Shown here: positions 1 to 64,000 of the stretch, piece after piece | Layout of the letters: each line of letters opens with the position of its first letter | Position numbering within the stretch: the stretch's first letter is position 1 | NCBI RefSeq assembly: GCF_020748465.1 | Contig: NZ_JAHZMP010000003.1 | Span: forward strand, 62,001-126,000 | DNA length: 64,000 nt | Direction of reading: 5' to 3' | Source of the DNA: Terrisporobacter mayombei | Lineage (GTDB): Bacteria; Bacillota; Clostridia; Peptostreptococcales; Peptostreptococcaceae | Made by a program: the position numbers and the translations under genes | Notes under the pieces: model-generated | What the model saw: only the letters and a program-made list of their open reading frames with translations | Told to the model about the DNA's origin: nothing | Databases searched by the model: none

Positions 1-966
1 TTGTGGATTGTCTCTTAATATTTCTAAATTTCTTTTTCCTAAATACATGGCAAGTGGATTTCCTGATAAAGTTCCCGCTTGATAAACAGGCCCTACTGGT
101 GATACAACTTCCATTATTTCCTTTTTGCCAACATAAGCTCCTACAGGCATTCCTGCTCCTATGATTTTACCAAGACAAACCATGTCAGGCTTTACTCCAA
201 AATATTCTAACGAACTGTTATAAGATAATCTAAATCCAGTTATAACTTCATCAAAAATTAAAACAGTTTTATATTCATCACATATTTTTCTTAAAAATTC
301 TATAAATTCTTGCTTCCCTGGTACAATACCCATATTTCCACCAATAGTTTCTACTATTATGGCTGCTATATCTTCTCCATCTTCTTCAAATACTCTTTTT
401 ATATCTTCTATATCATTGTATTTACATACTAAAGTATTCTTAACTATATCTGTGGGAACTCCAGGGCTTGTTTGAACTCCAAAAGTTATTGTTCCTGATC
501 CTGATTTTACTAGTAAACCATCCGAATGACCATGATAACACCCTTCAAATTTTACTATTTTATTTCTTTTAGTAAATCCTCTAGCAACTCTTAATGCACT
601 CATAGTTGCTTCTGTTCCTGAGTTAACCATACGAACTTGATCTATTGCTGGATAAGCATCGACTATTAATTTTGCCATTTCAACTTCAATCTCAGTTGCT
701 AAACCAAAACTTGTTCCACTGGCAATCATTTCTCCTATGCCTTTAGATATCTCTTCGTTACTATGACCTAACATTAATGGTCCCCAAGAACAAATATAAT
801 CTATGTATTCATTATCATCCACATCTGTAATTCTACTTCCATGTGCTTTCTTTGCAAATATTGGACTTATCCCAACAGAATTAAACGACCTTACAGGGCT
901 ATTTACTCCTCCTGGTATGTATTTTACAGCTTCTTTATATAACGCTTCAGATTTAGTGTGTTTCAT
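1..966 (-). CDS. hemL: Glutamate-1-semialdehyde 2,1-aminomutase (partial, C-terminus beyond window)
   Basis: PLP enzyme that turns glutamate-1-semialdehyde into 5-aminolevulinate, the tetrapyrrole precursor. I translated 322 codons from the ATG at 966: it begins MKHTKSEALYKEAVKYIPGG and runs without a stop to base 1. Family motifs seen are GGVNSPVRSF, NSGTEATMSALRVARG, CYHGHSDGLL, FDEVITGFR and the PLP-lysine segment LGKIIGAGMPVGAYVG. The family is about 425-430 residues, so about 105 C-terminal residues lie outside the window. The RBS AGGAGGAG (971-978) overlaps the hemA stop codon, so translation is probably coupled to hemA. Given the nearby cobalt importer, the aminolevulinate may mainly serve cobalamin synthesis; this is inferred. 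Confidence 0.95.
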   Translation of the reverse strand, partial: MKHTKSEALYKEAVKYIPGGVNSPVRSFNSVGISPIFAKKAHGSRITDVDDNEYIDYICSWGPLMLGHSNEEISKGIGEMIASGTSFGLATEIEVEMAKLIVDAYPAIDQVRMVNSGTEATMSALRVARGFTKRNKIVKFEGCYHGHSDGLLVKSGSGTITFGVQTSPGVPTDIVKNTLVCKYNDIEDIKRVFEEDGEDIAAIIVETIGGNMGIVPGKQEFIEFLRKICDEYKTVLIFDEVITGFRLSYNSSLEYFGVKPDMVCLGKIIGAGMPVGAYVGKKEIMEVVSPVGPVYQAGTLSGNPLAMYLGKRNLEILRDNPQ

Positions 967-976
967 ATGTCTCCTC

Positions 977-2218
977 CTAAGTAGCAAATAATTCTTCTAT
1001 CGTCTTTATATATTCTTCTCTTTTACCTTTGTTTTTTGCTTGTTTTAAATTAATAATTGGTTCTCTAATTAGTCTTTTTAATGCTGAAGTTAACATTTTA
1101 TCAATTATTTTTTGCTCTCTTTGATTTAACTCAATTTTCCTAAAAATATAGTCTAAAGTATCCTCTTTTATTTCAAAACATTTGTTATTAAGAGATTGAA
1201 TAGTTGGATCTATATTGGAAACATCCACCCAAAGAATAAACTCTTTTATTTTTTCATTGATTATTTCATAAGCTTTTTTTGATAAACTAATTCTCATATC
1301 ATCATTTTTATGCTGTATCTCTTTTAAATCATCAATACAATAAACTTTGGCATGTTTTAATTCATCAATTTTAAAATCAATATCTCTAGGTAATGCTAAA
1401 TCCATAAAATAAATATGATTATTTATAGTAGGCATATCTTCACCTTTAATAACTAAGTGTGGTGCTGATGTGGCACTTATCACTATATCTATTTTATTAT
1501 CTCTTAAAACATTGTATCTATCTTTGTATTGCACATACTCTATGTTATTATATTTATTTTGTATTTCTTTAAATTTATCTACACTTCTATTGGCAATATA
1601 GATGGTACCCACCTTTTCTTCTTCTAAGTGATTTATTGTTAACAGGTTAATTTTACCTAAACCTATTATTAATATATTCTTATCCTTTAAACTCCCTATT
1701 TTTTCTTTTAAAAGCTTTATACCTATATAACTTATGGATAAAGGTTGTTGTGAAATTTTAGTTATTGTTTTAACTTCTTTTGCTGTTGTAATGGCTTCTC
1801 TAAATAGTTTATTTAAAAGTTTTTTCGTAGCTCCCAATTTCATGGCAAACTCATGTGAATCCTTTACTTGGCCTAAAATTTGGTCCTCTCCAAGAACTAC
1901 AGAGTCTAACCCCGAGGTTACAATAAACAAGTGGTTTATTGCCTCTTCACTTTTTTTGCTAAATAAATAATCTTTTATATTATCCAATTCAAAAAATTCT
2001 TCATAAAAATTTTTAACTATTTCAACACCCTTTCCGAAATTTTCACAGCTAATATAAATTTCACTTCTATTGCAAGTAGAAAGTATCACTATCTCGTCAA
2101 TACCCTTATCTAAAAGTATATTAATTGCTTCTATTTTATTCGCATCAGTAAAGGATACTTTTTCCCTAATACTAATAGGCGATAAATTATGATTTATACC
2201 TACGACTGCAATATTCAT
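977..2218 (-). CDS. hemA: Glutamyl-tRNA reductase
   Basis: NADPH-dependent reduction of glutamyl-tRNA(Glu) to glutamate-1-semialdehyde, the first C5-pathway step. The 413 residues have the N-terminal catalytic domain with the nucleophile cysteine in STCNRSEIY (about residue 49) and the GEDQILGQVK motif. A Rossmann segment with an atypical loop (IIGLGKINLL, about 190-200) follows, then the C-terminal dimerization helices. Length fits the family (about 410-430). It lies 10 bases upstream of hemL and ends in the hemL ribosome binding site. An intrinsic terminator separates it from cbiO, so it probably has its own promoter in the 2219-2273 gap; a weak candidate is TTAGAA, 15 bases, TATAAA. Confidence 0.95.
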   Translation of the reverse strand: MNIAVVGINHNLSPISIREKVSFTDANKIEAINILLDKGIDEIVILSTCNRSEIYISCENFGKGVEIVKNFYEEFFELDNIKDYLFSKKSEEAINHLFIVTSGLDSVVLGEDQILGQVKDSHEFAMKLGATKKLLNKLFREAITTAKEVKTITKISQQPLSISYIGIKLLKEKIGSLKDKNILIIGLGKINLLTINHLEEEKVGTIYIANRSVDKFKEIQNKYNNIEYVQYKDRYNVLRDNKIDIVISATSAPHLVIKGEDMPTINNHIYFMDLALPRDIDFKIDELKHAKVYCIDDLKEIQHKNDDMRISLSKKAYEIINEKIKEFILWVDVSNIDPTIQSLNNKCFEIKEDTLDYIFRKIELNQREQKIIDKMLTSALKRLIREPIINLKQAKNKGKREEYIKTIEELFAT

Positions 2219-2273
2219 TTTCTACCTCCATATTTGTTTCTTTATATATTAGAGAGTTAAATTCTAACACGAA

Positions 2274-2311
2274 AAATAAAAAAATCCATATTTATAGCAA
2301 AATATGGATTT
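2274..2311 (-). terminator. Intrinsic terminator after cbiO
   Basis: Perfect 12-bp stem (2282-2293 pairing with 2300-2311, 6-base loop) followed on the minus strand by a T-rich run. It lies 24 bases past the cbiO stop and separates the riboswitch-controlled cbi operon from hemA-hemL. Confidence 0.8.
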
Positions 2312-2335
2312 AATCTATTTTTCATATCGTATTTT

Positions 2336-3166
2336 TTATTCAGCTATTTTATTTAAATGACTTCCCATATTTTCACTCCAATAATTATATAAATCTTCCT
2401 CTTTTCTAAACAAAGGTAAATTCATATTCTTATTAAGTTTTACAAGCCATGGAAGTTCTAAACCTGCTTCTTCTATTTTTTCTTCATTAATAAATACTTT
2501 TTCTACATTACCTTCATTAATTATTCTTCCTTGATTTAACACATATACATAATCACATATATCATAAATCAAATTCATATCATGACTAGTAATTACTATT
2601 TTCTTTCCTTTTTTGTACATTGATTTAATTATATCTACAATTGCTCTTGTGCTTTCTGGATCTAAACCTGCTGTAGGCTCATCTAATAAAACAAGGTCAT
2701 TTTCCATAGCTATTACTGATGCAATTGCCACTCTTTTTTTCTGACCAAAGCTTAAACTATGTACTGGTCTATCTATAAATTCTTCACCATTAACGGCCTC
2801 TAGAGCTTTACTAATTCTTGCTTTTATAGTTTTTTCATCTGTACCTATATTTCTAAGAGCAAAGGCCAAGTCATCATATACCATGGAATAAAAAATTTGT
2901 TTCTCTGGATCTTGAAAAACTATACCTACTTCTTTTCTTAAATTATATAAACTTTTCTTATCATATTTAAGCTGGCTGTTTTTATATAATATCTCTCCTT
3001 GTGTAGCTTTCAAAATCCCCATTAGATTATTAAATAATGTGGACTTTCCAGACCCATTTGAACCTATTATGCCAATAATATCACCATTATTAAAATCCAT
3101 AGTTATATTATCTAAGGCTTTTCTTTTTTTGTCATATTGGTATGTTAAATTATTTATTTTAAACAT
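2336..3166 (-). CDS. cbiO: Energy-coupling factor ABC transporter ATPase of the cobalt importer
   Basis: ATP-binding subunit of the CbiMNQO cobalt uptake system. In 276 residues it shows Walker A GSNGSGKST (about 36-44), Q-loop VGIVFQDPEKQ, a signature in the form LSFGQKKR, Walker B LVLLDEPTAGLD and the switch histidine in TSHD. The C-terminal extension is usual for cobalt/nickel ECF ATPases. It is the last gene of cbiM-cbiN-cbiQ-cbiO, 2 bases after cbiQ. Placement downstream of a cobalamin riboswitch supports cobalt rather than nickel as substrate. Confidence 0.93.
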   Translation of the reverse strand: MFKINNLTYQYDKKRKALDNITMDFNNGDIIGIIGSNGSGKSTLFNNLMGILKATQGEILYKNSQLKYDKKSLYNLRKEVGIVFQDPEKQIFYSMVYDDLAFALRNIGTDEKTIKARISKALEAVNGEEFIDRPVHSLSFGQKKRVAIASVIAMENDLVLLDEPTAGLDPESTRAIVDIIKSMYKKGKKIVITSHDMNLIYDICDYVYVLNQGRIINEGNVEKVFINEEKIEEAGLELPWLVKLNKNMNLPLFRKEEDLYNYWSENMGSHLNKIAE

Positions 3167-3168
3167 TA

Positions 3169-3858
3169 TTAATCTTCCTCTACAATATAAAATGTGCCAT
3201 CATAAAGCTTCATATCTAAAGCTATACTCATCTCATCATATCTTATCATCATCCTTTTAAATAACATATTTACTAATAATCCAAAGGAGTTATATCCATT
3301 TTTTAAATTTATATATCCAAATCTGAGTTCTTGGGATTTTCTTATATCTGCAACTTCCTCCATAAATATAAAGATAAATCTATACATTAACATGGAAATT
3401 TCTAAAACTATATCTGGTAAATGTAGTTTTTTGAATACAAATATTAATTGATTAAAAGGTGTTGTAAGCATTATAAAATAAATACAAGTTAAACATGATA
3501 ACGCTCTAAAAAATAAGCGTGTTGATGATACTATTGATTCATTTGAAACACCTATGTATAAACTTCCTATATTTATACTGTATAATAATGATTCTTTATC
3601 TTTAGAGAAATTTAAAAGTATCATAATTATACTGACAATTAAAAATACCAATGGAATTTTAATAAAATGAATATAATCTTTAAATTCAATTTTTGCAATT
3701 CCAACTATAACAAAGCTCATTATACCTATAATCAATAAGGATATATAATTGTAAGGATTAATTAAAGATAATATTAGTAATAGCATACCTATAGCAAATT
3801 TCACATTTGGATTTACTTTATACAACTTATTTTTATAAGCATAATCATCTATTATCAT
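3169..3858 (-). CDS. cbiQ: Cobalt ECF transporter T component
   Basis: Membrane T component (229 residues) coupling the ATPase CbiO to the substrate-binding CbiM. Four to five hydrophobic segments are visible (about 25-60, 68-88, 110-135). The coupling helices with arginine-rich short motifs follow, in SQELRFGYIN and FKRMMIRYDEM. It overlaps the cbiN end by 14 bases, which suggests translational coupling. It lacks features of the nickel or vitamin-specific T proteins that I could recognise, so the assignment rests on family and neighbours. Confidence 0.9.
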   Translation of the reverse strand: MIIDDYAYKNKLYKVNPNVKFAIGMLLLILSLINPYNYISLLIIGIMSFVIVGIAKIEFKDYIHFIKIPLVFLIVSIIMILLNFSKDKESLLYSINIGSLYIGVSNESIVSSTRLFFRALSCLTCIYFIMLTTPFNQLIFVFKKLHLPDIVLEISMLMYRFIFIFMEEVADIRKSQELRFGYINLKNGYNSFGLLVNMLFKRMMIRYDEMSIALDMKLYDGTFYIVEED

Positions 3859-4174
3859 TTAATCTTTCATCTCTCATTTTTTTCTTAGTTCTAGTAGTTC
3901 CAATATAATATCCTATTATTCCTGCTCCAAGAGCTGCTTGCGATGCAAATAGTAAACTTTCAATTTCGCCACTTGCAGGTTCTATTAAACTACTAAACCA
4001 TGGCTCATACTCTGGATTTATTTCAGTTATTACACCTTCAGCCTCTCCATCTGCTCCTCCGAATTCTGCACCTTTTTGAGTTATTAATGGAACAATAATT
4101 ATAGCTAAAACTAATAGAAATAAAATCACAGTTAACTTCATATTACTAGATTTTTTTGATGCTGAACTTTGCAT
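3845..4174 (-). CDS. cbiN: Cobalt transport protein CbiN
   Basis: Small accessory membrane subunit needed by CbiM for metal entry. The 109 residues have two hydrophobic helices (about 14-32 and 78-98) flanking an extracytoplasmic loop with GGADGEAEGVITEINPEYEPW, in line with CbiN, which is usually about 90-105 residues. The start ATG shares bases with the stop of cbiM (4174) and the end overlaps cbiQ, so all three are tightly coupled. Confidence 0.9.
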   Translation of the reverse strand: MQSSASKKSSNMKLTVILFLLVLAIIIVPLITQKGAEFGGADGEAEGVITEINPEYEPWFSSLIEPASGEIESLLFASQAALGAGIIGYYIGTTRTKKKMRDERLNDNR

Positions 4175-4890
4175 TATGCTAACACCTCTCTCTCTTCATT
4201 TTCACTTATAAAGTTATAAATTATAACTGTAAGTAATCCTTCTGCTATTGCTATAGGTACTTGAGTAACAAAGAATACTCCTAGGAATTTTACCGCTGAA
4301 GCCATAAATCCACCTGCTGGGTCTGGGAAAGCAAGACCTAATTGGAATGATGTCACTGTATATGTTAATAAATCTCCTAAAGCTGCTGCTAAGAATACTG
4401 CAACTTTTTTATCCATTTTATCTTTACATAGTTTCCATATTCCAAAGGAAACTAATGGTCCTACAATTGCCATCGAAAAAGCATTTGCTCCTAAAGTTGT
4501 GATTCCTCCGTGAGCTAATAATAAAGCTTGGAATAATAATACTATTGTACCTAAAACAACTGTCGCACTAGGTCCAAATAATATTGCTGCAAGTCCTACA
4601 CCTGTTGGATGTGAACAACTTCCTGTAACTGATGGAATTTTTAATGCTGATAATACAAAGACGAAGGCTCCGCAAAGTGCTAATAATAATTTCTTTTTAG
4701 GTTGCTCCTTAACTATTTTAGTAATATTTTTAAGTCCTACTACGAAGAATGGAATAAATATTACCCACCAAATTATGGCCCATTTTACTGGTAAGAATCC
4801 TTCCATGATGTGCATTGCGTTTGAGACTACCGGTGTGATCATTAGCATAAATGCTGCTATTAATGACCATTTCACATTACTTTTTTTCAT
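4174..4890 (-). CDS. cbiM: Cobalt ECF transporter S component CbiM
   Basis: Substrate-binding membrane protein of the cobalt importer. It starts with a signal-like helix ending ...VVSNA before MHIMEGFLP. In CbiM/NikM proteins cleavage exposes Met-His, and the amino terminus plus the second-position histidine bind the metal. Later motifs [17 protein letters not shown] and [19 protein letters not shown] are characteristic. Length is 238 residues with about seven membrane segments. It is the first gene after the cobalamin riboswitch and its terminator. Confidence 0.95.
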
Positions 4891-5002
4891 ACTACATACA
4901 TCTCCCTTTTAATTATTTTTAGGGTGTATATCTTATTATTTTGTTTCATTTAACTAAGTCTTCTTGTTGTAAATAAATATTATGTTTCCTTATTAGTTGA
5001 TA

Positions 5003-5031
5003 ATTAAAAAACCTAACCAAAAGGTTAGGTT
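5003..5031 (-). terminator. Riboswitch expression-platform terminator before cbiM
   Basis: Hairpin with arms AACCTAACC and GGTTAGGTT (5010-5031) followed on the minus strand by TTTTTAATT. It lies between the cobalamin aptamer and cbiM. It can therefore act as the OFF structure: high cobalamin should favour it and stop transcription before cbiMNQO. The mechanism is inferred from position. Confidence 0.8.
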
Positions 5032-5110
5032 CGTATCTTTTAATTTCCAACATAAAATGTTTTCTAATAAGATACTTCCTTCACCCCGAAGAAATTTCTT
5101 TTGATATTTT

Positions 5111-5262
5111 AGGCAGGTATCCTGACTTAGTTTCATTCTACTCCTCACCTTCCCATAGTTTGAACTACAGTGGTTTACCGAGTTTCGTCCACATTACAGT
5201 AACGGGGGTTGTAGAGGTTTTCCACCTCTTTCCCTATTAATCGTTAAAGAACCTAAAATATT
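5111..5262 (-). promoter_or_regulatory. Cobalamin (AdoCbl-type) riboswitch
   Basis: On the minus strand the conserved parts of the cobalamin aptamer occur in order. They are an AATAGGGAA 5' box (about 5230-5239), the GGTGGAAAACCTC segment, CCCCCGTTACTGTAA, the AAACCACTG...TATGGGAAGG segment and the B12 box GTCAGGATACCTGCC (about 5112-5126). It sits 220 bases ahead of cbiM with a terminator between, as in other cobalt-import operons controlled by cobalamin. Confidence 0.93.
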
Positions 5263-5423
5263 TTTTATTATTCTTACAATTTAATTCTATACCAAATTAT
5301 GCATATAATCCATATAAAAAATTTCTTTTCATAAAAATTTGTTAAAAATTTATCTTTAAGATTCTTTTAAGGTTAAATTATTATACTCATACTATAAAAT
5401 ACATTGCTAAATATGTGAGAAAT

Positions 5424-5640
5424 ATGATAATAAAATCATTCAAACGATATGAGAAAAAATTTTTAATAACAGAAAACCAATATAATGAGTTACTTCCAAA
5501 ACTTTTTGATTATATGAACCATGATAAATTTTGCCAAAACAACAATACTTATAGTATATATAACATCTATTATGATACGAAAAATAGTGATGTCATAAGG
5601 CATTCCATATCAAATCCATTAGTACATAAAAAAAGAAGAA
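5424..5640 (+). pseudogene. Remnant of a VTC-domain polyphosphate polymerase gene (N-terminal about 70 codons)
   Basis: The frame starting at ATG 5424 reads MIIKSFKRYEKKFLITENQY and then YNIYYDTKNSDVIRHSISNP. This matches the start of bacterial VTC-domain proteins (RYE-K motif, then an IYYDT strand). Such proteins are usually about 230-250 residues. Here homology stops after about 68 codons, where the frame runs into the terminator of the facing DUF4097 gene; the rest of the open frame to 5747 is antisense to that gene. No good ribosome binding site is seen. I read it as a gene truncated by deletion. Confidence 0.65.
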
Positions 5641-5661
5641 ACTTAGTCCTTCTTTTTTTAG
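5627..5661. terminator. Bidirectional hairpin terminator
   Basis: A-rich left arm AAAAAAGAAG and T-rich right arm CTTCTTTTTT with a short loop. It lies right at the stop codon of the DUF4097 gene (minus) and after the VTC remnant (plus), so it can terminate either strand. Confidence 0.65.
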
Positions 5662-6608
5662 TCATTTATGCTTATATCTCCTGTCTTTACATTTGCTATA
5701 ATCTTATTCACTGGATCATTTCCATATTGTCCAGTAAAAGAATCTGATGATTGTGATACATTATTAAACTTTAACCCTGTATCTAAATCTCCAAAGTTCT
5801 TATTACCTTCAAAAATAAAACTTAAATTTTTATTTGTATATAACTCTACGTCTCCAACTTTTGATTTAATGCTAAAGTCTCCATTTAAATTTTCTATATC
5901 ACAAGTTATATCTCCAACTTGAGATTCTATGCTACCTTTTCCACTAAATTTGTCTATATCAATATCTCCAGTTTTTCCTTTAATAGTTACTTCTTTTCCA
6001 TATAGATAATTAAAATTCACATCTCCAACTTTGTTGTTTATATCAATTTTATTAGAATTTATTCTTTGATTTCCATCAATATCTCCAGTTACAACATCAA
6101 TAGATAGATTATTTAAATTTAAATTTGAATCAAAAGTTATATCTCCTACTCTGTTGTTAATCGTTATATTTTCCTTATAAGATTTCGGAACCTTTATTTC
6201 CACCTGTAAAGAATATCCATTAAATATGCCAAATATATTTCTACTTGATTTATTATTAAAATCCTCAATTTTTAATGTATCTGAGTTAATGTCCGCATTT
6301 ATATACTTATTATTTTTTAAAGTTTTATTACATTTCACAATTACTTTTATATTATCTTCATTATTTTCAGTAATAATTAAATCACTGGCGTTAAAATCAG
6401 TTTTTATATACTTAATATGATTTATATCATCAAATTTTAATTCTTTTACTACTTTCATATTTGAAATTGTAAAACTTCTATTAGAAATATTACCTGAAAA
6501 TATATTTCCACCCCATCCTTTTATGCCTACTGCTAATACTAATGCTAATAAAATTGCAACAATAGACCATAGGATCATTCTAAGTTTGACCCAATTCTTA
6601 TCATTCAT
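5658..6608 (-). CDS. DUF4097 beta-strand repeat protein with N-terminal membrane anchor
   Basis: A 316-residue protein with one N-terminal membrane helix (about 9-30). The rest is a repetitive series of short strands, many of the form VGDI, TGDI or GDV (KVGDVNFNY, KTGDIDIDKF, QVGDITCDIE), typical of the DUF4097 beta-solenoid. Members often sit in PadR-controlled operons and are linked to envelope-stress responses. Here it follows the DUF1700-like protein with adjoining stop and start codons (6608) and shares the PadR operon. Precise function is unknown. Confidence 0.82.
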   Translation of the reverse strand: MNDKNWVKLRMILWSIVAILLALVLAVGIKGWGGNIFSGNISNRSFTISNMKVVKELKFDDINHIKYIKTDFNASDLIITENNEDNIKVIVKCNKTLKNNKYINADINSDTLKIEDFNNKSSRNIFGIFNGYSLQVEIKVPKSYKENITINNRVGDITFDSNLNLNNLSIDVVTGDIDGNQRINSNKIDINNKVGDVNFNYLYGKEVTIKGKTGDIDIDKFSGKGSIESQVGDITCDIENLNGDFSIKSKVGDVELYTNKNLSFIFEGNKNFGDLDTGLKFNNVSQSSDSFTGQYGNDPVNKIIANVKTGDISIND

Positions 6609-7264
6609 TAATCTATCTCCTTATATTCAAAATAGGCTCTTATTACTTTCTCTATGGCTGCACCTATTATAAACATTATCCATGTTATATGCCATGCACC
6701 TGTTGTAAAGCTTATTAGCAAATATATTGCTGTAATTATTGCCCACATTGCACTTTCAATAGATTTTCTCACTCTTCTACTTTTACTAGTAGTACTTTTC
6801 CATTCTTTAAAATCCTCTACTAAGGTGTCATCCTGTTTCATATATTGTGGCTTTGTCATATTATTATAAATTAAAAGACCTGTAGCCCCCGCTATTAATA
6901 AGAACATTATAACTACTCCTAAAGTTTCAAATCCAAATCCTTCAAAAACTATTACACTTACAGGGCATAATATATACATCATTACTGATATTGCGGTAAT
7001 TTTTGCACTTTTCTTCTTATCCCAACTTTCCTTCGTAATTTCTAAAGGATCTTTTTCAAATAAATTATCAATATTTCCTATACTTGATATAACCTTATTA
7101 TAAGCCATTTCATCGTCCATATTACTTTGTAATAAATCATAATATTTATCTAATAAATTTGCTAATAATTCTTCTTTAAACTCTTCTGTTCTTCTATTTT
7201 GGGGTGCATTTTCAAATAATTCTTGTACATAATCCTTTATTTTTACTTCAAAGTTTCCTATCAT
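6608..7264 (-). CDS. DUF1700-like / permease-prefix-domain membrane protein
   Basis: The 218 residues begin with a soluble helical segment resembling permease prefix domain 1 (FKEELLANLLDKYYDLLQ, then SSIGNIDNLF, about 25-70). Hydrophobic helices at about 95-135 and 165-205 follow. Such proteins regularly lie between a PadR regulator and a DUF4097 protein, as here: 15 bases after padR and overlapping the next gene by one base. Probably an envelope component of the same stress-responsive unit; biochemical role unknown. Confidence 0.75.
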   Translation of the reverse strand: MIGNFEVKIKDYVQELFENAPQNRRTEEFKEELLANLLDKYYDLLQSNMDDEMAYNKVISSIGNIDNLFEKDPLEITKESWDKKKSAKITAISVMMYILCPVSVIVFEGFGFETLGVVIMFLLIAGATGLLIYNNMTKPQYMKQDDTLVEDFKEWKSTTSKSRRVRKSIESAMWAIITAIYLLISFTTGAWHITWIMFIIGAAIEKVIRAYFEYKEID

Positions 7265-7279
7265 GATATACCTTCCTCC

Positions 7280-7600
7280 TTAAATTAAACTATCAATTAT
7301 ATTTTTAGCTTCTTCCCAATCCAACTTATTTTGATCATAAATTTGTCTTCCCATTTCAGTGATTGAATAATATCTTCTTCTAGCTCCACTTCCTTCATTT
7401 CCCCAATATGATGTAATTAACTCAGCTTTTTCCAACCTTCTAAATGCTGAGTATAATGTAGCTTCTTTTAATTCATAAAGATTATTTGTCTTTTCTTTTA
7501 TTACTTTATTAATGGCGTATCCATAACTATCGCCTTTCATAAGTTCATTTAATATTATGGTGTCTGTATGTCCCCTTAGTAAATCTGATGTAATTGACAA
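7280..7600 (-). CDS. PadR family transcriptional regulator
   Basis: Winged-helix repressor of 106 residues. I choose the TTG at 7600 because it gives the usual PadR beginning, (M)SITSDLLRGHTDTIILNELM. An RBS (AAGGAG) lies 9 bases upstream; an ATG further upstream lacks an RBS. Family motifs are GDSYGYAINKVI, LYSAFRRLEKAELI and GARRRYYSITEMGR. It is the first gene of an operon with the two membrane proteins that follow and very likely represses it. The inducer is unknown; related systems respond to envelope-active compounds. Confidence 0.88.
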   Translation of the reverse strand: MSITSDLLRGHTDTIILNELMKGDSYGYAINKVIKEKTNNLYELKEATLYSAFRRLEKAELITSYWGNEGSGARRRYYSITEMGRQIYDQNKLDWEEAKNIIDSLI

Positions 7601-7633
7601 GAATAGCATCTCCTTTTTCCTCATTTTACTATT

Positions 7634-7670
7634 ATAGTAACTTTATATACTTCGCCTGTCAATGTATATA
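7634..7670 (-). promoter_or_regulatory. Promoter of the padR operon with probable operator
   Basis: On the minus strand TTGACA (7657-7662), a 17-base spacer, then TACTAT (7634-7639), about 30 bases before the padR start. An inverted repeat TATATAC/GTATATA (7644-7650 and 7664-7670) straddles the -35 element, a fitting PadR binding site for autoregulation. ATAGTAACT at 7634-7642 recurs at 7717 and, inverted, at 7746. Confidence 0.65.
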
Positions 7671-7710
7671 TGAAAATATAATATGTTTTTTCTTAGAATA
7701 TGTTAATAAT

Positions 7711-7755
7711 AAAAAAATAGTAACTACATTAAATATATATAATATAGTTACTATT
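7711..7755 (-). other. 11-bp inverted repeat with T-run; possible terminator or regulator site
   Basis: AATAGTAACTA (7716-7726) and TAGTTACTATT (7745-7755) are perfect complements around an 18-base loop. A run of seven T follows on the minus strand. It could be a second terminator in the 365-base gap between the superoxide reductase gene and padR, or a far operator, as it carries two more copies of ATAGTAACT. Nothing else is recognisable in 7756-7913. Confidence 0.45.
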
Positions 7756-7913
7756 AACATCTGTTTATATTACTCTTGTACTTTTATGTCGTGCTCAAGC
7801 GCAAAATTCCTTATACGCCCATTTTTCTTATTTTTTTATGATTAATTAATTAAATGTAAATCCTTATAGAAACAATAAATACACAGTAAGCCTACAACAT
7901 ACTTTCATACAAG

Positions 7914-7943
7914 CAAAAAAGAACTCTAATTGCTAGAGTTCTT
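7914..7943 (-). terminator. Intrinsic terminator of the superoxide reductase gene
   Basis: Stem AGAACTCTA/TAGAGTTCT (7920-7928 with 7934-7942) followed by TTTTTT on the minus strand, 46 bases past the stop codon. Confidence 0.85.
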
Positions 7944-7989
7944 CATATACAATTATCTTATATTTTAGATAACTCACTTAGGTTTTTAT

Positions 7990-8376
7990 CTATAATTCTA
8001 CTTTCCATAATCCATGAAGATTACAATAAGCATATGCTTCTAATACTTTATCATCTTCAGTTAAAGCAAATTCTATAATTGGATCACTATCTATTTCTAA
8101 ATGTTTACGTTGCATACCTTGTGTAGTTAGCAGATATATCCAACTTATATGATGCTCTTGTATCATAGGATGTAATGTGCTTCCAACTTGTACTTTTACT
8201 TTGTCTTCATTTATATTTAATACTGGTATATGTTTTTCTACTGAGGCTTCTGTTGTATTTGCCTCTAGCTCATTCATTGTTTTACCACAACATACTACTT
8301 TAGGTCCTTTATGGTCTATCATTTCTATTAAATTTCCACAAACACTGCATATAAAAAATTTTTTTGAATTGTTCAT
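7990..8376 (-). CDS. dfx: Desulfoferrodoxin (2Fe superoxide reductase)
   Basis: Cytoplasmic enzyme reducing superoxide to peroxide without releasing oxygen, a standard anaerobe defence. The 128 residues have the desulforedoxin-like centre I cysteines (CSVCG near 10, VVCCG near 29). The centre II ligands follow: EKHIPV, HPMIQEHHI and CNLHGLW. Both centres appear complete. It is a single-gene unit with its own TTGACA promoter carrying a PerR-like box and its own terminator. Confidence 0.95.
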   Translation of the reverse strand: MNNSKKFFICSVCGNLIEMIDHKGPKVVCCGKTMNELEANTTEASVEKHIPVLNINEDKVKVQVGSTLHPMIQEHHISWIYLLTTQGMQRKHLEIDSDPIIEFALTEDDKVLEAYAYCNLHGLWKVEL

Positions 8377-8495
8377 TCTATAACCCCCTCCATATTAAAT
8401 CCTCAACTATTAATAATTGTGATTATTTTATACCCTCCAGGTTGTAGCCCCTTAGGTAATAATACAAGTATAATTCATCATATACTCTTAATTTT

Positions 8496-8524
8496 ATCTT
8501 ATATATAATTATAACTACTGTCAA
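8496..8524 (-). promoter_or_regulatory. Promoter of dfx with PerR/Fur-like box
   Basis: Minus-strand TTGACA (8519-8524), a 17-base spacer and TAAGAT (8496-8501). The spacer holds the near-palindrome TTATAATTATATATAA (8499-8514), close to the PerR consensus TTATAATNATTATAA. Peroxide-dependent derepression would suit this gene; that is inference. The transcript leader would be about 110 bases; the remaining 8525-8705 shows nothing recognisable. Confidence 0.55.
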
Positions 8525-8707
8525 TCTCAATCATTCTATCTTCCTACTTTCCAAATAATCATTTAAAAGTTTATTGCTTATAGTAAGCATACCAATGCAC
8601 TGTTTCTATTAAGTTAAAAATCAAATGAAATAAATAAAACCTTTTTATAGTACTTGTTGTTATATTTTGTTAATTTTACTCATAAGACTTTCCATTACTA
8701 TAAAAAC

Positions 8708-8740
8708 AAAAAAAGTTGCTATGATTATTTCGCAACTTTT
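8708..8740 (-). terminator. Intrinsic terminator of the HD hydrolase gene
   Basis: Stem AAAAGTTGC/GCAACTTTT (8711-8719 with 8732-8740) followed on the minus strand by a T run, 8 bases past the stop codon. Confidence 0.85.
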
Positions 8741-8748
8741 AAATAATT

Positions 8749-9327
8749 TTAAAATTTATTTAATATTTTTGACTTCATACTAAGCTTTGTATCTTCATCA
8801 ATTATATTCCTCATTAATTTAATCTTCCCATTATCTTCAAAATACTGTGATCCATATTTCAAATTAAATTCATAATCAAAATCATCAGGATTTTTCCCTT
8901 GATTGTGTTGAACTATAGTTTCAAGTTTATCCATAGCTTTTACAAGCTTAGCTTCTTTTGTACAACACTCATTATATTCTTTCCACAAATCATATATTTT
9001 TCCACTTAAACTTTCTGGTAATGTTGTTAACATTCTTTTCATAGCTCTCTCTTCCATATGCGATTTATTATCATCTGCACTTTGCAGTTTTGCTGATATA
9101 TCACCATCATAAAGCTCACCTAAATCATGAACCAAACTCATCTTTATGGCTTTATTAATATCAACATCTTTAAAGTCCTCTTCTAAGACCATTAACAACA
9201 TTGCCAGCCTCCAAGAATGCTCTGCCGTAGATTCTCTTCGACCAGTTTTTGTCCAAGCAGTTCTTGTAACTGATTTTAAATTTTCTATTTCTTTTATAAA
9301 TTCAATAACTTGATTAGTATTATTCAT
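8749..9327 (-). CDS. HD-domain hydrolase (YfbR/HDDC2-like)
   Basis: The 192 residues carry the metal-binding HD signature: first histidine in STAEHSWRLAM (about 36), HDLGELYDGDI (about 68) and a later aspartate in KAMDKLETIVQ. Related COG1896 proteins are 5'-deoxynucleotidases or nucleotide phosphohydrolases. Exact substrate is not predictable. It is a single gene with its own terminator, between dfx and a MerR regulator. Confidence 0.85.
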   Translation of the reverse strand: MNNTNQVIEFIKEIENLKSVTRTAWTKTGRRESTAEHSWRLAMLLMVLEEDFKDVDINKAIKMSLVHDLGELYDGDISAKLQSADDNKSHMEERAMKRMLTTLPESLSGKIYDLWKEYNECCTKEAKLVKAMDKLETIVQHNQGKNPDDFDYEFNLKYGSQYFEDNGKIKLMRNIIDEDTKLSMKSKILNKF

Positions 9328-9440
9328 AGCAACTCTCCTATATATATGTTAATTATACTTTATCATAGACATATTATTAATTTACATGACATATGTCATT
9401 CATACATATACATTATATAGCCATATTAACTCAGTAAATT

Positions 9441-9553
9441 TTATTTCACGGGAATATAAAGACCAAAATAATCAATAGGACTTTCATCTTTATATACAGT
9501 TAATAACATTTGTCCAAGTATGGGACCAGATACATTAATATTATTTTCTATTA
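9441..9553 (-). pseudogene. Out-of-frame C-terminal part of the MerR regulator
   Basis: Just past the merR stop, the -1 frame reads on as LDKICEKIVIENNINVSG and ends DYFGLYIPVK with a stop at 9441-9443. This looks like the end of the GyrI-like effector domain expected of such regulators. A one-base deletion near the codons for YDN (about 9570-9580) would explain it. No slippery heptamer is visible, so I favour mutation or sequencing error over programmed frameshifting. Confidence 0.7.
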
Positions 9554-10258
9554 CTATTTTCTCACATATCTTATCCAATTATCATAAGCCTTGTCATCTA
9601 AAGCTATTACAGTATACATATATTGTTCTTCTGATATAAATTCAATACTTTTGCTTTCTATGTTATCTTTTATTTTTTCAATATTATCTGTTATAGTAAG
9701 ACCCCATTTGATCTTTTTCTCTGCATCATTATCAGATAAATCACCTTCATCTATTAAGAAAGAAAAGTTTATATAATCAAATATATATTGATCTATATTT
9801 TGAATTTTTTCTACAAGTTCTATAAAATCATTGAACTTATCTTCCTTTGTGATTTCTAAAAGGAAGTAGCTTTCTCTTTCATCTTTTACTATCTCTACTT
9901 TTTTAGAGTCATAAATACACTCTTCCACAGATATTTTCATCATTTCTAGTCTTCGTTGAACCTTCTTTAATTTTTCGATTTCTTTATGTATGTATATTTC
10001 TTTATCTTTAATAAGGCTTAAAACTTGTTCTGGAGAAGAGTCTTTCATTACCTCATCAATATCATTTAAAGAAAGATTTAATGTTTTATAAAAAATTATA
10101 TCTGTTAAGCAATTTAAATCTTCAATTTTATAATATCTATATCCATTATTTTTATATTTCTTAGGACTTAATAAACCTATATTATCATAATGCACCAAAG
10201 TGTCCCGGGAAATGTTGAACAACTTACTTACCTCTCCAATTAAATATTTATCTTTCAT
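9554..10258 (-). CDS. MerR family transcriptional regulator, C-terminally frameshifted
   Basis: The N-terminal MerR winged helix is clear: YLIGEVSKLFNISRDTLVHY and GLLSPKKYKNNGYRYY. A coiled coil (about 80-120) and an effector-binding domain follow. I choose the ATG at 10258 because AAAGGA lies 8 bases upstream. Translation stops after WIRYVRK at 9554, but about 36 further codons of plausible effector domain continue in the -1 frame to 9441. The encoded protein is therefore shortened unless the shift is an assembly error. Effector and target genes are unknown. Confidence 0.82.
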   Translation of the reverse strand: MKDKYLIGEVSKLFNISRDTLVHYDNIGLLSPKKYKNNGYRYYKIEDLNCLTDIIFYKTLNLSLNDIDEVMKDSSPEQVLSLIKDKEIYIHKEIEKLKKVQRRLEMMKISVEECIYDSKKVEIVKDERESYFLLEITKEDKFNDFIELVEKIQNIDQYIFDYINFSFLIDEGDLSDNDAEKKIKWGLTITDNIEKIKDNIESKSIEFISEEQYMYTVIALDDKAYDNWIRYVRK

Positions 10259-10354
10259 ATATGCCATCCTTTTTTAATCTCATATCTATATTTATATATT
10301 AGAAAAGTATTTAACATAATGCAATAAGTAAGTAAATTTGTAATCTCTCAACAT

Positions 10355-10394
10355 AAAAATAAACTACTTGGCATATGCCAAGTAGTTCATTTTT
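10355..10394. terminator. Palindromic terminator after cstA
   Basis: A 26-bp perfect palindrome (10362-10387, half AACTACTTGGCAT) followed by T-rich sequence on both strands. It lies 50 bases past the cstA stop on the minus strand. Confidence 0.75.
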
Positions 10395-10438
10395 TACTTG
10401 CTTCTAACTGGGGTTTCATATATTAATGTTATCATCTA

Positions 10439-11857
10439 TTAAGCTATATTTTGTTTATTACCTTCAGATTTTACTTTTCTTACTTTATTAAAGAATATAA
10501 CTGTGAAAATTAAACCTGCAACTAAACCTATTCCATTACCTATTGCTGGTGATAATTTAAATCCTTCTGGAGCTTGCATTATATAACTAAATGTTACTAC
10601 TGTCATGAATATTGCTGGTATAACAGTTATAAAATAGTTTTTATTAGCCTTAAGTAAGAACATTGTTCCTGTCCATAACATTATCATAGCTAATGTTTGG
10701 TTTGACCATGCAAAGTATCTCCATATTACGTTGAAATCTATAAATGTTAAAGCTACACCTACTGCAAATAAAGGTATTGCTATCATAAATCTATTTTTAA
10801 TTGCATCTTGTTTTATATTAAATGTGTCAGCTATTGTAAGTCTAGCACTTCTAAATGCTGTATCACCTGAAGTTATTGGACATGCTACAACTCCTAGTAT
10901 TGCTAGTCCTGCTCCTACTGATCCAAGTAAAGCAACTGACATTTCTTGAACACCTACTGCTGGATTTGTTCCATAAAGCGCTTGTAATTGTGGCTCACCA
11001 TGGAAGAATGCCATTGCAGCTGCTGCCCATATTAAAGCTATAATACCTTCTGCTACCATTGATCCGTAGAATACTGGTCTTATTTCTCTTTCATGCTCAA
11101 CACATCTAGCCATTAAAGGTGATTGTGTTGCATGGAATCCTGATATAGCACCACAAGCTATTGTTATAAATAAATATGGAAAAATTGATTTTCCACCTGG
11201 ATGTAAGTTAGTTAACGTTAATTCTGGTATATTGTAACCTTTTACTATTAACCCACCTGCTATACCAACAGCCATTATTATAAGTGCAGCTCCAAATACA
11301 GGATATATCTTTCCTATAACTTTGTCTATTGGAAGTATTGTTGCTAATATATAATAAACAAATATTACTACTACCCATACTGATGTATCAATTTTAGTTA
11401 AGTTATTTAGAAGTCCTGCTGGTCCAGTTACGAATACTACACCTACTAAAACTAATAATACTACACTAAATACTACCATCACTTTTCTTGCATTTTCCCC
11501 TAAGTAAATACCAACAAGTTCTGATGCCGATACACCTTTGTTTTTAAGTGATAAATAACCTGATAAAAAGTCATGTACACCACCTGCAAATATTGTTCCA
11601 AATACTATCCATAAAAATGCTGCCGGTCCAAATAATGCCCCTTGAATTGCCCCAAATATTGGTCCAAGCCCTGCGATGTTTAAAAATTGAATAAGGAATA
11701 TTTTCTTCCAATCCATTGGAACATAGTCAACTCCATCTTCTAAAGTTATTGCTGGAGTTTTTAATGAATCATCAATTCCAAACGTTCTTTCTACAAATCT
11801 TCCGTATAAAAAATAACCTAAAATTAAAATAACAATTGCACTAAAAAAAGTAATCAT
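10439..11857 (-). CDS. CstA family peptide/pyruvate transporter
   Basis: Carbon-starvation CstA/BtsT family membrane protein of about 472 residues with many helices. Typical motifs are QFLNIAGLGPIFGAIQGALF, GGVHDFLSGYLS, CGAISGFHATQSPLMARC and VACPITSGDTAFRSAR. I take the ATG at 11857 because AGGGAGTAGGAATT precedes it; an upstream in-frame ATG at 11908 has no RBS. Escherichia coli relatives carry pyruvate or peptides. The LytS/LytR-type pair directly upstream is arranged like BtsSR, which senses pyruvate and induces its transporter. The same logic is likely here. Confidence 0.9.
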   Translation of the reverse strand: MITFFSAIVILILGYFLYGRFVERTFGIDDSLKTPAITLEDGVDYVPMDWKKIFLIQFLNIAGLGPIFGAIQGALFGPAAFLWIVFGTIFAGGVHDFLSGYLSLKNKGVSASELVGIYLGENARKVMVVFSVVLLVLVGVVFVTGPAGLLNNLTKIDTSVWVVVIFVYYILATILPIDKVIGKIYPVFGAALIIMAVGIAGGLIVKGYNIPELTLTNLHPGGKSIFPYLFITIACGAISGFHATQSPLMARCVEHEREIRPVFYGSMVAEGIIALIWAAAAMAFFHGEPQLQALYGTNPAVGVQEMSVALLGSVGAGLAILGVVACPITSGDTAFRSARLTIADTFNIKQDAIKNRFMIAIPLFAVGVALTFIDFNVIWRYFAWSNQTLAMIMLWTGTMFLLKANKNYFITVIPAIFMTVVTFSYIMQAPEGFKLSPAIGNGIGLVAGLIFTVIFFNKVRKVKSEGNKQNIA

Positions 11858-11931
11858 AATTCCTACTCCCTCTATAGTTTTTTGTAGAGATTTGTATTTT
11901 TTTATCATTTTTAATCTCTATACCAAAATAA

Positions 11932-11961
11932 TACTATTTCTAACGCGGAAAACTATTTCTT
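11932..11961 (-). promoter_or_regulatory. Direct repeats upstream of cstA, probable LytTR binding site
   Basis: The 9-mer ACTATTTCT (plus strand) occurs at 11933-11941 and again at 11952-11960, 19 bases apart, some 75-100 bases before the cstA start. LytTR regulators bind paired short direct repeats about two helical turns apart near the -35 region. The regulator gene is immediately upstream. Function is inferred. Confidence 0.5.
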
Positions 11962-11997
11962 ATGTACGAATTGTCATAAATTATACATGAATTGCAT

Positions 11998-12726
11998 TTA
12001 TATATTCATAAGTTGCCTAAATAATTTAACCCTACCCCTACTTACAGTTATCTCATATTTTCCTTTGTTTAGTTTTAATATATATGTATTGTTAAACCAA
12101 GGTATTATCTCTTCTATTTTTTCTAAATTTACCAAATAAGATCTATGGCTTCTAAAAAAACTATCATTATTAATTGTTTTTTCTACTTCTGATATACATT
12201 CTCTTATTTCATATTCTTCATCTTTAGTAAAAATATGTGTATATCTTTCTCTTGCTTCACAGTAATAAATATCATGCACATCAACTATGTGAATTTTATC
12301 ATTTTTCCAAAGGCTTATTTTATTACTAACCTTTTGATACTCAATTTTATCTTTACAATTATCTTCAAGGATAGCATTTTTTAGTTTATCTAACATTGAA
12401 ATTATTCTTTCATCAGAATATGGTTTTAAAATATAATCAAAAGTATCTAAATTAAATGCCTCCACTGCATAATTATCATAAGCAGTTATAAAAACTATTT
12501 TTGGTTTTCTTTCAAATTTATTTATGGTTTTTGCTAAAAGCATTCCATCTAATTTTGGAATATTAATGTCTAGGAATATGGCATCTAATGTACTTTCTTG
12601 TATAAAATTAAGTACATCTAATCCGTTATCAAATTCATCCATAATCTCCATTTCTGTATATTTTTCAATAAAATATCTTAACTCTTTTCTTGCTGGATAT
12701 TCATCATCAACTATAATAACTTTCAT
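11998..12726 (-). CDS. LytTR family response regulator
   Basis: The 242 residues have a receiver domain (acidic pocket VDDEYP, phosphoacceptor aspartate in LDAIFLDINIP about 55, lysine in YDYILKPYSD). A LytTR DNA-binding domain follows (YYCEARERYTHIFT, FFRSHRSYLVNL). It lies 3 bases downstream of the sensor gene. With the CstA transporter next downstream, the unit resembles BtsR/YehT and probably activates cstA through the direct repeats at 11932-11961. Confidence 0.92.
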   Translation of the reverse strand: MKVIIVDDEYPARKELRYFIEKYTEMEIMDEFDNGLDVLNFIQESTLDAIFLDINIPKLDGMLLAKTINKFERKPKIVFITAYDNYAVEAFNLDTFDYILKPYSDERIISMLDKLKNAILEDNCKDKIEYQKVSNKISLWKNDKIHIVDVHDIYYCEARERYTHIFTKDEEYEIRECISEVEKTINNDSFFRSHRSYLVNLEKIEEIIPWFNNTYILKLNKGKYEITVSRGRVKLFRQLMNI

Positions 12727-12729
12727 TTC

Positions 12730-13926
12730 TTACCTCCCCACATAGAACTCTATTAAGGTTCCACTGTCTAGTTTTTTTATGTCTAATCCTCTATGATAAT
12801 ATAATTTTAGTCTTAAGTGTACATTATAAAGTCCTATTTTATTTTCAGGCATATTCCCTGAATACAAATCTTCTATAACTTTATCATCTATTCCTATGCC
12901 ATCATCTTCAACAGATACTTTAACCTTTTCTCCTAGATCCTTAACAGAAACAATTACTTGTCCACTTTTATTTTTCTCCTTACTTAGAATTCCATGAATA
13001 ATGGCATTTTCAACTAGTGGTTGAATAATTAAACTTGGTATTTTAACATCCACATCATCTATATCATAAATAACCTTTAGTTTTTCACCAAATCGTGCTT
13101 TTTCTATTTCTACAAAGGACTTTACTTGATCTATTTCTTTTTTTATACTTATGGGTTTATCGTTAAATTCTAAGTTATGTCTAAGATAAGTAGATAAGCT
13201 TATTATAAGCTCTCTTGCTTTTTGAGGGTCAAAACGTATAAATGATGCTATTGTATTTAAGGCGTTGAATATAAAATGTGGATTAATCTGTCTTTGAAGA
13301 GATGTTATTTCTGCTTTTTTTCTTACCTCTATCTCTTTTTTATCTTTTTCTATTACTTGTACAATAGACACCATAAAACCTATCCCTAATTGTCCAACAA
13401 TAAGAGGTAAGTATATGGCCCTTATAATATCAATAGCTAAGTCTGTGGGTTTTGAAATAAAATATATTAAAAGTATTGTTATATTCTCTGAAATCATACC
13501 AATTAAAATTCCCCAAAAAGCCCTTGATGATTTTGGGATTTTTTTATGTGCAATACCAGATAATATTCCTGCCATGATACTCGATATAAAACAAGGTACA
13601 GATGTCATTCCCCCTGAATCAATAAAATACCTATGCGCTCCTGCAATAAATCCTGCTGGAATACTAACAACAGGTCCAAATAATATTCCGCCAGATACTA
13701 TAGATATTATTCTTGTATTTACAATAGATCCTTTATAATGAATTCCATTATATGTTGCCATTATTGCCAAAGAAGTAAATATTATAGATATAACAGCTAA
13801 ATCTTTTTTACTGTATTTTTCTTTTTCAAAAATGCTTTTAAATGTATTTAATCTACTAATTAATAGAAATAGCATTACTAATAAACTTGTCTTTTCCATT
13901 AATGCTATTAAATAATCTGTTTTCAT
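12730..13926 (-). CDS. LytS-type sensor histidine kinase
   Basis: A 398-residue kinase whose N-terminal half has about five membrane helices of the 5TM-LYT sensor type (GGILFGPVVSIPAGFIAGAHRY is typical; residues about 75-100). The His-kinase box INPHFIFNALNTIASFIRF (about 210-230) and an ATPase domain with N box VENAIIHGI and G box GIGIDD follow. RBS AAAGGAGG precedes the ATG. It pairs with the adjoining LytTR regulator; by analogy with BtsS the ligand may be extracellular pyruvate, which is inference. Confidence 0.92.
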   Translation of the reverse strand: MKTDYLIALMEKTSLLVMLFLLISRLNTFKSIFEKEKYSKKDLAVISIIFTSLAIMATYNGIHYKGSIVNTRIISIVSGGILFGPVVSIPAGFIAGAHRYFIDSGGMTSVPCFISSIMAGILSGIAHKKIPKSSRAFWGILIGMISENITILLIYFISKPTDLAIDIIRAIYLPLIVGQLGIGFMVSIVQVIEKDKKEIEVRKKAEITSLQRQINPHFIFNALNTIASFIRFDPQKARELIISLSTYLRHNLEFNDKPISIKKEIDQVKSFVEIEKARFGEKLKVIYDIDDVDVKIPSLIIQPLVENAIIHGILSKEKNKSGQVIVSVKDLGEKVKVSVEDDGIGIDDKVIEDLYSGNMPENKIGLYNVHLRLKLYYHRGLDIKKLDSGTLIEFYVGR

Positions 13927-14020
13927 ATGATTCCTCCTTTGTCCTCCACGTTAAGTATATATTACCACTTTATTTTATTCTAAATAAACAATCAATTAAT
14001 ATATATAATTTATTTCATCA

Positions 14021-14053
14021 AAAAAGGGCATATCAAAAATGATACTACCCTTA
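14021..14053 (-). terminator. Intrinsic terminator of niaR
   Basis: Hairpin with arms ending AAGGG/CCCTT and inner TATCA/TGATA, followed by TTTTTT on the minus strand, 14 bases past the stop. Confidence 0.75.
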
Positions 14054-14066
14054 ATAAGTTTAAATT

Positions 14067-14576
14067 TTATAATAATATGTTTACTTCTTTTAATTCCTTT
14101 TTTATTTCTTCTAAAGTATTTTCATCTGTTACTTCTATTGTGTGAACATGATAATTTTGTGTTAAACTTGATAATTGTTTAAATCCATTTTTTTTACTAT
14201 TTTCCATAAATATTTTAAGGTCTCTATTTGATGCAAGATTTAATTCAGCTTTTATAGTTCCATATGTAGGGTGATCTACTATAACATCCTTCACCTTTCC
14301 ACCTAAATCAATAATTGTTTGTAATTCTAATAAAAGATTCTCATCATTGTAATGATTCTTACATTTTATTTTAAATTCTTGATTTCTTATAGTGTATATT
14401 ATATATCCAGTAGATGTAGCTAATATATCAATTCCAGAAGCTCTTAATAATGCAATATCCTTTACAACAATTTGTCTTGTTACATTAAGTTCTTTTGCTA
14501 AATCTACACCTTTAACTGGTCTATTAGATGTTTTTAGTATATGTAGTAATTTTTCTCTTCTTTCATTGCTATTCAT
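14067..14576 (-). CDS. niaR: NiaR-type NAD biosynthesis repressor
   Basis: The 169 residues comprise an N-terminal HTH_11 winged helix (RREKLLHILKTSNRPVKG, VDLAKELNVTRQIVVKDIAL). The 3H domain follows, named for three conserved histidines, seen in KNHYNDENLL, VDHPTYGTI and YHVHTIEV. NiaR/YrxA represses de novo NAD genes when nicotinate is available and binds metal through the histidines. It is divergent from nadABC and a large palindrome covers the nad promoter, so self-consistent local regulation is likely. Confidence 0.93.
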   Translation of the reverse strand: MNSNERREKLLHILKTSNRPVKGVDLAKELNVTRQIVVKDIALLRASGIDILATSTGYIIYTIRNQEFKIKCKNHYNDENLLLELQTIIDLGGKVKDVIVDHPTYGTIKAELNLASNRDLKIFMENSKKNGFKQLSSLTQNYHVHTIEVTDENTLEEIKKELKEVNILL

Positions 14577-14724
14577 AACACACCTTCTTCTTAAATAATC
14601 AGTTTATCTATCTTTTTACTATTCTATATAGATTTTTAATATAAATCAATAGGTCATTTATTATACTTACTTTACAATATATCAACATTGTATATTATTA
14701 AGTTTTTAACTATTGTATTTTTTG

Positions 14725-14753
14725 TTGTGTAGTAATAACTGCGGTGTTATAAT
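14725..14753 (+). promoter_or_regulatory. Promoter of nadABC
   Basis: TTGTGT (14725-14730), a 17-base spacer and a consensus TATAAT (14748-14753), 57 bases before the nadA start. The -10 lies inside the left arm of the operator palindrome. Confidence 0.65.
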
Positions 14754-14794
14754 GTTTTTACAAGTGTATATACACTTGTAAAAACATTATAACA
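14745..14794. promoter_or_regulatory. 50-bp perfect palindrome, probable NiaR operator
   Basis: I compared the two halves base by base around the centre 14769/14770. All 25 positions are complementary, from TGTTATAATG... on the left to ...CATTATAACA on the right. The core reads ACAAGTGTATATACACTTGT. It covers the -10 element and start region of nadABC. With niaR divergently encoded, NiaR binding is the simplest explanation; the extra length beyond a usual operator is unusual. Confidence 0.75.
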
Positions 14795-14809
14795 GAAAAG
14801 GGTGTAAAT

Positions 14810-15736
14810 ATGAGGAATATTTTAAAAGAAAATATTTTACAGTTAAAAAAAGAAAAAAACGCTATAATACTTGCTCATCTATATGAGCCTGATGAAATAC
14901 AAGAAATCGCTGATTATGCTGGAGATTCATATTATTTGAGCAAAATTGCTCGTGATTGTGAAGAAGAACTAATTATATTCTGCGGAGTAAAGTTTATGGG
15001 GGAAAGTGCTAAAATTTTATCTCCACACAAAAAAATTATCTTACCAGCTACTAATGCTGGATGTCCAATGGCTGATATGGCTAATGCTTCTGATTTAGAA
15101 GAAATGATAGAAAAATATCCAAATGCTTTTAAAGTATGTTACATAAATTCATCTTATGAAGTTAAAGCCCTTTGTGATGTTTCTGTTACTTCATCTAGTG
15201 CTTTAGATATTTTAAAAAATGTGCCTAATAAAGAAATTTTATTTTTACCAGATAGAAATTTAGGTGGTTACATAGCTGAATTTTTCCCTGAAAAAGAATT
15301 TATTTTATGGCAAGGCTTCTGCCCTACTCATGAAAGACTTACTTCTGAGGAAGTATTACAGGCTAAGAAATATCATCCAAATGTGAAAATTTTAGCTCAT
15401 CCAGAATGTAACAAACCAGTTAGAGACTTGGCTGATTATATCGGAAGCACAAGTGGAATCATAAACTATGCTACAAAATGTGAAGATGAAGAATTTATAA
15501 TTTGTACAGAGGAAGGTATTTTGTATGAATTAAATAAAAGAAATCCTAATAAGAAGTTTTATTTCCCTGAAAGAATGATTTGTCCTAACATGAAAAAAAC
15601 TTCTTTGGAAAAAGTTTATGATGCTTTATGTGGAAAAATAGATGAAGTTATTCTAGATAAAGAAATATCAGAAAAAGCTTTAACATCTCTAGAAAACATG
15701 CATAAATTAGGGGAGATGGTTCTTTGTGGAAAATAA
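14810..15736 (+). CDS. nadA: Quinolinate synthase A
   Basis: Condenses iminoaspartate with dihydroxyacetone phosphate to quinolinate, using a [4Fe-4S] cluster. The 308 residues show the three cluster cysteines in NAGCPMADM (about 84), WQGFCPTHE (about 170) and MICPNMKK (about 260). The substrate segments AHLYEPDEIQ and FCGVKFMGESAKIL are also present. It is the first gene of nadABC under the NiaR-type operator, with RBS AGGGTG, and overlaps nadB by 11 bases. Confidence 0.95.
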   Translation: MRNILKENILQLKKEKNAIILAHLYEPDEIQEIADYAGDSYYLSKIARDCEEELIIFCGVKFMGESAKILSPHKKIILPATNAGCPMADMANASDLEEMIEKYPNAFKVCYINSSYEVKALCDVSVTSSSALDILKNVPNKEILFLPDRNLGGYIAEFFPEKEFILWQGFCPTHERLTSEEVLQAKKYHPNVKILAHPECNKPVRDLADYIGSTSGIINYATKCEDEEFIICTEEGILYELNKRNPNKKFYFPERMICPNMKKTSLEKVYDALCGKIDEVILDKEISEKALTSLENMHKLGEMVLCGK

Positions 15737-17018
15737 ATATGTAGACGTTTTAGTAGTTGGATCTGGTGTAGCTGGACTATATTGTGCACTAAATCTTCGC
15801 CAAGATTTAGATGTAATGGTAGTTTCAAAGGATAAGATAGATTGTACTAATACATCTTTAGCTCAGGGTGGTATTTCTGTAGCTAGAGGTTTAGACGATG
15901 TTCCATTTTTTACAGAAGATACTTTAAAAGCTGGTAAATATGAAAATGATATTCATGCTGTAAATGTGCTAACAAATGAATCTATTGAAAACGTAGATTA
16001 CCTAGTCTCTTTGGGACTTGATGTTGATAAAGATGAAGATGGTAATTGGGATTATACAAAAGAAGGTGCTCACTGTATAAATAGAATTATACACACACAA
16101 GATAACACTGGAGAAAATGTTGAAAAAACTCTTGTAAAAAATGCTTTTCGACGTAAAAATATAAGAATTTTAGAGGATACATTCCTTGTTGATATAATTG
16201 AAAGAAACGACAAATGTATTGGTGCTATATTATTAAAAAATAAAGAACAAATCAATGTATTTGCTAAATTTGTAGTTCTTGCTTGTGGTGGAATTGGTGG
16301 TTTATATAAAAATTCTACTAGTCAAAGAATTTTAAGAGGAGATGGTTTAGCTGTAGCCCTTAGACATAAAATAGAACTTAAAGATATTAATTATATTCAA
16401 ATTCACCCAACTGCTTTTTATGATGAATCTGGGGATGAAAGAAGATTTTTGATATCTGAATCTGTAAGAGGTGAAGGTGGAAAACTTTACAATATTAATG
16501 GAGAAAGATTTGTGGACGAACTTCAACCTAGGGACGTGGTGTCTGAGGCAATTTTCAATGAAATGAAAAAAACTAATACACCTTATGTGTATCTTGATAT
16601 TAGTTTCTTAAATGAAGAATATCTTAAAAATCGCTTCTCTACTATTTATAATAAATGTTTAGAAAAAGGCACTGATATTACAAAAGAGCCTATAAAAGTT
16701 TCTCCTGCTCAACATTATTTTATGGGTGGTATAAAAGTTGATTTAAGTAGTGAAACTTCCATGAAAAATCTATATGCTGTTGGCGAAACTGCTTGTACAG
16801 GAATTCATGGTGCCAATAGACTTGCTAGTAACTCTTTACTTGAAGGCCTTGTTTTCTCTAAAAGAGCTGCCCAAAATATTAATGAAAGTATAGATGAATT
16901 TAATCTGACAAAAGTGGATATTGATGAAATATATACTAGCAGAGAAGAAATAGAAGAAGAAAATGGACTCATAGTTGTGAATGCTATTAAAGATAAGGGT
17001 GGAGTTATAGATGATTAA
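15726..17018 (+). CDS. nadB: L-aspartate oxidase
   Basis: FAD enzyme making iminoaspartate for NadA. The 430 residues have an FAD dinucleotide fold (VVGSGVAGLYCAL), the NTSLAQGGISVA segment and the active-site region IQIHPTAF with SESVRGEGG. The C-terminal FAD motif ETACTGIHGANRLASNSLLE completes the fold. It is shorter than the about 530-residue enterobacterial form, lacking the helical C-terminal domain; this short form is common in clostridia as I recall. Start is GTG at 15726 with AGGGGAG 10 bases upstream. In anaerobes fumarate is the likely electron acceptor (inference). Confidence 0.93.
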   Translation: MENKYVDVLVVGSGVAGLYCALNLRQDLDVMVVSKDKIDCTNTSLAQGGISVARGLDDVPFFTEDTLKAGKYENDIHAVNVLTNESIENVDYLVSLGLDVDKDEDGNWDYTKEGAHCINRIIHTQDNTGENVEKTLVKNAFRRKNIRILEDTFLVDIIERNDKCIGAILLKNKEQINVFAKFVVLACGGIGGLYKNSTSQRILRGDGLAVALRHKIELKDINYIQIHPTAFYDESGDERRFLISESVRGEGGKLYNINGERFVDELQPRDVVSEAIFNEMKKTNTPYVYLDISFLNEEYLKNRFSTIYNKCLEKGTDITKEPIKVSPAQHYFMGGIKVDLSSETSMKNLYAVGETACTGIHGANRLASNSLLEGLVFSKRAAQNINESIDEFNLTKVDIDEIYTSREEIEEENGLIVVNAIKDKGGVIDD

Positions 17019-17850
17019 TTTTTTAGTAGTAGATAAAATAATTAAAGATGCTCTTGTGGAAGATATCCCAGGAGAAGATATAAGTACAAATTCTGTAATT
17101 AGTGAAGATAGTAATTCTACAGTAGATTTAATTTGCAAAGAAGAAGGAGTCATTGCCGGACTTAAAGTTTTTGAAAGAGTTTTTAAAATTCTTGGTAATG
17201 TGGAAGTATCTTTTCTAAAAAATGATGGAGATAAAATTTATCCTGGCGATAAAATAGCTCTTATAAAAGGCAATACTCGGTTCATTCTCCAAGGTGAACG
17301 TGTTGCTCTAAATTTATTACAAAGAATGAGTGGTATTGCCACACTTACTAATAAATATGTTAAAGAAATTGAGCATACAAATGCTAAATTATTAGATACT
17401 AGAAAAACTACACCTAATTTAAAGATTCTTGAAAAGTATTCTGTTAAAGTTGGTGGTGGTCACAATCATCGATTCAATTTATCTGATGGTGTTATGCTAA
17501 AGGATAACCATATTGCAGCAGCTGGTGGTATTACTAATGCTGTTAAGCTTTGTAGAGAAAATTCTTCTTTTGTTAGAAAAATTGAAGTTGAGACTGAAAC
17601 CTTAGATATGGTTAAAGAAGCTATTGAGGCTAAAGCAGATATTATTATGCTTGATAATATGAATTTAGAAGTAGCAAAAGAAGCAATAAATATGATTGGT
17701 GATAAAGCCATTATTGAGTTTTCTGGTAATGTAAAATTAGAAAATATTAAGTCTATTGCTAAAATTGGTGTTGATTGCATATCTGTGGGTGCTCTTACTC
17801 ACTCCGTTAAAAATCTTGATCTTAGTATGAAAAACTTAAAAAATATATGA
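17011..17850 (+). CDS. nadC: Nicotinate-nucleotide pyrophosphorylase (carboxylating)
   Basis: Converts quinolinate and PRPP to nicotinate mononucleotide, the third step of the operon. The 279 residues carry ALVEDIPGEDISTNS at the N-terminus, GERVALNLLQRMSGIAT and DTRKTTPNLKILEKYSVKVG. VGGGHNHRFNLSDGVMLKDN and IMLDNM follow, all signature segments of the family. It overlaps nadB by 8 bases and is followed by a strong terminator. Confidence 0.95.
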   Translation: MINFLVVDKIIKDALVEDIPGEDISTNSVISEDSNSTVDLICKEEGVIAGLKVFERVFKILGNVEVSFLKNDGDKIYPGDKIALIKGNTRFILQGERVALNLLQRMSGIATLTNKYVKEIEHTNAKLLDTRKTTPNLKILEKYSVKVGGGHNHRFNLSDGVMLKDNHIAAAGGITNAVKLCRENSSFVRKIEVETETLDMVKEAIEAKADIIMLDNMNLEVAKEAINMIGDKAIIEFSGNVKLENIKSIAKIGVDCISVGALTHSVKNLDLSMKNLKNI

Positions 17851-17863
17851 TCTATGAAAATGA

Positions 17864-17908
17864 AGAGTAATAATTTAGATAAAAATTATCTAAAATTATT
17901 ACTCTTTT
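17864..17908 (+). terminator. Intrinsic terminator of nadABC
   Basis: Long stem AGAGTAATAATTTAGATA with its near complement around a short A-rich loop, followed by TTTTTATTT. Confidence 0.88.
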
Positions 17909-17949
17909 TATTTATCAAATAATTATATATATTAAGCTAAATTTAATAC

Positions 17950-18004
17950 TTGACAACTATAGTTGTCAAAGCTAATATTTAATTATGACAATTATAGTTG
18001 TCAT
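17950..18004 (+). promoter_or_regulatory. Promoter with two palindromic operators
   Basis: Two 20-bp perfect palindromes, TTGACAACTATAGTTGTCAA (17950-17969) and ATGACAATTATAGTTGTCAT (17985-18004), share the core GACAA-TATAGTTGTC. The first contains the -35 TTGACA. A 17-base spacer leads to TAATAT (17973-17978), and the second covers the transcription start. Binding by the HTH protein encoded 31 bases downstream would repress its own operon (inference). Confidence 0.8.
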
Positions 18005-18034
18005 ATTCATAATGTGGTCAGTTAGGAGGGTCAT

Positions 18035-18250
18035 ATGCCGTTAAATAATCGTTTAAAAGAATATCGAGCTAAGATTAATGTAAATCAAACTCAGATGGGA
18101 AACCTAATTGGCGTGTCTAGACAGACAATTAGCCAAATTGAGCGCGGAGATTATTCTCCTTCAGTTACTTTAGCATTAAAAATAGCAAAGATTTTCAATG
18201 TAAGCGTAGAAGATATTTTTAGTTATGAGGAGGATGGGGCTATTGAATAA
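18035..18250 (+). CDS. Small XRE-type HTH transcriptional regulator
   Basis: The 71 residues are essentially one HTH_3 domain (NQTQMGNLIGVSRQTISQIERG, then YSPSVTLALKIAKIFNVSVEDIF), like YgzD and other stand-alone Cro/C1 proteins. RBS GGAGGG lies 7 bases before the ATG. The partner gene downstream encodes a DUF3169 membrane protein whose RBS is inside this gene's 3' end. The paired palindromes upstream are its probable operators. Confidence 0.9.
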   Translation: MPLNNRLKEYRAKINVNQTQMGNLIGVSRQTISQIERGDYSPSVTLALKIAKIFNVSVEDIFSYEEDGAIE

Positions 18251-19037
18251 TATTCGTGAAAGTGAAATAAAAAAGGAAGATAAGAAAGCTTTTAAAGGCT
18301 TCGCTATAGTATTAGTTATATCTTTTATTTTTGGGGCCATTTTAGGTGAGATGTCTGGATATTTAAAAGAAATTCTTGGAGATAGTGTTCCTAGTCTATT
18401 GATAAATATACTTAATGTAATTACGCCATTTGCAAGTCTTATATTTTCTATATTACTAATAATAGCATATAAAATCATATATACTAATTCAAGAAAAGAA
18501 TATGAATTGTGGAAACAAACAAGTGAAGATGATAATACAATAGATAAAATTGAAGAAAAATTATCTTATATTCTATTAGTTACTTCAATAAACATGATTC
18601 TTGGATTATTTTTCTTCGGAGTAGGTACTATATTACTACCTTTTGATGATATGAACGGTGAACTAAGCATTATAAAAGTTATTTGTTACACTATAGGCTT
18701 TATAATATGTATTGTATCTTCTATATTGATTCAAAATAAAATAGTTAATTTAGAAAAGGAAATTAATCCTTTCTTGAAAGGTAGCGTCTATGATACAAAA
18801 TTTAGCGAAAAATGGGTAGACAGCTGTGATGAGGCTATAAAATTATCTATATATAAAAGCGCTTATAAGGCATTTTCGTCTGTATCTACAACATGTGTTA
18901 TACTTTGGATATTTTGCGTTTTAGGCTCTTTTTTGTGGGATTTTGGACTTCTTCCTATTACAATGGTAACAATTATATGGCTAGTTCAAACAGTTTCTTA
19001 TTGTATGGAATCAATTAAATGCTCAAAATCAAAGTAA
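18243..19037 (+). CDS. DUF3169 family membrane protein
   Basis: About 265 residues with four hydrophobic segments (near 20-42, 55-80, 110-150, 215-255) and a charged N-terminus (ESEIKKEDKKAFKG). I prefer the TTG at 18243 as start because AGGAGG (18228-18233) stands 9 bases ahead; in-frame ATGs at 18225 and 18234 precede or touch that RBS. DUF3169 proteins commonly follow a small HTH regulator, as here. Function is unknown. Confidence 0.75.
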   Translation: MNNIRESEIKKEDKKAFKGFAIVLVISFIFGAILGEMSGYLKEILGDSVPSLLINILNVITPFASLIFSILLIIAYKIIYTNSRKEYELWKQTSEDDNTIDKIEEKLSYILLVTSINMILGLFFFGVGTILLPFDDMNGELSIIKVICYTIGFIICIVSSILIQNKIVNLEKEINPFLKGSVYDTKFSEKWVDSCDEAIKLSIYKSAYKAFSSVSTTCVILWIFCVLGSFLWDFGLLPITMVTIIWLVQTVSYCMESIKCSKSK

Positions 19038-19062
19038 AAAACTTCAGAAATATGGAGGTATC

Positions 19063-19713
19063 ATGAATATAGATTATTACGGAAAAATATTGTGGAATTA
19101 TCATAAGTTGAATCAAAAATCTAAAAGTGCTGAAATTATCTTAGGATTTGGAAGCCATGACTTACATGTTGCTAGAAGATGTGCTGAACTTTTTCTTAAA
19201 GGATATGGTGATAATATAATTTTTACCGGTGGTTTTGGTAGAATTACTAAAGATATATGGAATATGACTGAAGGAGAAAAATTTGCAGAAGTTGCTATAA
19301 ATATGGGTGTTCCTAAAAATAAAATTATTATTGAAAATGAAGCTTCGAATACTGGTGAAAATATAAGTAAAACAAAAAAACTCTTAAATGATTTAGACTT
19401 GCACCCTTTCTCTTTTTTAGTAGTAGATAAACCTTATAGAGAAAGAAGAACTTTTGCTACCATAAAAAAACAGTGGCCAGAAATTGATTTTATTATAACA
19501 TCTCCAAAATATTCTTTCGAGGAATACTGTGAGTTTTATTCTAATGGTGAAATTTCTAAAGATGAGTTTATTAGCATTATGGTTGGTGATTTACAGAGAA
19601 TTGATTTATATGGTAAAAATGGTTTTCAAGTTGAACAAGAGATTCCTCACAATGTCTGGAATGCTTATAATAATTTAGTTTCTTTAAAATACAATAAACA
19701 TTTATGCAAATAA
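19063..19713 (+). CDS. YdcF family (DUF218) protein
   Basis: The 216 residues match the YdcF/ElyC/SanA fold: ILGFGSHDLHVARRCAELFL, then IIFTGGFGRIT, IIIENEASNTGENI and LVVDKPYRERRTFATI. There is no membrane anchor, as in cytoplasmic YdcF. Some family members bind S-adenosylmethionine or act in envelope polymer metabolism, so function stays open. It is 25 bases after the DUF3169 gene and may be in the same operon. Confidence 0.87.
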   Translation: MNIDYYGKILWNYHKLNQKSKSAEIILGFGSHDLHVARRCAELFLKGYGDNIIFTGGFGRITKDIWNMTEGEKFAEVAINMGVPKNKIIIENEASNTGENISKTKKLLNDLDLHPFSFLVVDKPYRERRTFATIKKQWPEIDFIITSPKYSFEEYCEFYSNGEISKDEFISIMVGDLQRIDLYGKNGFQVEQEIPHNVWNAYNNLVSLKYNKHLCK

Positions 19714-19715
19714 AT

Positions 19716-19753
19716 TAAAAGCCATTAATAACATTTTATATTAATGGCTTTTT
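19716..19753. terminator. Bidirectional terminator between ydcF-like gene and asnB
   Basis: Stem AAAAGCCATTAATA (19717-19730) with TATTAATGGCTTTT, flanked by A-rich and T-rich runs. It serves two convergent genes. Confidence 0.85.
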
Positions 19754-19758
19754 CATAT

Positions 19759-21600
19759 TTATATATCTAATTTAATATCGTAAAACTTCATCCAGTTATT
19801 AAATTGAATTAAGTAAGCAATAACTTGTGGACCAGTCATCAATTGGCCATACCAAGGTTGCTCAAAAGATGTTCCTCCTGTATCAATCAATCTAGAAACA
19901 AAATTATAATCCACAATTTGATGAATTGGAGAAGTTTTGTCTTCTAAAATCAATCTTAACATTTGGCTAACTTCTTTAGTATACTCAGGGTTATGAGTTT
20001 TTGGATAAGGACTTTTCTTTCTGTCTATAATTTCATCTGGTACTAAACCTCTTACAGCTTCACGTAGTAGTCCTTTTTCCCTGCCATTTAGTAACTTTAC
20101 ATCTTTTGGCAAATTAAAAGCATATTGTACTAATCTCTTGTCAGCGAAAGGTACTCTACCTTCCAAACTATTAGACATGGTCATTCTATCTTTTCTATTA
20201 ATTAAAGTAAGCATAAAGTGCTTAATGTTGATATAAGATAATTCTCTTATTATTCTATCTTCGTGACTTTCTCCTGGTAATTTTTCTACTCTATTTATAC
20301 TATCTCTACAAGTTTGCTTTGCATATTCTTCAATAGGAAGTGATTTTAAATCATCTTTTAAAATATTTTTTCTGTAACCTATGGAGTTTGCCCAAGGAAA
20401 TATTTCAATAGAGTCGTACTCTCTTGTAAACCAAGGATATCCTCCAAATACTTCATCGGCACATTCCCCTGATAAAGCTACTGTAGCATATTTTCTTACC
20501 TCTTTTGCAAATAAGTATAGTGATGAGTCTATATCTGCCATGCCCGGTAAATCAGCAGCTCTAGTTGCATTATCTAATGCATGTGCCAAATCAATATTAT
20601 CTAAAACAATGCTATGATGATTACTACCTAAGAAATCTACCATTCTTTTTACATATTCTGAGTCAGAGTTTGGTTGATATAGACTTTTCTTAAAATATTT
20701 ATCATTATTTTCATAATCTATAGAAAAAGTGTTTAGAGTGTCAAATCCCTGTTCTTTAAATTTATCAAAGGCAACCTTTGAAATTATACTTGAGTCAAGT
20801 CCTCCAGATAAAAAAGTACATACAGGAACATCACTAACAATCTGATTTTCTATGATTTCTACTAACAAATCTCTAATAGTATTTTTTGTTTTTTCTAAAT
20901 CATCCTCATGTTCTCTTACTTCTAGTTTCCAGTACTCATTTAAAGTCATGCCTTTATCATTAAATATTAAATAAAATGCTGGTGGAACTTCTTTTATATC
21001 TTTAAATATTCCACTACCTAGATTTCGTCCCGGTCCTAAAGACATAAGTTCAAGCAAACCATCTTTATCTACTACTGAATCTACATTTGGATGTTGTAAT
21101 AGAGTTTTCATTTCCGATGCAAAAACTAAATTACCATCTTTGTATGAGTAAAAAAGTGGTTTAATCCCCAGTGGATCTCTACATAAAAATAGTTCTTGAT
21201 TATATTCGTCCCAAATTCCAAAGGCAAAAATACCATTAAGATATTTTACACAGTTTTTACCATATTCAATATATGATGTTAACAGAACCTCTGTATCACC
21301 ATAGGAATTAAAAGAATATCCTTTTGCAAGCAAGTCAGCTCTTACTTCTTCTGTGTTATAAAGTTCTCCATTATAACAAATAGTGTATTCTCTATTACCT
21401 ATTTTTTTTGTCATAGGCTGAAGACCTCCAGTTGGGTCAACTATAGCAAGTCTTCTATGACCAATTAATGCATGATCATAAACTTTTAATCCTTCTGAGT
21501 CAGGTCCTCTAAGCTTAAGTGTACTAATCATTTTGTTCATTATATGGGAGTAATCTCTTATATTATTTTTAAGATTAGACCATCCTACAATTCCACACAT
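19759..21600 (-). CDS. asnB: Asparagine synthetase (glutamine-hydrolysing)
   Basis: Cytoplasmic enzyme forming asparagine from aspartate, glutamine and ATP. The 613 residues begin MCGIVGWSN, with Cys2 as the glutaminase nucleophile, then LRGPDSEG and CYNGELYN. The synthetase half has the PP-loop SGGLDSSII (about 265) and SGECADEVFGGYPWF. The length matches the Bacillus AsnB/AsnO-like class. It is a single gene; the 156-base gap upstream shows no leader that I recognise. Confidence 0.95.
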   Translation of the reverse strand: MCGIVGWSNLKNNIRDYSHIMNKMISTLKLRGPDSEGLKVYDHALIGHRRLAIVDPTGGLQPMTKKIGNREYTICYNGELYNTEEVRADLLAKGYSFNSYGDTEVLLTSYIEYGKNCVKYLNGIFAFGIWDEYNQELFLCRDPLGIKPLFYSYKDGNLVFASEMKTLLQHPNVDSVVDKDGLLELMSLGPGRNLGSGIFKDIKEVPPAFYLIFNDKGMTLNEYWKLEVREHEDDLEKTKNTIRDLLVEIIENQIVSDVPVCTFLSGGLDSSIISKVAFDKFKEQGFDTLNTFSIDYENNDKYFKKSLYQPNSDSEYVKRMVDFLGSNHHSIVLDNIDLAHALDNATRAADLPGMADIDSSLYLFAKEVRKYATVALSGECADEVFGGYPWFTREYDSIEIFPWANSIGYRKNILKDDLKSLPIEEYAKQTCRDSINRVEKLPGESHEDRIIRELSYINIKHFMLTLINRKDRMTMSNSLEGRVPFADKRLVQYAFNLPKDVKLLNGREKGLLREAVRGLVPDEIIDRKKSPYPKTHNPEYTKEVSQMLRLILEDKTSPIHQIVDYNFVSRLIDTGGTSFEQPWYGQLMTGPQVIAYLIQFNNWMKFYDIKLDI

Positions 21601-21756
21601 AATATAGCCTCCATTTGTTCAAGATGTGTTACTATATGATGAATACATAATTTTTGATACATCTAAGGTTTATTTTTTTTGTTCAAATTTCAATGCGGTT
21701 AATTTATTTAAATGTATACTATACAATTAGGTATTTCCCTTATTTTTTAAATTTAT

Positions 21757-22668
21757 TCATCCTTTTAAATCATGCTTAAAAGTAATTTTAAAATGTATAA
21801 AATTATCATTTATTTCTGTTTTTATACTACCATTCATCTTTTCAATTAAGAACTTAGTTATAGTAAGTCCTAATCCAGAACTTTGATTATTTCTTGATTC
21901 ATCTTTCATATAAAAACGGTTAAATAGTTTTTCTGCATCTATTTCTTCTAGATTTTCCACATTATTACTAAAAATTATATCAATATTATCACTTGATTTT
22001 TTTATAGATACTTTAAAGGTATCCTTTGTATATTTAATTGCATTTTGAATCAGGTTGATAAAAATCCTTTCTATAATTTTCAAATCGCCTTGAATTATTA
22101 TTGCCTCATCACCAAGGTTCAATTCTACATCTATATTTTTTTTATCAAAATCATTATAAAAAATCAACAATTGTTCCATTAACTCTTTATGAACATCTAT
22201 ATTTTTTATTTCCATTTTATATTCATCAGCTTCTAACCTAGATAAATCATAGAAATCTTGAATTAAATTTTTTAATGCTCTAGATTTTTTCTCTACTATT
22301 GAAACATATTCATATTTTTCTTCATTACTTATTTCCTCATCCTTCATTAACTCCACATAACCTAATATGGATGTTAATGGAGTTCTTAAGTCATGAGATA
22401 TGTTTTCTATTTCTTTTCGTAATTCTTTTTCTCTTCGGCTACTTTTAATTTTTTCCATTTGTGTTATTTCTAAATAATTATTCATTTCCTTTAATAGATT
22501 TTCCATATCCTCATTTGGAGAGAACAAAGTAAGTCTTCTATTTCTTTCTATATCTTCACAAATTTCATTTAAATCATCTTTTGCTTCTCTAACATTTTTA
22601 GAAAGTAAAAAAAAGCGTGCAGAAAAATACACGCTTGTAAAAAATAAAACTATCACCATAAATATCAT
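21757..22668 (-). CDS. Sensor histidine kinase of an ABC-exporter module
   Basis: About 303 residues with one N-terminal membrane helix, a short HAMP-less coiled-coil linker and a HisKA box ENISHDLRTPLTSILGYVEL (about 90-110). The ATPase domain has N box LINLIQNAIKYT and G box SSGLGLTITK. No sizeable extracytoplasmic sensor exists, so stimulus detection probably involves the partner ABC permease. I choose the ATG at 22668, 10 bases after AGGGAG; a GTG at 22677 is possible. It is the last gene of the regulator-ATPase-permease-kinase unit. Confidence 0.88.
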   Translation of the reverse strand: MIFMVIVLFFTSVYFSARFFLLSKNVREAKDDLNEICEDIERNRRLTLFSPNEDMENLLKEMNNYLEITQMEKIKSSRREKELRKEIENISHDLRTPLTSILGYVELMKDEEISNEEKYEYVSIVEKKSRALKNLIQDFYDLSRLEADEYKMEIKNIDVHKELMEQLLIFYNDFDKKNIDVELNLGDEAIIIQGDLKIIERIFINLIQNAIKYTKDTFKVSIKKSSDNIDIIFSNNVENLEEIDAEKLFNRFYMKDESRNNQSSGLGLTITKFLIEKMNGSIKTEINDNFIHFKITFKHDLKG

Positions 22669-22691
22669 AATCTGCACACTCCCTTTTAATA

Positions 22692-23471
22692 TTATTTTAT
22701 TTCAACTTTTTCAAATAATTTCATTCCCAATAAATAGAATACTATTGTTCCAACAACGCCTACTATAAAGCAGTTTATTAATCCTTGTTGACTACTCCAA
22801 AAGAATATAAGTTTATGAGCTCCACTTCCTTGCGTAATATTTTTTACTATATTCCATGGCATAAACTGTGCTATTTTTCTTAATATTTCTACCCTAGCTC
22901 CTAGTAACTCAATAACCTTCGGTATTATAATAATCACAGATGCCCACCAAACCACAACTGTAGTTTCATTTTCAAAAATAAAGTAAAAGCAGTGAGCAAC
23001 AGTGGCACTAATCAAGAACAATGGCATACATGCAATTAATGCTCTTATTAACTCATTTAAATAAACTGAACCACTATTATCAAGTAATATTAAAGCACTT
23101 CCAATATAAACAGCACTAATAAAAATTAAGTTAATTAAAGCTATAATTAATAAAACTATAAATTTCCCAAAATAAATTTCACTTCTTGGTATACCATAAG
23201 AGATAGAATTTTTTAAAGTATGGCTTTTGTGTTCTTGCCCAAATACTACTGCTACCATAGGTAGACATAAAACTAGTGGTATCCCCATACTTGTATATAA
23301 TGATGAAAAGGAAAACCAAGTACCTGCATAAGGAAAGTTCGGTGTATTATTGGCAAAAACAGCAAGTACCCCATTTAAAAATATAACAAATGACATACAC
23401 CCAAATAAAAATATATAATTCCCCTTAGAATGTAAATTACGATAAAATTCACTTTTAATGTAATTAATCAT
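22692..23471 (-). CDS. ABC-2 type permease, lantibiotic-immunity type
   Basis: About 259 residues with six hydrophobic segments, including FGQEHKSHTLKNSISYGIPRSE, the characteristic coupling region of BcrB/MutE-G-like permeases (about 85-110). The start is the ATG at 23471, behind GGAGGTG; an in-frame TTG at 23486 would place the RBS inside the gene. It overlaps the ATPase gene by 8 bases. Likely exports or removes antimicrobial peptides from the membrane, by family. Confidence 0.87.
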   Translation of the reverse strand: MINYIKSEFYRNLHSKGNYIFLFGCMSFVIFLNGVLAVFANNTPNFPYAGTWFSFSSLYTSMGIPLVLCLPMVAVVFGQEHKSHTLKNSISYGIPRSEIYFGKFIVLLIIALINLIFISAVYIGSALILLDNSGSVYLNELIRALIACMPLFLISATVAHCFYFIFENETTVVVWWASVIIIIPKVIELLGARVEILRKIAQFMPWNIVKNITQGSGAHKLIFFWSSQQGLINCFIVGVVGTIVFYLLGMKLFEKVEIK

Positions 23472-24384
23472 GTTGAACACCTCCAATTAAAGACATATAA
23501 TAATTTTCAAGATTTAAAGATTTTTCTTCCATAGCTAATAATCCTATGCTATTAGAAACAGCTAAATTACTTATTTTCTCTGGCTTATCAATTTCTTCAA
23601 ATATTTGTATTCTATCTTCTGGCAATACTTTGTAATCCTTATAGCCTAGCTCTTCTTCTAGCAATGCCGACATTTTTTTAGGATTACTTACCTTAATTTC
23701 TAAATAAGTTTTGCATTTTTCCTCAAGTTCTTTTGCTGATAATTCTTCTATTAAATGGCCTTTATTTAAAAATCCATAACAAGTTGCCACATTTGATAAT
23801 TCAGATAATATATGACTTGATATTAGAATTGTTATGTTCTTTTCTTTATTAAGTTTTAAAAGTAAATTTCTTATTTCTATAATTCCTGATGGATCCAATC
23901 CGTTAATAGGTTCATCCAGTAATAATAATTCTGGCTCTGTCATCATTGCCAATGCTAATCCTAGTCTTTGTTTCATACCAAGAGATAGATCTTTAAATTT
24001 CTTTTTCTTTGCATCTAATAAGTTTACTTCTTCTAAAACTTTATCTATTTTGTCTTTGCCAGGTATTCCTCTTTGAATTCTATAGTACTCCATATTTTGC
24101 TCTACTGTTAATTTTTCATAAAAGCTTGGTGATTCTATTATTGTTCCTGTTCTACTTCTAGCCTTATTTAATTCTTCTTTTGATGTTTTTTTAAATAATT
24201 CAAATTCACCGCTACTGGCTACACCTTGACCTGTTAAAATTCTAAGCAATGTAGTTTTTCCAGCGCCATTATTCCCTACTAAACCATAAATATCACCTTG
24301 ATTTATAGTAATATTTATATTTGATAACGCAAAATCTTCACCGTATTTTTTACACAACTTATGTGTTCTTATAACTGATTCCAT
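23464..24384 (-). CDS. ABC transporter ATPase, BcrA/lantibiotic-immunity type
   Basis: The 306 residues show Walker A GNNGAGKTT (about 36-44), signature LSLGMKQRLGLA, Walker B LLLLDEPINGLDPSG and the switch ISSHILSELS. A C-terminal regulatory stretch of about 90 residues follows, as in BcrA-like exporters. It is preceded by tandem 11-bp repeats and a -10 element, so it can be transcribed separately from the response regulator. Confidence 0.9.
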   Translation of the reverse strand: MESVIRTHKLCKKYGEDFALSNINITINQGDIYGLVGNNGAGKTTLLRILTGQGVASSGEFELFKKTSKEELNKARSRTGTIIESPSFYEKLTVEQNMEYYRIQRGIPGKDKIDKVLEEVNLLDAKKKKFKDLSLGMKQRLGLALAMMTEPELLLLDEPINGLDPSGIIEIRNLLLKLNKEKNITILISSHILSELSNVATCYGFLNKGHLIEELSAKELEEKCKTYLEIKVSNPKKMSALLEEELGYKDYKVLPEDRIQIFEEIDKPEKISNLAVSNSIGLLAMEEKSLNLENYYMSLIGGVQHD

Positions 24385-24441
24385 CCTTAATCTCCCTCAA
24401 CTTTTTAATTCTTTTAAGTTTTAATTAACTTTATATTTTTA

Positions 24442-24496
24442 ATTATACAAAAATATTTTTAATAAATATTCAAGAAAGTCTAAAGAAAGTTTAAAG
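24442..24496 (-). promoter_or_regulatory. Response-regulator box and promoter ahead of the exporter genes
   Basis: Plus-strand AAAGTCTAAAG (24475-24485) is followed at once by AAAGTTTAAAG (24486-24496), an 11-bp direct repeat matching the spacing of OmpR-family binding sites. TATAAT on the minus strand (24442-24447) lies 27 bases downstream in transcription direction, before the ATPase gene. Activation by the neighbouring regulator is inferred. Confidence 0.6.
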
Positions 24497-24500
24497 ATTA

Positions 24501-25208
24501 CTAATTATTATTTAATTTAAAGCCTATACCCCAAACTGTTTTTATGTACTCATCTTCTTTTTCTACTTCTTTTATTTTCTTTCTTATATTGCTCACATGC
24601 ACATTTACAGAATTGTCTTCTCCATAATAACCACTTTTCCATACTAATTCGTATAAAGCTTCTCTTGAATAAACCTTATCTGGATTTTTTATTAAAATAT
24701 ATAAAATATCAAACTCATGATTAGTCAAATAAATATTTTTATTTCTAATCTTAACGGTCCTAGACTGTTCATTTAGTAATAATTCTTTAAATTTATATTC
24801 ATCTTTATTTTCCAAGTTATAATTAACTACATTTCCAAATTTTCTATATCTTCTTAGCTGAGAATTTACTCGAGCTAATATCTCCTCTAGTTCAAATGGC
24901 TTAGTTAAATAATCATCTGCACCTAAATCCAATACTTTAACTTTGTCTTCCAAGGAAGTTTTTGCTGAAATAACTATAATAGGCATGTCCTGTTTTTCTC
25001 TAATTTCTTTTATTAATTCTTCTCCTGTAATTCCTGGTAACATTAAGTCTAACATTACTAAATGAAATTTATCCATAGACAAGCGAAGATTAGCTTCACT
25101 TCCAGAAAAAGCTTGAGTAACTCTGTATTTTTGTTTTTGCAGTGTTTTAGCAATAAGATTATTTATATCAGCATCATCTTCAACTACTAAAATATGTTCT
25201 TTATTCAT
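24501..25208 (-). CDS. OmpR family response regulator
   Basis: The 235 residues have a receiver domain (VVEDDAD, phospho-aspartate in FHLVMLDLMLPG about 52, lysine in DDYLTKPFE) and a winged-helix output domain (LTNHEFDILYILI, SVNVHVSNIRKKI). The ATG at 25208 follows AAGGAGAAGG; a longer frame to 25280 has no RBS. It heads the exporter/kinase unit and probably acts on the 11-bp tandem repeat that lies just after its stop codon. Confidence 0.92.
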   Translation of the reverse strand: MNKEHILVVEDDADINNLIAKTLQKQKYRVTQAFSGSEANLRLSMDKFHLVMLDLMLPGITGEELIKEIREKQDMPIIVISAKTSLEDKVKVLDLGADDYLTKPFELEEILARVNSQLRRYRKFGNVVNYNLENKDEYKFKELLLNEQSRTVKIRNKNIYLTNHEFDILYILIKNPDKVYSREALYELVWKSGYYGEDNSVNVHVSNIRKKIKEVEKEDEYIKTVWGIGFKLNNN

Positions 25209-25307
25209 AATCCTTCTCCTTAAAATAAAAAGTTTTTCTCCATATACAATTATATTAGTTAATTTATTCCATTTTAACAAATATATTTAAGTTATTATAA
25301 TTCCCAG

Positions 25308-25470
25308 GAATAATTTTTTACAGAAATGTAGAATATATATTTAATCCTAAAGGGTGAAATAAAGTTCAAAGAATATATTTTAATGATTAAATTATTTGGA
25401 ATCCTAAAAGTGAAAGATTTAGAATAAAATAAGCTATTTATCTTCATAGATAGCTTATTTTATTATTTTT
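25308..25470 (+). ncRNA. Candidate small RNA or orphan leader ending in a terminator
   Basis: TATAAT at 25296-25301, with a poor -35 (TTTAAC, 25273-25278) and 17-base spacing, could start a transcript near 25308. It would end at a 15-bp perfect hairpin (25423-25437 with 25450-25464) plus ATTTTT. No credible coding frame lies inside; a 14-codon ATG frame at 25383 has no RBS. The motif AATCCTAAAgGGTGAAA recurs (25343 and, slightly changed, 25400). The antiporter downstream seems to have its own -10 (25541-25546). Confidence 0.35.
25423..25470 (+). terminator. Orphan intrinsic terminator upstream of the antiporter gene
   Basis: Perfect stem AATAAAATAAGCTAT with its complement, 12-base loop, then ATTTTT. 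No gene on the plus strand precedes it, so it ends either a small RNA or an attenuated leader. Confidence 0.7.
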
Positions 25471-25585
25471 AATAAATATTTATTACCATAGTAATAATTA
25501 TTTCAAAATACTTTGTAAATATTTAGGTTTTGTGGTATCCTATAATATCGTCAAAATTATTTTAATTAAACTCGGAGGAATTAAA

Positions 25586-26533
25586 ATGTCATTTTTACTT
25601 TTAATTATAGGTTTCTTTTTCCTTATAAAAGGGGCTAATTTATTCGTGGAAGGGGCATCATCTATAGCAAAAAAATTTAATGTTCCTGCCATGGTTATAG
25701 GTCTTACAATTGTTGCCATGGGAACAAGTGCACCAGAAGCAGCTGTAAGTATTACATCATCATTAGCTGGCCAAAATGATATGAGTGTAGCTAATGTTGT
25801 TGGATCAAACTTTTTCAACATACTTGTAGTTCTTGGTGTTTCAGCCATAATCACTAAACTACCTGTTCAAAAAGGTACAATAAAAAAAGATGCACCTTTT
25901 TTATTATTAGTTAGTTCTTTGCTATTAATATTTGGATTAAATTTAAATATTAGTAGAATAGAAGGATTAATACTACTAGCAGTATTTGCGTATTTCTTAA
26001 TTGATACAGTAAAATCTGCTAAAAAAGGTGGTCAAGAAACTACTAACGAGGCTGCAACAACTATGGATGTAGAAGTTGCTAGAGAATCATCTATGTCAAA
26101 AACTATTTTATTAAGTATAATTGGGGTTGTTGGTATAGTATTAGGTGGAGATATGGTTGTTAATTCTGCTACTGATATAGCAACATCTTTCGGTATGAGT
26201 GCTAACTTAGTTGGATTAACAATAGTTGCTATTGGTACATCTTTACCTGAATTTGTAACATCTGTTGTTGCAATAAAAAAAGGCGAAACAGAAATAGCAA
26301 TAGGAAACATTATAGGGTCTAACATCTTTAACATCTTATTTGTTTTGGGGTTGGCTACAACTATAAGCCCTATAACTATAAGTACATTTGCCTTAATAGA
26401 TATAATATTCATGGTTGCTATAACTGTTCTTTTATACTTTTTTATGAAAAAAGACAACTCACTTGTAAAATCACAAGGTATTATATTCCTTGTATTATAC
26501 GCGGCTTATATGGCTTATACTATTATGAGATAA
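25586..26533 (+). CDS. Calcium/sodium antiporter (YrbG family)
   Basis: The 315-residue membrane protein has two homologous halves. Each holds an alpha repeat: GTSAPEAAVSITSS with NVVGSNFFNI (about 50-80), and GTSLPEFVTSVVAI with NIIGSNIFNI (about 210-240). These carry the acidic residues that bind the cation in K+-dependent Na+/Ca2+ exchanger relatives. The start ATG at 25586 lies behind GGAGGAATTAAA; an earlier in-frame start at 25532 lacks an RBS. Single-gene unit. Confidence 0.92.
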   Translation: MSFLLLIIGFFFLIKGANLFVEGASSIAKKFNVPAMVIGLTIVAMGTSAPEAAVSITSSLAGQNDMSVANVVGSNFFNILVVLGVSAIITKLPVQKGTIKKDAPFLLLVSSLLLIFGLNLNISRIEGLILLAVFAYFLIDTVKSAKKGGQETTNEAATTMDVEVARESSMSKTILLSIIGVVGIVLGGDMVVNSATDIATSFGMSANLVGLTIVAIGTSLPEFVTSVVAIKKGETEIAIGNIIGSNIFNILFVLGLATTISPITISTFALIDIIFMVAITVLLYFFMKKDNSLVKSQGIIFLVLYAAYMAYTIMR

Positions 26534-26543
26534 ATAACTAATA

Positions 26544-26597
26544 AAAAGTAGCTGTCGCACAAACAATAAAAAATTGTTGTGCAACAGCTACTTTTTT
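26544..26597. terminator. Long bidirectional terminator
   Basis: Stem of more than 20 bp (AAAAGTAGCTGT... with ...ACAGCTACTTTT) and a short A-rich loop, between two convergent genes. Confidence 0.88.
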
Positions 26598-26598
26598 C

Positions 26599-27990
26599 TT
26601 ATATTTCCTTTATCATAGCTGATGATAGTACATCGTTTAAGCCTTCTGTCATAGTTGGATGTGCATAAATTCTGTCTCTTAAATATGTGTATTTTAATTT
26701 CATATCTATTGCTAATTGTAGTAAATGAATCATTTCACTAGATTCATCACATATAATAGTTGATCCTAAAATTTCTTCTGTATCTTTATCTATAACTATT
26801 TTAATAAAACCTTCTATTTTTCCTATTTGTTTTGCCCTAGGTATATTTTCTGTTGGCATTTTAGCAACTAAAACTTCATGTCCTTTTTCTTTTGCTTGTT
26901 TAATATTTAATCCCACTCTAGCAAAAGATGGATCTAGAAATAAAGCACTAGGTATATTTTCTCTATCACTAACTTTTCTAGTTTTATCTCCAAATAAATG
27001 ATTTACAACTATACGATAATCATCTAAAGAAATATAAGTAAATTGAGGTCCTCCATTTACATCTCCAAGTGCCCATATATGTTTTGTTGTAGTTAGTAAA
27101 GTATCATCTACTTTTATAAACCCTCTATCATTTAGCTGTACACCTGCTTTTTCAAGTTTAAGATTTTCTATATTTGCTTTTCTTCCAGTTGCCACTAAAA
27201 TTATATCACCTATTAATTCCTTTTCTTCATTCCCATCAGTGTACTGTATTTTAGCAGATTTATTTTCTTCTATTATCTCTTTAATTGAAACTTTATTTAG
27301 TATCTTAACTCCTCTTTTTTCAAGTATACTTACTATTTCAGCTACATCATCTTCATCTTCTTTAGGAAGAATAGTGTCATGAGTATTTATTATTGTAACT
27401 TCACTACCAAAAGAGCTATAAATACCTGCAAATTCTAGTCCTATAAATCCAGCTCCTATTATAATCATTTTTTTAGGCAATTGTTTTAAATTCATTAAGG
27501 TTTTGCTCGTATAAACTATGTTAGTATTTTCAATGCCTTTAATACTTGGTATAAAAGATTGTGAACCTGTATTTATAAATATTTTTTCACCTTCTAATAT
27601 TATTTTTTCACCATTTAAAGTATTTACTTCCACTGCATTTTCATTTACAAAAGAAGCCTCTCCCGTAAATATTGTTATGTTTTCATTTTTATCTAATTTA
27701 TTAAAATTAGCCATTCTTAGTTTTTTTGTTAAAGCATCTTTTTTTTCTATGGCTTGTTCATATTTTAATTTTATTTCACTAAAATCATTAAAGTTATGTC
27801 TTCTAATTTTACTAGCTTTATTTTCTAAAGATTTCGTAGGAATACATGCAACATTTATGCAAGTTCCTCCATACATTTTTTTAGATTTTTCTATTAAGGC
27901 AATTTTTAAACCTTTACTTCCTAAGTCTCCAGCTAAAGTTTTTCCGCCTTTTCCAAATCCTATTATTATAGCATCATACTTATTTATCAT
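26599..27990 (-). CDS. RclA-like flavoprotein disulfide reductase
   Basis: FAD/NAD(P)H disulfide reductase of 463 residues. The N-terminal FAD fold is IIGFGKGGKTLAG, with the redox-active pair in GGTCINVACIPTKS (CxxxxC, about 43-48). The NAD fold is IIGAGFIGLEFAGIYSSFG, the second FAD motif WALGDVNG, and the C-terminal dimer segment HPTMTEGL. The GGTCINxxCIPTK form and length resemble RclA/YkgC (hypochlorite-induced Cu(II) reductase) rather than lipoamide dehydrogenase. The HxlR regulator directly upstream fits a reactive-chlorine or disulfide-stress role, which is inferred. Confidence 0.85.
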   Translation of the reverse strand: MINKYDAIIIGFGKGGKTLAGDLGSKGLKIALIEKSKKMYGGTCINVACIPTKSLENKASKIRRHNFNDFSEIKLKYEQAIEKKDALTKKLRMANFNKLDKNENITIFTGEASFVNENAVEVNTLNGEKIILEGEKIFINTGSQSFIPSIKGIENTNIVYTSKTLMNLKQLPKKMIIIGAGFIGLEFAGIYSSFGSEVTIINTHDTILPKEDEDDVAEIVSILEKRGVKILNKVSIKEIIEENKSAKIQYTDGNEEKELIGDIILVATGRKANIENLKLEKAGVQLNDRGFIKVDDTLLTTTKHIWALGDVNGGPQFTYISLDDYRIVVNHLFGDKTRKVSDRENIPSALFLDPSFARVGLNIKQAKEKGHEVLVAKMPTENIPRAKQIGKIEGFIKIVIDKDTEEILGSTIICDESSEMIHLLQLAIDMKLKYTYLRDRIYAHPTMTEGLNDVLSSAMIKEI

Positions 27991-28077
27991 ATTAAGTCCC
28001 CCTGTTATCTCTTTTATTATTCTTAATTAAATAGTATCAAGATTATTAATATGACTCAATTAGGCACTTTTTTGTAA

Positions 28078-28419
28078 CTACTTACTCTCTTTGTCGCAAG
28101 ATAAATTACTATTACTCCAATAAATCATAGTCTCCATAATAGGAAGTAGTTTTAAGCCACTATCACTTAAGTAATAACTTGACTCCATAGTATTATTAAT
28201 AGTCTTTTTATCTTTTATAATTATTTTATTTTCAATTAGCAACTCAAGTTGCTGTGTTAGCATCTTTTTACTACATCCTTCTATTCTTCTTTGTAGCTCT
28301 CCAAATCTTATTTTTTCACTTTGTATTTCCCAAATTATAACCGCCACCCATTTTTTACCTAATATATTAGATAAGGCTTCTACAGGGCAGTCATAAATTA
28401 CTTCATCTATTTTAAACAT
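28078..28419 (-). CDS. HxlR family transcriptional regulator
   Basis: The 113 residues are a winged helix of the HxlR/DUF24 type: CPVEALSNILGKKWVAVIIW, FGELQRRIEGCSKKMLTQQL, SSYYLSDSG. The conserved N-terminal cysteine (Cys11) is the redox switch in relatives such as YodB and HypR. It precedes the RclA-like reductase by about 90 bases on the same strand, so it probably controls that gene in response to oxidants. Confidence 0.88.
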   Translation of the reverse strand: MFKIDEVIYDCPVEALSNILGKKWVAVIIWEIQSEKIRFGELQRRIEGCSKKMLTQQLELLIENKIIIKDKKTINNTMESSYYLSDSGLKLLPIMETMIYWSNSNLSCDKESK

Positions 28420-28463
28420 TTTTTATCCTCCAATACATATTTATTCACTTATTATACACTATA

Positions 28464-28512
28464 AAAAAATACCTACGAAATATATAATTATATAATTTCG
28501 TAGGTATTTTTT
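28464..28512. terminator. Terminator after gcvPB
   Basis: Stem AAATACCTACGAAAT with ATTTCGTAGGTATTT around an AT-rich loop; T run on the plus strand and matching A run for the minus strand. It lies 16 bases past the gcvPB stop and close to the hxlR promoter. Confidence 0.8.
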
Positions 28513-28527
28513 TAGGTATATTAATTT

Positions 28528-29976
28528 TTATCTGTTCTTCCAAGTTAAAATAGGTTTTTTGACTGCTCTTGCATCATCAACTCTACTAACAATAGTATTA
28601 TGAGGTGCTGAAGTTAATAGCTCTGGATTTTCTCTTCCTTCTTTTGCTATGGATTTCATAGCTTCTATAAATTTATCTAAAGTCTCCAAACTCTCTGTTT
28701 CTGTTGGTTCTATCATTATTGATTCTCTGATTATTAGTGGGAAGTAAAATGTTGGTGGATGATAACCATAGTCTAACATTCTTTTTGCAATATCCATTGT
28801 GTTATATTCTCCATGAGATCCTCTTAATACAAATTCATGTTTACAAATTTCATCTATTGGTAAATCATAATCTTCTTTTAAGTTTTCTTTTAGGTAATTT
28901 GCATTTAATACAGCTATTTCACTAGTTTTTTTAAGTCCATCCCTACCCATAGTCAAGATATATGCAAAAGACCTAACCATTACGGCAAAGTTTCCATAGA
29001 AATTTTTAATTTTTCCTATAGAGCCTTTTTTACCATAATTTAATACATATTTGTCATCAACTTTTTCTATTATTGGCACTGGTAAATAAGGAATTAAATC
29101 TTTTTTCACTCCCACTGGGCCACTTCCAGGTCCTCCTCCTCCATGGGGTGCTGCAAATGTTTTGTGTAGATTCAAGTGAACCACATCAAATCCCATGTCT
29201 CCTGCTCTAGTTATTCCCATAATTGCATTTGTGTTTGCTCCATCATAATATAAAAGTCCCCCAGCTTCATGAACTAAATTTGCTATTTCTTCTATATTTT
29301 TTTCAAATAATCCTAAAGTACTTGGATTAGTTAACATTAATGCTGCAACTTCATCATTTAATACTTCTTTTAACTTATTTATATCAACAGCTCCATTTTT
29401 AGTTGATTCAACTTCAATAATATCAAATCCGGCCATATTTGCACTAGCAGGATTTGTTCCATGGGCAGAGTCTGGTACTATAACCTTAGTTCTTTTTAAA
29501 TCCCCTCTACTTTCATGGTATTTTCTTATCATCATAAGCCCTGTATATTCTCCATGTGCTCCTGCTGAAGGCTGTAAAGTTACTTCATCCATTCCTGTTA
29601 TTTCACCTAACATTTTTGATAAATTGTACATTAGTTCTAAGGAGCCTTGTGATGTTTCAATTGGTTGATAAGGATGCATATTAGTAAATTCACTAAGTGA
29701 TGCCATATCTTCATTTATTTTTGGATTATATTTCATAGTACAAGATCCTAGAGGGTAAAATCCTGTATCTACACCAAAATTCTTATTTGATAATAAGGTA
29801 TAATGTCTTACTACGTCTAATTCGCTTAACTGTGGTAATTCTAAATCAGTTTTCTTTATCATATTGTAATCTAACATTTCATCTAGTTTAATTTCATCCA
29901 CGTCTAGTTTTGGAAGAGAGTAAGCTTTTCTTCCTTCCTTAGAAATTTCAATTAACAAGCTATTATATTCTTTCAT
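28528..29976 (-). CDS. gcvPB: Glycine dehydrogenase (decarboxylating) subunit 2
   Basis: P-protein beta subunit of the glycine cleavage (or reversed, glycine synthase) system. The 482 residues include [38 protein letters not shown] and the PLP lysine in [18 protein letters not shown] (about 270). HDLG-type C-terminal motifs such as [12 protein letters not shown] complete the family profile. It follows the GcvT-GcvPA fusion by one base, in the same riboswitch-controlled operon. Confidence 0.95.
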
Positions 29977-29977
29977 T

Positions 29978-32461
29978 TTACATTCCCTCCATAATTCTCA
30001 TTAATTTATCTATTTCATCTACACTTCTTTTTTCAGTTACACAAATCATAGTGCATCCTGATAATTCTGGATAATCTTTGCCTAAATCACATCCGCCAAG
30101 TATATTATTTTCTAACAATTTTTTATTTAGCTCATCTATTTCAATTGGTGATTTTACAACAAATTCATTGAAGAATTTTCCTTTAAATAGTAGTTGAAAT
30201 TTTTCACCTTCACTTATTTTCTTAGCTGCATAATGCGATTTTTGCATATTTTGCATTGCCACTTCTTCATAGCCTTTTTTACCCATAGTTGCCATATAAA
30301 TTGCTGAATTTAATGCACACAAACCTTGATTAGAGCATATATTTGAAGTTGCCTTTTCACGTCTAACATGTTGTTCTCTAGTTTGAAGAGTTAAACAGTA
30401 ACATCTATTTCCATCTCTATCTACTGTTTGGCCAACTACTCTACCAGGCATTTTTCTTATTAAACCTGATTTTATAGCTAAAAATCCCACATAAGGTCCA
30501 CCATAGTTTAATGTATTTCCTAAAGGTTGAGCATCTCCAACAGCCACATCTGCACCCACTTCTCCTGGAGATTTTAACACACTTAAAGTTATTGGATTTA
30601 CACTTAATACATACATGGCTTTTTTGTCATGAGCTATTTGACCAACTTCATCTACATCTTCTATGACACCAAAAAAGTTGGGGCTTTGAAGTAGTACACA
30701 AGCAGTATCCTCGTCTACTACTTCATTCAATCTATTTAAATCCGTCATACCTAACTCCCTATCATAATCAACTTCCACAACTTCACAATCATTAAATTGT
30801 ATATAAGTTTTTAATATTTTTCTTGTTTCTGGATGAACAGTTTTTCCTACTACTACTTTTTTACGTCTAGTTTTTGAAACTGCTAGTAGGCATCCTTCCA
30901 CTGCTGCTGTTGCACCATCATACATAGATGCATTTGCTATATCCATTTTTGTTATTTCTGATATCATTGATTGGAATTCAAATATACTTTGCAATGTTCC
31001 TTGACTTATTTCTGCTTGGTATGGTGTATATGCTGTGTAAAATTCACTTCTCGATGTAATATGTTTTATGATTGAAGGAACATAATGATCATAAGCCCCT
31101 GCTCCTAAAAAACAAGTTAATTGTTCTGTGCTAATATTTTTATCTGCTATGTTTTTTACTATTTGAATAACTTCTAATTCTGATTTTGATTCCTCTAATT
31201 CTAAATCTTTTTTTAATTTTAAACTGTCTGGGATATCTGAGAATAAATCGTCTATTGTATTTACTTTACATGCTTCAAGCATTTTTTCTTCATCTTCACG
31301 AGTTGCTGGTATATATGAATATTGCTTATATTCTTCCTTTACTATCTCTGTTTTTTTATATTGTTTTTTATAAAAAGGTCTTTTTACTATTACTGCACTT
31401 ACAAGTTTTTTTCTTACTCTTACTCCTATTTCACTTCCAATTTTGGCATAATTATTATCTATAATTGCCATTCCTATAAATTTATCTAAAGTAGGAGATT
31501 TAAGTCCAGTAGTAACAAATCCTATAACTTTATCATCTATTTCTATTTCATAGCCACTTCTTACCATACCTTTTCCTTGCATTTCAAAAGCAACTAATTT
31601 TTTTTGGGTTTCTTGTGATTTTAAGCCAATTAAAGCTTCTTTTCCTATGAAATTTTGTTTATTTAGTTTAACAAATACACCTAAACCACCTTCCATAGGA
31701 GATATCTCTTCACTTATTTCATGGCCATAAAGAGGTAAATTCACCTCTGCTCTTAAAGTATCTCTAGCTCCAAGGCCTGCTGGTGTTATATTTTGTTTTC
31801 CTACTTCCAAAATATCATTCCATATTTTCTCTACTACATTTTCATCACAGTATATTTCAAATCCGTCCTCACCAGTATAACCTGTTCTTGAAATTATACA
31901 TTTTTCTCCACAAATCTCTATATTATTTTTAAATTTGTAAAACTCTATATCACTTAAATTTATATTTACTAACTTAGATAGTATTTCTTCAGCTTTTGGA
32001 CCTTGTATTGCCAATTGAGAAACATGATTTGATATGTTATTTATATTTACATCAAATTTTTCACTTTGTCTTTTAATCCATTCATAGTCTTTATCTATAT
32101 TACCGGCATTGATTACTAGTAAATAATTTTCTTCTTTTATCATATAAACTAGTAAATCATCTACTGTCATTCCGTTTTCATAACACATTGGTGAGTATAT
32201 AATCTCTTCTGCTTTCAGATTTGTAATGTCATTTGTAATTAAATACTGTATAAAATTAAATGCTTCTTTTCCCTTAACTTCAACTTCTCCCATGTGAGAA
32301 ACATCAAACAATCCCGCACTTCTTCTTACATAGTCATGTTCTTTAGTTGCACTTATATACTCTAGTGGCATTTCCCATCCTGCAAATTCAAACATTTTTG
32401 CATTTAACTTTTCATGTGTAGAAAATAATTTAGTTCTTTTTAATTCCATGCATTCTATCAT
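29978..32461 (-). CDS. gcvTPA: Fused aminomethyltransferase / glycine dehydrogenase subunit 1 (GcvT-GcvPA)
   Basis: A natural fusion of 827 residues. Residues about 5-365 are GcvT ([58 protein letters not shown]). Residues about 381-827 are GcvPA ([54 protein letters not shown]). The linker is short and charged. Such a fusion is known from Clostridioides difficile and relatives. Start ATG 32461 follows GGGGGAG. The T and P activities are thus made in equal amounts; GcvH and the L protein are not in this window. Confidence 0.95.
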
Positions 32462-32498
32462 TTTCTTACTCCCCCATCACATTATTTTATTTAAACAT

Positions 32499-32545
32499 AA
32501 AAAAGAGGATATGCGGACACTACAAGTAGTAGCCACATATCCTCT
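32499..32545 (-). terminator. Expression-platform terminator of the glycine riboswitch
   Basis: On the minus strand AGAGGATATGTGG (32533-32545) pairs with CCGCATATCCTCT (32504-32516), followed by TTTTTT, just before gcvTPA. Its 5' arm begins in the last stem of the second aptamer, so glycine binding should prevent it (ON switch). Confidence 0.88.
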
Positions 32546-32742
32546 GTTCATTTACCTGAAAGTTTTAGCGAGAAAATCTCATTTTCTTCGTCGGTGACTT
32601 TCACTCCCCAGAGCAAAGTCTTTCCAGAGTCCCATTAATTTACGATATTCTTGCCTGAAAGTTTCTCTTGAAAATTTAATGGCGATTTTCAGATTGCTTC
32701 TTCGGCCTTTTTACCTCGGTAAAAACGTCTCTCGTAAATATC
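32546..32742 (-). promoter_or_regulatory. Tandem glycine riboswitch
   Basis: Two aptamers read on the minus strand. The first has ACGAGAGACG (about 32742), GCCGAAGAAGCAATCTG and ACTTTCAGGCAAGAATA, ending in GGGACTCTGGAAAG. The second has AGTGAAAGTCACCGACGAAG and ACTTTCAGGTAAATGAACAG. This double pattern with a shared terminator is the known cooperative glycine sensor ahead of gcv operons. Confidence 0.93.
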
Positions 32743-32871
32743 ATTTGGATTTATTTAATTCTAAAATCATTGTATGTGAGTTCATAATATTTTTCAACCG
32801 TTTTTGTTCATTTTCTTATATATTTTTTCGACAATTCAAAATCATCAGATAATTAAATGTAATAAGTATAC

Positions 32872-32903
32872 AAAAGTGCTTATAAAAATTATAAGCACTT
32901 TTA
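32872..32903 (-). terminator. Terminator of folT
   Basis: Stem AAAAGTGCTTATA/TATAAGCACTTTT with a 5-base loop, T-rich on both exits. It separates folT from the gcv riboswitch; 32904-33040 holds nothing else recognisable. Confidence 0.85.
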
Positions 32904-33040
32904 TCGTACATTAAAGTTACTTAATAAAAATCAATAGACTTTCCCCAATATAGCCATTATAGTTTTGGTATGAATTGCTAAACAACCATTATTTTTAATC
33001 TAAATTCTCAGTGGTTGAATCTGCTACAGATGAGTATTTC

Positions 33041-33559
33041 TTATATAGCTTGTGAAAATTTAGGTAATTTCACTATAAATTTTTTCCAAACGACGCCTAT
33101 TGTTGTAACTTTTAATGGTATCATAATAGCTTCTTTAAGTAAACGTGTTGGTAATAATCCTATAAATCCTTTACCCATTAAAATAGATAACCAATAAGTA
33201 TCAAGACCTAAATTTAAAATTATATCTATAACTAAAACAGCGCCTATTATTCTTGTCCATGTAACTGGCTTATTATGTAAAAATACTCCATATACTACAC
33301 CTGCCAAGATTGCAGTAATTGTAAACCCTGGGAAAAAAGCTCCTGTTGGAAATAGTACAACTCCTATAATATCTGCTATACCATTTGCAACACCAGCCCA
33401 TATTGGCCCATACATAATAGCAATTATAGCCACTGGTAAAAAACCAAATCCTATTCTAACTATGGGTGTTTGTATAGAACAGAATCTAGTCAATATTATT
33501 TGTAATGCAACTAATAAACTTGTCTGAACTAGTCTTTGAACATTAAATTTTTTATTCAT
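33041..33559 (-). CDS. folT: Folate ECF transporter S component
   Basis: Membrane vitamin-binding subunit of an ECF importer: 172 residues, about five or six helices. It has the FolT-like N-terminus LVQTSLLVALQIILTRFCSI, then RIGFGFLPVAIIAIMYGP and DIIGVVLFPTGAFFPGFT. I choose ATG 33559 behind AGGAGG. The shared T and ATPase subunits are not in the window. I looked for a tetrahydrofolate riboswitch upstream and did not find its consensus. Lying next to the folate-dependent glycine cleavage genes makes functional sense. Confidence 0.85.
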   Translation of the reverse strand: MNKKFNVQRLVQTSLLVALQIILTRFCSIQTPIVRIGFGFLPVAIIAIMYGPIWAGVANGIADIIGVVLFPTGAFFPGFTITAILAGVVYGVFLHNKPVTWTRIIGAVLVIDIILNLGLDTYWLSILMGKGFIGLLPTRLLKEAIMIPLKVTTIGVVWKKFIVKLPKFSQAI

Positions 33560-33773
33560 AAATTTCCTCCTAAATTTGGCTAGCACATAAATAAGTGATC
33601 CATGTGTGGAGTTATCAAAAACGATAAATTCTTTATATATATTTTTATTATCCTTTATTGATTAGTCTATCTATGAAATTTAAATAACTTAATTAAATTG
33701 TAGCACAAAGGTTTTTAAAATAATTAGATTATTAACTTTTTCATAATAAATCTAATAAATACTTTTATATTAA

Positions 33774-33810
33774 TAAAAAAAGACACATAAAATAAATATT
33801 TACATGTCTT
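33774..33810 (-). terminator. Terminator after the zinc-ribbon gene
   Basis: Minus-strand AAGACA...TGTCTT hairpin (33780-33785 with 33805-33810, larger loop) followed by TTTTT. The 33587-33773 stretch holds only AT-rich sequence and the folT leader. Confidence 0.55.
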
Positions 33811-33833
33811 AATTATTCTTAAATTATATAATT

Positions 33834-34511
33834 CTAATAATAGTATGGAGAAGAAAACATGAATAAAAATGTTCCTAATGCACCTATCAATAATAAAAAT
33901 CCTATGGTAATTATGGATAATATTATTGGTATTACTATATTAACTCCACCTTTATCTAATATTAATCTTTGCTTTATATCATCATCCATATTTGTAAAAG
34001 AAATTAATTGTTTTTGTATATACTTTAAATAAGCTATATTTCCATATAGCCCTGAAATCACGGCTATAGCTATACTTGCAATTAAGGATAAAGATGGTAT
34101 TAATAATCCAATTACTACATCTGCTATAATAAGTCCAAAACCTATAGCATACATTTTTCTATATAAAAACCACCATGAATTAAAGAAAAATGCTGCCCAG
34201 TTCCAACTGGTCGATTTGTATAATTCTTGGATCTCCTTAAATTTAGGTATATAATATTCTTCTTTCTTTTGTATAAAATTAACCATGTCTCTATTGTCGA
34301 AGTCAGATCTACAATTTTCATCATAACTAGTATCTGCAAAACTTTTATATGTTTCGTTATTTTTTATAGCATCTTTAATATTTTCAGTCGTATTTTTTAT
34401 ACTATCCTCTATTGTTATTAATTTATTTCCACAATTTGTACAAAACTTAGTATCTTTTGAACTTTTCTTCCCACATTTTGAGCAATATATGAACTTATTT
34501 TCTTCAGCCAT
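33834..34511 (-). CDS. Zinc-ribbon and DUF2628 membrane protein
   Basis: The 225 residues start with a zinc ribbon of two CxxC pairs (YCSKCGKKSS and FCTNCGNKL, residues about 8-32). A hydrophilic linker and then a DUF2628 segment follow (SWNWAAFFFNSWWFLYRKMY, about 105-125). Three membrane helices reach nearly to the end. Such proteins are widespread in Firmicutes without assigned function. Single gene with its own terminator. Confidence 0.8.
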   Translation of the reverse strand: MAEENKFIYCSKCGKKSSKDTKFCTNCGNKLITIEDSIKNTTENIKDAIKNNETYKSFADTSYDENCRSDFDNRDMVNFIQKKEEYYIPKFKEIQELYKSTSWNWAAFFFNSWWFLYRKMYAIGFGLIIADVVIGLLIPSLSLIASIAIAVISGLYGNIAYLKYIQKQLISFTNMDDDIKQRLILDKGGVNIVIPIILSIITIGFLLLIGALGTFLFMFSSPYYY

Positions 34512-34634
34512 AATTTTCTCTCCATAAATATTTTTTAATAAGTATTTTTATTGTACTATTATTAGTATCTTATTACAATAAAGTATTATAAGCCAAAATA
34601 TTATATTAGTACTTTGTCTTTATTTTTTGTAAGT

Positions 34635-34665
34635 ATAAAAGTCAGGAGATTCCTCTCCTGACTTT
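34635..34665 (-). terminator. Terminator of the first giant surface-protein gene
   Basis: Stem AAGTCAGGAGA/TCTCCTGACTT (34639-34649 with 34654-34664) with a 4-base loop, then TTTTATACTT on the minus strand. It lies beyond the out-of-frame fibronectin remnant. Confidence 0.82.
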
Positions 34666-34696
34666 ATCTAATCATTCTCAATAAGTTTATATAGTT

Positions 34697-34864
34697 TTAA
34701 TTTATATATTTTATTACGTCACCATCTTTTATAGTGCTTACTTTGATATATTCACCATCCTTGCTAGTACTTCTATATATCTCGTATCCTTTTGCATATT
34801 TAGCATTTTTCCAAGATACTCTAACAAGTCCTGAGCTTGATGTGCTTAGTTTTACTTCTATTTT
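34697..34864 (-). pseudogene. Out-of-frame fibronectin III fragment after the first giant gene
   Basis: In the -1 frame relative to the giant gene, 55 codons read KIEVKLSTSSSGLVRVSWKN and GYEIYRSTSKDGEYIKVSTI, a clear fibronectin III front half. They end at a stop at 34697. The frame touches the stop region of the large gene (AGA AAA TAG; a one-base back-step gives AAA ATA GAA). The missing second half shows decay. The second giant gene has the equivalent fragment, complete. Confidence 0.8.
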
Positions 34865-37800
34865 CTAGGGCAAGTCTTTATACTATCTGAATATGAACCT
34901 AAGTAAATATTGTCTTTTATTTTTTTGTACGCCTTTACTTTATAATAATAGTTTTTACCACTTATAAGTTTCTTATCTGTATAAGTAGTTTCTCCATTTT
35001 CTTCTACTTGATCTATCAATTCATATTTTTTATTTTCCGAATTGTATCTGTAAATTCTATAACCTTCTGCTCTACTTACTTTATCCCAAGATAAAGTTAT
35101 ACTAGTTGAAGTTCTATTTTTAGTAGTAAGCCCTTTAACCTTCAATGGTGTAGTTGCTGTAGTTAATACTGTTGAGTGTTGTCCATTATATATATTTTCA
35201 CCTATTTTTTTATAAGCTCTTATTGCATATTTATATGTTGTTCCACTTTTTAGATTTTTAATCTCATAACTAGTATTATCATTTTCTGAAACTGTCTTTA
35301 AATAAGCATAAGTTTTATCTGATTCATTGTATTCATAAATTTTATATCCTTCACAATTTTCAACTTTACGCCATTTAACTTTCATGCTAGAAGTTGTTCT
35401 ATTTGTAGTAGTCACACCTGTAACTTTATTTGGATAAGTCGTAGTTGTTAGTACAGTTGAGTATGGACCAAAGTAATCATTTTCATTTACTGTTTTATAT
35501 GCTCTTACTGCATATTTATATGTTGATCCATCTTTTAATGAACTTATATTGTAACTTGTATTGTCATTTCCTTCTACTGTACCTATCAGTTTATAAGACT
35601 TATTATTCGAATTATACTCATACACTTTATATCCATCAGCATCATTTATTTTATTCCACTTTAACTTAAATCCTGATGTTGTTCTCTCAGTTGATGTTAA
35701 TCCTGTTACCTTAGACATATCTGGATTCATAATTTTAAATTCTTTTATTATAGTCCCAGTATAGTTTGCTTTACCAGTTATAGTTATAGTAGCTGTTCCT
35801 GGTTTTATGTTATTGGAGTATTTAGCATCAAAATCTTTTTCACTTTCTAATCCGTCAATTGTTACTTTTGGTTTTTGCTCTTGACCATCAAATTCTACTT
35901 CTGTAGAGCTTAGTTTAACATCCATATCTTCTATAGATTTAGCTCTTATTGTATATTCCACATATGCCATATCTGCATAAGTATTTCCTCTTGCTTTTAC
36001 TCTTACTTTTGCTGTACCAGCATTTGTATTATCCAAATATGAAATTGTATAGTGTTCTTTATCTATAACTTCTCCTGTTTCTTTATCCGTTATAGTTACT
36101 GCTGGAACCTTTTTATTTCCATTGTAAGTTGTTTTTGTATAGCTTAATTTAATATTTTCATCACCTATATATTTACCTTCTGCTCTACAGTTATATTCTG
36201 TGTGGCTACAAATATATTTGTATGAGCCATCCTCTAGATCAATTCTTTGGAAATCATGTCCTGGTGCTTTAGCCCCTATATAAGTTTTACTTATGTTACA
36301 CTCTGCACATGTTACTATTTTTTCTCCTCTTTGTGTACAATTGTGCTCTTCAGTAATTTTGCTATCTACATTATGAGATATACCATCTGTTCCAAAATGG
36401 TATACTTCGTCTTTTCCATAAGTAAACCAACCAGTTTGGAATTGTCCTTGGATAAAGTACATTTTCTTATCGGTATTTCCTACTGTTGCAAATCCTGTGT
36501 AAGTTCCTAATTCCTTAGAAGAACCACATTCTTTACAAGTTAAATATCCATCTTCATAAGAATAATCGTGACCATCTTGGCAGCTACCATTCTTAGTTTT
36601 TGTAAATGAATCTACTAATGTTCCATTACTTTCACGTGCTTCAATTTTAAATTCACTTCCATTGGTTGAAGCCGTAATATATAGTCCATCATAGTCTGAT
36701 TCTAATTTTGCAAAATGGAAATCTTTATTATCTGTTGGAGCATACGTTTTATCACCAGCTGAACCAGCTACCACATATACTGTTCCATTTTTTTCATCAA
36801 CTTTTCTGTTATTTAAAGGTTTTGTTCTTGCATATGCATGATCATGACCTGAAAATACAAAATCAAGTCCTACTTCATCTGCTACTGGAGGTAATAATTC
36901 ATTTATTATTTCATTTCCTCCTGCAGTATTTGTATAGTATGGCGGAGAATGTGTCACTAGTATTTTCCATGTTGCATTACTTTTTTTAGCATCTTCTCTT
37001 AACCATTCTAAATCCTTTTCAAGTTGTGCTCTAGATGTAGTATAGTTTATTACTCCTACATATACATTTCCATACTGTGCTGAATAATGACGTTTGTCTG
37101 GTAAACTATATATATTCTCAGCTATGTCAGCATAAGAATCACCATAGTGTTCATGGTTGCCTGTTACAGTTACAAAATCAGTGCTTCCAATTTTCGATAA
37201 AGAGCCTAAAGTTGTATTCCAATCTCCATATATATCAGCTTTATCAACTAAATCACCAACTTGTATTCCTGCATTGTAATCTACACCCGATTCGTTAAGT
37301 CTATCTACTATTCTATCTAATTTAGATGTGTTTTGTTGCTGTATATCTCCAATTACAAATAGGTTTGTATCTGTTCCTTTTCTTTTTAATGTAAATGTGT
37401 CTGTTTCTGACCATTTTTCTCCATCACCAACACGATAAATATATTTTACATTTGGAGTTAAACCTTCTGCAACTACGTTATTTATTCTAGCTGCTCCATT
37501 TTCTGCTGCTATAGAAGAACCAGTAAATGATTGTATTTTTGATGTACCTGGGCACTCTTTAAATGCTGCTTCTCCTTTTGAATCATACTCTTCTTTTTTA
37601 GCTATTTGCATTATAGCCTTAGCTTTAGATGTTTTTGGATGTGCAAACCATGATACCTTTTTGCTATTAGTAGAGTTTGATGTTGCATTATTTATTATAT
37701 TAAACGGCATACCATCTTCTTGACCCGTCGAACTTACACAGTGGAAAGTCGTAGAAAAAGAATATTTACCATCTTTTTCTGCATAAATAGAATATTTAGC

Positions 37801-40800
37801 CGGTTCTTTACATAGTTCAGTAGCATCTACCTCACCATTTTTATCTGTTTGTCCAATGTTCTTGTCTTCTCCATAATAAACAGTAGCTCCTTCAACTGGA
37901 TTACCATTTTCATCTTTTACATATACCTTAGCACTTTCTCCAACTATTAGTGTATCTGCCTCTACTGTATAATCACCTTGTACCTCTATACTCTCCATCT
38001 TACTTGAGAATGTTCCAGATGCGTTATCTTCTGATTCTGTTGAATATTCTATACTTCCTTTAGTTACTCCATAAGAATATTTAGATCCTTCTTTTAAGTT
38101 TCTCGGTATTTTAGAAGTTATTGTTGCTATACTTCCTTCACCAGAATTAAATGATAAGCCATCTTTACGAGTTGCATTTAGTTTTATTTCATTGTTCTTC
38201 TTAATATATTCAAATGTTCCTTCGTAATTATCATCAAACTTTACATCATGTTCATTAAAGTCACTTCCTACTTGTATCGTTGCAGAAACCGATTTAACGT
38301 CTTTTACTTTATTTGATTTTAATTCTAGTTCGTAATTTCCATTTAGCTTTGGATTTTCTAATGTTTTTGGTTCTAAAGAAACATTAGTGTATTTATCATC
38401 ACCTTTTATTGTAAATGTTCTACTTAAAGTTGCCTCATTACCAAATCCATCACGCACTAGTACTTCTACTGTATGGGTACCGTTTGCTAATACTAAATCA
38501 TTTAGGTAAAGTGTATTATCTCCTTTTTGAAGAACGTAATTAGGATGTTCAGTCATATTTTGTCCGTCTACAAAAATATATACTGTATCATGATCTATTC
38601 CTGTTGTATACTTGTTTTCTATATCATGGAACATTGATTTGAAAGAAACTGTATTTGTTTCTATCATATCACCATCTTTTAAGTCTTTTCCATTTAGTTG
38701 TAAATTATCTACTACTGGAGCTTCTGTATCATCTATATTTGCACCGTAAACGAATCTTAAGTTATCTATATATATACTACCTTTACATTGAGATTTCGGA
38801 ATTCTAGTTCCATCTGATAAGAAATCCCCATTACTTCCCTCTGCATTGTTAAGGTGCATTAATCTTATAGTTTCTCCTGCACTTAATGTAAATGGTCCTG
38901 TTAAGTGACTTAAATCAGCTTCGACATACTTCCATCCAGTCCAGTTGATTCCTCCCAGATTGCCATCTTTCATTTGCTCTGTAAAGTTTAAAGTTTGAAG
39001 AGCACCTTTGCCATCTCTTACACGTATACGTAACCATAGGTTTGGTGTTCCTTCTGGAGCATATACCCACATACCTATAGCTGTTGGGCTTCCTTCTATC
39101 GGTTTTGCATCTTCTGCGAATCCTATACAAGCTCCTTCCGTTCCGTTTATTTCAGAGAAGTCGTAATTAAGTTTTAAGGAGTTATTACCAAATCTAACTG
39201 GTTCTCCACTAGCTATATCAACTATTTCTGCTGATTCTTTTCCCCCTCTTTTGTCATCTGGATTAGAACCGTTAAAGTAGTGGCCAGTAACTAATTTAGT
39301 ATCTGTACTATCTATTTTATTTCCATCTTTATCATATAATTGCGATATACCGCCAGAAACTGCTGCTCTAGTAAAAGTCCAATAGTCTTTTGCTGGTGTA
39401 ACTTCTCCTGTTTCTGGATTTTTGTAATCCTCAAAGTCCATAGCAATAGAAGGTAGTCTACCTATTATTGCATGTATTTTTCCACTTACACTTGAGTTAT
39501 ATACTGAGGTAGCTGTAATATCTCCATTTACTGTTTCTGAATCAGAAGATGTAAATATATTCCCATTAAATGTTCCCATTCTTTTATCCGATAAAGTCCA
39601 GTTAAAGTCTCCATCTTTATATATTACATCTCTTCCTTTATATTTAACTATTATTCCTAAGTTACTACTTTTATCAAATCCTAAACTTATTTCCTCATTA
39701 CTAAAAGAAATACTATCTGGTTTCGCTATGGTTATATAAGTTGTTCCAACAACTTTACCACCGCTAGTTAAGTTAACTTTAATATCACCAGTTTTTCCAC
39801 TAGATGTAAATACTCCTTTGTCATTTATAGAACCAAGTTCTTTGGATTTCTCATCTAATTCCCATTTTATATCACTTGGAAGTGATGCTGATCCACCTGC
39901 AGAATCAACACCTTTTGCAGAAAACTCTACTGAAGAGTTTGGTGTATATACTGTGTTACTTGGTGAAACTGAAGCATGATCAAATTCACCTGTTGGCTTA
40001 GCTGTAGAAACTATAAGTAGAGTACTACTTACTTTTCTTTCCGTTCCATCTGATGGATTGTTTCTAATATTAAACTCATCACTACCCTCATATTGCGATG
40101 CGTATGTCGCTGATCCTCCACCATCAAGATTTAAAGCTGTTTCACACCCCAAACCAACTAGCATTTCTGCCACTTCTTGATATGTACGACCAGAAGACAC
40201 TGGATAGTTACGTCCATGAGTTGTAAATGTAACAACTGTTCCATCTGGCTTAATACCTACTGCACATCTTGTAGATATATAATTACTATCAAGATTAGGA
40301 GATACTTTTCCATCCTTAACTAATATTGAATCCCCTCCGATAGCCGCTTCAACATCATCAAGAGATACTTTTCCATCTCTAATTACTGCGCTACCGTCTT
40401 TTAGTACGGCAAAGTAAGGTGCATTATTAGCATGGTGATAAGCTTTTCCTTCCATAACTAAGGCACCATTTGGAGCACCATTTGACATATTATAGAAATC
40501 GCCATTGATACCTGCAACAACATTTAATCCTGTTGCTTTTTCAGCTGATTTAACTTGGTTTGTTAATTTATCCATCTTCCATGAAGTTGCATCATAACCA
40601 CCATAACCAGCTATAATTTTTGTTGTTGAAGTATTTTTTAAATCTACTTCACAAACATAGTCGATATTTTGTTTGTTTCCACTTTTGTTGTTTGTAATTA
40701 TTTCACTTTCAACAATACCCGGTGCAATTTTTTTCGTATTATTAGATACAACATATGTGTCTTCTGGTACAACTATACTTGCTGCAAAAGCAGAAATAGC

Positions 40801-40884
40801 CGTATTACTGGCCATTATCGCAAGTACCATAGTAATAGCTAATACTTTAGTAAAAAAACTACCCATGTTTTTCCCTCTAAACAT
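34858..40884 (-). CDS. Giant secreted phosphodiester glycosidase / metallophosphoesterase (paralog A)
   Basis: 2008 residues with a signal peptide (1-35, ending AFA-A). Order: phosphodiester glycosidase/NAGPA domain (about 75-295; GINGDFYNMS, NLDGGGSAT); Ig-like region (300-475); jelly-roll-like binding region (480-715); Ig-like (720-830); cohesin-like (832-965); carrier Ig (975-1050). A purple-acid-phosphatase-like N-domain (1065-1170) leads to a metallophosphoesterase (1175-1400; GD 1180, GDLVD 1210, GNHE 1242, H1312, GHDH 1346). Then one cell-wall-binding-like repeat (1462-1502), a Cys-His segment, two MBG-type Ig domains (1572-1718) and three fibronectin III domains (1723-2005). There is no LPxTG or SLH anchor. 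The tyrosine typical of purple acid phosphatases is replaced in GDLVD. Substrate is unknown. Confidence 0.85.
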   Translation of the reverse strand: MFRGKNMGSFFTKVLAITMVLAIMASNTAISAFAASIVVPEDTYVVSNNTKKIAPGIVESEIITNNKSGNKQNIDYVCEVDLKNTSTTKIIAGYGGYDATSWKMDKLTNQVKSAEKATGLNVVAGINGDFYNMSNGAPNGALVMEGKAYHHANNAPYFAVLKDGSAVIRDGKVSLDDVEAAIGGDSILVKDGKVSPNLDSNYISTRCAVGIKPDGTVVTFTTHGRNYPVSSGRTYQEVAEMLVGLGCETALNLDGGGSATYASQYEGSDEFNIRNNPSDGTERKVSSTLLIVSTAKPTGEFDHASVSPSNTVYTPNSSVEFSAKGVDSAGGSASLPSDIKWELDEKSKELGSINDKGVFTSSGKTGDIKVNLTSGGKVVGTTYITIAKPDSISFSNEEISLGFDKSSNLGIIVKYKGRDVIYKDGDFNWTLSDKRMGTFNGNIFTSSDSETVNGDITATSVYNSSVSGKIHAIIGRLPSIAMDFEDYKNPETGEVTPAKDYWTFTRAAVSGGISQLYDKDGNKIDSTDTKLVTGHYFNGSNPDDKRGGKESAEIVDIASGEPVRFGNNSLKLNYDFSEINGTEGACIGFAEDAKPIEGSPTAIGMWVYAPEGTPNLWLRIRVRDGKGALQTLNFTEQMKDGNLGGINWTGWKYVEADLSHLTGPFTLSAGETIRLMHLNNAEGSNGDFLSDGTRIPKSQCKGSIYIDNLRFVYGANIDDTEAPVVDNLQLNGKDLKDGDMIETNTVSFKSMFHDIENKYTTGIDHDTVYIFVDGQNMTEHPNYVLQKGDNTLYLNDLVLANGTHTVEVLVRDGFGNEATLSRTFTIKGDDKYTNVSLEPKTLENPKLNGNYELELKSNKVKDVKSVSATIQVGSDFNEHDVKFDDNYEGTFEYIKKNNEIKLNATRKDGLSFNSGEGSIATITSKIPRNLKEGSKYSYGVTKGSIEYSTESEDNASGTFSSKMESIEVQGDYTVEADTLIVGESAKVYVKDENGNPVEGATVYYGEDKNIGQTDKNGEVDATELCKEPAKYSIYAEKDGKYSFSTTFHCVSSTGQEDGMPFNIINNATSNSTNSKKVSWFAHPKTSKAKAIMQIAKKEEYDSKGEAAFKECPGTSKIQSFTGSSIAAENGAARINNVVAEGLTPNVKYIYRVGDGEKWSETDTFTLKRKGTDTNLFVIGDIQQQNTSKLDRIVDRLNESGVDYNAGIQVGDLVDKADIYGDWNTTLGSLSKIGSTDFVTVTGNHEHYGDSYADIAENIYSLPDKRHYSAQYGNVYVGVINYTTSRAQLEKDLEWLREDAKKSNATWKILVTHSPPYYTNTAGGNEIINELLPPVADEVGLDFVFSGHDHAYARTKPLNNRKVDEKNGTVYVVAGSAGDKTYAPTDNKDFHFAKLESDYDGLYITASTNGSEFKIEARESNGTLVDSFTKTKNGSCQDGHDYSYEDGYLTCKECGSSKELGTYTGFATVGNTDKKMYFIQGQFQTGWFTYGKDEVYHFGTDGISHNVDSKITEEHNCTQRGEKIVTCAECNISKTYIGAKAPGHDFQRIDLEDGSYKYICSHTEYNCRAEGKYIGDENIKLSYTKTTYNGNKKVPAVTITDKETGEVIDKEHYTISYLDNTNAGTAKVRVKARGNTYADMAYVEYTIRAKSIEDMDVKLSSTEVEFDGQEQKPKVTIDGLESEKDFDAKYSNNIKPGTATITITGKANYTGTIIKEFKIMNPDMSKVTGLTSTERTTSGFKLKWNKINDADGYKVYEYNSNNKSYKLIGTVEGNDNTSYNISSLKDGSTYKYAVRAYKTVNENDYFGPYSTVLTTTTYPNKVTGVTTTNRTTSSMKVKWRKVENCEGYKIYEYNESDKTYAYLKTVSENDNTSYEIKNLKSGTTYKYAIRAYKKIGENIYNGQHSTVLTTATTPLKVKGLTTKNRTSTSITLSWDKVSRAEGYRIYRYNSENKKYELIDQVEENGETTYTDKKLISGKNYYYKVKAYKKIKDNIYLGSYSDSIKTCPRK

Positions 40885-41007
40885 TTACTTCCCCCCAGTT
40901 TTATAAATTGTCAGATTAGCAATTTTAATTTGTTTAATTTGCTAATTTTTGCTGTTACAAGAAATAATTATATACTATTTTTTAAAGTTATGGTATCGTT
41001 TTTCTAA

Positions 41008-41067
41008 AAAATAAGCACTAATTTTCAATCTTTATACATTTAAATATAAATCTGAAAATTAGTGCTT
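41008..41067 (-). terminator. Terminator between the two giant genes
   Basis: Stem AAGCACTAATTTTCA/TGAAAATTAGTGCTT (41013-41027 with 41053-41067) followed by ATTTTTTAG on the minus strand. Each giant gene is therefore probably a separate unit; the promoter of paralog A must lie in 40885-41012. Confidence 0.82.
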
Positions 41068-41082
41068 TCTTCTATTTATTAT

Positions 41083-41373
41083 CTAGTTTTTATATACTTT
41101 AATATCACTATAGTAACTATTAACTTTTTCTTCATTTTCTTTTTTCTCATTTACTAACTTATAAGCTCTTATTTTATAATAATATGTTCTTCCTTTAGTA
41201 AGGCTTCTATTAGTATAACTTGTTGTGTTACCATTTTTTATTGTAGCTACTTTTGTATACTTTCCATCTTTACTAGTTGATCTATATATTTCATAACCAC
41301 CCGCATATTTAGCTTCGTTCCAAGATACTTTTACAGATGTATATGAAACTTGACTTGATTTTATGGTCTTGTA
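41083..41373 (-). pseudogene. Out-of-frame, otherwise intact fibronectin III module after the second giant gene
   Basis: An open -1 frame overlaps the last codons of the giant gene. It encodes about 95 residues (IKSSQVSYTSVKVSW, GGYEIYRSTSKDGKYTKVAT, GRTYYYKIRAYKLV) ending at a normal module boundary, YYSDIKVYKN. It has no RBS of its own. The giant frame stops at TAA (41361-41363) only a few codons after this frame opens. Either a one-base deletion cut off the last module, or it is joined by frameshifting; no canonical slippery site is visible. Confidence 0.75.
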
Positions 41374-44300
41374 CAAGTCTTATAAGTATCTGAGTATTCT
41401 CCTAAGTAAGTATTCTTACCTAATTTGCTACATGCTTTTACTCTATAAGAATAATTTTTACCACTAGCTAACTTCTTATCTGTGTAAGTAGTTTTTTCTT
41501 TTCCTTCTACTTCGCCAATCAACTCATACTTTTTATCTTCTGAGTTATATCTATATACTCTGTAACCATCAGCATTAGATACTTCTTTCCAAGATAAAGT
41601 TATACTTGTAGATGTTCTATCTGTAGCTTTCACAGCTTTAATTTTTAATGGACTTGTACTTGTTGTTAATGTAGATGAATACTCTCCATTATAGGTACTA
41701 TCACCTATTTTTTTGTATGATCTTACTGCATATTTATAAGTTGTTCCATTTTTTAATCCAGTTACATTATAGCTTGTATTTCCGCTTCCTAATATAGTTT
41801 TTACAAGTTTATAAGTATTATCTTCTGAATTGTATCTATAAACTTTATATCCATCGCAATTTGTAACTTTACTCCATTTTAACTTAAATCCTGAAGTTGT
41901 TCTATTTGATGTAGTAACTCCAGTTACTTTTGCTGTATAAGTAGTTGTTGTTAATACTTTTGAGTATTCTCCCAAGTATTTATGCCCATCTGATTCTTTA
42001 TATGATCTTACCGCATATCTATAAGTCGTTCCAACTTTTAAATTTGTTAAGTCATAGCCTGTATTTTCATTTCCTGATATATCTTTTACTTCTTTGTAGC
42101 TCTTGCTAGATGGATTATATTCATAGATTTTGTATCCATCACAGTCTGCAACTTTATTCCATTTTAATGTCATACTAGAAGTAGTTCTATTTTTAGTAGT
42201 AAGTCCTGTTACCTTTGATGGTGCTTTCACTACACTCATACTAAATACATCAGAATATGCTCCACTATAAGTAGATTTTCCTACAGCTTTATATGCTCTT
42301 ACTGCATATTTATAAGTTGTTCCAGCCTTCAAATCTTCTACTTTATAAGCAGTGCTATTTTTTCCTTCTAAAGTTTTTAATAAAGTATAAGACTTATCCT
42401 TTTCATTGTATTTATAAACTTTATATCCTGAAGCACTGCTTACATTATTCCATTTTAATTCCATACTCTCTGATGTTATATTATCAGCATATAATCCAGT
42501 TACCTTTCCTGGATAAGTGCTTGTTGTTATTACATTTGAATATGGACCTACTTGACTATAATTGTTGTCTAATTTCTTATATGCTCTTATAGCATATCTA
42601 TAAGTTGTTCCTTCTTTTAAGTCTTTTAGTACATAACTTGTATTATCTTTTCCTTCTACTGTATCTACTAATTTATAAGTTTTATCAGTAGCATTATATT
42701 CATAAACTTTGTATCCATCAGTATCTTCAACCTTGTTCCAACTTAATTTAAATCCTGTTAAAGTTCTATCTGAAGATTTTAATCCTGTTACTTTATCTAA
42801 TTTTTCTTCTGAAATTTTAAATTCTTTTGTTATAGTTCCAGTATAATTTCCCTTACCAGTTATAGTAACTTTAGCTGTTCCTGGTTCTATATTATTAGAA
42901 TATTTAACAGTAAAATCTTTTCCACTTTCTAGCCCTGATATTGTAACTTCTGGTTTCTGCTCTTCACCACTGCAATCAATTTGTGTAAAGCTCAGCTTTG
43001 CATCCATGTCTGATATAGATTTAGCTTTTATAGTATATTCTACATAAGACATACCTGCATATGTGTTCCCCTTGGCCTTCACTCTTACTCTAGCAGTACC
43101 TGCGTTTACATTATCCCAATAAGATACTGTATAATCTTCTCCTTTTACTAGGCCATCAATTGTAACTGCTGGTGACTTTTTATTTCCATTGTAAGTAGTT
43201 GTTGTATAGCTTAATTTAATTTTTTTGTCACCAATATATTTTCCTACTGCTTTACAGTTATATTCTTTGTTTCCACAAATATATTTGATGCTACCATCTG
43301 GTTGTTCTTCTGGTTGGAAATAGTGTCCTGGTGCCTTAGCTCCTGTGTATGTTTGGCTTATATTACACTCTTTACATGTTACAATTTTTTTCCCTTGTTG
43401 TGTACAGTTATGTTCTTCAAGTATCTTAACATCTAAGTCATGAGCTAAACCATCATTACCAAAGTGATATACTTCATCTACTCCATAAGTAAACCATCCT
43501 GTTTTGAATTTACCACCTATGAAATACATCTTTTTATTAGTTTTTTCATCTTTAGCAAATCCTGTATATTCTCCTAATTCCTTAGACGAACCACATCTTG
43601 AACAAGTTAAATATCCATCATCATAAACATAATCATGTCCATCTGAACAATCTTTTGACGTTTTTGTTTTTGTGTAAGTATCTATTACTGTACCGTCTGC
43701 TTCATGAGTTTCTACTTTAAACTCGCTATCTGTAGCTGATCCTGTTAAATATATGGCACCAAAATCTGTACTTGGAGGATTCGCAAAGTGGAAGTCTTTA
43801 TTATCAACTACACCATAAGATTTTTCACCTGTAGAACCACATATATAATATACTGTACCATCATCTTTATTGACTTTACCTTCTTTTATAGGTTGTGTTC
43901 TAGCATAAGAATGATCATGTCCTGAGAATACAAAATCAATTCCTGCTGCTTCTGCTACTGGTGGAACTAATTCATTCATCATTTCATTAGAACCTGATGG
44001 GTTTGAATAGTATGCTGGTTGATGTGTAGTAAGAACTTTCCATTTAGCTTTACTATTTTTAGCATCTTCTTTTAACCATTCTAAATCAGATTTAAGTTGA
44101 CTCTTACTATTTGTATAACTTATAGTTGCAACATAAACATTTCCGTATTCCACAGAATAACGTCTAGAATTTGGTAAATTGTAAATATTTTGGGCTGCAT
44201 CGCCATCTAAATCTCCCATAAATTCATGATTTCCTAAAACATGAACCATGTCTACTCCGCTTAGATATGAATCACCAAATATATTTAGTACGTCTACCCA

Positions 44301-47300
44301 GTTACTATAAACTGAAGCATCATCAACAGAATCTCCTGTTTGAATACCAAAACTATAATTTCCTTTTGATAACTGTTGAGAAATCTTATCTACATTTTCT
44401 TTATTTGCTATTTGTGTATCTCCAATAACAAAGAAGTTTGTATTTGTTCCTGAGCGTGTAGTTTTAAATTCTTTCACTTCTGACCAGTTTTTACCATCAC
44501 CTACACGATATGCATATTTAGTATTTTTATTTAAATTAGTTGCATTTACCTTATTTACTCTTACAGAATAGTTTTTACTAGCATCTGAAGATCCTAAGAA
44601 ACTTTGAAGTTTACTTGTTCCCTCTTTATTAATAAATGCTGCTTCTCCCCTTTTATCATATTCTGCTTTAGTAGCATATTGAATTATTGCTTTGCTGTCA
44701 GATTTTTGTGGATTTGATATCCAAGTTATATTTTTGCTACCTGTAGCATTGCTTGTTGCATTTGATATAACATATTCAGGTAGCCCATCTTCATTACCTG
44801 CAGAAGTTGAACTTTGAACATTTATTGAGTAAGAAATATCTTCACCTTTTTCAGCATAAATAGTATATTTTCCTACTTCTTTGCATAATTCATCAGTCTC
44901 AAGATAACCTTCTTTATTTGTTTTTCCTAAAAGAGTTCCATCTGATTTATAAATAGAAGCATCCTCAACACCTTTTTCTTCTAAATCGTAAACATGAATT
45001 TTTCCACTAGACCCTACAATCATAGCTTCTGATTTAACAGAAAGTGGTGCCACTACTTCTAAGCTTTCTTGTGATGTGGCAAAAGTGCCACTGAATCCTT
45101 CTTCTTTTTCGCTGTTATAAGTAACTTTACCCTTTTGAGCGCAATATGTAAATTTTGATCCCTTTTTCAAATCTTTAGGTACTTTAAAACTTAATGTTGC
45201 TATATTTGCTTCACCTTTATCTGAAAATAAACCACCTATTAAGGATTGTTCTTCTTTTCTAGTTGCATTTAATTTTATAGTCCTTGCCTTAGAATCGTAT
45301 GTAGCAGTACCTTCAAATCCATCATTAAATTTGACTTCATAATCTTTAAAATCATTATTTATTTTAATTTCTGTTTCTATAGATTTTATATCTCCTATAT
45401 TGTCAGTAGATAATCCCAGCTCAAAGTTTTTATTTAAAATAGGATTACCTTCACTTATTGGTGAAAGAGTTACATTTGTATATTCTTTATCACCTTTTAC
45501 AATAAAGTTTCTTGTTTCTATTGTTTCATTACCGAACTTATCACGTACTAAAACTTTTACATTATGTGGTCCATTTGAAAGTTTTACATCATATAAGTTT
45601 ATAGCATTATCTCCAGGTACTAAAACACAGTTCTTTTCTGAAGACATGTTTACACCATCTAAATAAATACGAACTGTATCATGATCTATTCCACTAGTAT
45701 TTTTATTTTCAATATCACTAAATAAAGATTTAAAACTAATAGTATTTGTATCTATTGTCATTCCATCTTTTATTTCAGTATTATTAGCTGTTATACTATC
45801 TACTTTTGGATTATCTATATCATCCTTATTGGCACCATATACAAATTGTAAATTATCTATATATATGGAACCTTTACGTTGAGCTTCTGGCACTTCAACC
45901 ATTTCATAAGTTCCATCTTCTTTTGTTGGACCTTTTGTATAGAAGCCTTGTTGTGTTCCAGGCACATACATTAATCTCATAGTTTGACCTTTCACTAATG
46001 AGAATGGTCCAGTACGTCCTTCCAGACTAGCCTCAACATATTTCCATCCATTCCAGTCAATACCACCCATTTTTCCTTCAGAAATTTTAGCTTCCTCTGT
46101 AAAATTCAGTGGTACAAGATTTCCATTTCCATCCTTTAAATATATTCTAAGCCAAAGGTTAGGTGTTCCTTCTGGCGCATATACCCACATTCCTATACCT
46201 GTTGGTGTTCCTTCTATTTTTTTAGTTTCTTCAGTAAATCCTAAGCAAGCTCCTTCTGTACCTGTAATTCCACTAGAAAAATCATAGTCAAGTTTTAATG
46301 AGTTGTTGCCAAAACGAACTGGTTCTCCACTATCTAAATCAACCAACTTAGCTGATTCTTTACCTCCACGTCCATAATTTCCAAGTAATAATAAAGACTC
46401 TGTATCATTTGCCTCTCTTGTTATTGTATAAAAATCTTCAGCCTTTGTAGTAGTGCCTGTCTCCTCATCTACAACATCTTCAAAGTCTAGCATAACTGAA
46501 GGTAATCTACCGATAATTGCATAGACACTTCCTGACACTGAAGAATTGTATACAGAAGTTGCTGTAATATGACCATTAATTGTTTCTGAGCTTGATGATG
46601 TAAATATATTTCCATTAAATGAACCCATTTTTTCATTATCCATAGTCCATTTAAAATCACCATCTTTATAAATTACATCTCTACCTTTATATTTAACAAC
46701 TAATCCTAGATCACTACTTTTATCAAAACCTAAACTTACCTCTTCACTACTAAAAGAAATACTATCTGGTGCTGCTATTGTAATTTGCGTAGAACCTACT
46801 ACTTTTCCACCACTTAATACATTTATTTTAACATCTCCAGCTTTTCCATTTGATGTAAATAAACCTTTATTATTTATTTGTCCATAAGAAGAGGATGAAT
46901 TATCTAGTTTCCACGTTAAATCACTTGGAAGTGTCGCTGCTCCTCCTGATGAATCTACCCCTGTAGCTTCAAACTGAACTTTTGAATTTGGTGTATAAAC
47001 TAAGTCATTAGGAGAAACTGAGGCATGATCAAATTCTCCTGTTGGTTTTGCAGTAGAAACTATAAGTAATGTACTACTTACCTTTCTCTCTGTTCCATCT
47101 GATGGACTATTTCTTACTTCAAAATTCTCACTACCTTCATATTGAGATGCATAAGTTGCAGAACCACCACCATCTAAATTAAGAACTGTAACACATCCAA
47201 GACCTATCATAAGTTCAGCCATTTCTCTGTATGTATGACCATTAGACAATGGATAGTTACGTCCATGAGTAGTAAAAGTAACTACAGTTCCATCTGGTTT

Positions 47301-47942
47301 TATTCCTATAGCTTGTCTAGAATATAATATGGTTTGGTATGAGTTATTATCATCAAGATTAACTACTTTACCATCTCTAACCATAATTACATCTCCACCA
47401 ACAGCTGATTCTACATCATTTATTGGTACATTTCCTTCTCTAATTTCAGCTTTACCATCTTTAGTTATAGCAAAATATGGATTAGTCCCCTTGTTATATG
47501 CCTTCCCTTCCATGATAAGCATTCCTAAAGGTTGGCCATTTGACATGTTATAAAAATCAGCATTAATTCCTGCTACCACATTTAATCCTGTTTTTTTCTC
47601 AGCTGCCTTAGCTTGATTTGTTAACTTATCCATTTTCCAAGATGAAGCATCATAACCAGCATATCCAGAAATAATTTTTGTCGTCGATGTACCTTGTAAA
47701 TCAATTTCACATGCATAATCAATATTTTGCTTTGTTCCCGACTTATTGTTTGTTACAATTGTACTTTCTTCAATACCTGGAGCTACTTTTTTTGTAGTAT
47801 TCGATACTACATAACTGCCTTCAGGCACAGTAATATTTGCTGCAGCAATCATAGACAAATTGTTCCCCACCCCTAAGGCAACAATCATTGTAAACACTAA
47901 CACTTTCATTAGTAACTTGGTCACTTTACCATTTCTATCCAT
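41361..47942 (-). CDS. Giant secreted phosphodiester glycosidase / metallophosphoesterase (paralog B)
   Basis: 2193 residues, a tandem paralog of the next gene with the same domain order and high similarity throughout. Signal peptide 1-35; phosphodiester glycosidase about 75-298 (GINADFYNMS, NLDGGGSAT at 255); jelly-roll-like region about 480-705; cohesin-like about 820-955. The phosphatase-like N-domain (about 1060-1165) is followed by the metallophosphoesterase (GDTQ 1174, GDSVDD 1203, GNHE 1237, H1307, GHDH 1341). One wall-binding-like repeat (about 1457-1500), two MBG-type Ig domains (about 1567-1710) and five fibronectin III domains (about 1715-2190) follow, two more than paralog A. No sortase signal is present. 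Probably released or held non-covalently at the wall. Confidence 0.85.
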   Translation of the reverse strand: MDRNGKVTKLLMKVLVFTMIVALGVGNNLSMIAAANITVPEGSYVVSNTTKKVAPGIEESTIVTNNKSGTKQNIDYACEIDLQGTSTTKIISGYAGYDASSWKMDKLTNQAKAAEKKTGLNVVAGINADFYNMSNGQPLGMLIMEGKAYNKGTNPYFAITKDGKAEIREGNVPINDVESAVGGDVIMVRDGKVVNLDDNNSYQTILYSRQAIGIKPDGTVVTFTTHGRNYPLSNGHTYREMAELMIGLGCVTVLNLDGGGSATYASQYEGSENFEVRNSPSDGTERKVSSTLLIVSTAKPTGEFDHASVSPNDLVYTPNSKVQFEATGVDSSGGAATLPSDLTWKLDNSSSSYGQINNKGLFTSNGKAGDVKINVLSGGKVVGSTQITIAAPDSISFSSEEVSLGFDKSSDLGLVVKYKGRDVIYKDGDFKWTMDNEKMGSFNGNIFTSSSSETINGHITATSVYNSSVSGSVYAIIGRLPSVMLDFEDVVDEETGTTTKAEDFYTITREANDTESLLLLGNYGRGGKESAKLVDLDSGEPVRFGNNSLKLDYDFSSGITGTEGACLGFTEETKKIEGTPTGIGMWVYAPEGTPNLWLRIYLKDGNGNLVPLNFTEEAKISEGKMGGIDWNGWKYVEASLEGRTGPFSLVKGQTMRLMYVPGTQQGFYTKGPTKEDGTYEMVEVPEAQRKGSIYIDNLQFVYGANKDDIDNPKVDSITANNTEIKDGMTIDTNTISFKSLFSDIENKNTSGIDHDTVRIYLDGVNMSSEKNCVLVPGDNAINLYDVKLSNGPHNVKVLVRDKFGNETIETRNFIVKGDKEYTNVTLSPISEGNPILNKNFELGLSTDNIGDIKSIETEIKINNDFKDYEVKFNDGFEGTATYDSKARTIKLNATRKEEQSLIGGLFSDKGEANIATLSFKVPKDLKKGSKFTYCAQKGKVTYNSEKEEGFSGTFATSQESLEVVAPLSVKSEAMIVGSSGKIHVYDLEEKGVEDASIYKSDGTLLGKTNKEGYLETDELCKEVGKYTIYAEKGEDISYSINVQSSTSAGNEDGLPEYVISNATSNATGSKNITWISNPQKSDSKAIIQYATKAEYDKRGEAAFINKEGTSKLQSFLGSSDASKNYSVRVNKVNATNLNKNTKYAYRVGDGKNWSEVKEFKTTRSGTNTNFFVIGDTQIANKENVDKISQQLSKGNYSFGIQTGDSVDDASVYSNWVDVLNIFGDSYLSGVDMVHVLGNHEFMGDLDGDAAQNIYNLPNSRRYSVEYGNVYVATISYTNSKSQLKSDLEWLKEDAKNSKAKWKVLTTHQPAYYSNPSGSNEMMNELVPPVAEAAGIDFVFSGHDHSYARTQPIKEGKVNKDDGTVYYICGSTGEKSYGVVDNKDFHFANPPSTDFGAIYLTGSATDSEFKVETHEADGTVIDTYTKTKTSKDCSDGHDYVYDDGYLTCSRCGSSKELGEYTGFAKDEKTNKKMYFIGGKFKTGWFTYGVDEVYHFGNDGLAHDLDVKILEEHNCTQQGKKIVTCKECNISQTYTGAKAPGHYFQPEEQPDGSIKYICGNKEYNCKAVGKYIGDKKIKLSYTTTTYNGNKKSPAVTIDGLVKGEDYTVSYWDNVNAGTARVRVKAKGNTYAGMSYVEYTIKAKSISDMDAKLSFTQIDCSGEEQKPEVTISGLESGKDFTVKYSNNIEPGTAKVTITGKGNYTGTITKEFKISEEKLDKVTGLKSSDRTLTGFKLSWNKVEDTDGYKVYEYNATDKTYKLVDTVEGKDNTSYVLKDLKEGTTYRYAIRAYKKLDNNYSQVGPYSNVITTSTYPGKVTGLYADNITSESMELKWNNVSSASGYKVYKYNEKDKSYTLLKTLEGKNSTAYKVEDLKAGTTYKYAVRAYKAVGKSTYSGAYSDVFSMSVVKAPSKVTGLTTKNRTTSSMTLKWNKVADCDGYKIYEYNPSSKSYKEVKDISGNENTGYDLTNLKVGTTYRYAVRSYKESDGHKYLGEYSKVLTTTTYTAKVTGVTTSNRTTSGFKLKWSKVTNCDGYKVYRYNSEDNTYKLVKTILGSGNTSYNVTGLKNGTTYKYAVRSYKKIGDSTYNGEYSSTLTTSTSPLKIKAVKATDRTSTSITLSWKEVSNADGYRVYRYNSEDKKYELIGEVEGKEKTTYTDKKLASGKNYSYRVKACSKLGKNTYLGEYSDTYKTCTRP

Positions 47943-48149
47943 AAGACTCCCCCTATTAATTTACTTTCAATTTGTAATTATGCATATATTTTAATATATT
48001 CTACCAATTACATTTAATTCCTCTATATTAGATTAAAATATGACAAATTTCTTCATTTATTAATAAATTTTTATATAATATAAAACGAATGTATCGTAAT
48101 TTATCTATTTTATCTTACAAAGTTTAATCTAGTGCAGTTTACTATCAAA

Positions 48150-48181
48150 ATAAAAAGCCAGAAGTTTTATCTCCTGACTTT
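48150..48181 (-). terminator. Terminator of brnQ
   Basis: Minus-strand AAAGTCAGGAG pairs with CTTCTGGCTTT using two G-U pairs, then TTTTATTTT, 12 bases past the stop. The 47943-48149 stretch, the upstream region of paralog B, shows no other motif I recognise. Confidence 0.7.
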
Positions 48182-48192
48182 ATTTATGGCTA

Positions 48193-49560
48193 TTATATTG
48201 CATCAGAACTTCCAGTAAAAGTTTCTTCTTTCCCCCTACATAGTAAATAGGACAAAACAGCTATTATTCCACAACCTATAACCCACGCTAACTTTATATC
48301 AGCAAGTGGCATTTTCAAATAAAAACTGTCAAATATGCCCAAGTTCCATCCGCATAAATAACTATATGTATGAACAGCATCTAATATGCCATATATGAAA
48401 CTTACAATCATCGTACATTTGGCAGCAAATAAAAATCTAACATTTTTAACATTAGGTATTAAAACATAGTATAAAGTTAAAATAATCAAAGGAGGTGACA
48501 TGGAGTCTAAAAGCGGTCCCACATATGCTAATATATTTTCCAAACCTAATGCTCCCATAATAGTGCTACTAACACAAATTATAATTACAGACTTTTTATA
48601 AGATAATTTTTTATTTGAAACATCTTCAAAAAACTCTGCTGCAGCTGCTGTAATACCGACTGCCGTTGTCAATGATGCTATGGTTAATGCTATACAGTAT
48701 AAAACTCCACCTACATTTCCTAAAAGTAAAAAGGCTACTTTTGTGTAAAGTTTAACATAAGTTAAATCTCCTGTTGGACCAGAAATTCCCCCTGTTGATG
48801 CACCTATAATCATGTGACCAAGATGACTCAAAGTTAACATTCCAATTCCAAGTATACCTACTTTTATAATATTTTTATTCATCTTATCTGGTGTAACACC
48901 TTTGACTTTTAAGTTATTTAGTATAACTATTCCAAATACTAATGCACATAGAATTTCCCCTGTTGCATAACCTCCCGTAAATCCGTAAGAAAAGGCTGAA
49001 TTATCATAAGATTTTGGTGCCCAAGTTGTAGATATTGGTGTTAATAATCCTTTTCCAATTATACAGATAACTATAATTACCAATACTGGAAATAAAATTT
49101 TACTTATTTTATCCATAGTATCCGAACGTCCAGATAAAAACCAGTAGGTAATTAAGTAAAACACTATAGAAAATAATATTATTGGTATTTTACTATTAGT
49201 ATTTAATCCTGTAGCTTGAACTATCCCATCCCAAGAAGATGCGCTCATTCTAGGAACTGCATATAGTGGACCTAGTAATAGTATTGTCATTGTAGTAAAT
49301 ACTGGTCCAAATTTCGGCATAATATTCTTAGCTAAAGAATTGTATGTTCCATTACCTCTTACTAATGCTACATAAGCAAGAAGAGGCAATAATAATGCGG
49401 TTAAAAAAGCTCCTGCAAAAGCTACAAATACTGAACTACCACTTTCTTTTCCCCAGTTCATCGGCCATGTCATACTTGCAGATCCAAAATGCATGGAAAA
49501 TAAAGCTGCTCCCATAAAAAATAGTGTTCCAATTGATAAATCTCTCTCATTTTTTTTCAT
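48193..49560 (-). CDS. brnQ: Branched-chain amino acid carrier (BrnQ/LIVCS family)
   Basis: Sodium-coupled symporter for leucine, isoleucine and valine: 455 residues, about twelve helices. The LIVCS motifs are GTLFFMGAALFSMHFGSASM at the N-terminus, LLLGPLYAVPRMSASSWDG and SLTTAVGITAAAAEFFEDVS. The gene is monocistronic. Two identical TGTAAACGTTTACA palindromes upstream suggest catabolite (CcpA) or other LacI-family control, sensible in an amino-acid fermenter. Confidence 0.92.
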   Translation of the reverse strand: MKKNERDLSIGTLFFMGAALFSMHFGSASMTWPMNWGKESGSSVFVAFAGAFLTALLLPLLAYVALVRGNGTYNSLAKNIMPKFGPVFTTMTILLLGPLYAVPRMSASSWDGIVQATGLNTNSKIPIILFSIVFYLITYWFLSGRSDTMDKISKILFPVLVIIVICIIGKGLLTPISTTWAPKSYDNSAFSYGFTGGYATGEILCALVFGIVILNNLKVKGVTPDKMNKNIIKVGILGIGMLTLSHLGHMIIGASTGGISGPTGDLTYVKLYTKVAFLLLGNVGGVLYCIALTIASLTTAVGITAAAAEFFEDVSNKKLSYKKSVIIICVSSTIMGALGLENILAYVGPLLDSMSPPLIILTLYYVLIPNVKNVRFLFAAKCTMIVSFIYGILDAVHTYSYLCGWNLGIFDSFYLKMPLADIKLAWVIGCGIIAVLSYLLCRGKEETFTGSSDAI

Positions 49561-49586
49561 AAAGCCCTCCCTTATAAAGGTTCTTT

Positions 49587-49600
49587 TGTAAACGTTTACA
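49587..49600. promoter_or_regulatory. cre-like operator, proximal
   Basis: Perfect 14-bp palindrome TGTAAACGTTTACA, matching the cre core TGNAANCGNTNNCA, 27 bases before the brnQ start and downstream of the probable promoter. Confidence 0.75.
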
Positions 49601-49665
49601 CAGTCAATAAAAGTGTATAATTACAATAAGTAGGCATATCTTAATTAAATAAAATATAACATTTT

Positions 49666-49679
49666 TGTAAACGTTTACA
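49666..49679. promoter_or_regulatory. cre-like operator, distal
   Basis: Second identical copy of TGTAAACGTTTACA, centre 79 bases from the first. A pair this exact suggests cooperative or looping repression by CcpA or a LacI-type regulator; no LacI gene is encoded nearby. Confidence 0.75.
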
Positions 49680-49877
49680 TATCCTTATACTTTATATATA
49701 GTCTGTTTTATAGTGGTTGTCAATTATTTTTCTTTCTTAGTTTTTATTAACAAAGTCACAGATTATTTTTCTTATTTGTCGATCATATTTAGTAGAAATT
49801 TAGGCCATATGACATAATTTTTTTCTATTACTAAAGTTTAAAATAATATTTATTTAATATGTTAATATACATAAAAA

Positions 49878-49990
49878 TCACACTTCTTTATCTGAATATA
49901 AAAGATAATCTCTTAATCCACTCCAGTATATACTTTTAGTCAGTTCCATTATCTCTTCATCAGAAAAGTTTTGACCTTTAATGTTATTGT
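49878..49990 (-). pseudogene. Out-of-frame C-terminal tail of the EFR1 ferredoxin gene
   Basis: In the -1 frame, from about 50035, the sequence reads NGNIKNGYNINNFMNNNIKG and ends RDYLLYSDKEV with a stop at 49878-49880. It plausibly is the original C-terminus. The junction is the homopolymer pair TTTTTAAAA near 50037; one extra A would restore a single frame. Confidence 0.6.
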
Positions 49991-50755
49991 TCATAAAATT
50001 ATTAATGTTATATCCATTTTTAATATTACCATTTTAAAAACACTTGGTTGCAATGCTTTATTAGGACAATAGTATAAACAAGCTGTACAAAAGTTACACA
50101 TAAATTTAGGTTTCTTGTTGCTCATTATAATGTTTCCACAAGAGCATATTTTCTCACACAATCCACACCCACTACAGTTTTTATTTACTTTTATTGTTTT
50201 TCCTAAAATTTTCACACCTATTTTTTCTATTTCAAATACTTTAGAAATACATTTATCTATTATAGGAGGGTTAATTTTTCTTATCTTTTCATTAACTATA
50301 TCATCTATAATAAGATCTATTTTCTCAGGAAGAATATTAAAAAGTGCTCTTGATAAATAATCTGGTGTAGGAATTAGAAAATTACTAGGCATAATCAGTG
50401 AATTTTCATAAAAAACTTCACAATCTTGTTTCTCTGATAACTTTATACTACTTAATCTCCCCGCTCTATTAAAAATAACTTTTCCTCCTGCTGATATAGA
50501 TATAATTGCAGCCTTAGTTTTATTTCCCTTAGGTAAATTTTTGATCCACTTATATACTACTTCCGGTGCATTGGCTCCATGTATAGGAAAAATAAGTATA
50601 ATTAAATCACAACTTTTTTGACTTACTAGATTATTCTTAGATACTTTCTCAAAAAAAACATCATAGTTCATATCTATTAACTTATTATTTATAAGTTCTG
50701 CTATAATCTTGCTACTACCAGTACCTGTATAATAAATTATTTTAATTTTATTCAT
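49991..50755 (-). CDS. EFR1 family flavodoxin/ferredoxin protein, tail frameshifted
   Basis: About 254 residues. The N-terminal flavodoxin fold has an FMN loop YYTGTGSSK (about 8-16) and FPIHGANAPEVVYKWIKNLP. Two C-terminal [4Fe-4S] motifs follow, CSGCGLCEKIC and CNFCTACLYYCP. EFR1 proteins are electron-transfer proteins of anaerobes with unknown partners. The last about 19 encoded residues (after ALQPSVFK) look unlike the family and arise from a shift at TTTTTAAAA; the natural tail continues in the -1 frame. ATG 50755 follows GGGAGGG. Confidence 0.82.
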   Translation of the reverse strand: MNKIKIIYYTGTGSSKIIAELINNKLIDMNYDVFFEKVSKNNLVSQKSCDLIILIFPIHGANAPEVVYKWIKNLPKGNKTKAAIISISAGGKVIFNRAGRLSSIKLSEKQDCEVFYENSLIMPSNFLIPTPDYLSRALFNILPEKIDLIIDDIVNEKIRKINPPIIDKCISKVFEIEKIGVKILGKTIKVNKNCSGCGLCEKICSCGNIIMSNKKPKFMCNFCTACLYYCPNKALQPSVFKMVILKMDITLIIL

Positions 50756-50874
50756 CAAAATCCCTCCCAGACTTTAAACATATTCACTATTATTTATTAT
50801 ATTTAATAATATTCTTCTATTATTAGGTATATTATTAATTTGAGTTTTATCATTAAATTTTTACAATATAACAT

Positions 50875-50915
50875 AAGCCATATTTCATCTAATCTAATTA
50901 AATAAAATATGGCTT
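50875..50915 (-). terminator. Hairpin after the Bce permease gene
   Basis: Stem AAGCCATATTT/AAATATGGCTT with a long loop, close to the permease stop codon. The T tail is weak, so termination may be partial. The 50759-50874 stretch carries nothing else recognisable. Confidence 0.5.
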
Positions 50916-50921
50916 AATTCA

Positions 50922-52820
50922 TTATTTTGTTAAAGATATATATTTTTTTGAAGTTAATAAGTAATAAATCAAATAAATTACTGAGAAAATAATAATTGTT
51001 ACTATGGTAGAAAATCTTCCATCTTGATTAAACAAATTTGTTATTGCGTAACTAGCTACAGTGCTATGGATAATAGCTACTATCGCTGGAAATAAGAAAA
51101 ATATCCCAACCTGTTTATAAATAGATTTATTAATATATTCTTGATTCGTTCCTATTTTTCTTAATGTATCAAATCTTGGCTTATCTTTACTTGCATCAGA
51201 AATACATTTAAAGTACATAATACTTCCTATAGATACTATAAATACCAATGACATAAATAGACCTATAAAGTAAATTGCATTTATAAAGTTATAACTATCT
51301 TCATTGAAATTATCTACACTATAAGGTTTCATATTACTGTTTTTCTTTATATCTTTCACTATATTTGTACTATTATCAAAGTTTTCTAAGGTGATACAAG
51401 ATATACTTTCTGTATCCTTATTTGAGTCTTTTTTCAAAGAATTAAAAGTGTTATCATTTACAATAACAGATGGAAGATTCCCTCTAAAAAATCCAAATAA
51501 ATTCATTGCATAATAGTCAATTATTTTAATATTTCTATTACCTAAATCAAAATCAACTTTGAAATCAAAAGCATTTATTAGATTTTTAGGAATTATCAAT
51601 ATGGCTTCATTATCTTTTAACTGTGTATTTAAAAATTTATTCTCGTTATCCAAGTCTCTATATTCACATACTTTTTTTACATCTGAATATTTAATAAAAT
51701 CCATATTACCTGTAAAAATGAATGGTGATTCTTTTTTACCATTTTCAGTAATATCTATATACATAAGCTCAGTTTGTAGTTTGAAGTCAACCTTTTCATC
51801 ACTTTTATTTAAAGCTTCTTGAACAATTTTATCATCTAAATTTCCTTCATACATTATACTATAAGGATATTCAGATTCTTTGCCTTCTGAAAAAATAGTT
51901 CTAGTTGCAATAGATACTATTATACAAGTCAAGCAACAAGTTATTAGTACTGCGATTTGACCTAAAACTCTATTATTATCTCTTATTCTAAAAATTATAT
52001 TATTGTAACTTAAAATATTAGTATTTTTATATAAGAAGTTTTTATTATTAATTAATTTTGAAACTATAAAAGTAAAAAATCCTTTAAACAGTAGCATTGT
52101 TCCTATTATAACCATAATTACTGTGGCAAATATAGCCGCTGGAAATGGTATATTATATCTTTTGTAATATAAAATTATAACATAAGCTAAAACTATAACC
52201 ATTAATCCTAAAATACCTTGTAAAGTTTTATTTTTACTATTATCACTTTGATATATATTTGTTGCATTAATAAGTTTTGTTATATCTGCTTTTAATAAAA
52301 CTATATATTCTTTAATAAATACACAAATTAATATGCATAAAAAAATTAAACTAGTTATTAAAATAGCCTCTTTTGAAATTTCAAACTTCATCACGGTGCT
52401 TACTTTAGAAATTTTAGCTAATGCCATTAAAAATAATTTATTAGTTAAAATTCCGCCAAGAATTCCACCAATTAAAGCTATTATACCTATCAATAATCCT
52501 TCCTGAGCAAATAGTAAAGCTATTTTATTATTCTCAACACCCATAAAAGTGTAAATCCCAAATTCTTTTTTTCTTTGCTCTATAAAAAAACTACTTGAAT
52601 AAGAGATAAAGAATACAAAGAATAAACACAATACTAATGCACAAACACCTGCCAAAGATGATATTACATTTAAATCCTGTATCTGCCTAAATTGTTCACT
52701 AAACATCAATGTTATAAAGTTATAAAAAACTACAATGGAAAATACCATAGAGAATATGTACATTCCATAGTTTTTTAAGTTCTGTTTTAAGTTCATAAAT
52801 GAAAGTTTAAAGAAGTTCAT
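50922..52820 (-). CDS. BceB-type FtsX family ABC permease
   Basis: The 632 residues have about ten membrane helices. A large extracytoplasmic domain lies between helices VII and VIII (about 315-515), the hallmark of BceB-like peptide-sensing permeases. SSFFIEQRKKEFGIYTFMGV is the typical FtsX coupling segment (about 80-100). It overlaps the ATPase gene by 14 bases. With the adjoining kinase it likely senses and detoxifies cell-wall-targeting peptides such as bacitracin or lantibiotics; specificity is not readable. Confidence 0.9.
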   Translation of the reverse strand: MNFFKLSFMNLKQNLKNYGMYIFSMVFSIVVFYNFITLMFSEQFRQIQDLNVISSLAGVCALVLCLFFVFFISYSSSFFIEQRKKEFGIYTFMGVENNKIALLFAQEGLLIGIIALIGGILGGILTNKLFLMALAKISKVSTVMKFEISKEAILITSLIFLCILICVFIKEYIVLLKADITKLINATNIYQSDNSKNKTLQGILGLMVIVLAYVIILYYKRYNIPFPAAIFATVIMVIIGTMLLFKGFFTFIVSKLINNKNFLYKNTNILSYNNIIFRIRDNNRVLGQIAVLITCCLTCIIVSIATRTIFSEGKESEYPYSIMYEGNLDDKIVQEALNKSDEKVDFKLQTELMYIDITENGKKESPFIFTGNMDFIKYSDVKKVCEYRDLDNENKFLNTQLKDNEAILIIPKNLINAFDFKVDFDLGNRNIKIIDYYAMNLFGFFRGNLPSVIVNDNTFNSLKKDSNKDTESISCITLENFDNSTNIVKDIKKNSNMKPYSVDNFNEDSYNFINAIYFIGLFMSLVFIVSIGSIMYFKCISDASKDKPRFDTLRKIGTNQEYINKSIYKQVGIFFLFPAIVAIIHSTVASYAITNLFNQDGRFSTIVTIIIFSVIYLIYYLLTSKKYISLTK

Positions 52821-53562
52821 TTACTTCACCCCCCATGGAAGTAAGTAAATTCATTATGCTATTGTAAAATTCTTTTCTATTTCCTGAGCTATCTATCCTA
52901 GCATTTAGTTTTCCATCTTTCATAAAAATAACCTTTTTAGAATAACTTGCACTAAATGGATCATGCGTAACCATAATAACTGTCACATTAAATTTTTCAT
53001 TCATATCTTTTAAACAGTTTAATAGTTCTGATGATGATTTTGAATCTAGTGCTCCTGTTGGCTCATCAGCAAAAATTATTTTTGGTGATGTTATAAGCGC
53101 TCTAGCTGCTGATGCTCTTTGTTTTTGTCCTCCAGATAATTCATAAGGATATTTTTTAAGATGAGCTTCTATTCCAAAAAATTTAGCAAGCCTCATAACT
53201 TCTTCTTTTATTCTGCTTTGTTTTTCATTTCCTATTACAAGAGGTAAAGCTATGTTATCCTCTACGCTCATGCTATCTAATAAGTTATAATCCTGAAAAA
53301 TAAATCCAATATTATCTCTTCTAAATTTAGATAGCTCTTTATTGTTCATTTTACTTATATCTTTATTTTCATAATATACATTTCCTGATGTAGGTTTATC
53401 TACTGTTGATAAAATATTTAGCAAAGTAGTTTTTCCTGCTCCAGAAGGTCCCATTATGGATAAAAATTCACCTTCTTTTACGTCTAAATTAATATCTTTT
53501 AATATCTTAAATGTATTTTTATTATTTTTAATATCTTTTTTCAAATTAATAGTTTTTAACAT
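52807..53562 (-). CDS. BceA-type ABC transporter ATPase
   Basis: The 251 residues are a MacB/LolD-like ATPase: Walker A GPSGAGKTT (about 36-44), Q-loop GFIFQDYNLLDSM, signature LSGGQKQRASAARAL, Walker B IIFADEPTGALDS and MVTHD. The start is ATG 53562, five bases after GGAGGG; a TTG at 53574 would overlap the RBS. It is the partner of the BceB-like permease and is preceded by a probable regulator site. Confidence 0.92.
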   Translation of the reverse strand: MLKTINLKKDIKNNKNTFKILKDINLDVKEGEFLSIMGPSGAGKTTLLNILSTVDKPTSGNVYYENKDISKMNNKELSKFRRDNIGFIFQDYNLLDSMSVEDNIALPLVIGNEKQSRIKEEVMRLAKFFGIEAHLKKYPYELSGGQKQRASAARALITSPKIIFADEPTGALDSKSSSELLNCLKDMNEKFNVTVIMVTHDPFSASYSKKVIFMKDGKLNARIDSSGNRKEFYNSIMNLLTSMGGEVNELL

Positions 53563-53587
53563 ATTACCCTCCAAATTTCTAATATTT

Positions 53588-53674
53588 ATTATACTTATAT
53601 TTTATAAGTTTCAGATATTTGCTTCCATCTCTTAACCTAACACTTTGGAGATAATATGTGTCATTTATGTCACA
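53588..53674 (-). promoter_or_regulatory. Promoter and probable BceR-type operator ahead of bceAB
   Basis: TGTGTCATTTATGTCACA (53657-53674), an imperfect palindrome matching at 14 of 18 positions, overlaps the stop codon of the kinase gene. A TATAAT on the minus strand (53588-53593) lies 63 bases further, just before the ATPase RBS. Bce regulators bind short inverted repeats upstream of bceA promoters, so this is a good candidate. Confidence 0.55.
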
Positions 53675-54675
53675 TTGAAGTAATCTGATAAATTATAGAA
53701 GGTAATATATACATCACAAAATTCATTTGGAGTTGATATTACATTTATATCATGACTTAATTTATTTAAGATTTTCTTTGATATATAAAGTCCCATACCT
53801 GTTGATTTTGTTTTCTTTCTTCCATTTTCTCCAGTAAATCCTTTGTCAAAAACTCTTTCTATATCTTGAGGCACAATTCCCATACCATAGTCTTTTATAT
53901 GAAGTTCACATCCTTTTTCATTTTCCTTCAAATAAATTTCTATTTTTCCACCCATATGACTATACTTGATTGCATTATCAATTATTAGCTCAATTATATG
54001 AGTAATCCACTTTTTATCAGTAAGAACAGTTTTATTTAACTGATTAACATTCAAATCAATTTTGTTATATATAAATTGATATTTATTTTTCTTTATTACT
54101 TCTTTTACTGCTTGTTCCAATTTTACTTCATTTATTATAAAGTCTGAATTATAGTTTCCTGCTCGACTTGAATACATTGCTTGTTCTACTAGTTTATCTA
54201 TACGACTAACTTCACTGTTAATTTGCTTAGATAATTCCCTGCTATCATCAATTTCATTTACTCTTTTTCCTATTATTTGGAGAACTGAAATTGGAATCTT
54301 CACTTCATGAATCCAGTTTGTCATGTAATCGTTTATATCTTCTAATTCATTTCTTAAACTATCTACTTCTTTCTCATTCTCTTCAATCAAATGTTTTACA
54401 TTCTTATAAATATAATCCCTTTCCAAATCATCATGTTCTTCTCTTATATTATGGATTGAATTTATAATTTTTTTTATTTTTTTCTTATAATTGCCATATC
54501 CAATAAAAATAAAAATGACAACAGATAAAATTGATAAAATATTAATATAAATTAAAGTATCAACACTATTACTTAAATTAGGATCTAGTAGCATAGTAAC
54601 ATCAACTATTAACATTATAAAAATTATTAAAATCAAAAATACTTTTACTTCTCTTAAATACGTTAGTAAACTCAT
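53665..54675 (-). CDS. BceS-type intramembrane-sensing histidine kinase
   Basis: The 336 residues have two membrane helices (about 11-30 and 40-62) and only a very short loop between them, so the kinase cannot sense ligands alone. The His box reads WIHEVKIPISVLQIIGK (about 121-137), the atypical BceS form. ATPase boxes are LIIDNAIKYSHMGG and STGMGLYISKKI. It overlaps the response regulator gene by 4 bases and depends, by family, on the BceAB transporter for signalling. Confidence 0.92.
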   Translation of the reverse strand: MSLLTYLREVKVFLILIIFIMLIVDVTMLLDPNLSNSVDTLIYINILSILSVVIFIFIGYGNYKKKIKKIINSIHNIREEHDDLERDYIYKNVKHLIEENEKEVDSLRNELEDINDYMTNWIHEVKIPISVLQIIGKRVNEIDDSRELSKQINSEVSRIDKLVEQAMYSSRAGNYNSDFIINEVKLEQAVKEVIKKNKYQFIYNKIDLNVNQLNKTVLTDKKWITHIIELIIDNAIKYSHMGGKIEIYLKENEKGCELHIKDYGMGIVPQDIERVFDKGFTGENGRKKTKSTGMGLYISKKILNKLSHDINVISTPNEFCDVYITFYNLSDYFNVT

Positions 54676-55346
54676 CTTATTATATATCCTTGTCCTTTTT
54701 TAGTTTCTATAAAGTCATTTATTCCTATTGAATCTAGCTTCTTTCTCAACCTATTAACATTTACTGTTAAAGTATTTTCGCTTATAAATTCATCTGTATC
54801 CCAAAGTTCTTCTATTATTTCATCTCTACTTACGATTTTTTCTTGGTTTTCCATTAATATTTTCATTATTTTTAACTCATTTTTAGTAAGTTCAGTATTT
54901 TCATCCTTAAAGTATATCTTTCCATCTACTATGTTCAGTGTTATATCTTTAAATTTTATTATTTCACTTTTTAAATCATTGTTATAAGAGTAAGTTCTCC
55001 TAAGTATGGCTTGAATTTTTGCAACTAAAATTTGTGGCGAAAAAGGTTTAGTAATATAGTCATCTCCCCCCATATTTATGGACATTATTATATCCATATC
55101 ATTATCTCTAGAAGAAATAAATATTATTGGTACTTTCATAAAATTTCTAATTTGTGAACACCAATAAAATCCATCATAACAAGGTAGGTTAACATCCATT
55201 AAAATTAATTTTGGATTACATTGTAAAACCTCATTTGTTATATTTTCAAAATCATTCACTTCACAAGCGCTGTATCCCCACTTACTCAAAGTTAAGCTAA
55301 TTTCTCTGCTTAAAGCTTTATCATCTTCTATTATAAAAATATCCAT
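54672..55346 (-). CDS. BceR-type OmpR family response regulator
   Basis: The 224 residues have a receiver domain (IIEDDKA, phospho-aspartate in KLILMDVNLPCYDGF about 52, DDYITKPFS) and a winged helix (LTKNELKIMKILM, ENTLTVNVNRLRKKL). QIRNFMKVPIIFISSR is typical of the BceR branch. It is first in the order regulator-kinase-ATPase-permease and probably binds the inverted repeat at 53657-53674. Confidence 0.92.
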   Translation of the reverse strand: MDIFIIEDDKALSREISLTLSKWGYSACEVNDFENITNEVLQCNPKLILMDVNLPCYDGFYWCSQIRNFMKVPIIFISSRDNDMDIIMSINMGGDDYITKPFSPQILVAKIQAILRRTYSYNNDLKSEIIKFKDITLNIVDGKIYFKDENTELTKNELKIMKILMENQEKIVSRDEIIEELWDTDEFISENTLTVNVNRLRKKLDSIGINDFIETKKGQGYIIR

Positions 55347-55531
55347 TATTATATCCCTCTTTATTTTTTATTTTAAAATCAATATTATTATATATTAATT
55401 ATAATCCATTCTATTGTTTTTCTTTCAAATTGTATATCCTTAAGATTTGATTTTGGATAATATTTAGCTTATTTTATTATTTTTATGTAAATAATAAATA
55501 GAACTATTTAAAATAATTGGAGGTGTATTTT

Positions 55532-55789
55532 TTGGATTATAAAAATACCATAAATCACAATTGTAATATTAAGTGCCCTAAATGTAATCATACATATTCA
55601 TATGACTTTAAATTTGAAGATTCGAAAAAATCTACTAATAAAAAAAGGTCTGTTGAAAATTCCTATGAATTTTTAACTTATTTAATTTGTAAAAATCCAC
55701 TATGCAATTACGATATTGAAATTAAAGGAGAATTTATTGTAAATTCTTCAAATGCTCCAGATTTAATAAAAATTACTTCTATTAAATAA
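55532..55789 (+). CDS. Small hypothetical protein with paired cysteines
   Basis: About 85 residues, unrecognised. It has CNIKCPKCNHTYSYDFKF near the N-terminus and CKNPLCNYDIEIKGEF near residue 60, giving two cysteine pairs that could bind zinc. I take the TTG at 55532 as start because GGAGG (55519-55523) lies 8 bases upstream; the longer frame from a TTG at 55517 would overlap that RBS. It is divergent from the BceR-type gene and ends in a strong terminator, so it is likely real. Confidence 0.6.
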   Translation: MDYKNTINHNCNIKCPKCNHTYSYDFKFEDSKKSTNKKRSVENSYEFLTYLICKNPLCNYDIEIKGEFIVNSSNAPDLIKITSIK

Positions 55790-55790
55790 T

Positions 55791-55821
55791 ATAAAGAGCT
55801 CATAAAATATGAGCTCTTTAT
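55791..55821. terminator. Bidirectional terminator
   Basis: Stem ATAAAGAGCTCAT/ATGAGCTCTTTAT with a 5-base loop between convergent genes (small hypothetical protein and the sugar operon). Confidence 0.85.
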
Positions 55822-55854
55822 ATTGATATTTTATACTATTAAATTATTTTATTT

Positions 55855-56844
55855 TTAATCTGTTTTCAAAGCATCGTCAAATGCCACGTCTGATGGTGAA
55901 AAGTTAATTTTATTTGTAAATTCACAGGCCTCTGTTGCTCCAAATACTCTTTCCATTCCACTATCTTCCCATTCAATTGATAATGGTCCATTATATCCTT
56001 TTTCATTTAAGATTCTAATTATCTCATCAAAATCCACATCTCCATGACCAGGAGATACGAAGTTCCATCCTCTACAGTAGTTACCAAAAGTAATATGAGA
56101 ACCAAGTATACCATTTCGTCCATTTAAGTTTAATTTTGTGTCTTTTATATGTACATGATATACATACTCAGCATAATCATATAAGAATATACCTGGATTT
56201 ACCCCTTGCCAAATTAAATGACTTGGATCAAAGTTTATGCCTAGAGTTTTTCTATAATCAAATACTTCCAATAATTTTTTAGTAGTATAATAATCAAAAG
56301 CTATTTCTGTAGGATGAACTTCCAAAGCAAATTTTACATTACATTCATCAAAAACATCAAATATTGGTGACCAAAGCTCTTTAATTTTTTTATATCCCTT
56401 ATCTACTATTTCTTCTGTAGTTTGTGGGAAAGAATACCACATTTTCCAAATTGGAGAGCCCATAAATCCTGTTACAACATCAACACCTATTGCTTTTGCT
56501 GCTTTTGCTGTGTATTTCATTTCTTCTATTGCCCATTCTCTAATTTTATCTGATTTTCCTGCAAGTTCAGATGGTGCAAATCCATCCAGTCTTTCATCCC
56601 ATATATCTCCCACACATTGTCCTGTTAAATGAGCTCCTATTGCCCAGCATCCTAAGTTATATTTATCAAGTGTTAATTTAATTTCTTTTACATACTCTGG
56701 ATCTGTTGCTGCTTTTCTTATATTTAATTGTCCCCATGTTGCTATTTCCAATCCTTCATATCCCATTTTACTTGCTAATTCGCAGATTTCTTCCAAGTTA
56801 AAATCAGCCCACTGTCCTGTAAATAATGTAACTGGTCTTTTCAT
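55855..56844 (-). CDS. Sugar isomerase/epimerase, AP-endonuclease-2-like TIM barrel
   Basis: The 329 residues form a TIM barrel of the IolE/xylose-isomerase-like type: ELASKMGYEGLEIATWG, FALEVHPTEIAFDYYT, GINFDPSHLIWQGVNP and VYHVHIKDTKLN. LSIEWEDSGM supplies the last metal-ligand glutamate. Metal ligands (E, D, H, E) look complete. It is the last gene of the five-gene sugar operon, 25 bases after the dehydrogenase. Paired with a Gfo/Idh/MocA enzyme, it could epimerise or dehydrate a keto-sugar; the exact reaction is unknown. Confidence 0.83.
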   Translation of the reverse strand: MKRPVTLFTGQWADFNLEEICELASKMGYEGLEIATWGQLNIRKAATDPEYVKEIKLTLDKYNLGCWAIGAHLTGQCVGDIWDERLDGFAPSELAGKSDKIREWAIEEMKYTAKAAKAIGVDVVTGFMGSPIWKMWYSFPQTTEEIVDKGYKKIKELWSPIFDVFDECNVKFALEVHPTEIAFDYYTTKKLLEVFDYRKTLGINFDPSHLIWQGVNPGIFLYDYAEYVYHVHIKDTKLNLNGRNGILGSHITFGNYCRGWNFVSPGHGDVDFDEIIRILNEKGYNGPLSIEWEDSGMERVFGATEACEFTNKINFSPSDVAFDDALKTD

Positions 56845-56869
56845 AATTAATTCCCCCTAAAAATTATTT

Positions 56870-58015
56870 CTAATTTTTTAAATCAATCCATACATTCCCA
56901 TTCTCACTACTTTTCAGACATGCTTCTACAAATAAAATTCCTTCCAATCCATCAATAATTGTTGGATAATCAATCATGCGTTCTTCAAAAGTATTATCTT
57001 TTTTTGCTTTAATACACTCCATAAAACTTAAATATAAATTTGCCATAGATTCAAGCCATCCTTCTGAATGACCGCTTGGAAGTCTTTCATATTTAGCCGC
57101 ACTTTCACCAATAACCCCATATCCTCTATGAACTTCATTAATACTTCCATCTTCTTTAATTATTGCTACTTTTTCTGGAGTTTCCTGAAACCATTGAATG
57201 CTTCCTTTACTACCATATATGCGTACTCTTAAACTGTTGTCATGTCCTATGGCAATTTGAGAGGTCCAATACATTCCTGTGGCACCATTTTCATATTCAA
57301 CAAGCACCATATCATTGTCATCTAATTTACGTCCAGGAACTACTGTATCCATCTTTGCTAACACCTTCTTTATCTTAAGTCCAGTCATAGTAGCTACTGC
57401 ATTTTCAACATGAGTACCTAAATCACCTAAACAGTTAACCTTACCTGATTGTTGTGGATCGCATCTCCACTCTCCTTGTTTTCCACCACAATCATTTTCA
57501 TGTGCAAGCCAGCCTTGAGGATATTCGGCCATAACCGTTCTTACTTCTCCGATTTCTCCATTTTTTATTATCTCTTTTATATGTTTTGATATCACATGAC
57601 CCATATAAGTATAAGTAACCATAAATAATAAATTCTTTTCTTTTGCCAATGATTCTAATTCCATTGCTTCTTTTGATGTGACAGTTACTGGTTTGTCACA
57701 AGATACATTAATTCCAGATTCTAAAAAAGCTTTGCATATTTCATAGTGTGAATTATTTGGTGTAACTATAACAACAAAATCAATGCCATCCTCTTTACTA
57801 GATTCACTTTCGGCCATTTCAAATGCACTTTCATAACATCTTCCTTGGCAAATTCCCAGTTCCTTACCCATAAGTTCATTTTTTTCTTTTGTTCTAGAAA
57901 AACATCCTGCAACAATTTTAGCTTTTCCATCTAAGTTGATGGCACGTCTATGTGCATCACCAATAAATCCGTCTGGTCCTCCACCAACCATACCATAATT
58001 TAAAACTTTTTTCAT
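56870..58015 (-). CDS. Gfo/Idh/MocA family oxidoreductase
   Basis: The 381 residues begin with a Rossmann fold (YGMVGGGPDGFIGDAHRRAI). VTPNNSHYEICKAFLESGI and the catalytic-lysine motif NVSCDKPVTV (about 110) follow. The C-terminal substrate domain has GDLGTHVENAVATMTG with the usual histidine. ATG 58015 follows AAGGAGGCC; the longer frame has no RBS. NAD(P)-dependent oxidation of a sugar or polyol hydroxyl is likely; inositol-type or 3-keto-sugar chemistry is possible. Confidence 0.88.
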   Translation of the reverse strand: MKKVLNYGMVGGGPDGFIGDAHRRAINLDGKAKIVAGCFSRTKEKNELMGKELGICQGRCYESAFEMAESESSKEDGIDFVVIVTPNNSHYEICKAFLESGINVSCDKPVTVTSKEAMELESLAKEKNLLFMVTYTYMGHVISKHIKEIIKNGEIGEVRTVMAEYPQGWLAHENDCGGKQGEWRCDPQQSGKVNCLGDLGTHVENAVATMTGLKIKKVLAKMDTVVPGRKLDDNDMVLVEYENGATGMYWTSQIAIGHDNSLRVRIYGSKGSIQWFQETPEKVAIIKEDGSINEVHRGYGVIGESAAKYERLPSGHSEGWLESMANLYLSFMECIKAKKDNTFEERMIDYPTIIDGLEGILFVEACLKSSENGNVWIDLKN

Positions 58016-58028
58016 ATCTATGGCCTCC

Positions 58029-58889
58029 TTAATATATATTTCCAATAGAATTAAATAGTTTCATTTTATTAATAACAGATTGTTTTATCATTTCAACTTC
58101 ATAAGGTATCATATCCGTTACACATTTCTTTCCATCATCAAATGCACACTTAGCGCCAATAGCTGCAGCTTCATTTATATCTGTAAAAATATTCACCTTA
58201 CTTATTCCTCTTTCTATTGATTTTTTAAAATCCTCATCTGACAAACCAGATCCTCCATGAAGTACTAAAGGTATATCAATTGTATTTGAAATAGTTGATA
58301 TTCTTTCAAAATCCAGTTTTGGCTTAAACTTATAAGCACCATGAGCAGTGCCTACAGCAATGGCTAAAGCGTCTATTTTCGTTTCTTCTACATATTCTTT
58401 TGCCTGCTGTGGATCTGTATAAAAATCTCCCGGATTAACCAAAAATGAATCACCTTCTGCAGAATTATCATTATCACCCACATGACCTAGCTCTGCTTCT
58501 ACAGTTGCCCCAAATTGATGTGCAATATATGTAAGTTCTTTTACTTTCCTTATGTTTTCTTCATAAGTATCAGTTGAGCAATCATACATGACAGATGAAA
58601 ATCCTAACTCAAGAGCTTTAACACATTTTTCAAAGGTTAAACCATGGTCATAATGAATAACTACTGGTACTTTTGCTTTTTTAGCCATAGGAACAAGAAA
58701 ATAAGATAATTCCTCCAATGGTCCATAAGGTAACAATACTTCTGCCGTTCCCATAATAACTGGTGAGCCAGTTTCTTCTGCCCCTTGTATAATCCCCCTA
58801 GCAAGTTCTAAATTTACTGCATTAAATAATCCAACAGCATATTTATTCTTTTTTGCTGGTAATAAAACTTCATTAAGATTTACTAACAT
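58029..58889 (-). CDS. Class II ketose-phosphate aldolase
   Basis: The 286 residues match zinc-dependent aldolases of the FbaA/GatY/IolJ family. They have the catalytic aspartate and zinc histidine in VVIHYDHGLTFEKC (about 80), EAELGHVG, the histidine in AIAVGTAHGAYKF and LVLHGGSGL. KVNIFTDINEA closes the phosphate-binding site. It would cleave a ketose-1-phosphate or bisphosphate to dihydroxyacetone phosphate plus an aldehyde. It directly follows the kinase gene by 2 bases. Confidence 0.92.
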   Translation of the reverse strand: MLVNLNEVLLPAKKNKYAVGLFNAVNLELARGIIQGAEETGSPVIMGTAEVLLPYGPLEELSYFLVPMAKKAKVPVVIHYDHGLTFEKCVKALELGFSSVMYDCSTDTYEENIRKVKELTYIAHQFGATVEAELGHVGDNDNSAEGDSFLVNPGDFYTDPQQAKEYVEETKIDALAIAVGTAHGAYKFKPKLDFERISTISNTIDIPLVLHGGSGLSDEDFKKSIERGISKVNIFTDINEAAAIGAKCAFDDGKKCVTDMIPYEVEMIKQSVINKMKLFNSIGNIY

Positions 58890-58891
58890 AT

Positions 58892-60037
58892 TTAATCCCT
58901 TTCTCTAATTAAATCTTGCTTTTTCCAACCTCTATTTATAATTTTTTCCAGTTCATTCAATGATTTAATTCCACTTAAAGCATCATAAGTGCTTACACAA
59001 GATGCGCCTGTAGCTGTAGCTAACTGCATACATTTTTCAAAAGAATCTCCTCTTAACATAGCTGTAAGAAAAGCTGCTATGCTAGTATCTCCAGCTCCTG
59101 TGCCTGATACTACTTTTTGAGGCTCATAACTTTTTTCAAATCCCTCCCTATCTGACCATGAGTTCAAATTTAATTTTATATTTGAACTTATTGAATATAA
59201 TTTATCTTTATCTCCTGTTTTATAATAAATTCCTGGTGCTCCACATTTTATTAAGATAACTTTTGCACCCATATTTATAAGCTTATCTGCTAAAGCCTTC
59301 ACATCATTAATAGATAAAATACTTGTAATATCTTTTCCACTGGCCTTTATAATCCACTCATCATATTTTTCTCTATCAATAATAAATGCCAATTCCTCCA
59401 CACTTGGAACAAAGAAATCCACATAAGGAAGTACTCTTTCCAGTATAGAATTCCAATCTATACTTCCAGCTTCTGATAAAGGATCAATAGCTGCCATATC
59501 AAGGGAAGTAGTTATATTGTGTTCTTTCATGTTTTTGAATATTTTTAATAATTCTTCTCCTTGATTTTTATAAATATTCTTCATCAAAGGAGGATATCCA
59601 AAGTGAAATAAGGATACATCTTTTAACATATCTTCACTTATATCCTCAGCTGCAAAATCATCATTTGCCCCTGAATTATGTAAAAAAATTCTATCTACTC
59701 CTGGTGGCGAAATGACTATGGAGTAGGATGTGCTAGTATTTGGCGAAGAAATCATTTTTTCTGATACATTATATTTATCTAATATATTCATAATTAATTG
59801 TCCAAAAGAGTCCTTCCCTATTTTCCCAACTAACTTCACATCTGCTCCGAGAATTTTCATTGCTAGTCCAGTGTTAGCAACAGCCCCCCCTGTATGAACA
59901 TCTGCTTCATCCACATTAGTTAACTTACCTGGTGTTAATATATCTTTAAGTTCTTTTCTTTGATTTGAAGGGAAAATAGGAGTGATATCCAAACAAATAT
60001 GGCCTGCTACGATTACTTTTTTATTATTTTTCAACAT
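58892..60037 (-). CDS. PfkB family carbohydrate kinase
   Basis: At 381 residues this is longer than usual (about 300-330). The N-terminal signature region VAGHICLDITPIFPS and the substrate strand DVHTGGAVANTGLAMKILG come first. The C-terminal ATP/anion-hole motif VSGTGAGDTSIAAFLTAMLR carries the catalytic aspartate (about 320). It probably phosphorylates the ketose made by the upstream isomerase-like protein, feeding the aldolase. Insertions around 200-240 and 275-300 account for the extra length. Confidence 0.88.
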   Translation of the reverse strand: MLKNNKKVIVAGHICLDITPIFPSNQRKELKDILTPGKLTNVDEADVHTGGAVANTGLAMKILGADVKLVGKIGKDSFGQLIMNILDKYNVSEKMISSPNTSTSYSIVISPPGVDRIFLHNSGANDDFAAEDISEDMLKDVSLFHFGYPPLMKNIYKNQGEELLKIFKNMKEHNITTSLDMAAIDPLSEAGSIDWNSILERVLPYVDFFVPSVEELAFIIDREKYDEWIIKASGKDITSILSINDVKALADKLINMGAKVILIKCGAPGIYYKTGDKDKLYSISSNIKLNLNSWSDREGFEKSYEPQKVVSGTGAGDTSIAAFLTAMLRGDSFEKCMQLATATGASCVSTYDALSGIKSLNELEKIINRGWKKQDLIRERD

Positions 60038-60042
60038 GTTCT

Positions 60043-61077
60043 TTACTCAATTCCCATTAAAAGGTTCATAACGTACATTTCTAGACCTTCAAAATCTCTA
60101 TTTTCAACACATTTTCTTTGGAAGTCATAATCAAATCTTGAAGCTTTTTCTTCTAAAGCTTTAGTTATTTTCAAACTATTTTCCAAATGTTTATATCTAT
60201 CTTCATTTTTTGTTGTTCTCATAGCTTTAACATCAAGACCTATATATTCACCATTTGAACCATAATTATTTTCCATTAATACTTTTATTTGATTAAATGC
60301 TTGTCTGAGATTTTCCACACCAAAAGTCTTGTCTTGATCAAATTTAATTCCATTTTGGTCATTTAAATGAACTCCCCAAAGTTTCCCCATTGCAAGTCCA
60401 AATCCAATTTCATGAGAAGGATCTAATCCTGCCAATATGGCATGAGCTGATTCAAGTAAACCACCTACTCTAGGTGGGTCAATCGTTGCAGCAGAAACTC
60501 CCATTACATGTCCAATAGTTCCACATATACTTCTATCTATTGGCTCATTTGGCTTTGGCTCAATTAAGATTTTTATTTTTTCATCGTACTCAAGCATTTT
60601 ATTTATAGCATCTATTAATTGCTTAGTTGCCCAAACTGGACTTTTACTTTCTGCACAAAGTGTTCCTTCTCTTGCCAACCACAGCACAATTTTGTCACAG
60701 CCTAATTCATTTGCTATATCAATAGAACGATATGTCCTCCACATGGCAAATTCTCTATCTTCCTTACAAGTTGACATAAATCCACCATCAATTGTATGGG
60801 GATCCATCCATAATCTTGGTGCAACAAACTCTGCTGATAAGTTATATTTATCTAAAATAGCTTTTACTTTTCTCGCTTCTATTTTAATTTCTTCTTCACT
60901 TAATTCATTCATATTAGGAACTGCATCATCGTCATGAAATTGAACTGCACTAAATCCTATTTCTGCAAATTTTTTAACTTTCGCCTCAAAATCAACTTCA
61001 TTTCTTGTTGCAGGTCCATAAGAATCTGCTCCATCATGTATATTCCATGGCCCAACTGAAAACTTAAATCTAGACAT
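60043..61077 (-). CDS. Xylose-isomerase-like TIM-barrel sugar isomerase
   Basis: The 344 residues resemble metal-dependent xylose isomerases: WNIHDGADSYGPATR, FVAPRLWMDPHT and the ligand motif IEPKPNEPIDR (about 170). LLESAHAILAGLDPSHEIG matches the E/H ligand pair, and WGVHLNDQ the aspartate strand. It lacks part of the C-terminal extension of true XylA (about 435-440 residues). It is the first gene of the operon, divergent from an AraC regulator, and probably makes a ketose for the PfkB kinase. Confidence 0.85.
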   Translation of the reverse strand: MSRFKFSVGPWNIHDGADSYGPATRNEVDFEAKVKKFAEIGFSAVQFHDDDAVPNMNELSEEEIKIEARKVKAILDKYNLSAEFVAPRLWMDPHTIDGGFMSTCKEDREFAMWRTYRSIDIANELGCDKIVLWLAREGTLCAESKSPVWATKQLIDAINKMLEYDEKIKILIEPKPNEPIDRSICGTIGHVMGVSAATIDPPRVGGLLESAHAILAGLDPSHEIGFGLAMGKLWGVHLNDQNGIKFDQDKTFGVENLRQAFNQIKVLMENNYGSNGEYIGLDVKAMRTTKNEDRYKHLENSLKITKALEEKASRFDYDFQRKCVENRDFEGLEMYVMNLLMGIE

Positions 61078-61299
61078 TTTTATTTCCCCCTATTTATAAT
61101 TTTTTTTTCTAACTTAATTCTATATGAAATGCCTAGTTTATCTCTGTCATAATTTGCTATAAATATCAGACTATTTAGCTTTTTACAAAACAATTGCAAA
61201 GTATGAAATAAAAGTATATAAGTATATTAAGGGGATAATTTTATTATCAAATTTAGCTATATATAAACTTTTCAATCTGAAAAATAAGGGGTAAGTAAA

Positions 61300-62271
61300 A
61301 TGAAAAATGAATTTGAAATCGTAGAACATTCTCATATTAGATATTTAAATGTTTTCTTAGTTAATATGAATTATCGTAGTCCTCATTTACATAGAGAATT
61401 TGAATTAATTTTAGTTCTTGATGGTAAAATTGCAATCAAATCAAAACAAGAAAGTTACAATCTTTCATCTGGTTGTTCCGTTATTTTTAATCCTAATCAA
61501 CCTCATGAAATTAAATCTACCAGTAATAGTTCTTTGATTCTTTGCGTCCAAGTCTCACCAAAGTTTTGTAGTGATTATTTTCCTAACATGTCAAATCTAA
61601 TTTTTGACTCTTTCAACATTAAGCAAAATGCTTCTAATAAAACTTATAAATATATTCAATCACTTGCTCTAAAATTAGGACACTTATATTATGAAAAAAG
61701 AAATGGATATGAGTTTTCTTGTATGAGTATTATAAATCAGCTGTTTAGTATCTTTTTAAATATCTTACCTTATCATATTATTTCCGATGAAGAAAAAAGA
61801 TCTAACCAAATAAAAATAGAACGTTTAAATAGAATCTTAAACTATATTGATGAGAACTACATGTATAAGCTTAAATTATCTCATATAGCACAAGAAGAGA
61901 ATTTATCTGTATCTTATTTGTCTCATTTTATTAAAGATAATTTAAATCAATCATTTCAAGAATATATAAACAACCATAGATTTAATCAAGCTAAAAAGCT
62001 TCTTCTTACTACAGGTATGAAATTAATAGACATTTGTATGGAATGTGGATTTTCTGATTATCGTTATCTTTATAAAATATTTAAGGAAAATTATGATTGT
62101 ACCCCAAAAGAATATACCAAATTATACAGTCAAATTCCTCATGAGATGAAAACTCATTCTGATGAATCCTGTGAAAATTTTTATACAAGAAAAAATGCTT
62201 TGAATATTTTAGATAAGTATAAAGTAAATAATGATTTTATCATAGATGACTGCATTAATTCATTAGTGTAA
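61300..62271 (+). CDS. AraC family transcriptional regulator
   Basis: The 323 residues have an N-terminal cupin domain (LHREFELILVLDGKIAIKS, FNPNQPHEI, about 25-90). The C-terminal double HTH follows: LKLSHIAQEENLSVSYLSHF and DICMECGFSDYRYLYKIFKE, about 200-285. A 35-residue tail of unknown role ends the protein. Divergent from the sugar operon across a 222-base gap in which I see no clear palindrome, it is the obvious candidate activator, with the sugar bound by the cupin. Confidence 0.9.
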   Translation: MKNEFEIVEHSHIRYLNVFLVNMNYRSPHLHREFELILVLDGKIAIKSKQESYNLSSGCSVIFNPNQPHEIKSTSNSSLILCVQVSPKFCSDYFPNMSNLIFDSFNIKQNASNKTYKYIQSLALKLGHLYYEKRNGYEFSCMSIINQLFSIFLNILPYHIISDEEKRSNQIKIERLNRILNYIDENYMYKLKLSHIAQEENLSVSYLSHFIKDNLNQSFQEYINNHRFNQAKKLLLTTGMKLIDICMECGFSDYRYLYKIFKENYDCTPKEYTKLYSQIPHEMKTHSDESCENFYTRKNALNILDKYKVNNDFIIDDCINSLV

Positions 62272-62296
62272 TCATAAATTTATAAATACAATTCAA

Positions 62297-62338
62297 AATA
62301 GCTATAAATTAGTTTTTTATTAACTAATTTATAGCTAT
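62297..62338. terminator. Bidirectional terminator
   Basis: Stem ATAGCTATAAATTAGTT/AACTAATTTATAGCTAT with a short T-rich loop, between the convergent AraC and DUF3810 genes. Confidence 0.85.
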
Positions 62339-62341
62339 CTT

Positions 62342-63469
62342 TTAATTAAATCCATATAAGCTGTAGTATATTAAAAATAAATTTACTACTTTTCCATAAC
62401 TTGCTGTACCTTCTTTTACTCCATTGGCTTTTAAGTAATTATTATTCATTTTGTCTGATACTTCATTTACTTTTCCTTCATATTGACTCCAAAACTCACT
62501 ACTATTATTTAAGTCATTTTTTACTGATTGAGATAAATTACTACTTAAATCTTTAAATTTATCATAGTCTACTTTTGCAAGAGCTGATGCCGTGTATTTA
62601 AGAGCTAAAATATATCCTGAGTATTGAAAATCAAAGTCCTCATTATTTATACAAGCTATATAGGCTAAAAAGTTACACTCATCTTCACTTCCATAACCCC
62701 TTTGGTGAGCCATTTCATGTAGTGTGGTAAAAGGAATATAAATATCTGGTGCAGCGATATTTACATTTGCTTCTCCTGTAAAAGGTGAGTAAATTCCTGT
62801 TATTCCTGTGTAACATAATAAATTTGAATTCAATATTGCTTTTGCATGAGCATAACTTCCTCTTTTATTTAAATTTAAAATACTAACATTTTCATATCCA
62901 TTGTTAGCTCTTTTTAAAACTTCTTTGCGATTTGTATTACATTTCATTACATTTTTATCATCTTCCAAAACTTTAGCCCTTGTATCATTACATTTTTCAA
63001 CTAAAAACTTATATAAATTTACTAAATCATCTTCATCGTAATTAACTTCTTTAATATTTTCATTATGACTTATATTATAATCTGCAATTAAAGAATCTTT
63101 TAAATCCATACGATTGTAATTTATTCCCCATAATACAACGAAAAGGAAATAAACTATGCCTACTATTGATATTATATTTAATATTGAATTTTTTAAGTAA
63201 ACAAAAGTCTTTCTAGGATTTTTAACAATAAAATAAATTGAGTAAATCAAAAATATTAACATAGATAATACTGCAATATAAATTAATATTTCAAATAAAG
63301 AAAAAGGAAAAACACTAAAAATCTTACTCATGAATTTTCCAATGTATATGTTAATTCCATTTGAATAATATTTTTCCACCAAGTTTGGCACATTTTTTGT
63401 GATTACATTAAGTAAAATGCCTGGTATTAACAAAGAAATCGATACAATTCTAAACTTTTTTATTACCAT
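62342..63469 (-). CDS. DUF3810 family membrane protein with HExxH motif
   Basis: The 375 residues have three N-terminal membrane helices (about 7-25, 50-80, 90-120). A large outer domain follows with a zinc-protease-like TTLHEMAHQRGYGSEDECNF (HEMAH, about 240) and a downstream glutamate. The segment SLLCYTGITGIYSPFTGEANVN-like stretch before it is typical of DUF3810. ATG 63469 is chosen with AAAGG upstream; a GTG at 63475 is possible. Probably a membrane-tethered metalloprotease of unknown substrate. Confidence 0.82.
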   Translation of the reverse strand: MVIKKFRIVSISLLIPGILLNVITKNVPNLVEKYYSNGINIYIGKFMSKIFSVFPFSLFEILIYIAVLSMLIFLIYSIYFIVKNPRKTFVYLKNSILNIISIVGIVYFLFVVLWGINYNRMDLKDSLIADYNISHNENIKEVNYDEDDLVNLYKFLVEKCNDTRAKVLEDDKNVMKCNTNRKEVLKRANNGYENVSILNLNKRGSYAHAKAILNSNLLCYTGITGIYSPFTGEANVNIAAPDIYIPFTTLHEMAHQRGYGSEDECNFLAYIACINNEDFDFQYSGYILALKYTASALAKVDYDKFKDLSSNLSQSVKNDLNNSSEFWSQYEGKVNEVSDKMNNNYLKANGVKEGTASYGKVVNLFLIYYSLYGFN

Positions 63470-63522
63470 CACCACCTTTATCCCTAATAGTTATATTATA
63501 AGTTAATTTTTGAAACATTTGC

Positions 63523-63575
63523 AAAAAATAAAGAAGCAATAGAAAATAGTACAATACTAATTCATTGCTTCTTTA
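63523..63575 (-). terminator. Intrinsic terminator of the last gene
   Basis: Stem TAAAGAAGCAAT/ATTGCTTCTTTA (63529-63540 with 63564-63575), then TTTTTTGC on the minus strand. Confidence 0.78.
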
Positions 63576-63586
63576 TAAAATAAATT

Positions 63587-64000
63587 CTAAGCTTTAATAC
63601 ATTTACTCCACAGGACAAATGCAGTAACTATTAAAATTATGCTATATACTATTAATGCATATACATTAAATAATGCCAAATAATTTATTCCTACTCCTAC
63701 TCCTAAAATAACCATTCCTAATAAAGTATTAATTAAGTTTTGACTTTTATTCACTTCTCCAAATTTTATTGTAAAAGGTAATGTATTTTTTCCTAACATA
63801 TGTTCAATAACTATGAATACTAATAAAAATGCAAAAGCAATAATTAAAATTGGCAATACTTTAATCCCAAAAATCACTATAAAAATTATACTTTCAAATA
63901 AATATAATGGTAATAGTATATTGGATAATAATGCTTTATATGCACCTTTGTATATATTAGATTTATCACTTATATAGGCTGTTTCATAGATCCATGCCGC
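63587..64000 (-). CDS. C-terminal end of an integral membrane protein, possibly an ABC exporter permease (partial)
   Basis: The frame stays open to the window edge, giving at least 138 codons. The edge sequence reads AAWIYETAYISDKSNIYKGA, followed by four hydrophobic helices and the C-terminus LWSKCIKA. The AAWIYETAYISDKSNIYKGA segment resembles the loop before the last helices of large putative ABC exporter permeases, but I cannot confirm it. A GTG at 63877 could be mistaken for a start; the upstream open frame argues against that. Confidence 0.55.
   Translation of the reverse strand, partial: AAWIYETAYISDKSNIYKGAYKALLSNILLPLYLFESIIFIVIFGIKVLPILIIAFAFLLVFIVIEHMLGKNTLPFTIKFGEVNKSQNLINTLLGMVILGVGVGINYLALFNVYALIVYSIILIVTAFVLWSKCIKA

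Follow-up and report, generated by a model that had tools for sequence, protein, structure and literature searches.

Two adjacent genes in the 64,000-nucleotide stretch of Terrisporobacter mayombei DNA analysed here (the window) each encode a very large secreted protein with two putative enzymes, and they raise the question of what such a protein does and on which substrate. The two intact open reading frames, P1 (2008 amino acids; 34858-40884) and P2 (2193 amino acids; 41361-47942), lie in tandem on the minus strand, share 62% identity, and each start with a typical Sec signal peptide, read directly off the sequence. A preliminary description had assigned to both an uncovering-enzyme-type phosphodiester glycosidase (NAGPA) and a calcineurin-type phosphoesterase about 900 residues further on; Pfam and AlphaFold agreed with both assignments, the motifs it had quoted were all found in both paralogs, and the distance was correct. 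The order of modules in P1 and P2 is NAGPA, Ig-like, jelly-roll, a middle Ig/cohesin-like region, Pur_ac_phosph_N, Metallophos, and C-terminal fibronectin repeats.

In P1, the NAGPA domain (residues 121-291; 40012-40524, minus strand, as are all features of P1 and P2 below) was identified by Pfam (E = 1e-35), structural comparison, and conservation, with N127, D129, R206, and D254-G-G-G-S258 as key residues. Ig-like modules follow (residues 298-475; 39460-39993), assigned from the colinear family profile and beta-rich in the AlphaFold model, and then a region with a jelly-roll carbohydrate-binding-module-like domain (residues 476-716; 38737-39459; VIA-align Z of about 11). The middle region (residues 717-1050; 37735-38736) was placed by the family profile and a weak Big_1 match as Ig/cohesin-like; the cohesin-like module named in the preliminary description is supported only indirectly, through a Pfam Cohesin match in the homologous region of a Paenibacillus member (L112). 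Beyond it lie the fibronectin-type Pur_ac_phosph_N domain (37390-37707; E = 1.5e-15), the phosphoesterase domain (36832-37362; Metallophos E = 4e-17, and conservation; key residues D1180, D1211, N1243-H-E, H1312, H1347, and H1349), and fibronectin type III repeats with approximate limits (34870-35727; Pfam fn3, three stretches, 1.5e-23). The corresponding matches in P2 were NAGPA (residues 121-294; 47061-47582; E = 1.6e-35), Pur_ac_phosph_N (44460-44777; E = 4.9e-20), Metallophos (43905-44435; E = 2.6e-15), and fn3 (41373-42815, limits approximate; five stretches, 3.5e-45), so that the fibronectin modules noted earlier were found in both proteins. All of these NAGPA, Pur_ac_phosph_N, Metallophos, and fn3 matches were above the curated Pfam cut-offs, the two NAGPA matches scoring 123.9 and 123.2 bits (cut-off, 25) and covering profile positions 2-168/169. 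A search of P1 and P2 against NCBIfam gave no match, and Pfam recognised neither a wall-anchor domain nor a lamin-tail domain (LTD) in either protein. Directly downstream of each stop codon, and out of frame, there is a further fibronectin-like coding stretch (34697-34852 after P1 and 41083-41364 after P2, minus strand); as the frame shift is identical after both paralogs, the break may predate their duplication.

The AlphaFold models of P1 were confident for residues 50-720 (mean pLDDT, 90) and 717-1435 (mean pLDDT, 94.6), and the predicted folds matched solved structures of both enzyme types; at the level of fold, the models gave no ground for rejecting the earlier assignment. The NAGPA domain superimposed on BACOVA_00430 (3OHG) with a Z score of 31.7 (rmsd 2.2 over 240 residues) and on vertebrate NAGPA (6PKG and 6PKU) with Z scores of 26 to 28, and shares their NAGPA/DUF2233 fold and DGGGS motif, whereas in those proteins the domain stands alone or in a vertebrate context. 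The jelly-roll that had been proposed earlier was borne out by a model resembling CBM27, CBM11, and the xanthanase carbohydrate-binding module (Z of about 11). Pur_ac_phosph_N and the phosphoesterase together matched the purple acid phosphatase (PAP) of kidney bean (6HWR; Z 40.4, rmsd 2.5 over 360 residues), and the phosphoesterase also matched PhoD (2YEQ; Z 24.9) and resembled the phosphodiesterase GpdQ.

Conservation was assessed in an alignment of 79 fusion proteins (P1 numbering), and catalytic residues were assigned from conservation together with fold. In the NAGPA domain, D254, G256, G257, and S258 were present in 79 of 79 proteins and G255 was changed in two, the 67 rows that cover this part all have N127 and, with one exception, D129, and R206 was kept in 74 of the 79 proteins. 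The phosphoesterase was similar: D1211 was invariant (79/79), D1180, H1244, E1245, H1312, and H1349 were found in every row having the position, and N1243 was found in all but one row; the five metal-binding motifs are thus conserved across the family. Since both catalytic sites are kept in 79 proteins, both enzymes are probably live, and the simplest reading of the alignment is that both sites are functional in the fusions. The defining feature of PAPs is the tyrosine ligand of the GDxxY motif, which forms the Fe(III)-tyrosinate. At this position the fusion proteins have Asp (72/79) or Glu (7/79) and never Tyr (0/79), and they have DxQ in place of the DxG of plant PAPs. Hence the earlier label "purple-acid-phosphatase-like" holds for the fold, including the two-domain arrangement with an N-terminal FN3 and the five metal-binding motifs shared with plant PAPs (1KBP and 6HWR), but by the defining ligand the phosphoesterase of P1 and P2 lies outside the PAP family.

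A collection-wide scan combined with profile searches recovered the six-module core, in the same order, in at least about 75 other proteins, a lower bound that is biased toward close relatives (the best 80 matches of the scan). The relatives were retrieved with an alignment of the core; a scan with P1 alone, with seeds in variable regions, gave none. Given this colinearity, an assembly artefact, which was considered as an origin of the fusion, was ruled out. Among the matches listed, the core occurred in Clostridia, Bacilli (Levilactobacillus, Schleiferilactobacillus, Neobacillus, Fictibacillus, and Paenibacillus), and Coriobacteriia and in Micromonospora, as well as in Erysipelotrichaceae and Collinsella. 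In 297 genomes of the host's order, full-length relatives were found in five genomes besides the host, all of another family, and other genomes of the host's genus had no NAGPA match; NAGPA-only and phosphoesterase-only proteins were also present in the order. Some relatives carry wall anchors (CWB2 and SLH). Mean identity to P1 across the family was 45% in the NAGPA half versus 36% in the phosphoesterase half.

The fusion itself is no novelty: a 2024 paper already names NAGPA as one of the fusion partners of secreted ShfP-type phosphoesterases (PMC11488536), and the architecture is known and widespread among bacterial surface proteins. Like members of the ShfP (YvnB) family, P1 and P2 are secreted and have Ig-like modules and a Pur_ac_phosph_N-type FN3 adjoining a calcineurin-like domain with intact metal-binding motifs (PMC11488536). 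ShfP of Bacillus subtilis differs: it has a lamin-tail domain but lacks NAGPA, its phosphoesterase sits within an Ig domain, and its motif reads NHD, whereas P1 and P2 have an NHE motif and an N-terminal NAGPA-Ig-jelly-roll core. ShfP-family members with domains other than the lamin tail have also been described (PMC11488536), and the absence of an LTD bears on orthology to B. subtilis ShfP, not on membership of the wider radiation. The teichoic-acid phosphodiesterase PhoD likewise has its calcineurin-like domain after an FN3-like domain, but it lacks NAGPA and differs in size and architecture. Large Bacillota surface proteins that join NAGPA to many diverse binding modules and a second enzyme have been reported as well (PMC12419801); there NAGPA is paired with a TelC-type lipocone domain instead of a phosphoesterase. 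In the literature collection searched, we found no paper in which "phosphodiester glycosidase" and "metallophosphoesterase" occur together and no description of the biochemistry or activity of NAGPA-phosphoesterase fusions, in keeping with the earlier remark that neither activity was known to be characterised in such a fusion.

NAGPA enzymes, as exemplified by the uncovering enzyme, hydrolyse the bond between sugar and phosphate (sugar-O-phosphate), and a phosphomonoester remains. Such domains are common in bacteria, but we know of almost no substrates for the bacterial ones. The explanation that accounts best for the data as a whole, and that we hold tentatively, at slightly less than even confidence, is that P1 and P2 are two-enzyme wall-glycopolymer proteins of a widespread family combining NAGPA with a ShfP/PAP-fold phosphoesterase. 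We infer their substrate, step order, and physiological role as follows. The proteins would be wall associated or secreted and would hold both enzymes on one carbohydrate-binding scaffold, with the jelly-roll and the other beta-domains binding a bacterial wall glycopolymer that is anionic, either teichoic-acid-like or linked through sugar-1-phosphate. In a sugar-1-phosphodiester, NAGPA would hydrolyse the C-O bond at the anomeric carbon, a phosphomonoester would remain, and the di-metal phosphoesterase would next cleave that phosphate ester or a neighbouring glycerol-phosphate link; the products, phosphate plus sugar or glycerol, could be used in wall remodelling or phosphate salvage. The order glycosidase then phosphatase, proposed from the anatomy of the proteins, would be chemically sensible. 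With both sites kept across two phyla on a two-enzyme scaffold, the search for substrates narrows to phosphodiester-linked surface glycans, and the culturable Levilactobacillus and Bacillaceae members make the family's substrate experimentally approachable.

Evidence for a wall polymer came from gene neighbourhoods and from related proteins. Genes for a TagF-type protein, an ABC-2 exporter, and an ABC ATPase lie just upstream of the fusion gene in one genome (G083), and genes for a TupA-like ATP-grasp protein and ABC-2 lie upstream in another (G191), where a TagF-type gene is found at a distance of about 10 kb. TagF-type genes were near the fusion gene in only two of six genomes; elsewhere most neighbours were unrelated. 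The host genome has five such genes (Glyphos_transf), none of them in the 64-kb window around P1 and P2. These associations in a few genomes, on which the link to wall polymers rests, are hints. ShfP is required for extracellular glycerol release, with lipoteichoic acid as its proposed target, and PhoD is a teichoic-acid-degrading enzyme (PMC11488536).

Of the substrates suggested in the preliminary description, which ranged from host glycoproteins to teichoic-acid-like polymers, the bacterial ones fared better. As a two-step enzyme for host glycoproteins, the fusion would take GlcNAc off GlcNAc-1-P-6-mannose and then dephosphorylate the exposed mannose-6-phosphate. We consider this unlikely, even though NAGPA shares its fold with the vertebrate uncovering enzyme, mannan-binding CBM27 is one of the carbohydrate-binding modules that the jelly-roll resembles, and many of the relatives are gut bacteria. 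Soil and food bacteria share the core (environmental Bacillaceae, Levilactobacillus from food, and Micromonospora); the annotated neighbours in the window include no gene for sugar uptake or transport and no glycoside hydrolase; and the N-x-D of the bacterial family is NGG in vertebrate NAGPA, with Gly at the position of Asp129, which is kept in all but one of the bacterial members that have it. Given the distribution (soil, food, and gut) and the teichoic-acid-gene neighbours in two genera, we find bacterial wall glycopolymers more plausible as substrates than host glycoproteins.

A possible, though doubtful, alternative is that the two domains, instead of acting one after the other on a single linkage, cut separate bonds, whether in one polymer or in several, the phosphoesterase being a ShfP/PhoD-like phosphodiesterase or glycerol-releasing enzyme and NAGPA trimming sugar-1-phosphate substituents. 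It is consistent with the requirement for ShfP, which functions without NAGPA, in glycerol release (PMC11488536), with the fold likeness to the phosphodiesterases PhoD and GpdQ, with the separate NAGPA-only and phosphoesterase-only proteins of the order, and with the stronger conservation of the NAGPA half. The domains have nevertheless stayed on one polypeptide in two phyla with both sites intact, which suggests a common substrate. Finally, the NAGPA-TelC proteins have been proposed as conflict effectors (PMC12419801), and the patchy distribution of the family and the absence of the P1-P2 segment from sister species would fit an exoenzyme of inter-bacterial conflict or predation that strips a competitor's wall polymer; as the neighbourhood of P1 and P2 showed no recognisable immunity gene, toxin-delivery module, or link to a secretion system, and most members have generic surface modules, this is quite improbable.

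Counting against the two-enzyme wall-glycopolymer explanation, many NAGPA proteins of the host's order have a phosphoesterase-like C-terminal domain that lacks the metal ligands. These proteins of about 950 amino acids (about 830 to 1070; L009, L010, L013-L015, and L123-L142), which are common in the order, keep the NAGPA-Ig-jelly-roll core. When 24 sequences of their C-terminal domain were compared with the phosphoesterase profile, the match was colinear with a probability of 84 to 89 (E of about 1e-5 to 1e-7 for a single comparison), versus 0.1 for controls (reversed, NAGPA, PAP_N, jelly-roll, and middle-region profiles); with only seven sequences of the diverged domain the probability was 1.8. 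The metal ligands were absent from the aligned domain, which from profile comparison alone would be a diverged phosphoesterase domain. The glycosidase is thus evidently maintainable without a live second enzyme.

A second lead came from CotH kinases; we found no description in the literature of the CotH association or of the metal-ligand-free sister domain, and no paper that connects CotH with NAGPA. Four proteins (L029, L100, L102, and L104), which form one clade, carry a CotH kinase domain as a C-terminal fusion. A CotH gene lies within 400 bp of the fusion gene at eight loci (L026, L047, L050, L054, L074, L084, L085, and L092) and no more than about 2.3 kb away at three others (L045, L076, and L086), and its position varies, upstream of some fusion genes and downstream of others. 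CotH matches were rare (zero to three per genome in the seven genomes checked), and in one genome (G291) the sole CotH gene overlaps the fusion gene. His1347, a metal ligand by homology, was replaced by Asp or Asn in exactly the four CotH-fused proteins of the 79. The adjacency and fusion in several lineages, and the change of a ligand His only in the CotH-fused clade, led us to consider a secreted phosphate writer-eraser, in which secreted CotH-type kinases would place phosphate on a surface protein or glycan, and the (glycosyl)phosphate would be trimmed or removed by the NAGPA-phosphoesterase; we regard this as speculative and rather unlikely. Neither the window nor the host genome has a CotH match, so P1 and P2 would be a kinase-less version of such a module.

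P1 and P2 lie, with genes for a BrnQ-type transporter and a flavodoxin/4Fe-4S (ferredoxin-like) protein, in a segment of about 16.2 kb (34592-50853) that is missing at the same site in two sister species. One sister locus (L143) aligns to the window until 50854 and resumes at 34591 with 73 bases between, at 92 to 93% identity on both sides, and the other (L144) has a similar empty site; in these species the genes flanking the pair are 84 to 94% identical and nearly adjacent. The tree places P1 and P2 as a sister pair next to a Massilimicrobiota protein (support, 88) and apart from the relatives in their own order. The segment looks like a recent insertion, and the pair was likely gained by horizontal transfer; alternatively, the segment may have been lost in the sister species. 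The GC content is 24 to 34% within the segment and 24 to 30% around it, with the maximum over P1 and P2, and the host genome has a second BrnQ copy (56% identical). The window contains no tRNA that could explain an insertion, Rfam gave no riboswitch at the pair, and predicted promoters and terminators were not clearly more numerous than in shuffled sequences. Similar terminator-like hairpins (AGTCAGGAGA...) are present near both sides of P1-P2, at 48154-48181 and at about 34610-34660, and a like hairpin occurs in the empty-site spacer of one of the sister species (G005).

Elsewhere in the window, Rfam identified a cobalamin riboswitch at 5095-5271 (minus strand; 108 bits). A single 827-amino-acid open reading frame at 29978-32461 (minus strand) fuses an aminomethyltransferase (GCV_T) to a glycine dehydrogenase (GDC-P); it sits behind two glycine riboswitch aptamers (32534-32744) and is conserved in four of five sister genomes.

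What the first reader, a model, noticed from the sequence alone, without database searches (positions are those of the whole stretch)
34697..41373. Both giant genes are followed by a last fibronectin III module in the -1 frame
Paralog A stops at TAG with 55 codons of a fibronectin III half continuing in the -1 frame. Paralog B stops at TAA with a complete, roughly 95-residue module in the -1 frame. The same break at the same module border in two diverged paralogs is hard to explain by chance or sequencing error. A frameshift older than the duplication should have decayed in B, yet B is intact. Options are gene conversion, recent duplication, or low-level frameshifting making a longer form. No canonical slippery heptamer is visible, which weighs against programming.
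Basis: partly seen in the sequence, partly recalled or inferred. Interest (0 to 1): 0.7.

Follow-up and report, generated by a model that had tools for sequence, protein, structure and literature searches.

The report
Frame-broken end caps of twin enzymes
Two neighbouring giant surface-enzyme genes in a clostridial bacterium have both lost their last building block through a one-base frame slip at the same spot, most likely recent ordinary damage to a horizontally gained gene pair rather than a programmed switch, although the shared spot is not fully explained.

Summary
Genes A and B (minus strand) are NAGPA + calcineurin-type phosphoesterase + fn3 proteins. Each stops at the homologous codon, and fn3 sequence continues in the -1 frame: 54 codons in A, a complete 93-codon domain in B. 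The -1 module is the C-terminal fn3 "cap" that other proteins of the genus carry in frame.

Between A and B the cap has kept protein-level constraint (29/42 identical residues; neutral mean 19.3, P<5e-5; pN/pS 0.37, against 0.28-0.62 in frame). An old, unread frameshift would have destroyed it (P about 0.002). Gene conversion and recent duplication are rejected: A and B differ at dS about 1, including around the junction.

A, B and two more genes form a 16-kb block absent from two sister species. A's half-module ends about 30 bases from the block's border, which explains its missing second half. No in-register slippery heptamer exists. A allows one-tRNA re-pairing (A AAA TAG); B allows none. 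Sequencing error is very unlikely.

Best reading: recent, separate C-terminal truncations of imported genes, with the caps now unread relics. The shared break position (1-8% by chance) is unexplained, so recoding stays a low-probability alternative.

The parts
34858..40884 (-). Gene A, 2008 aa: signal-peptide-like N-terminus, NAGPA, purple-acid-phosphatase N domain, calcineurin-like phosphoesterase, 3 fn3 in frame, stop TAG
   Evidence: ORF list, Pfam
34697..34861 (-). Half fn3 cap of A in the -1 frame (54 codons plus TAA)
   Evidence: translation, 62% identity to B's cap
41361..47942 (-). Gene B, 2193 aa: same architecture with 5 fn3 in frame, stop TAA
41083..41364 (-). Complete fn3 cap of B in the -1 frame (93 codons plus TAG)
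   Evidence: Pfam fn3 26.2 bits, AlphaFold model and PDB match, aligned with in-frame terminal caps to the last residues
34633..34663 (-). Terminator-like hairpin just after A's relic; related to the terminator at the same place in sister genome G005
   Evidence: alignment of intergenic regions
34671..50853 (.). About 16-kb block (A, B, branched-chain amino-acid transporter gene, flavodoxin/ferredoxin-like gene) absent from sister genomes G003 and G005; borders lie between 34591 and 34670, and between 50854 and 50910
   Evidence: blastn of syntenic regions, border alignment

Best explanation
A and B are imported, diverged paralogues of the secreted NAGPA/calcineurin-phosphoesterase type, which ended, like other proteins of this genus, with a terminal fn3 cap. 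In each gene a net one-base frame change at the linker before the cap now ends translation one module early. The breaks are recent relative to the A/B split and most likely separate events. The caps are unread relics, and A's cap also lost its second half at the border of the imported block. The truncated proteins keep their signal peptide, both catalytic domains and 3 or 5 fn3 modules, so they probably still work. Shown: the frames, homology, constraint and block border. Inferred: that the caps are not translated and that the two events were independent.
For: The cap is in frame in at least 8 other proteins of the genus or family. Every other fn3 module that Pfam finds in 6 genomes of the genus lies in a long open frame. 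The cap kept amino-acid constraint between A and B: 29/42 identical, null mean 19.3, P<5e-5, third-position excess p=0.02; pN/pS 0.37 against 0.28, 0.32 and 0.62 in frame. Neutral drift of 0.5 substitutions per site would leave 93 codons open in 0.2% of runs, so an unread break must be young. A's relic ends about 30 bases from the border of a block absent from two sister species. No heptamer, and no re-pairing site in B. Nine flanking genes (10.6 kb) have the same lengths in sister genome G003, and eight of nine in G005, which argues against indel errors.
Against: Two independent indels falling in the same interval of about 4 bases with the same sign is a 1-8% coincidence even if only the linker and cap accept indels. 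Both junctions are followed by RNA somewhat more stable than expected (z about -2 to -3), unlike 8 in-frame equivalents.
Confidence: 0.6

Rival explanations
1. Conserved recoding: the frame change predates the A/B duplication and a share of ribosomes shift to -1 at the stop, adding the cap to some molecules.
For: Same codon and same direction in both diverged copies; -1-frame protein constraint persisted; A has A AAA TAG, where the P-site lysine tRNA can re-pair perfectly in -1; stable RNA after both stops, B z -2.7 to -3.3.
Against: B has no codon in its 16-base shift window that re-pairs in -1 or +2. The junction sequences are not conserved. The RNA structures are not homologous and start too far from the stop in A. 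5% of windows in these genes fold as well. A could gain only half a domain. Known bacterial programmed sites carry conserved motifs (PMC3711429).
Confidence: 0.12
2. One ancestral frame change before the duplication, never read, with slow decay of both caps.
For: Explains the identical position.
Against: dS between A and B is about 1. Neutral decay for half of that leaves B's cap open in 0.2% of runs, and predicts 19 rather than 29 identical residues of 42.
Confidence: 0.08
3. A frame change arose in one copy and was copied into the other by gene conversion.
For: The copies lie side by side, 0.5 kb apart.
Against: Nucleotide identity at the junction is the lowest of the C-terminal region except the truncated end of A's relic (34/60), and no run of identity spans it. 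A conversion old enough to be hidden meets the decay problem.
Confidence: 0.07
4. Sequencing or assembly error at both junctions.
For: The genome is a 325-contig draft.
Against: Nine flanking genes (10.6 kb) have the same length in sister genome G003, bounding the chance of two errors at the two places at about 1e-6; the two junctions differ in sequence; A's cap is truncated as well.
Confidence: 0.05
5. On/off variation of the cap: strains of the population carry in-frame and out-of-frame alleles, so constraint is kept by recombination.
For: The intact cap in B fits a switchable tail.
Against: No tandem repeat or homopolymer longer than 4 at the breaks; no conspecific genome available.
Confidence: 0.08

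Closest known systems
Indel-truncated genes / pseudogene clusters of fs-genes (Antonov et al. 2013, PMC3711429)
   Same: Frame transition without a conserved motif, found in one genus only, downstream frame still recognisable
   Different: Two paralogues broken at the same codon, and the lost part is a single C-terminal module of an otherwise intact gene
Programmed -1 ribosomal frameshifting (dnaX, IS transposases)
   Same: 0-frame stop overlapped by an open, constrained -1 frame; stable RNA downstream
   Different: No X XXY YYZ heptamer, no conserved junction, no possible site in B
ShfP/YvnB radiation of secreted calcineurin-like phosphoesterases with NAGPA and adhesion domains (PMC11188070)
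   Same: NAGPA plus calcineurin-like phosphoesterase plus fn3 and other surface domains; Bacillus homologues align over residues 13-1428 at about 33%
   Different: A and B end in fn3 arrays; distant homologues end in dockerin-like, S-layer-like or cell-wall repeats

Membership tests
Programmed -1 ribosomal frameshifting | In-register slippery heptamer or other re-pairing site | tested here: not met
   No heptamer at either junction; only a single-tRNA site in A, none in B
Programmed -1 ribosomal frameshifting | Downstream or upstream stimulatory signal conserved between copies | tested here: inconclusive
   Stable RNA after both stops but different structures; 5% of gene windows fold as well
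Programmed -1 ribosomal frameshifting | Position and direction of the shift conserved among diverged homologues | tested here: met
   Same codon, same -1 direction in A and B; no further orthologues with the cap to test
Programmed -1 ribosomal frameshifting | Trans-frame product is made | not testable with these tools
   Needs peptides, footprints or reporters
Indel-truncated gene / pseudogene tail | Relatives carry the module in frame | tested here: met
   In-frame caps in at least 8 paralogous proteins; orthologues unavailable
Indel-truncated gene / pseudogene tail | Young relative to the time needed for decay | tested here: met
   Cap open and constrained
fn3 domain (PF00041) for B's -1 module | Profile match over most of the domain, above the cut-off | tested here: met
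   26.2 bits, profile 6-75 of 84; fn3 fold in PDB search
Phase variation by slipped-strand mispairing | Homopolymer tract or short tandem repeat at the break | tested here: not met
   Longest run is 4 A in A and 2 C in B's shift window

The most novel reading that the evidence does not exclude
A heptamer-independent, stop-associated -1 recoding event, inherited through a gene duplication, adds an optional terminal fn3 cap to giant secreted phosphoesterases.
Probability: 0.1. Interest if true: 0.75.

Novelty: new member of a known kind. Interest (0 to 1): 0.33.

Why it matters
If ordinary, it is a clear snapshot of imported surface-protein genes losing their terminal module, with one truncation tied to the import border. 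If the caps are read, it would be a recoding signal unlike known bacterial ones, and a test case of how parallel frame breaks arise in duplicates.

Tried and rejected
Orthologues of A/B for a direct frame comparison: none in 71 family genomes, none close in 84,980 species (nearest about 42% with different C-termini), plasmids only 33%, none in viral contigs. Hopping to a matching landing codon: no CCA codon in the -1 frame of B's linker (read directly). Internal start for B's cap: a TTG in the -1 frame lies in the overlap, but without a well-placed ribosome-binding site and without a signal peptide. A 5-base tandem repeat in B lies downstream of the stop and cannot have caused it. Transcript slippage: runs of only 4 A, and in B the run starts inside the stop codon and extends downstream, so slippage there leaves the stop in place. 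Two literature searches on such frame breaks in fn3 surface proteins and on this genus found nothing relevant.

Full report
OBSERVATION. The two genes lie on the minus strand. A (40884..34858, 2008 aa) ends in TAG and B (47942..41361, 2193 aa) ends in TAA. In both, the -1 frame is open from an ATA codon that overlaps the stop: 54 codons in A, 93 in B. B's -1 product passes the Pfam fn3 cut-off (26.2 bits), is modelled as an all-beta sandwich (mean pLDDT 77), and the top PDB matches are fn3 domains. A's half is 62% identical to B's.

WHAT THE GENES ARE. Both carry NAGPA (PF09992), a purple-acid-phosphatase N domain, a calcineurin-like phosphoesterase (PF00149) and 3 or 5 fn3 modules; they are 62% identical to each other. 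This is the architecture of the ShfP/YvnB radiation of secreted phosphoesterases, for which teichoic acid or other surface phosphoesters have been proposed as substrates (PMC11188070). Bacillus and clostridial homologues align over residues 13-1428 at 33-42% identity but end differently, in dockerin-like, S-layer-like or cell-wall repeats.

THE -1 MODULE IS A NORMAL TERMINAL CAP. Eight other proteins of the genus or family end in an fn3 module of the same subtype, in frame and finishing at the same residues. Every other fn3 module found in 6 genomes of the genus lies in a long open frame; B's cap is the exception, in a 98-codon frame (A's half is below threshold). The family motif T-R/K-P just before the break is still read in frame 0 in B, so B's frame change lies at or just after that motif; A and B agree in frame 0 through K-T-C-x-R. 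The breaks therefore fall within about 4 bases of each other.

AGE OF THE BREAKS. Over 42 comparable codons of the cap, A and B share 29 residues. With the same number of differences placed at random the mean is 19.3, and none of 20,000 trials reached 29; third positions carry an excess of the changes (p=0.02). pN/pS is 0.37, within the range of three in-frame modules, 0.28, 0.32 and 0.62. A-B synonymous divergence is about 1. Neutral drift for half of that leaves B's 93 codons open in 0.2% of simulations; only drift below about 0.1-0.15 substitutions per site is comfortable. Therefore either the cap is still read, or the break in B is much younger than the duplication. Recent duplication and gene conversion are excluded by the high divergence, with identity near its lowest at the junction.

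SURROUNDINGS. In two sister genomes with 90-94% identical flanks the whole stretch from about 34.6-34.7 kb to 50.9 kb is absent. There the ABC-permease gene is followed directly by the DUF2628 gene, and G005 has a terminator there that resembles the one just after A's relic. A and B are absent from all five other genus genomes, so gain by this lineage is the simpler reading. A's half-module ends about 30 bases from this border, which accounts for its missing second half (inference). Nine flanking genes have identical lengths in G003, and eight of nine in G005, so frame errors in the assembly are rare; two errors at these two places would be about a one-in-a-million event.

RECODING TESTS. No X XXY YYZ heptamer is in register at either junction. 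In A the lysine tRNA on AAA before TAG could re-pair perfectly one base back; in B no codon in the 16-base window where a shift could occur can re-pair in -1 or +2. The RNA after both stops folds better than shuffled sequence (A z about -2 to -2.6, B -2.7 to -3.3) while 8 in-frame equivalents do not (z from -1.7 to +1.2). But the two structures are not homologous, and about 5% of windows along these genes do as well. In A a shifted product would carry only half a domain. A large survey separated programmed sites by conserved motifs, and treated motif-less breaks confined to one or two genera as pseudogene clusters (PMC3711429).

CONCLUSION. The best reading is two recent, separate C-terminal truncations in an imported pair of surface-enzyme genes, with relic caps. 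The weak point is the shared position: 1-8% by chance depending on how much sequence tolerates an indel. Conserved recoding (0.12) and on/off variation of the cap (0.08) are not excluded. The genus was not named by the tools; that it is a Terrisporobacter-like Peptostreptococcaceae is my inference from G+C content, genome size and gene content only.

Noticed in passing
window 34671-50853: A 16-kb block holding A, B, a branched-chain amino-acid transporter gene and a flavodoxin/ferredoxin-like gene is missing from two sister genomes with 90-94% identical flanks.
   Followed up: partly
window 55911-62308: A second block (sugar isomerase-like TIM barrels, Gfo/Idh/MocA oxidoreductase, class II aldolase, PfkB kinase, AraC regulator; looks like inositol-type catabolism) is also absent from both sister genomes.
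   Followed up: no
window 29978-32461: The glycine-cleavage T protein and the first P-protein subunit are fused in one 827-aa gene, followed by the second P subunit gene.
   Followed up: no
window 48154-48181 and 34633-34663: Terminator hairpins with similar sequence (AAGTCAGGAGA..) occur after the transporter gene and after A; they may have served as homology when the block entered or left.
   Followed up: partly
window 41263-41366: The RNA after B's stop folds unusually well (z about -3) compared with in-frame equivalents of the same module.
   Followed up: partly
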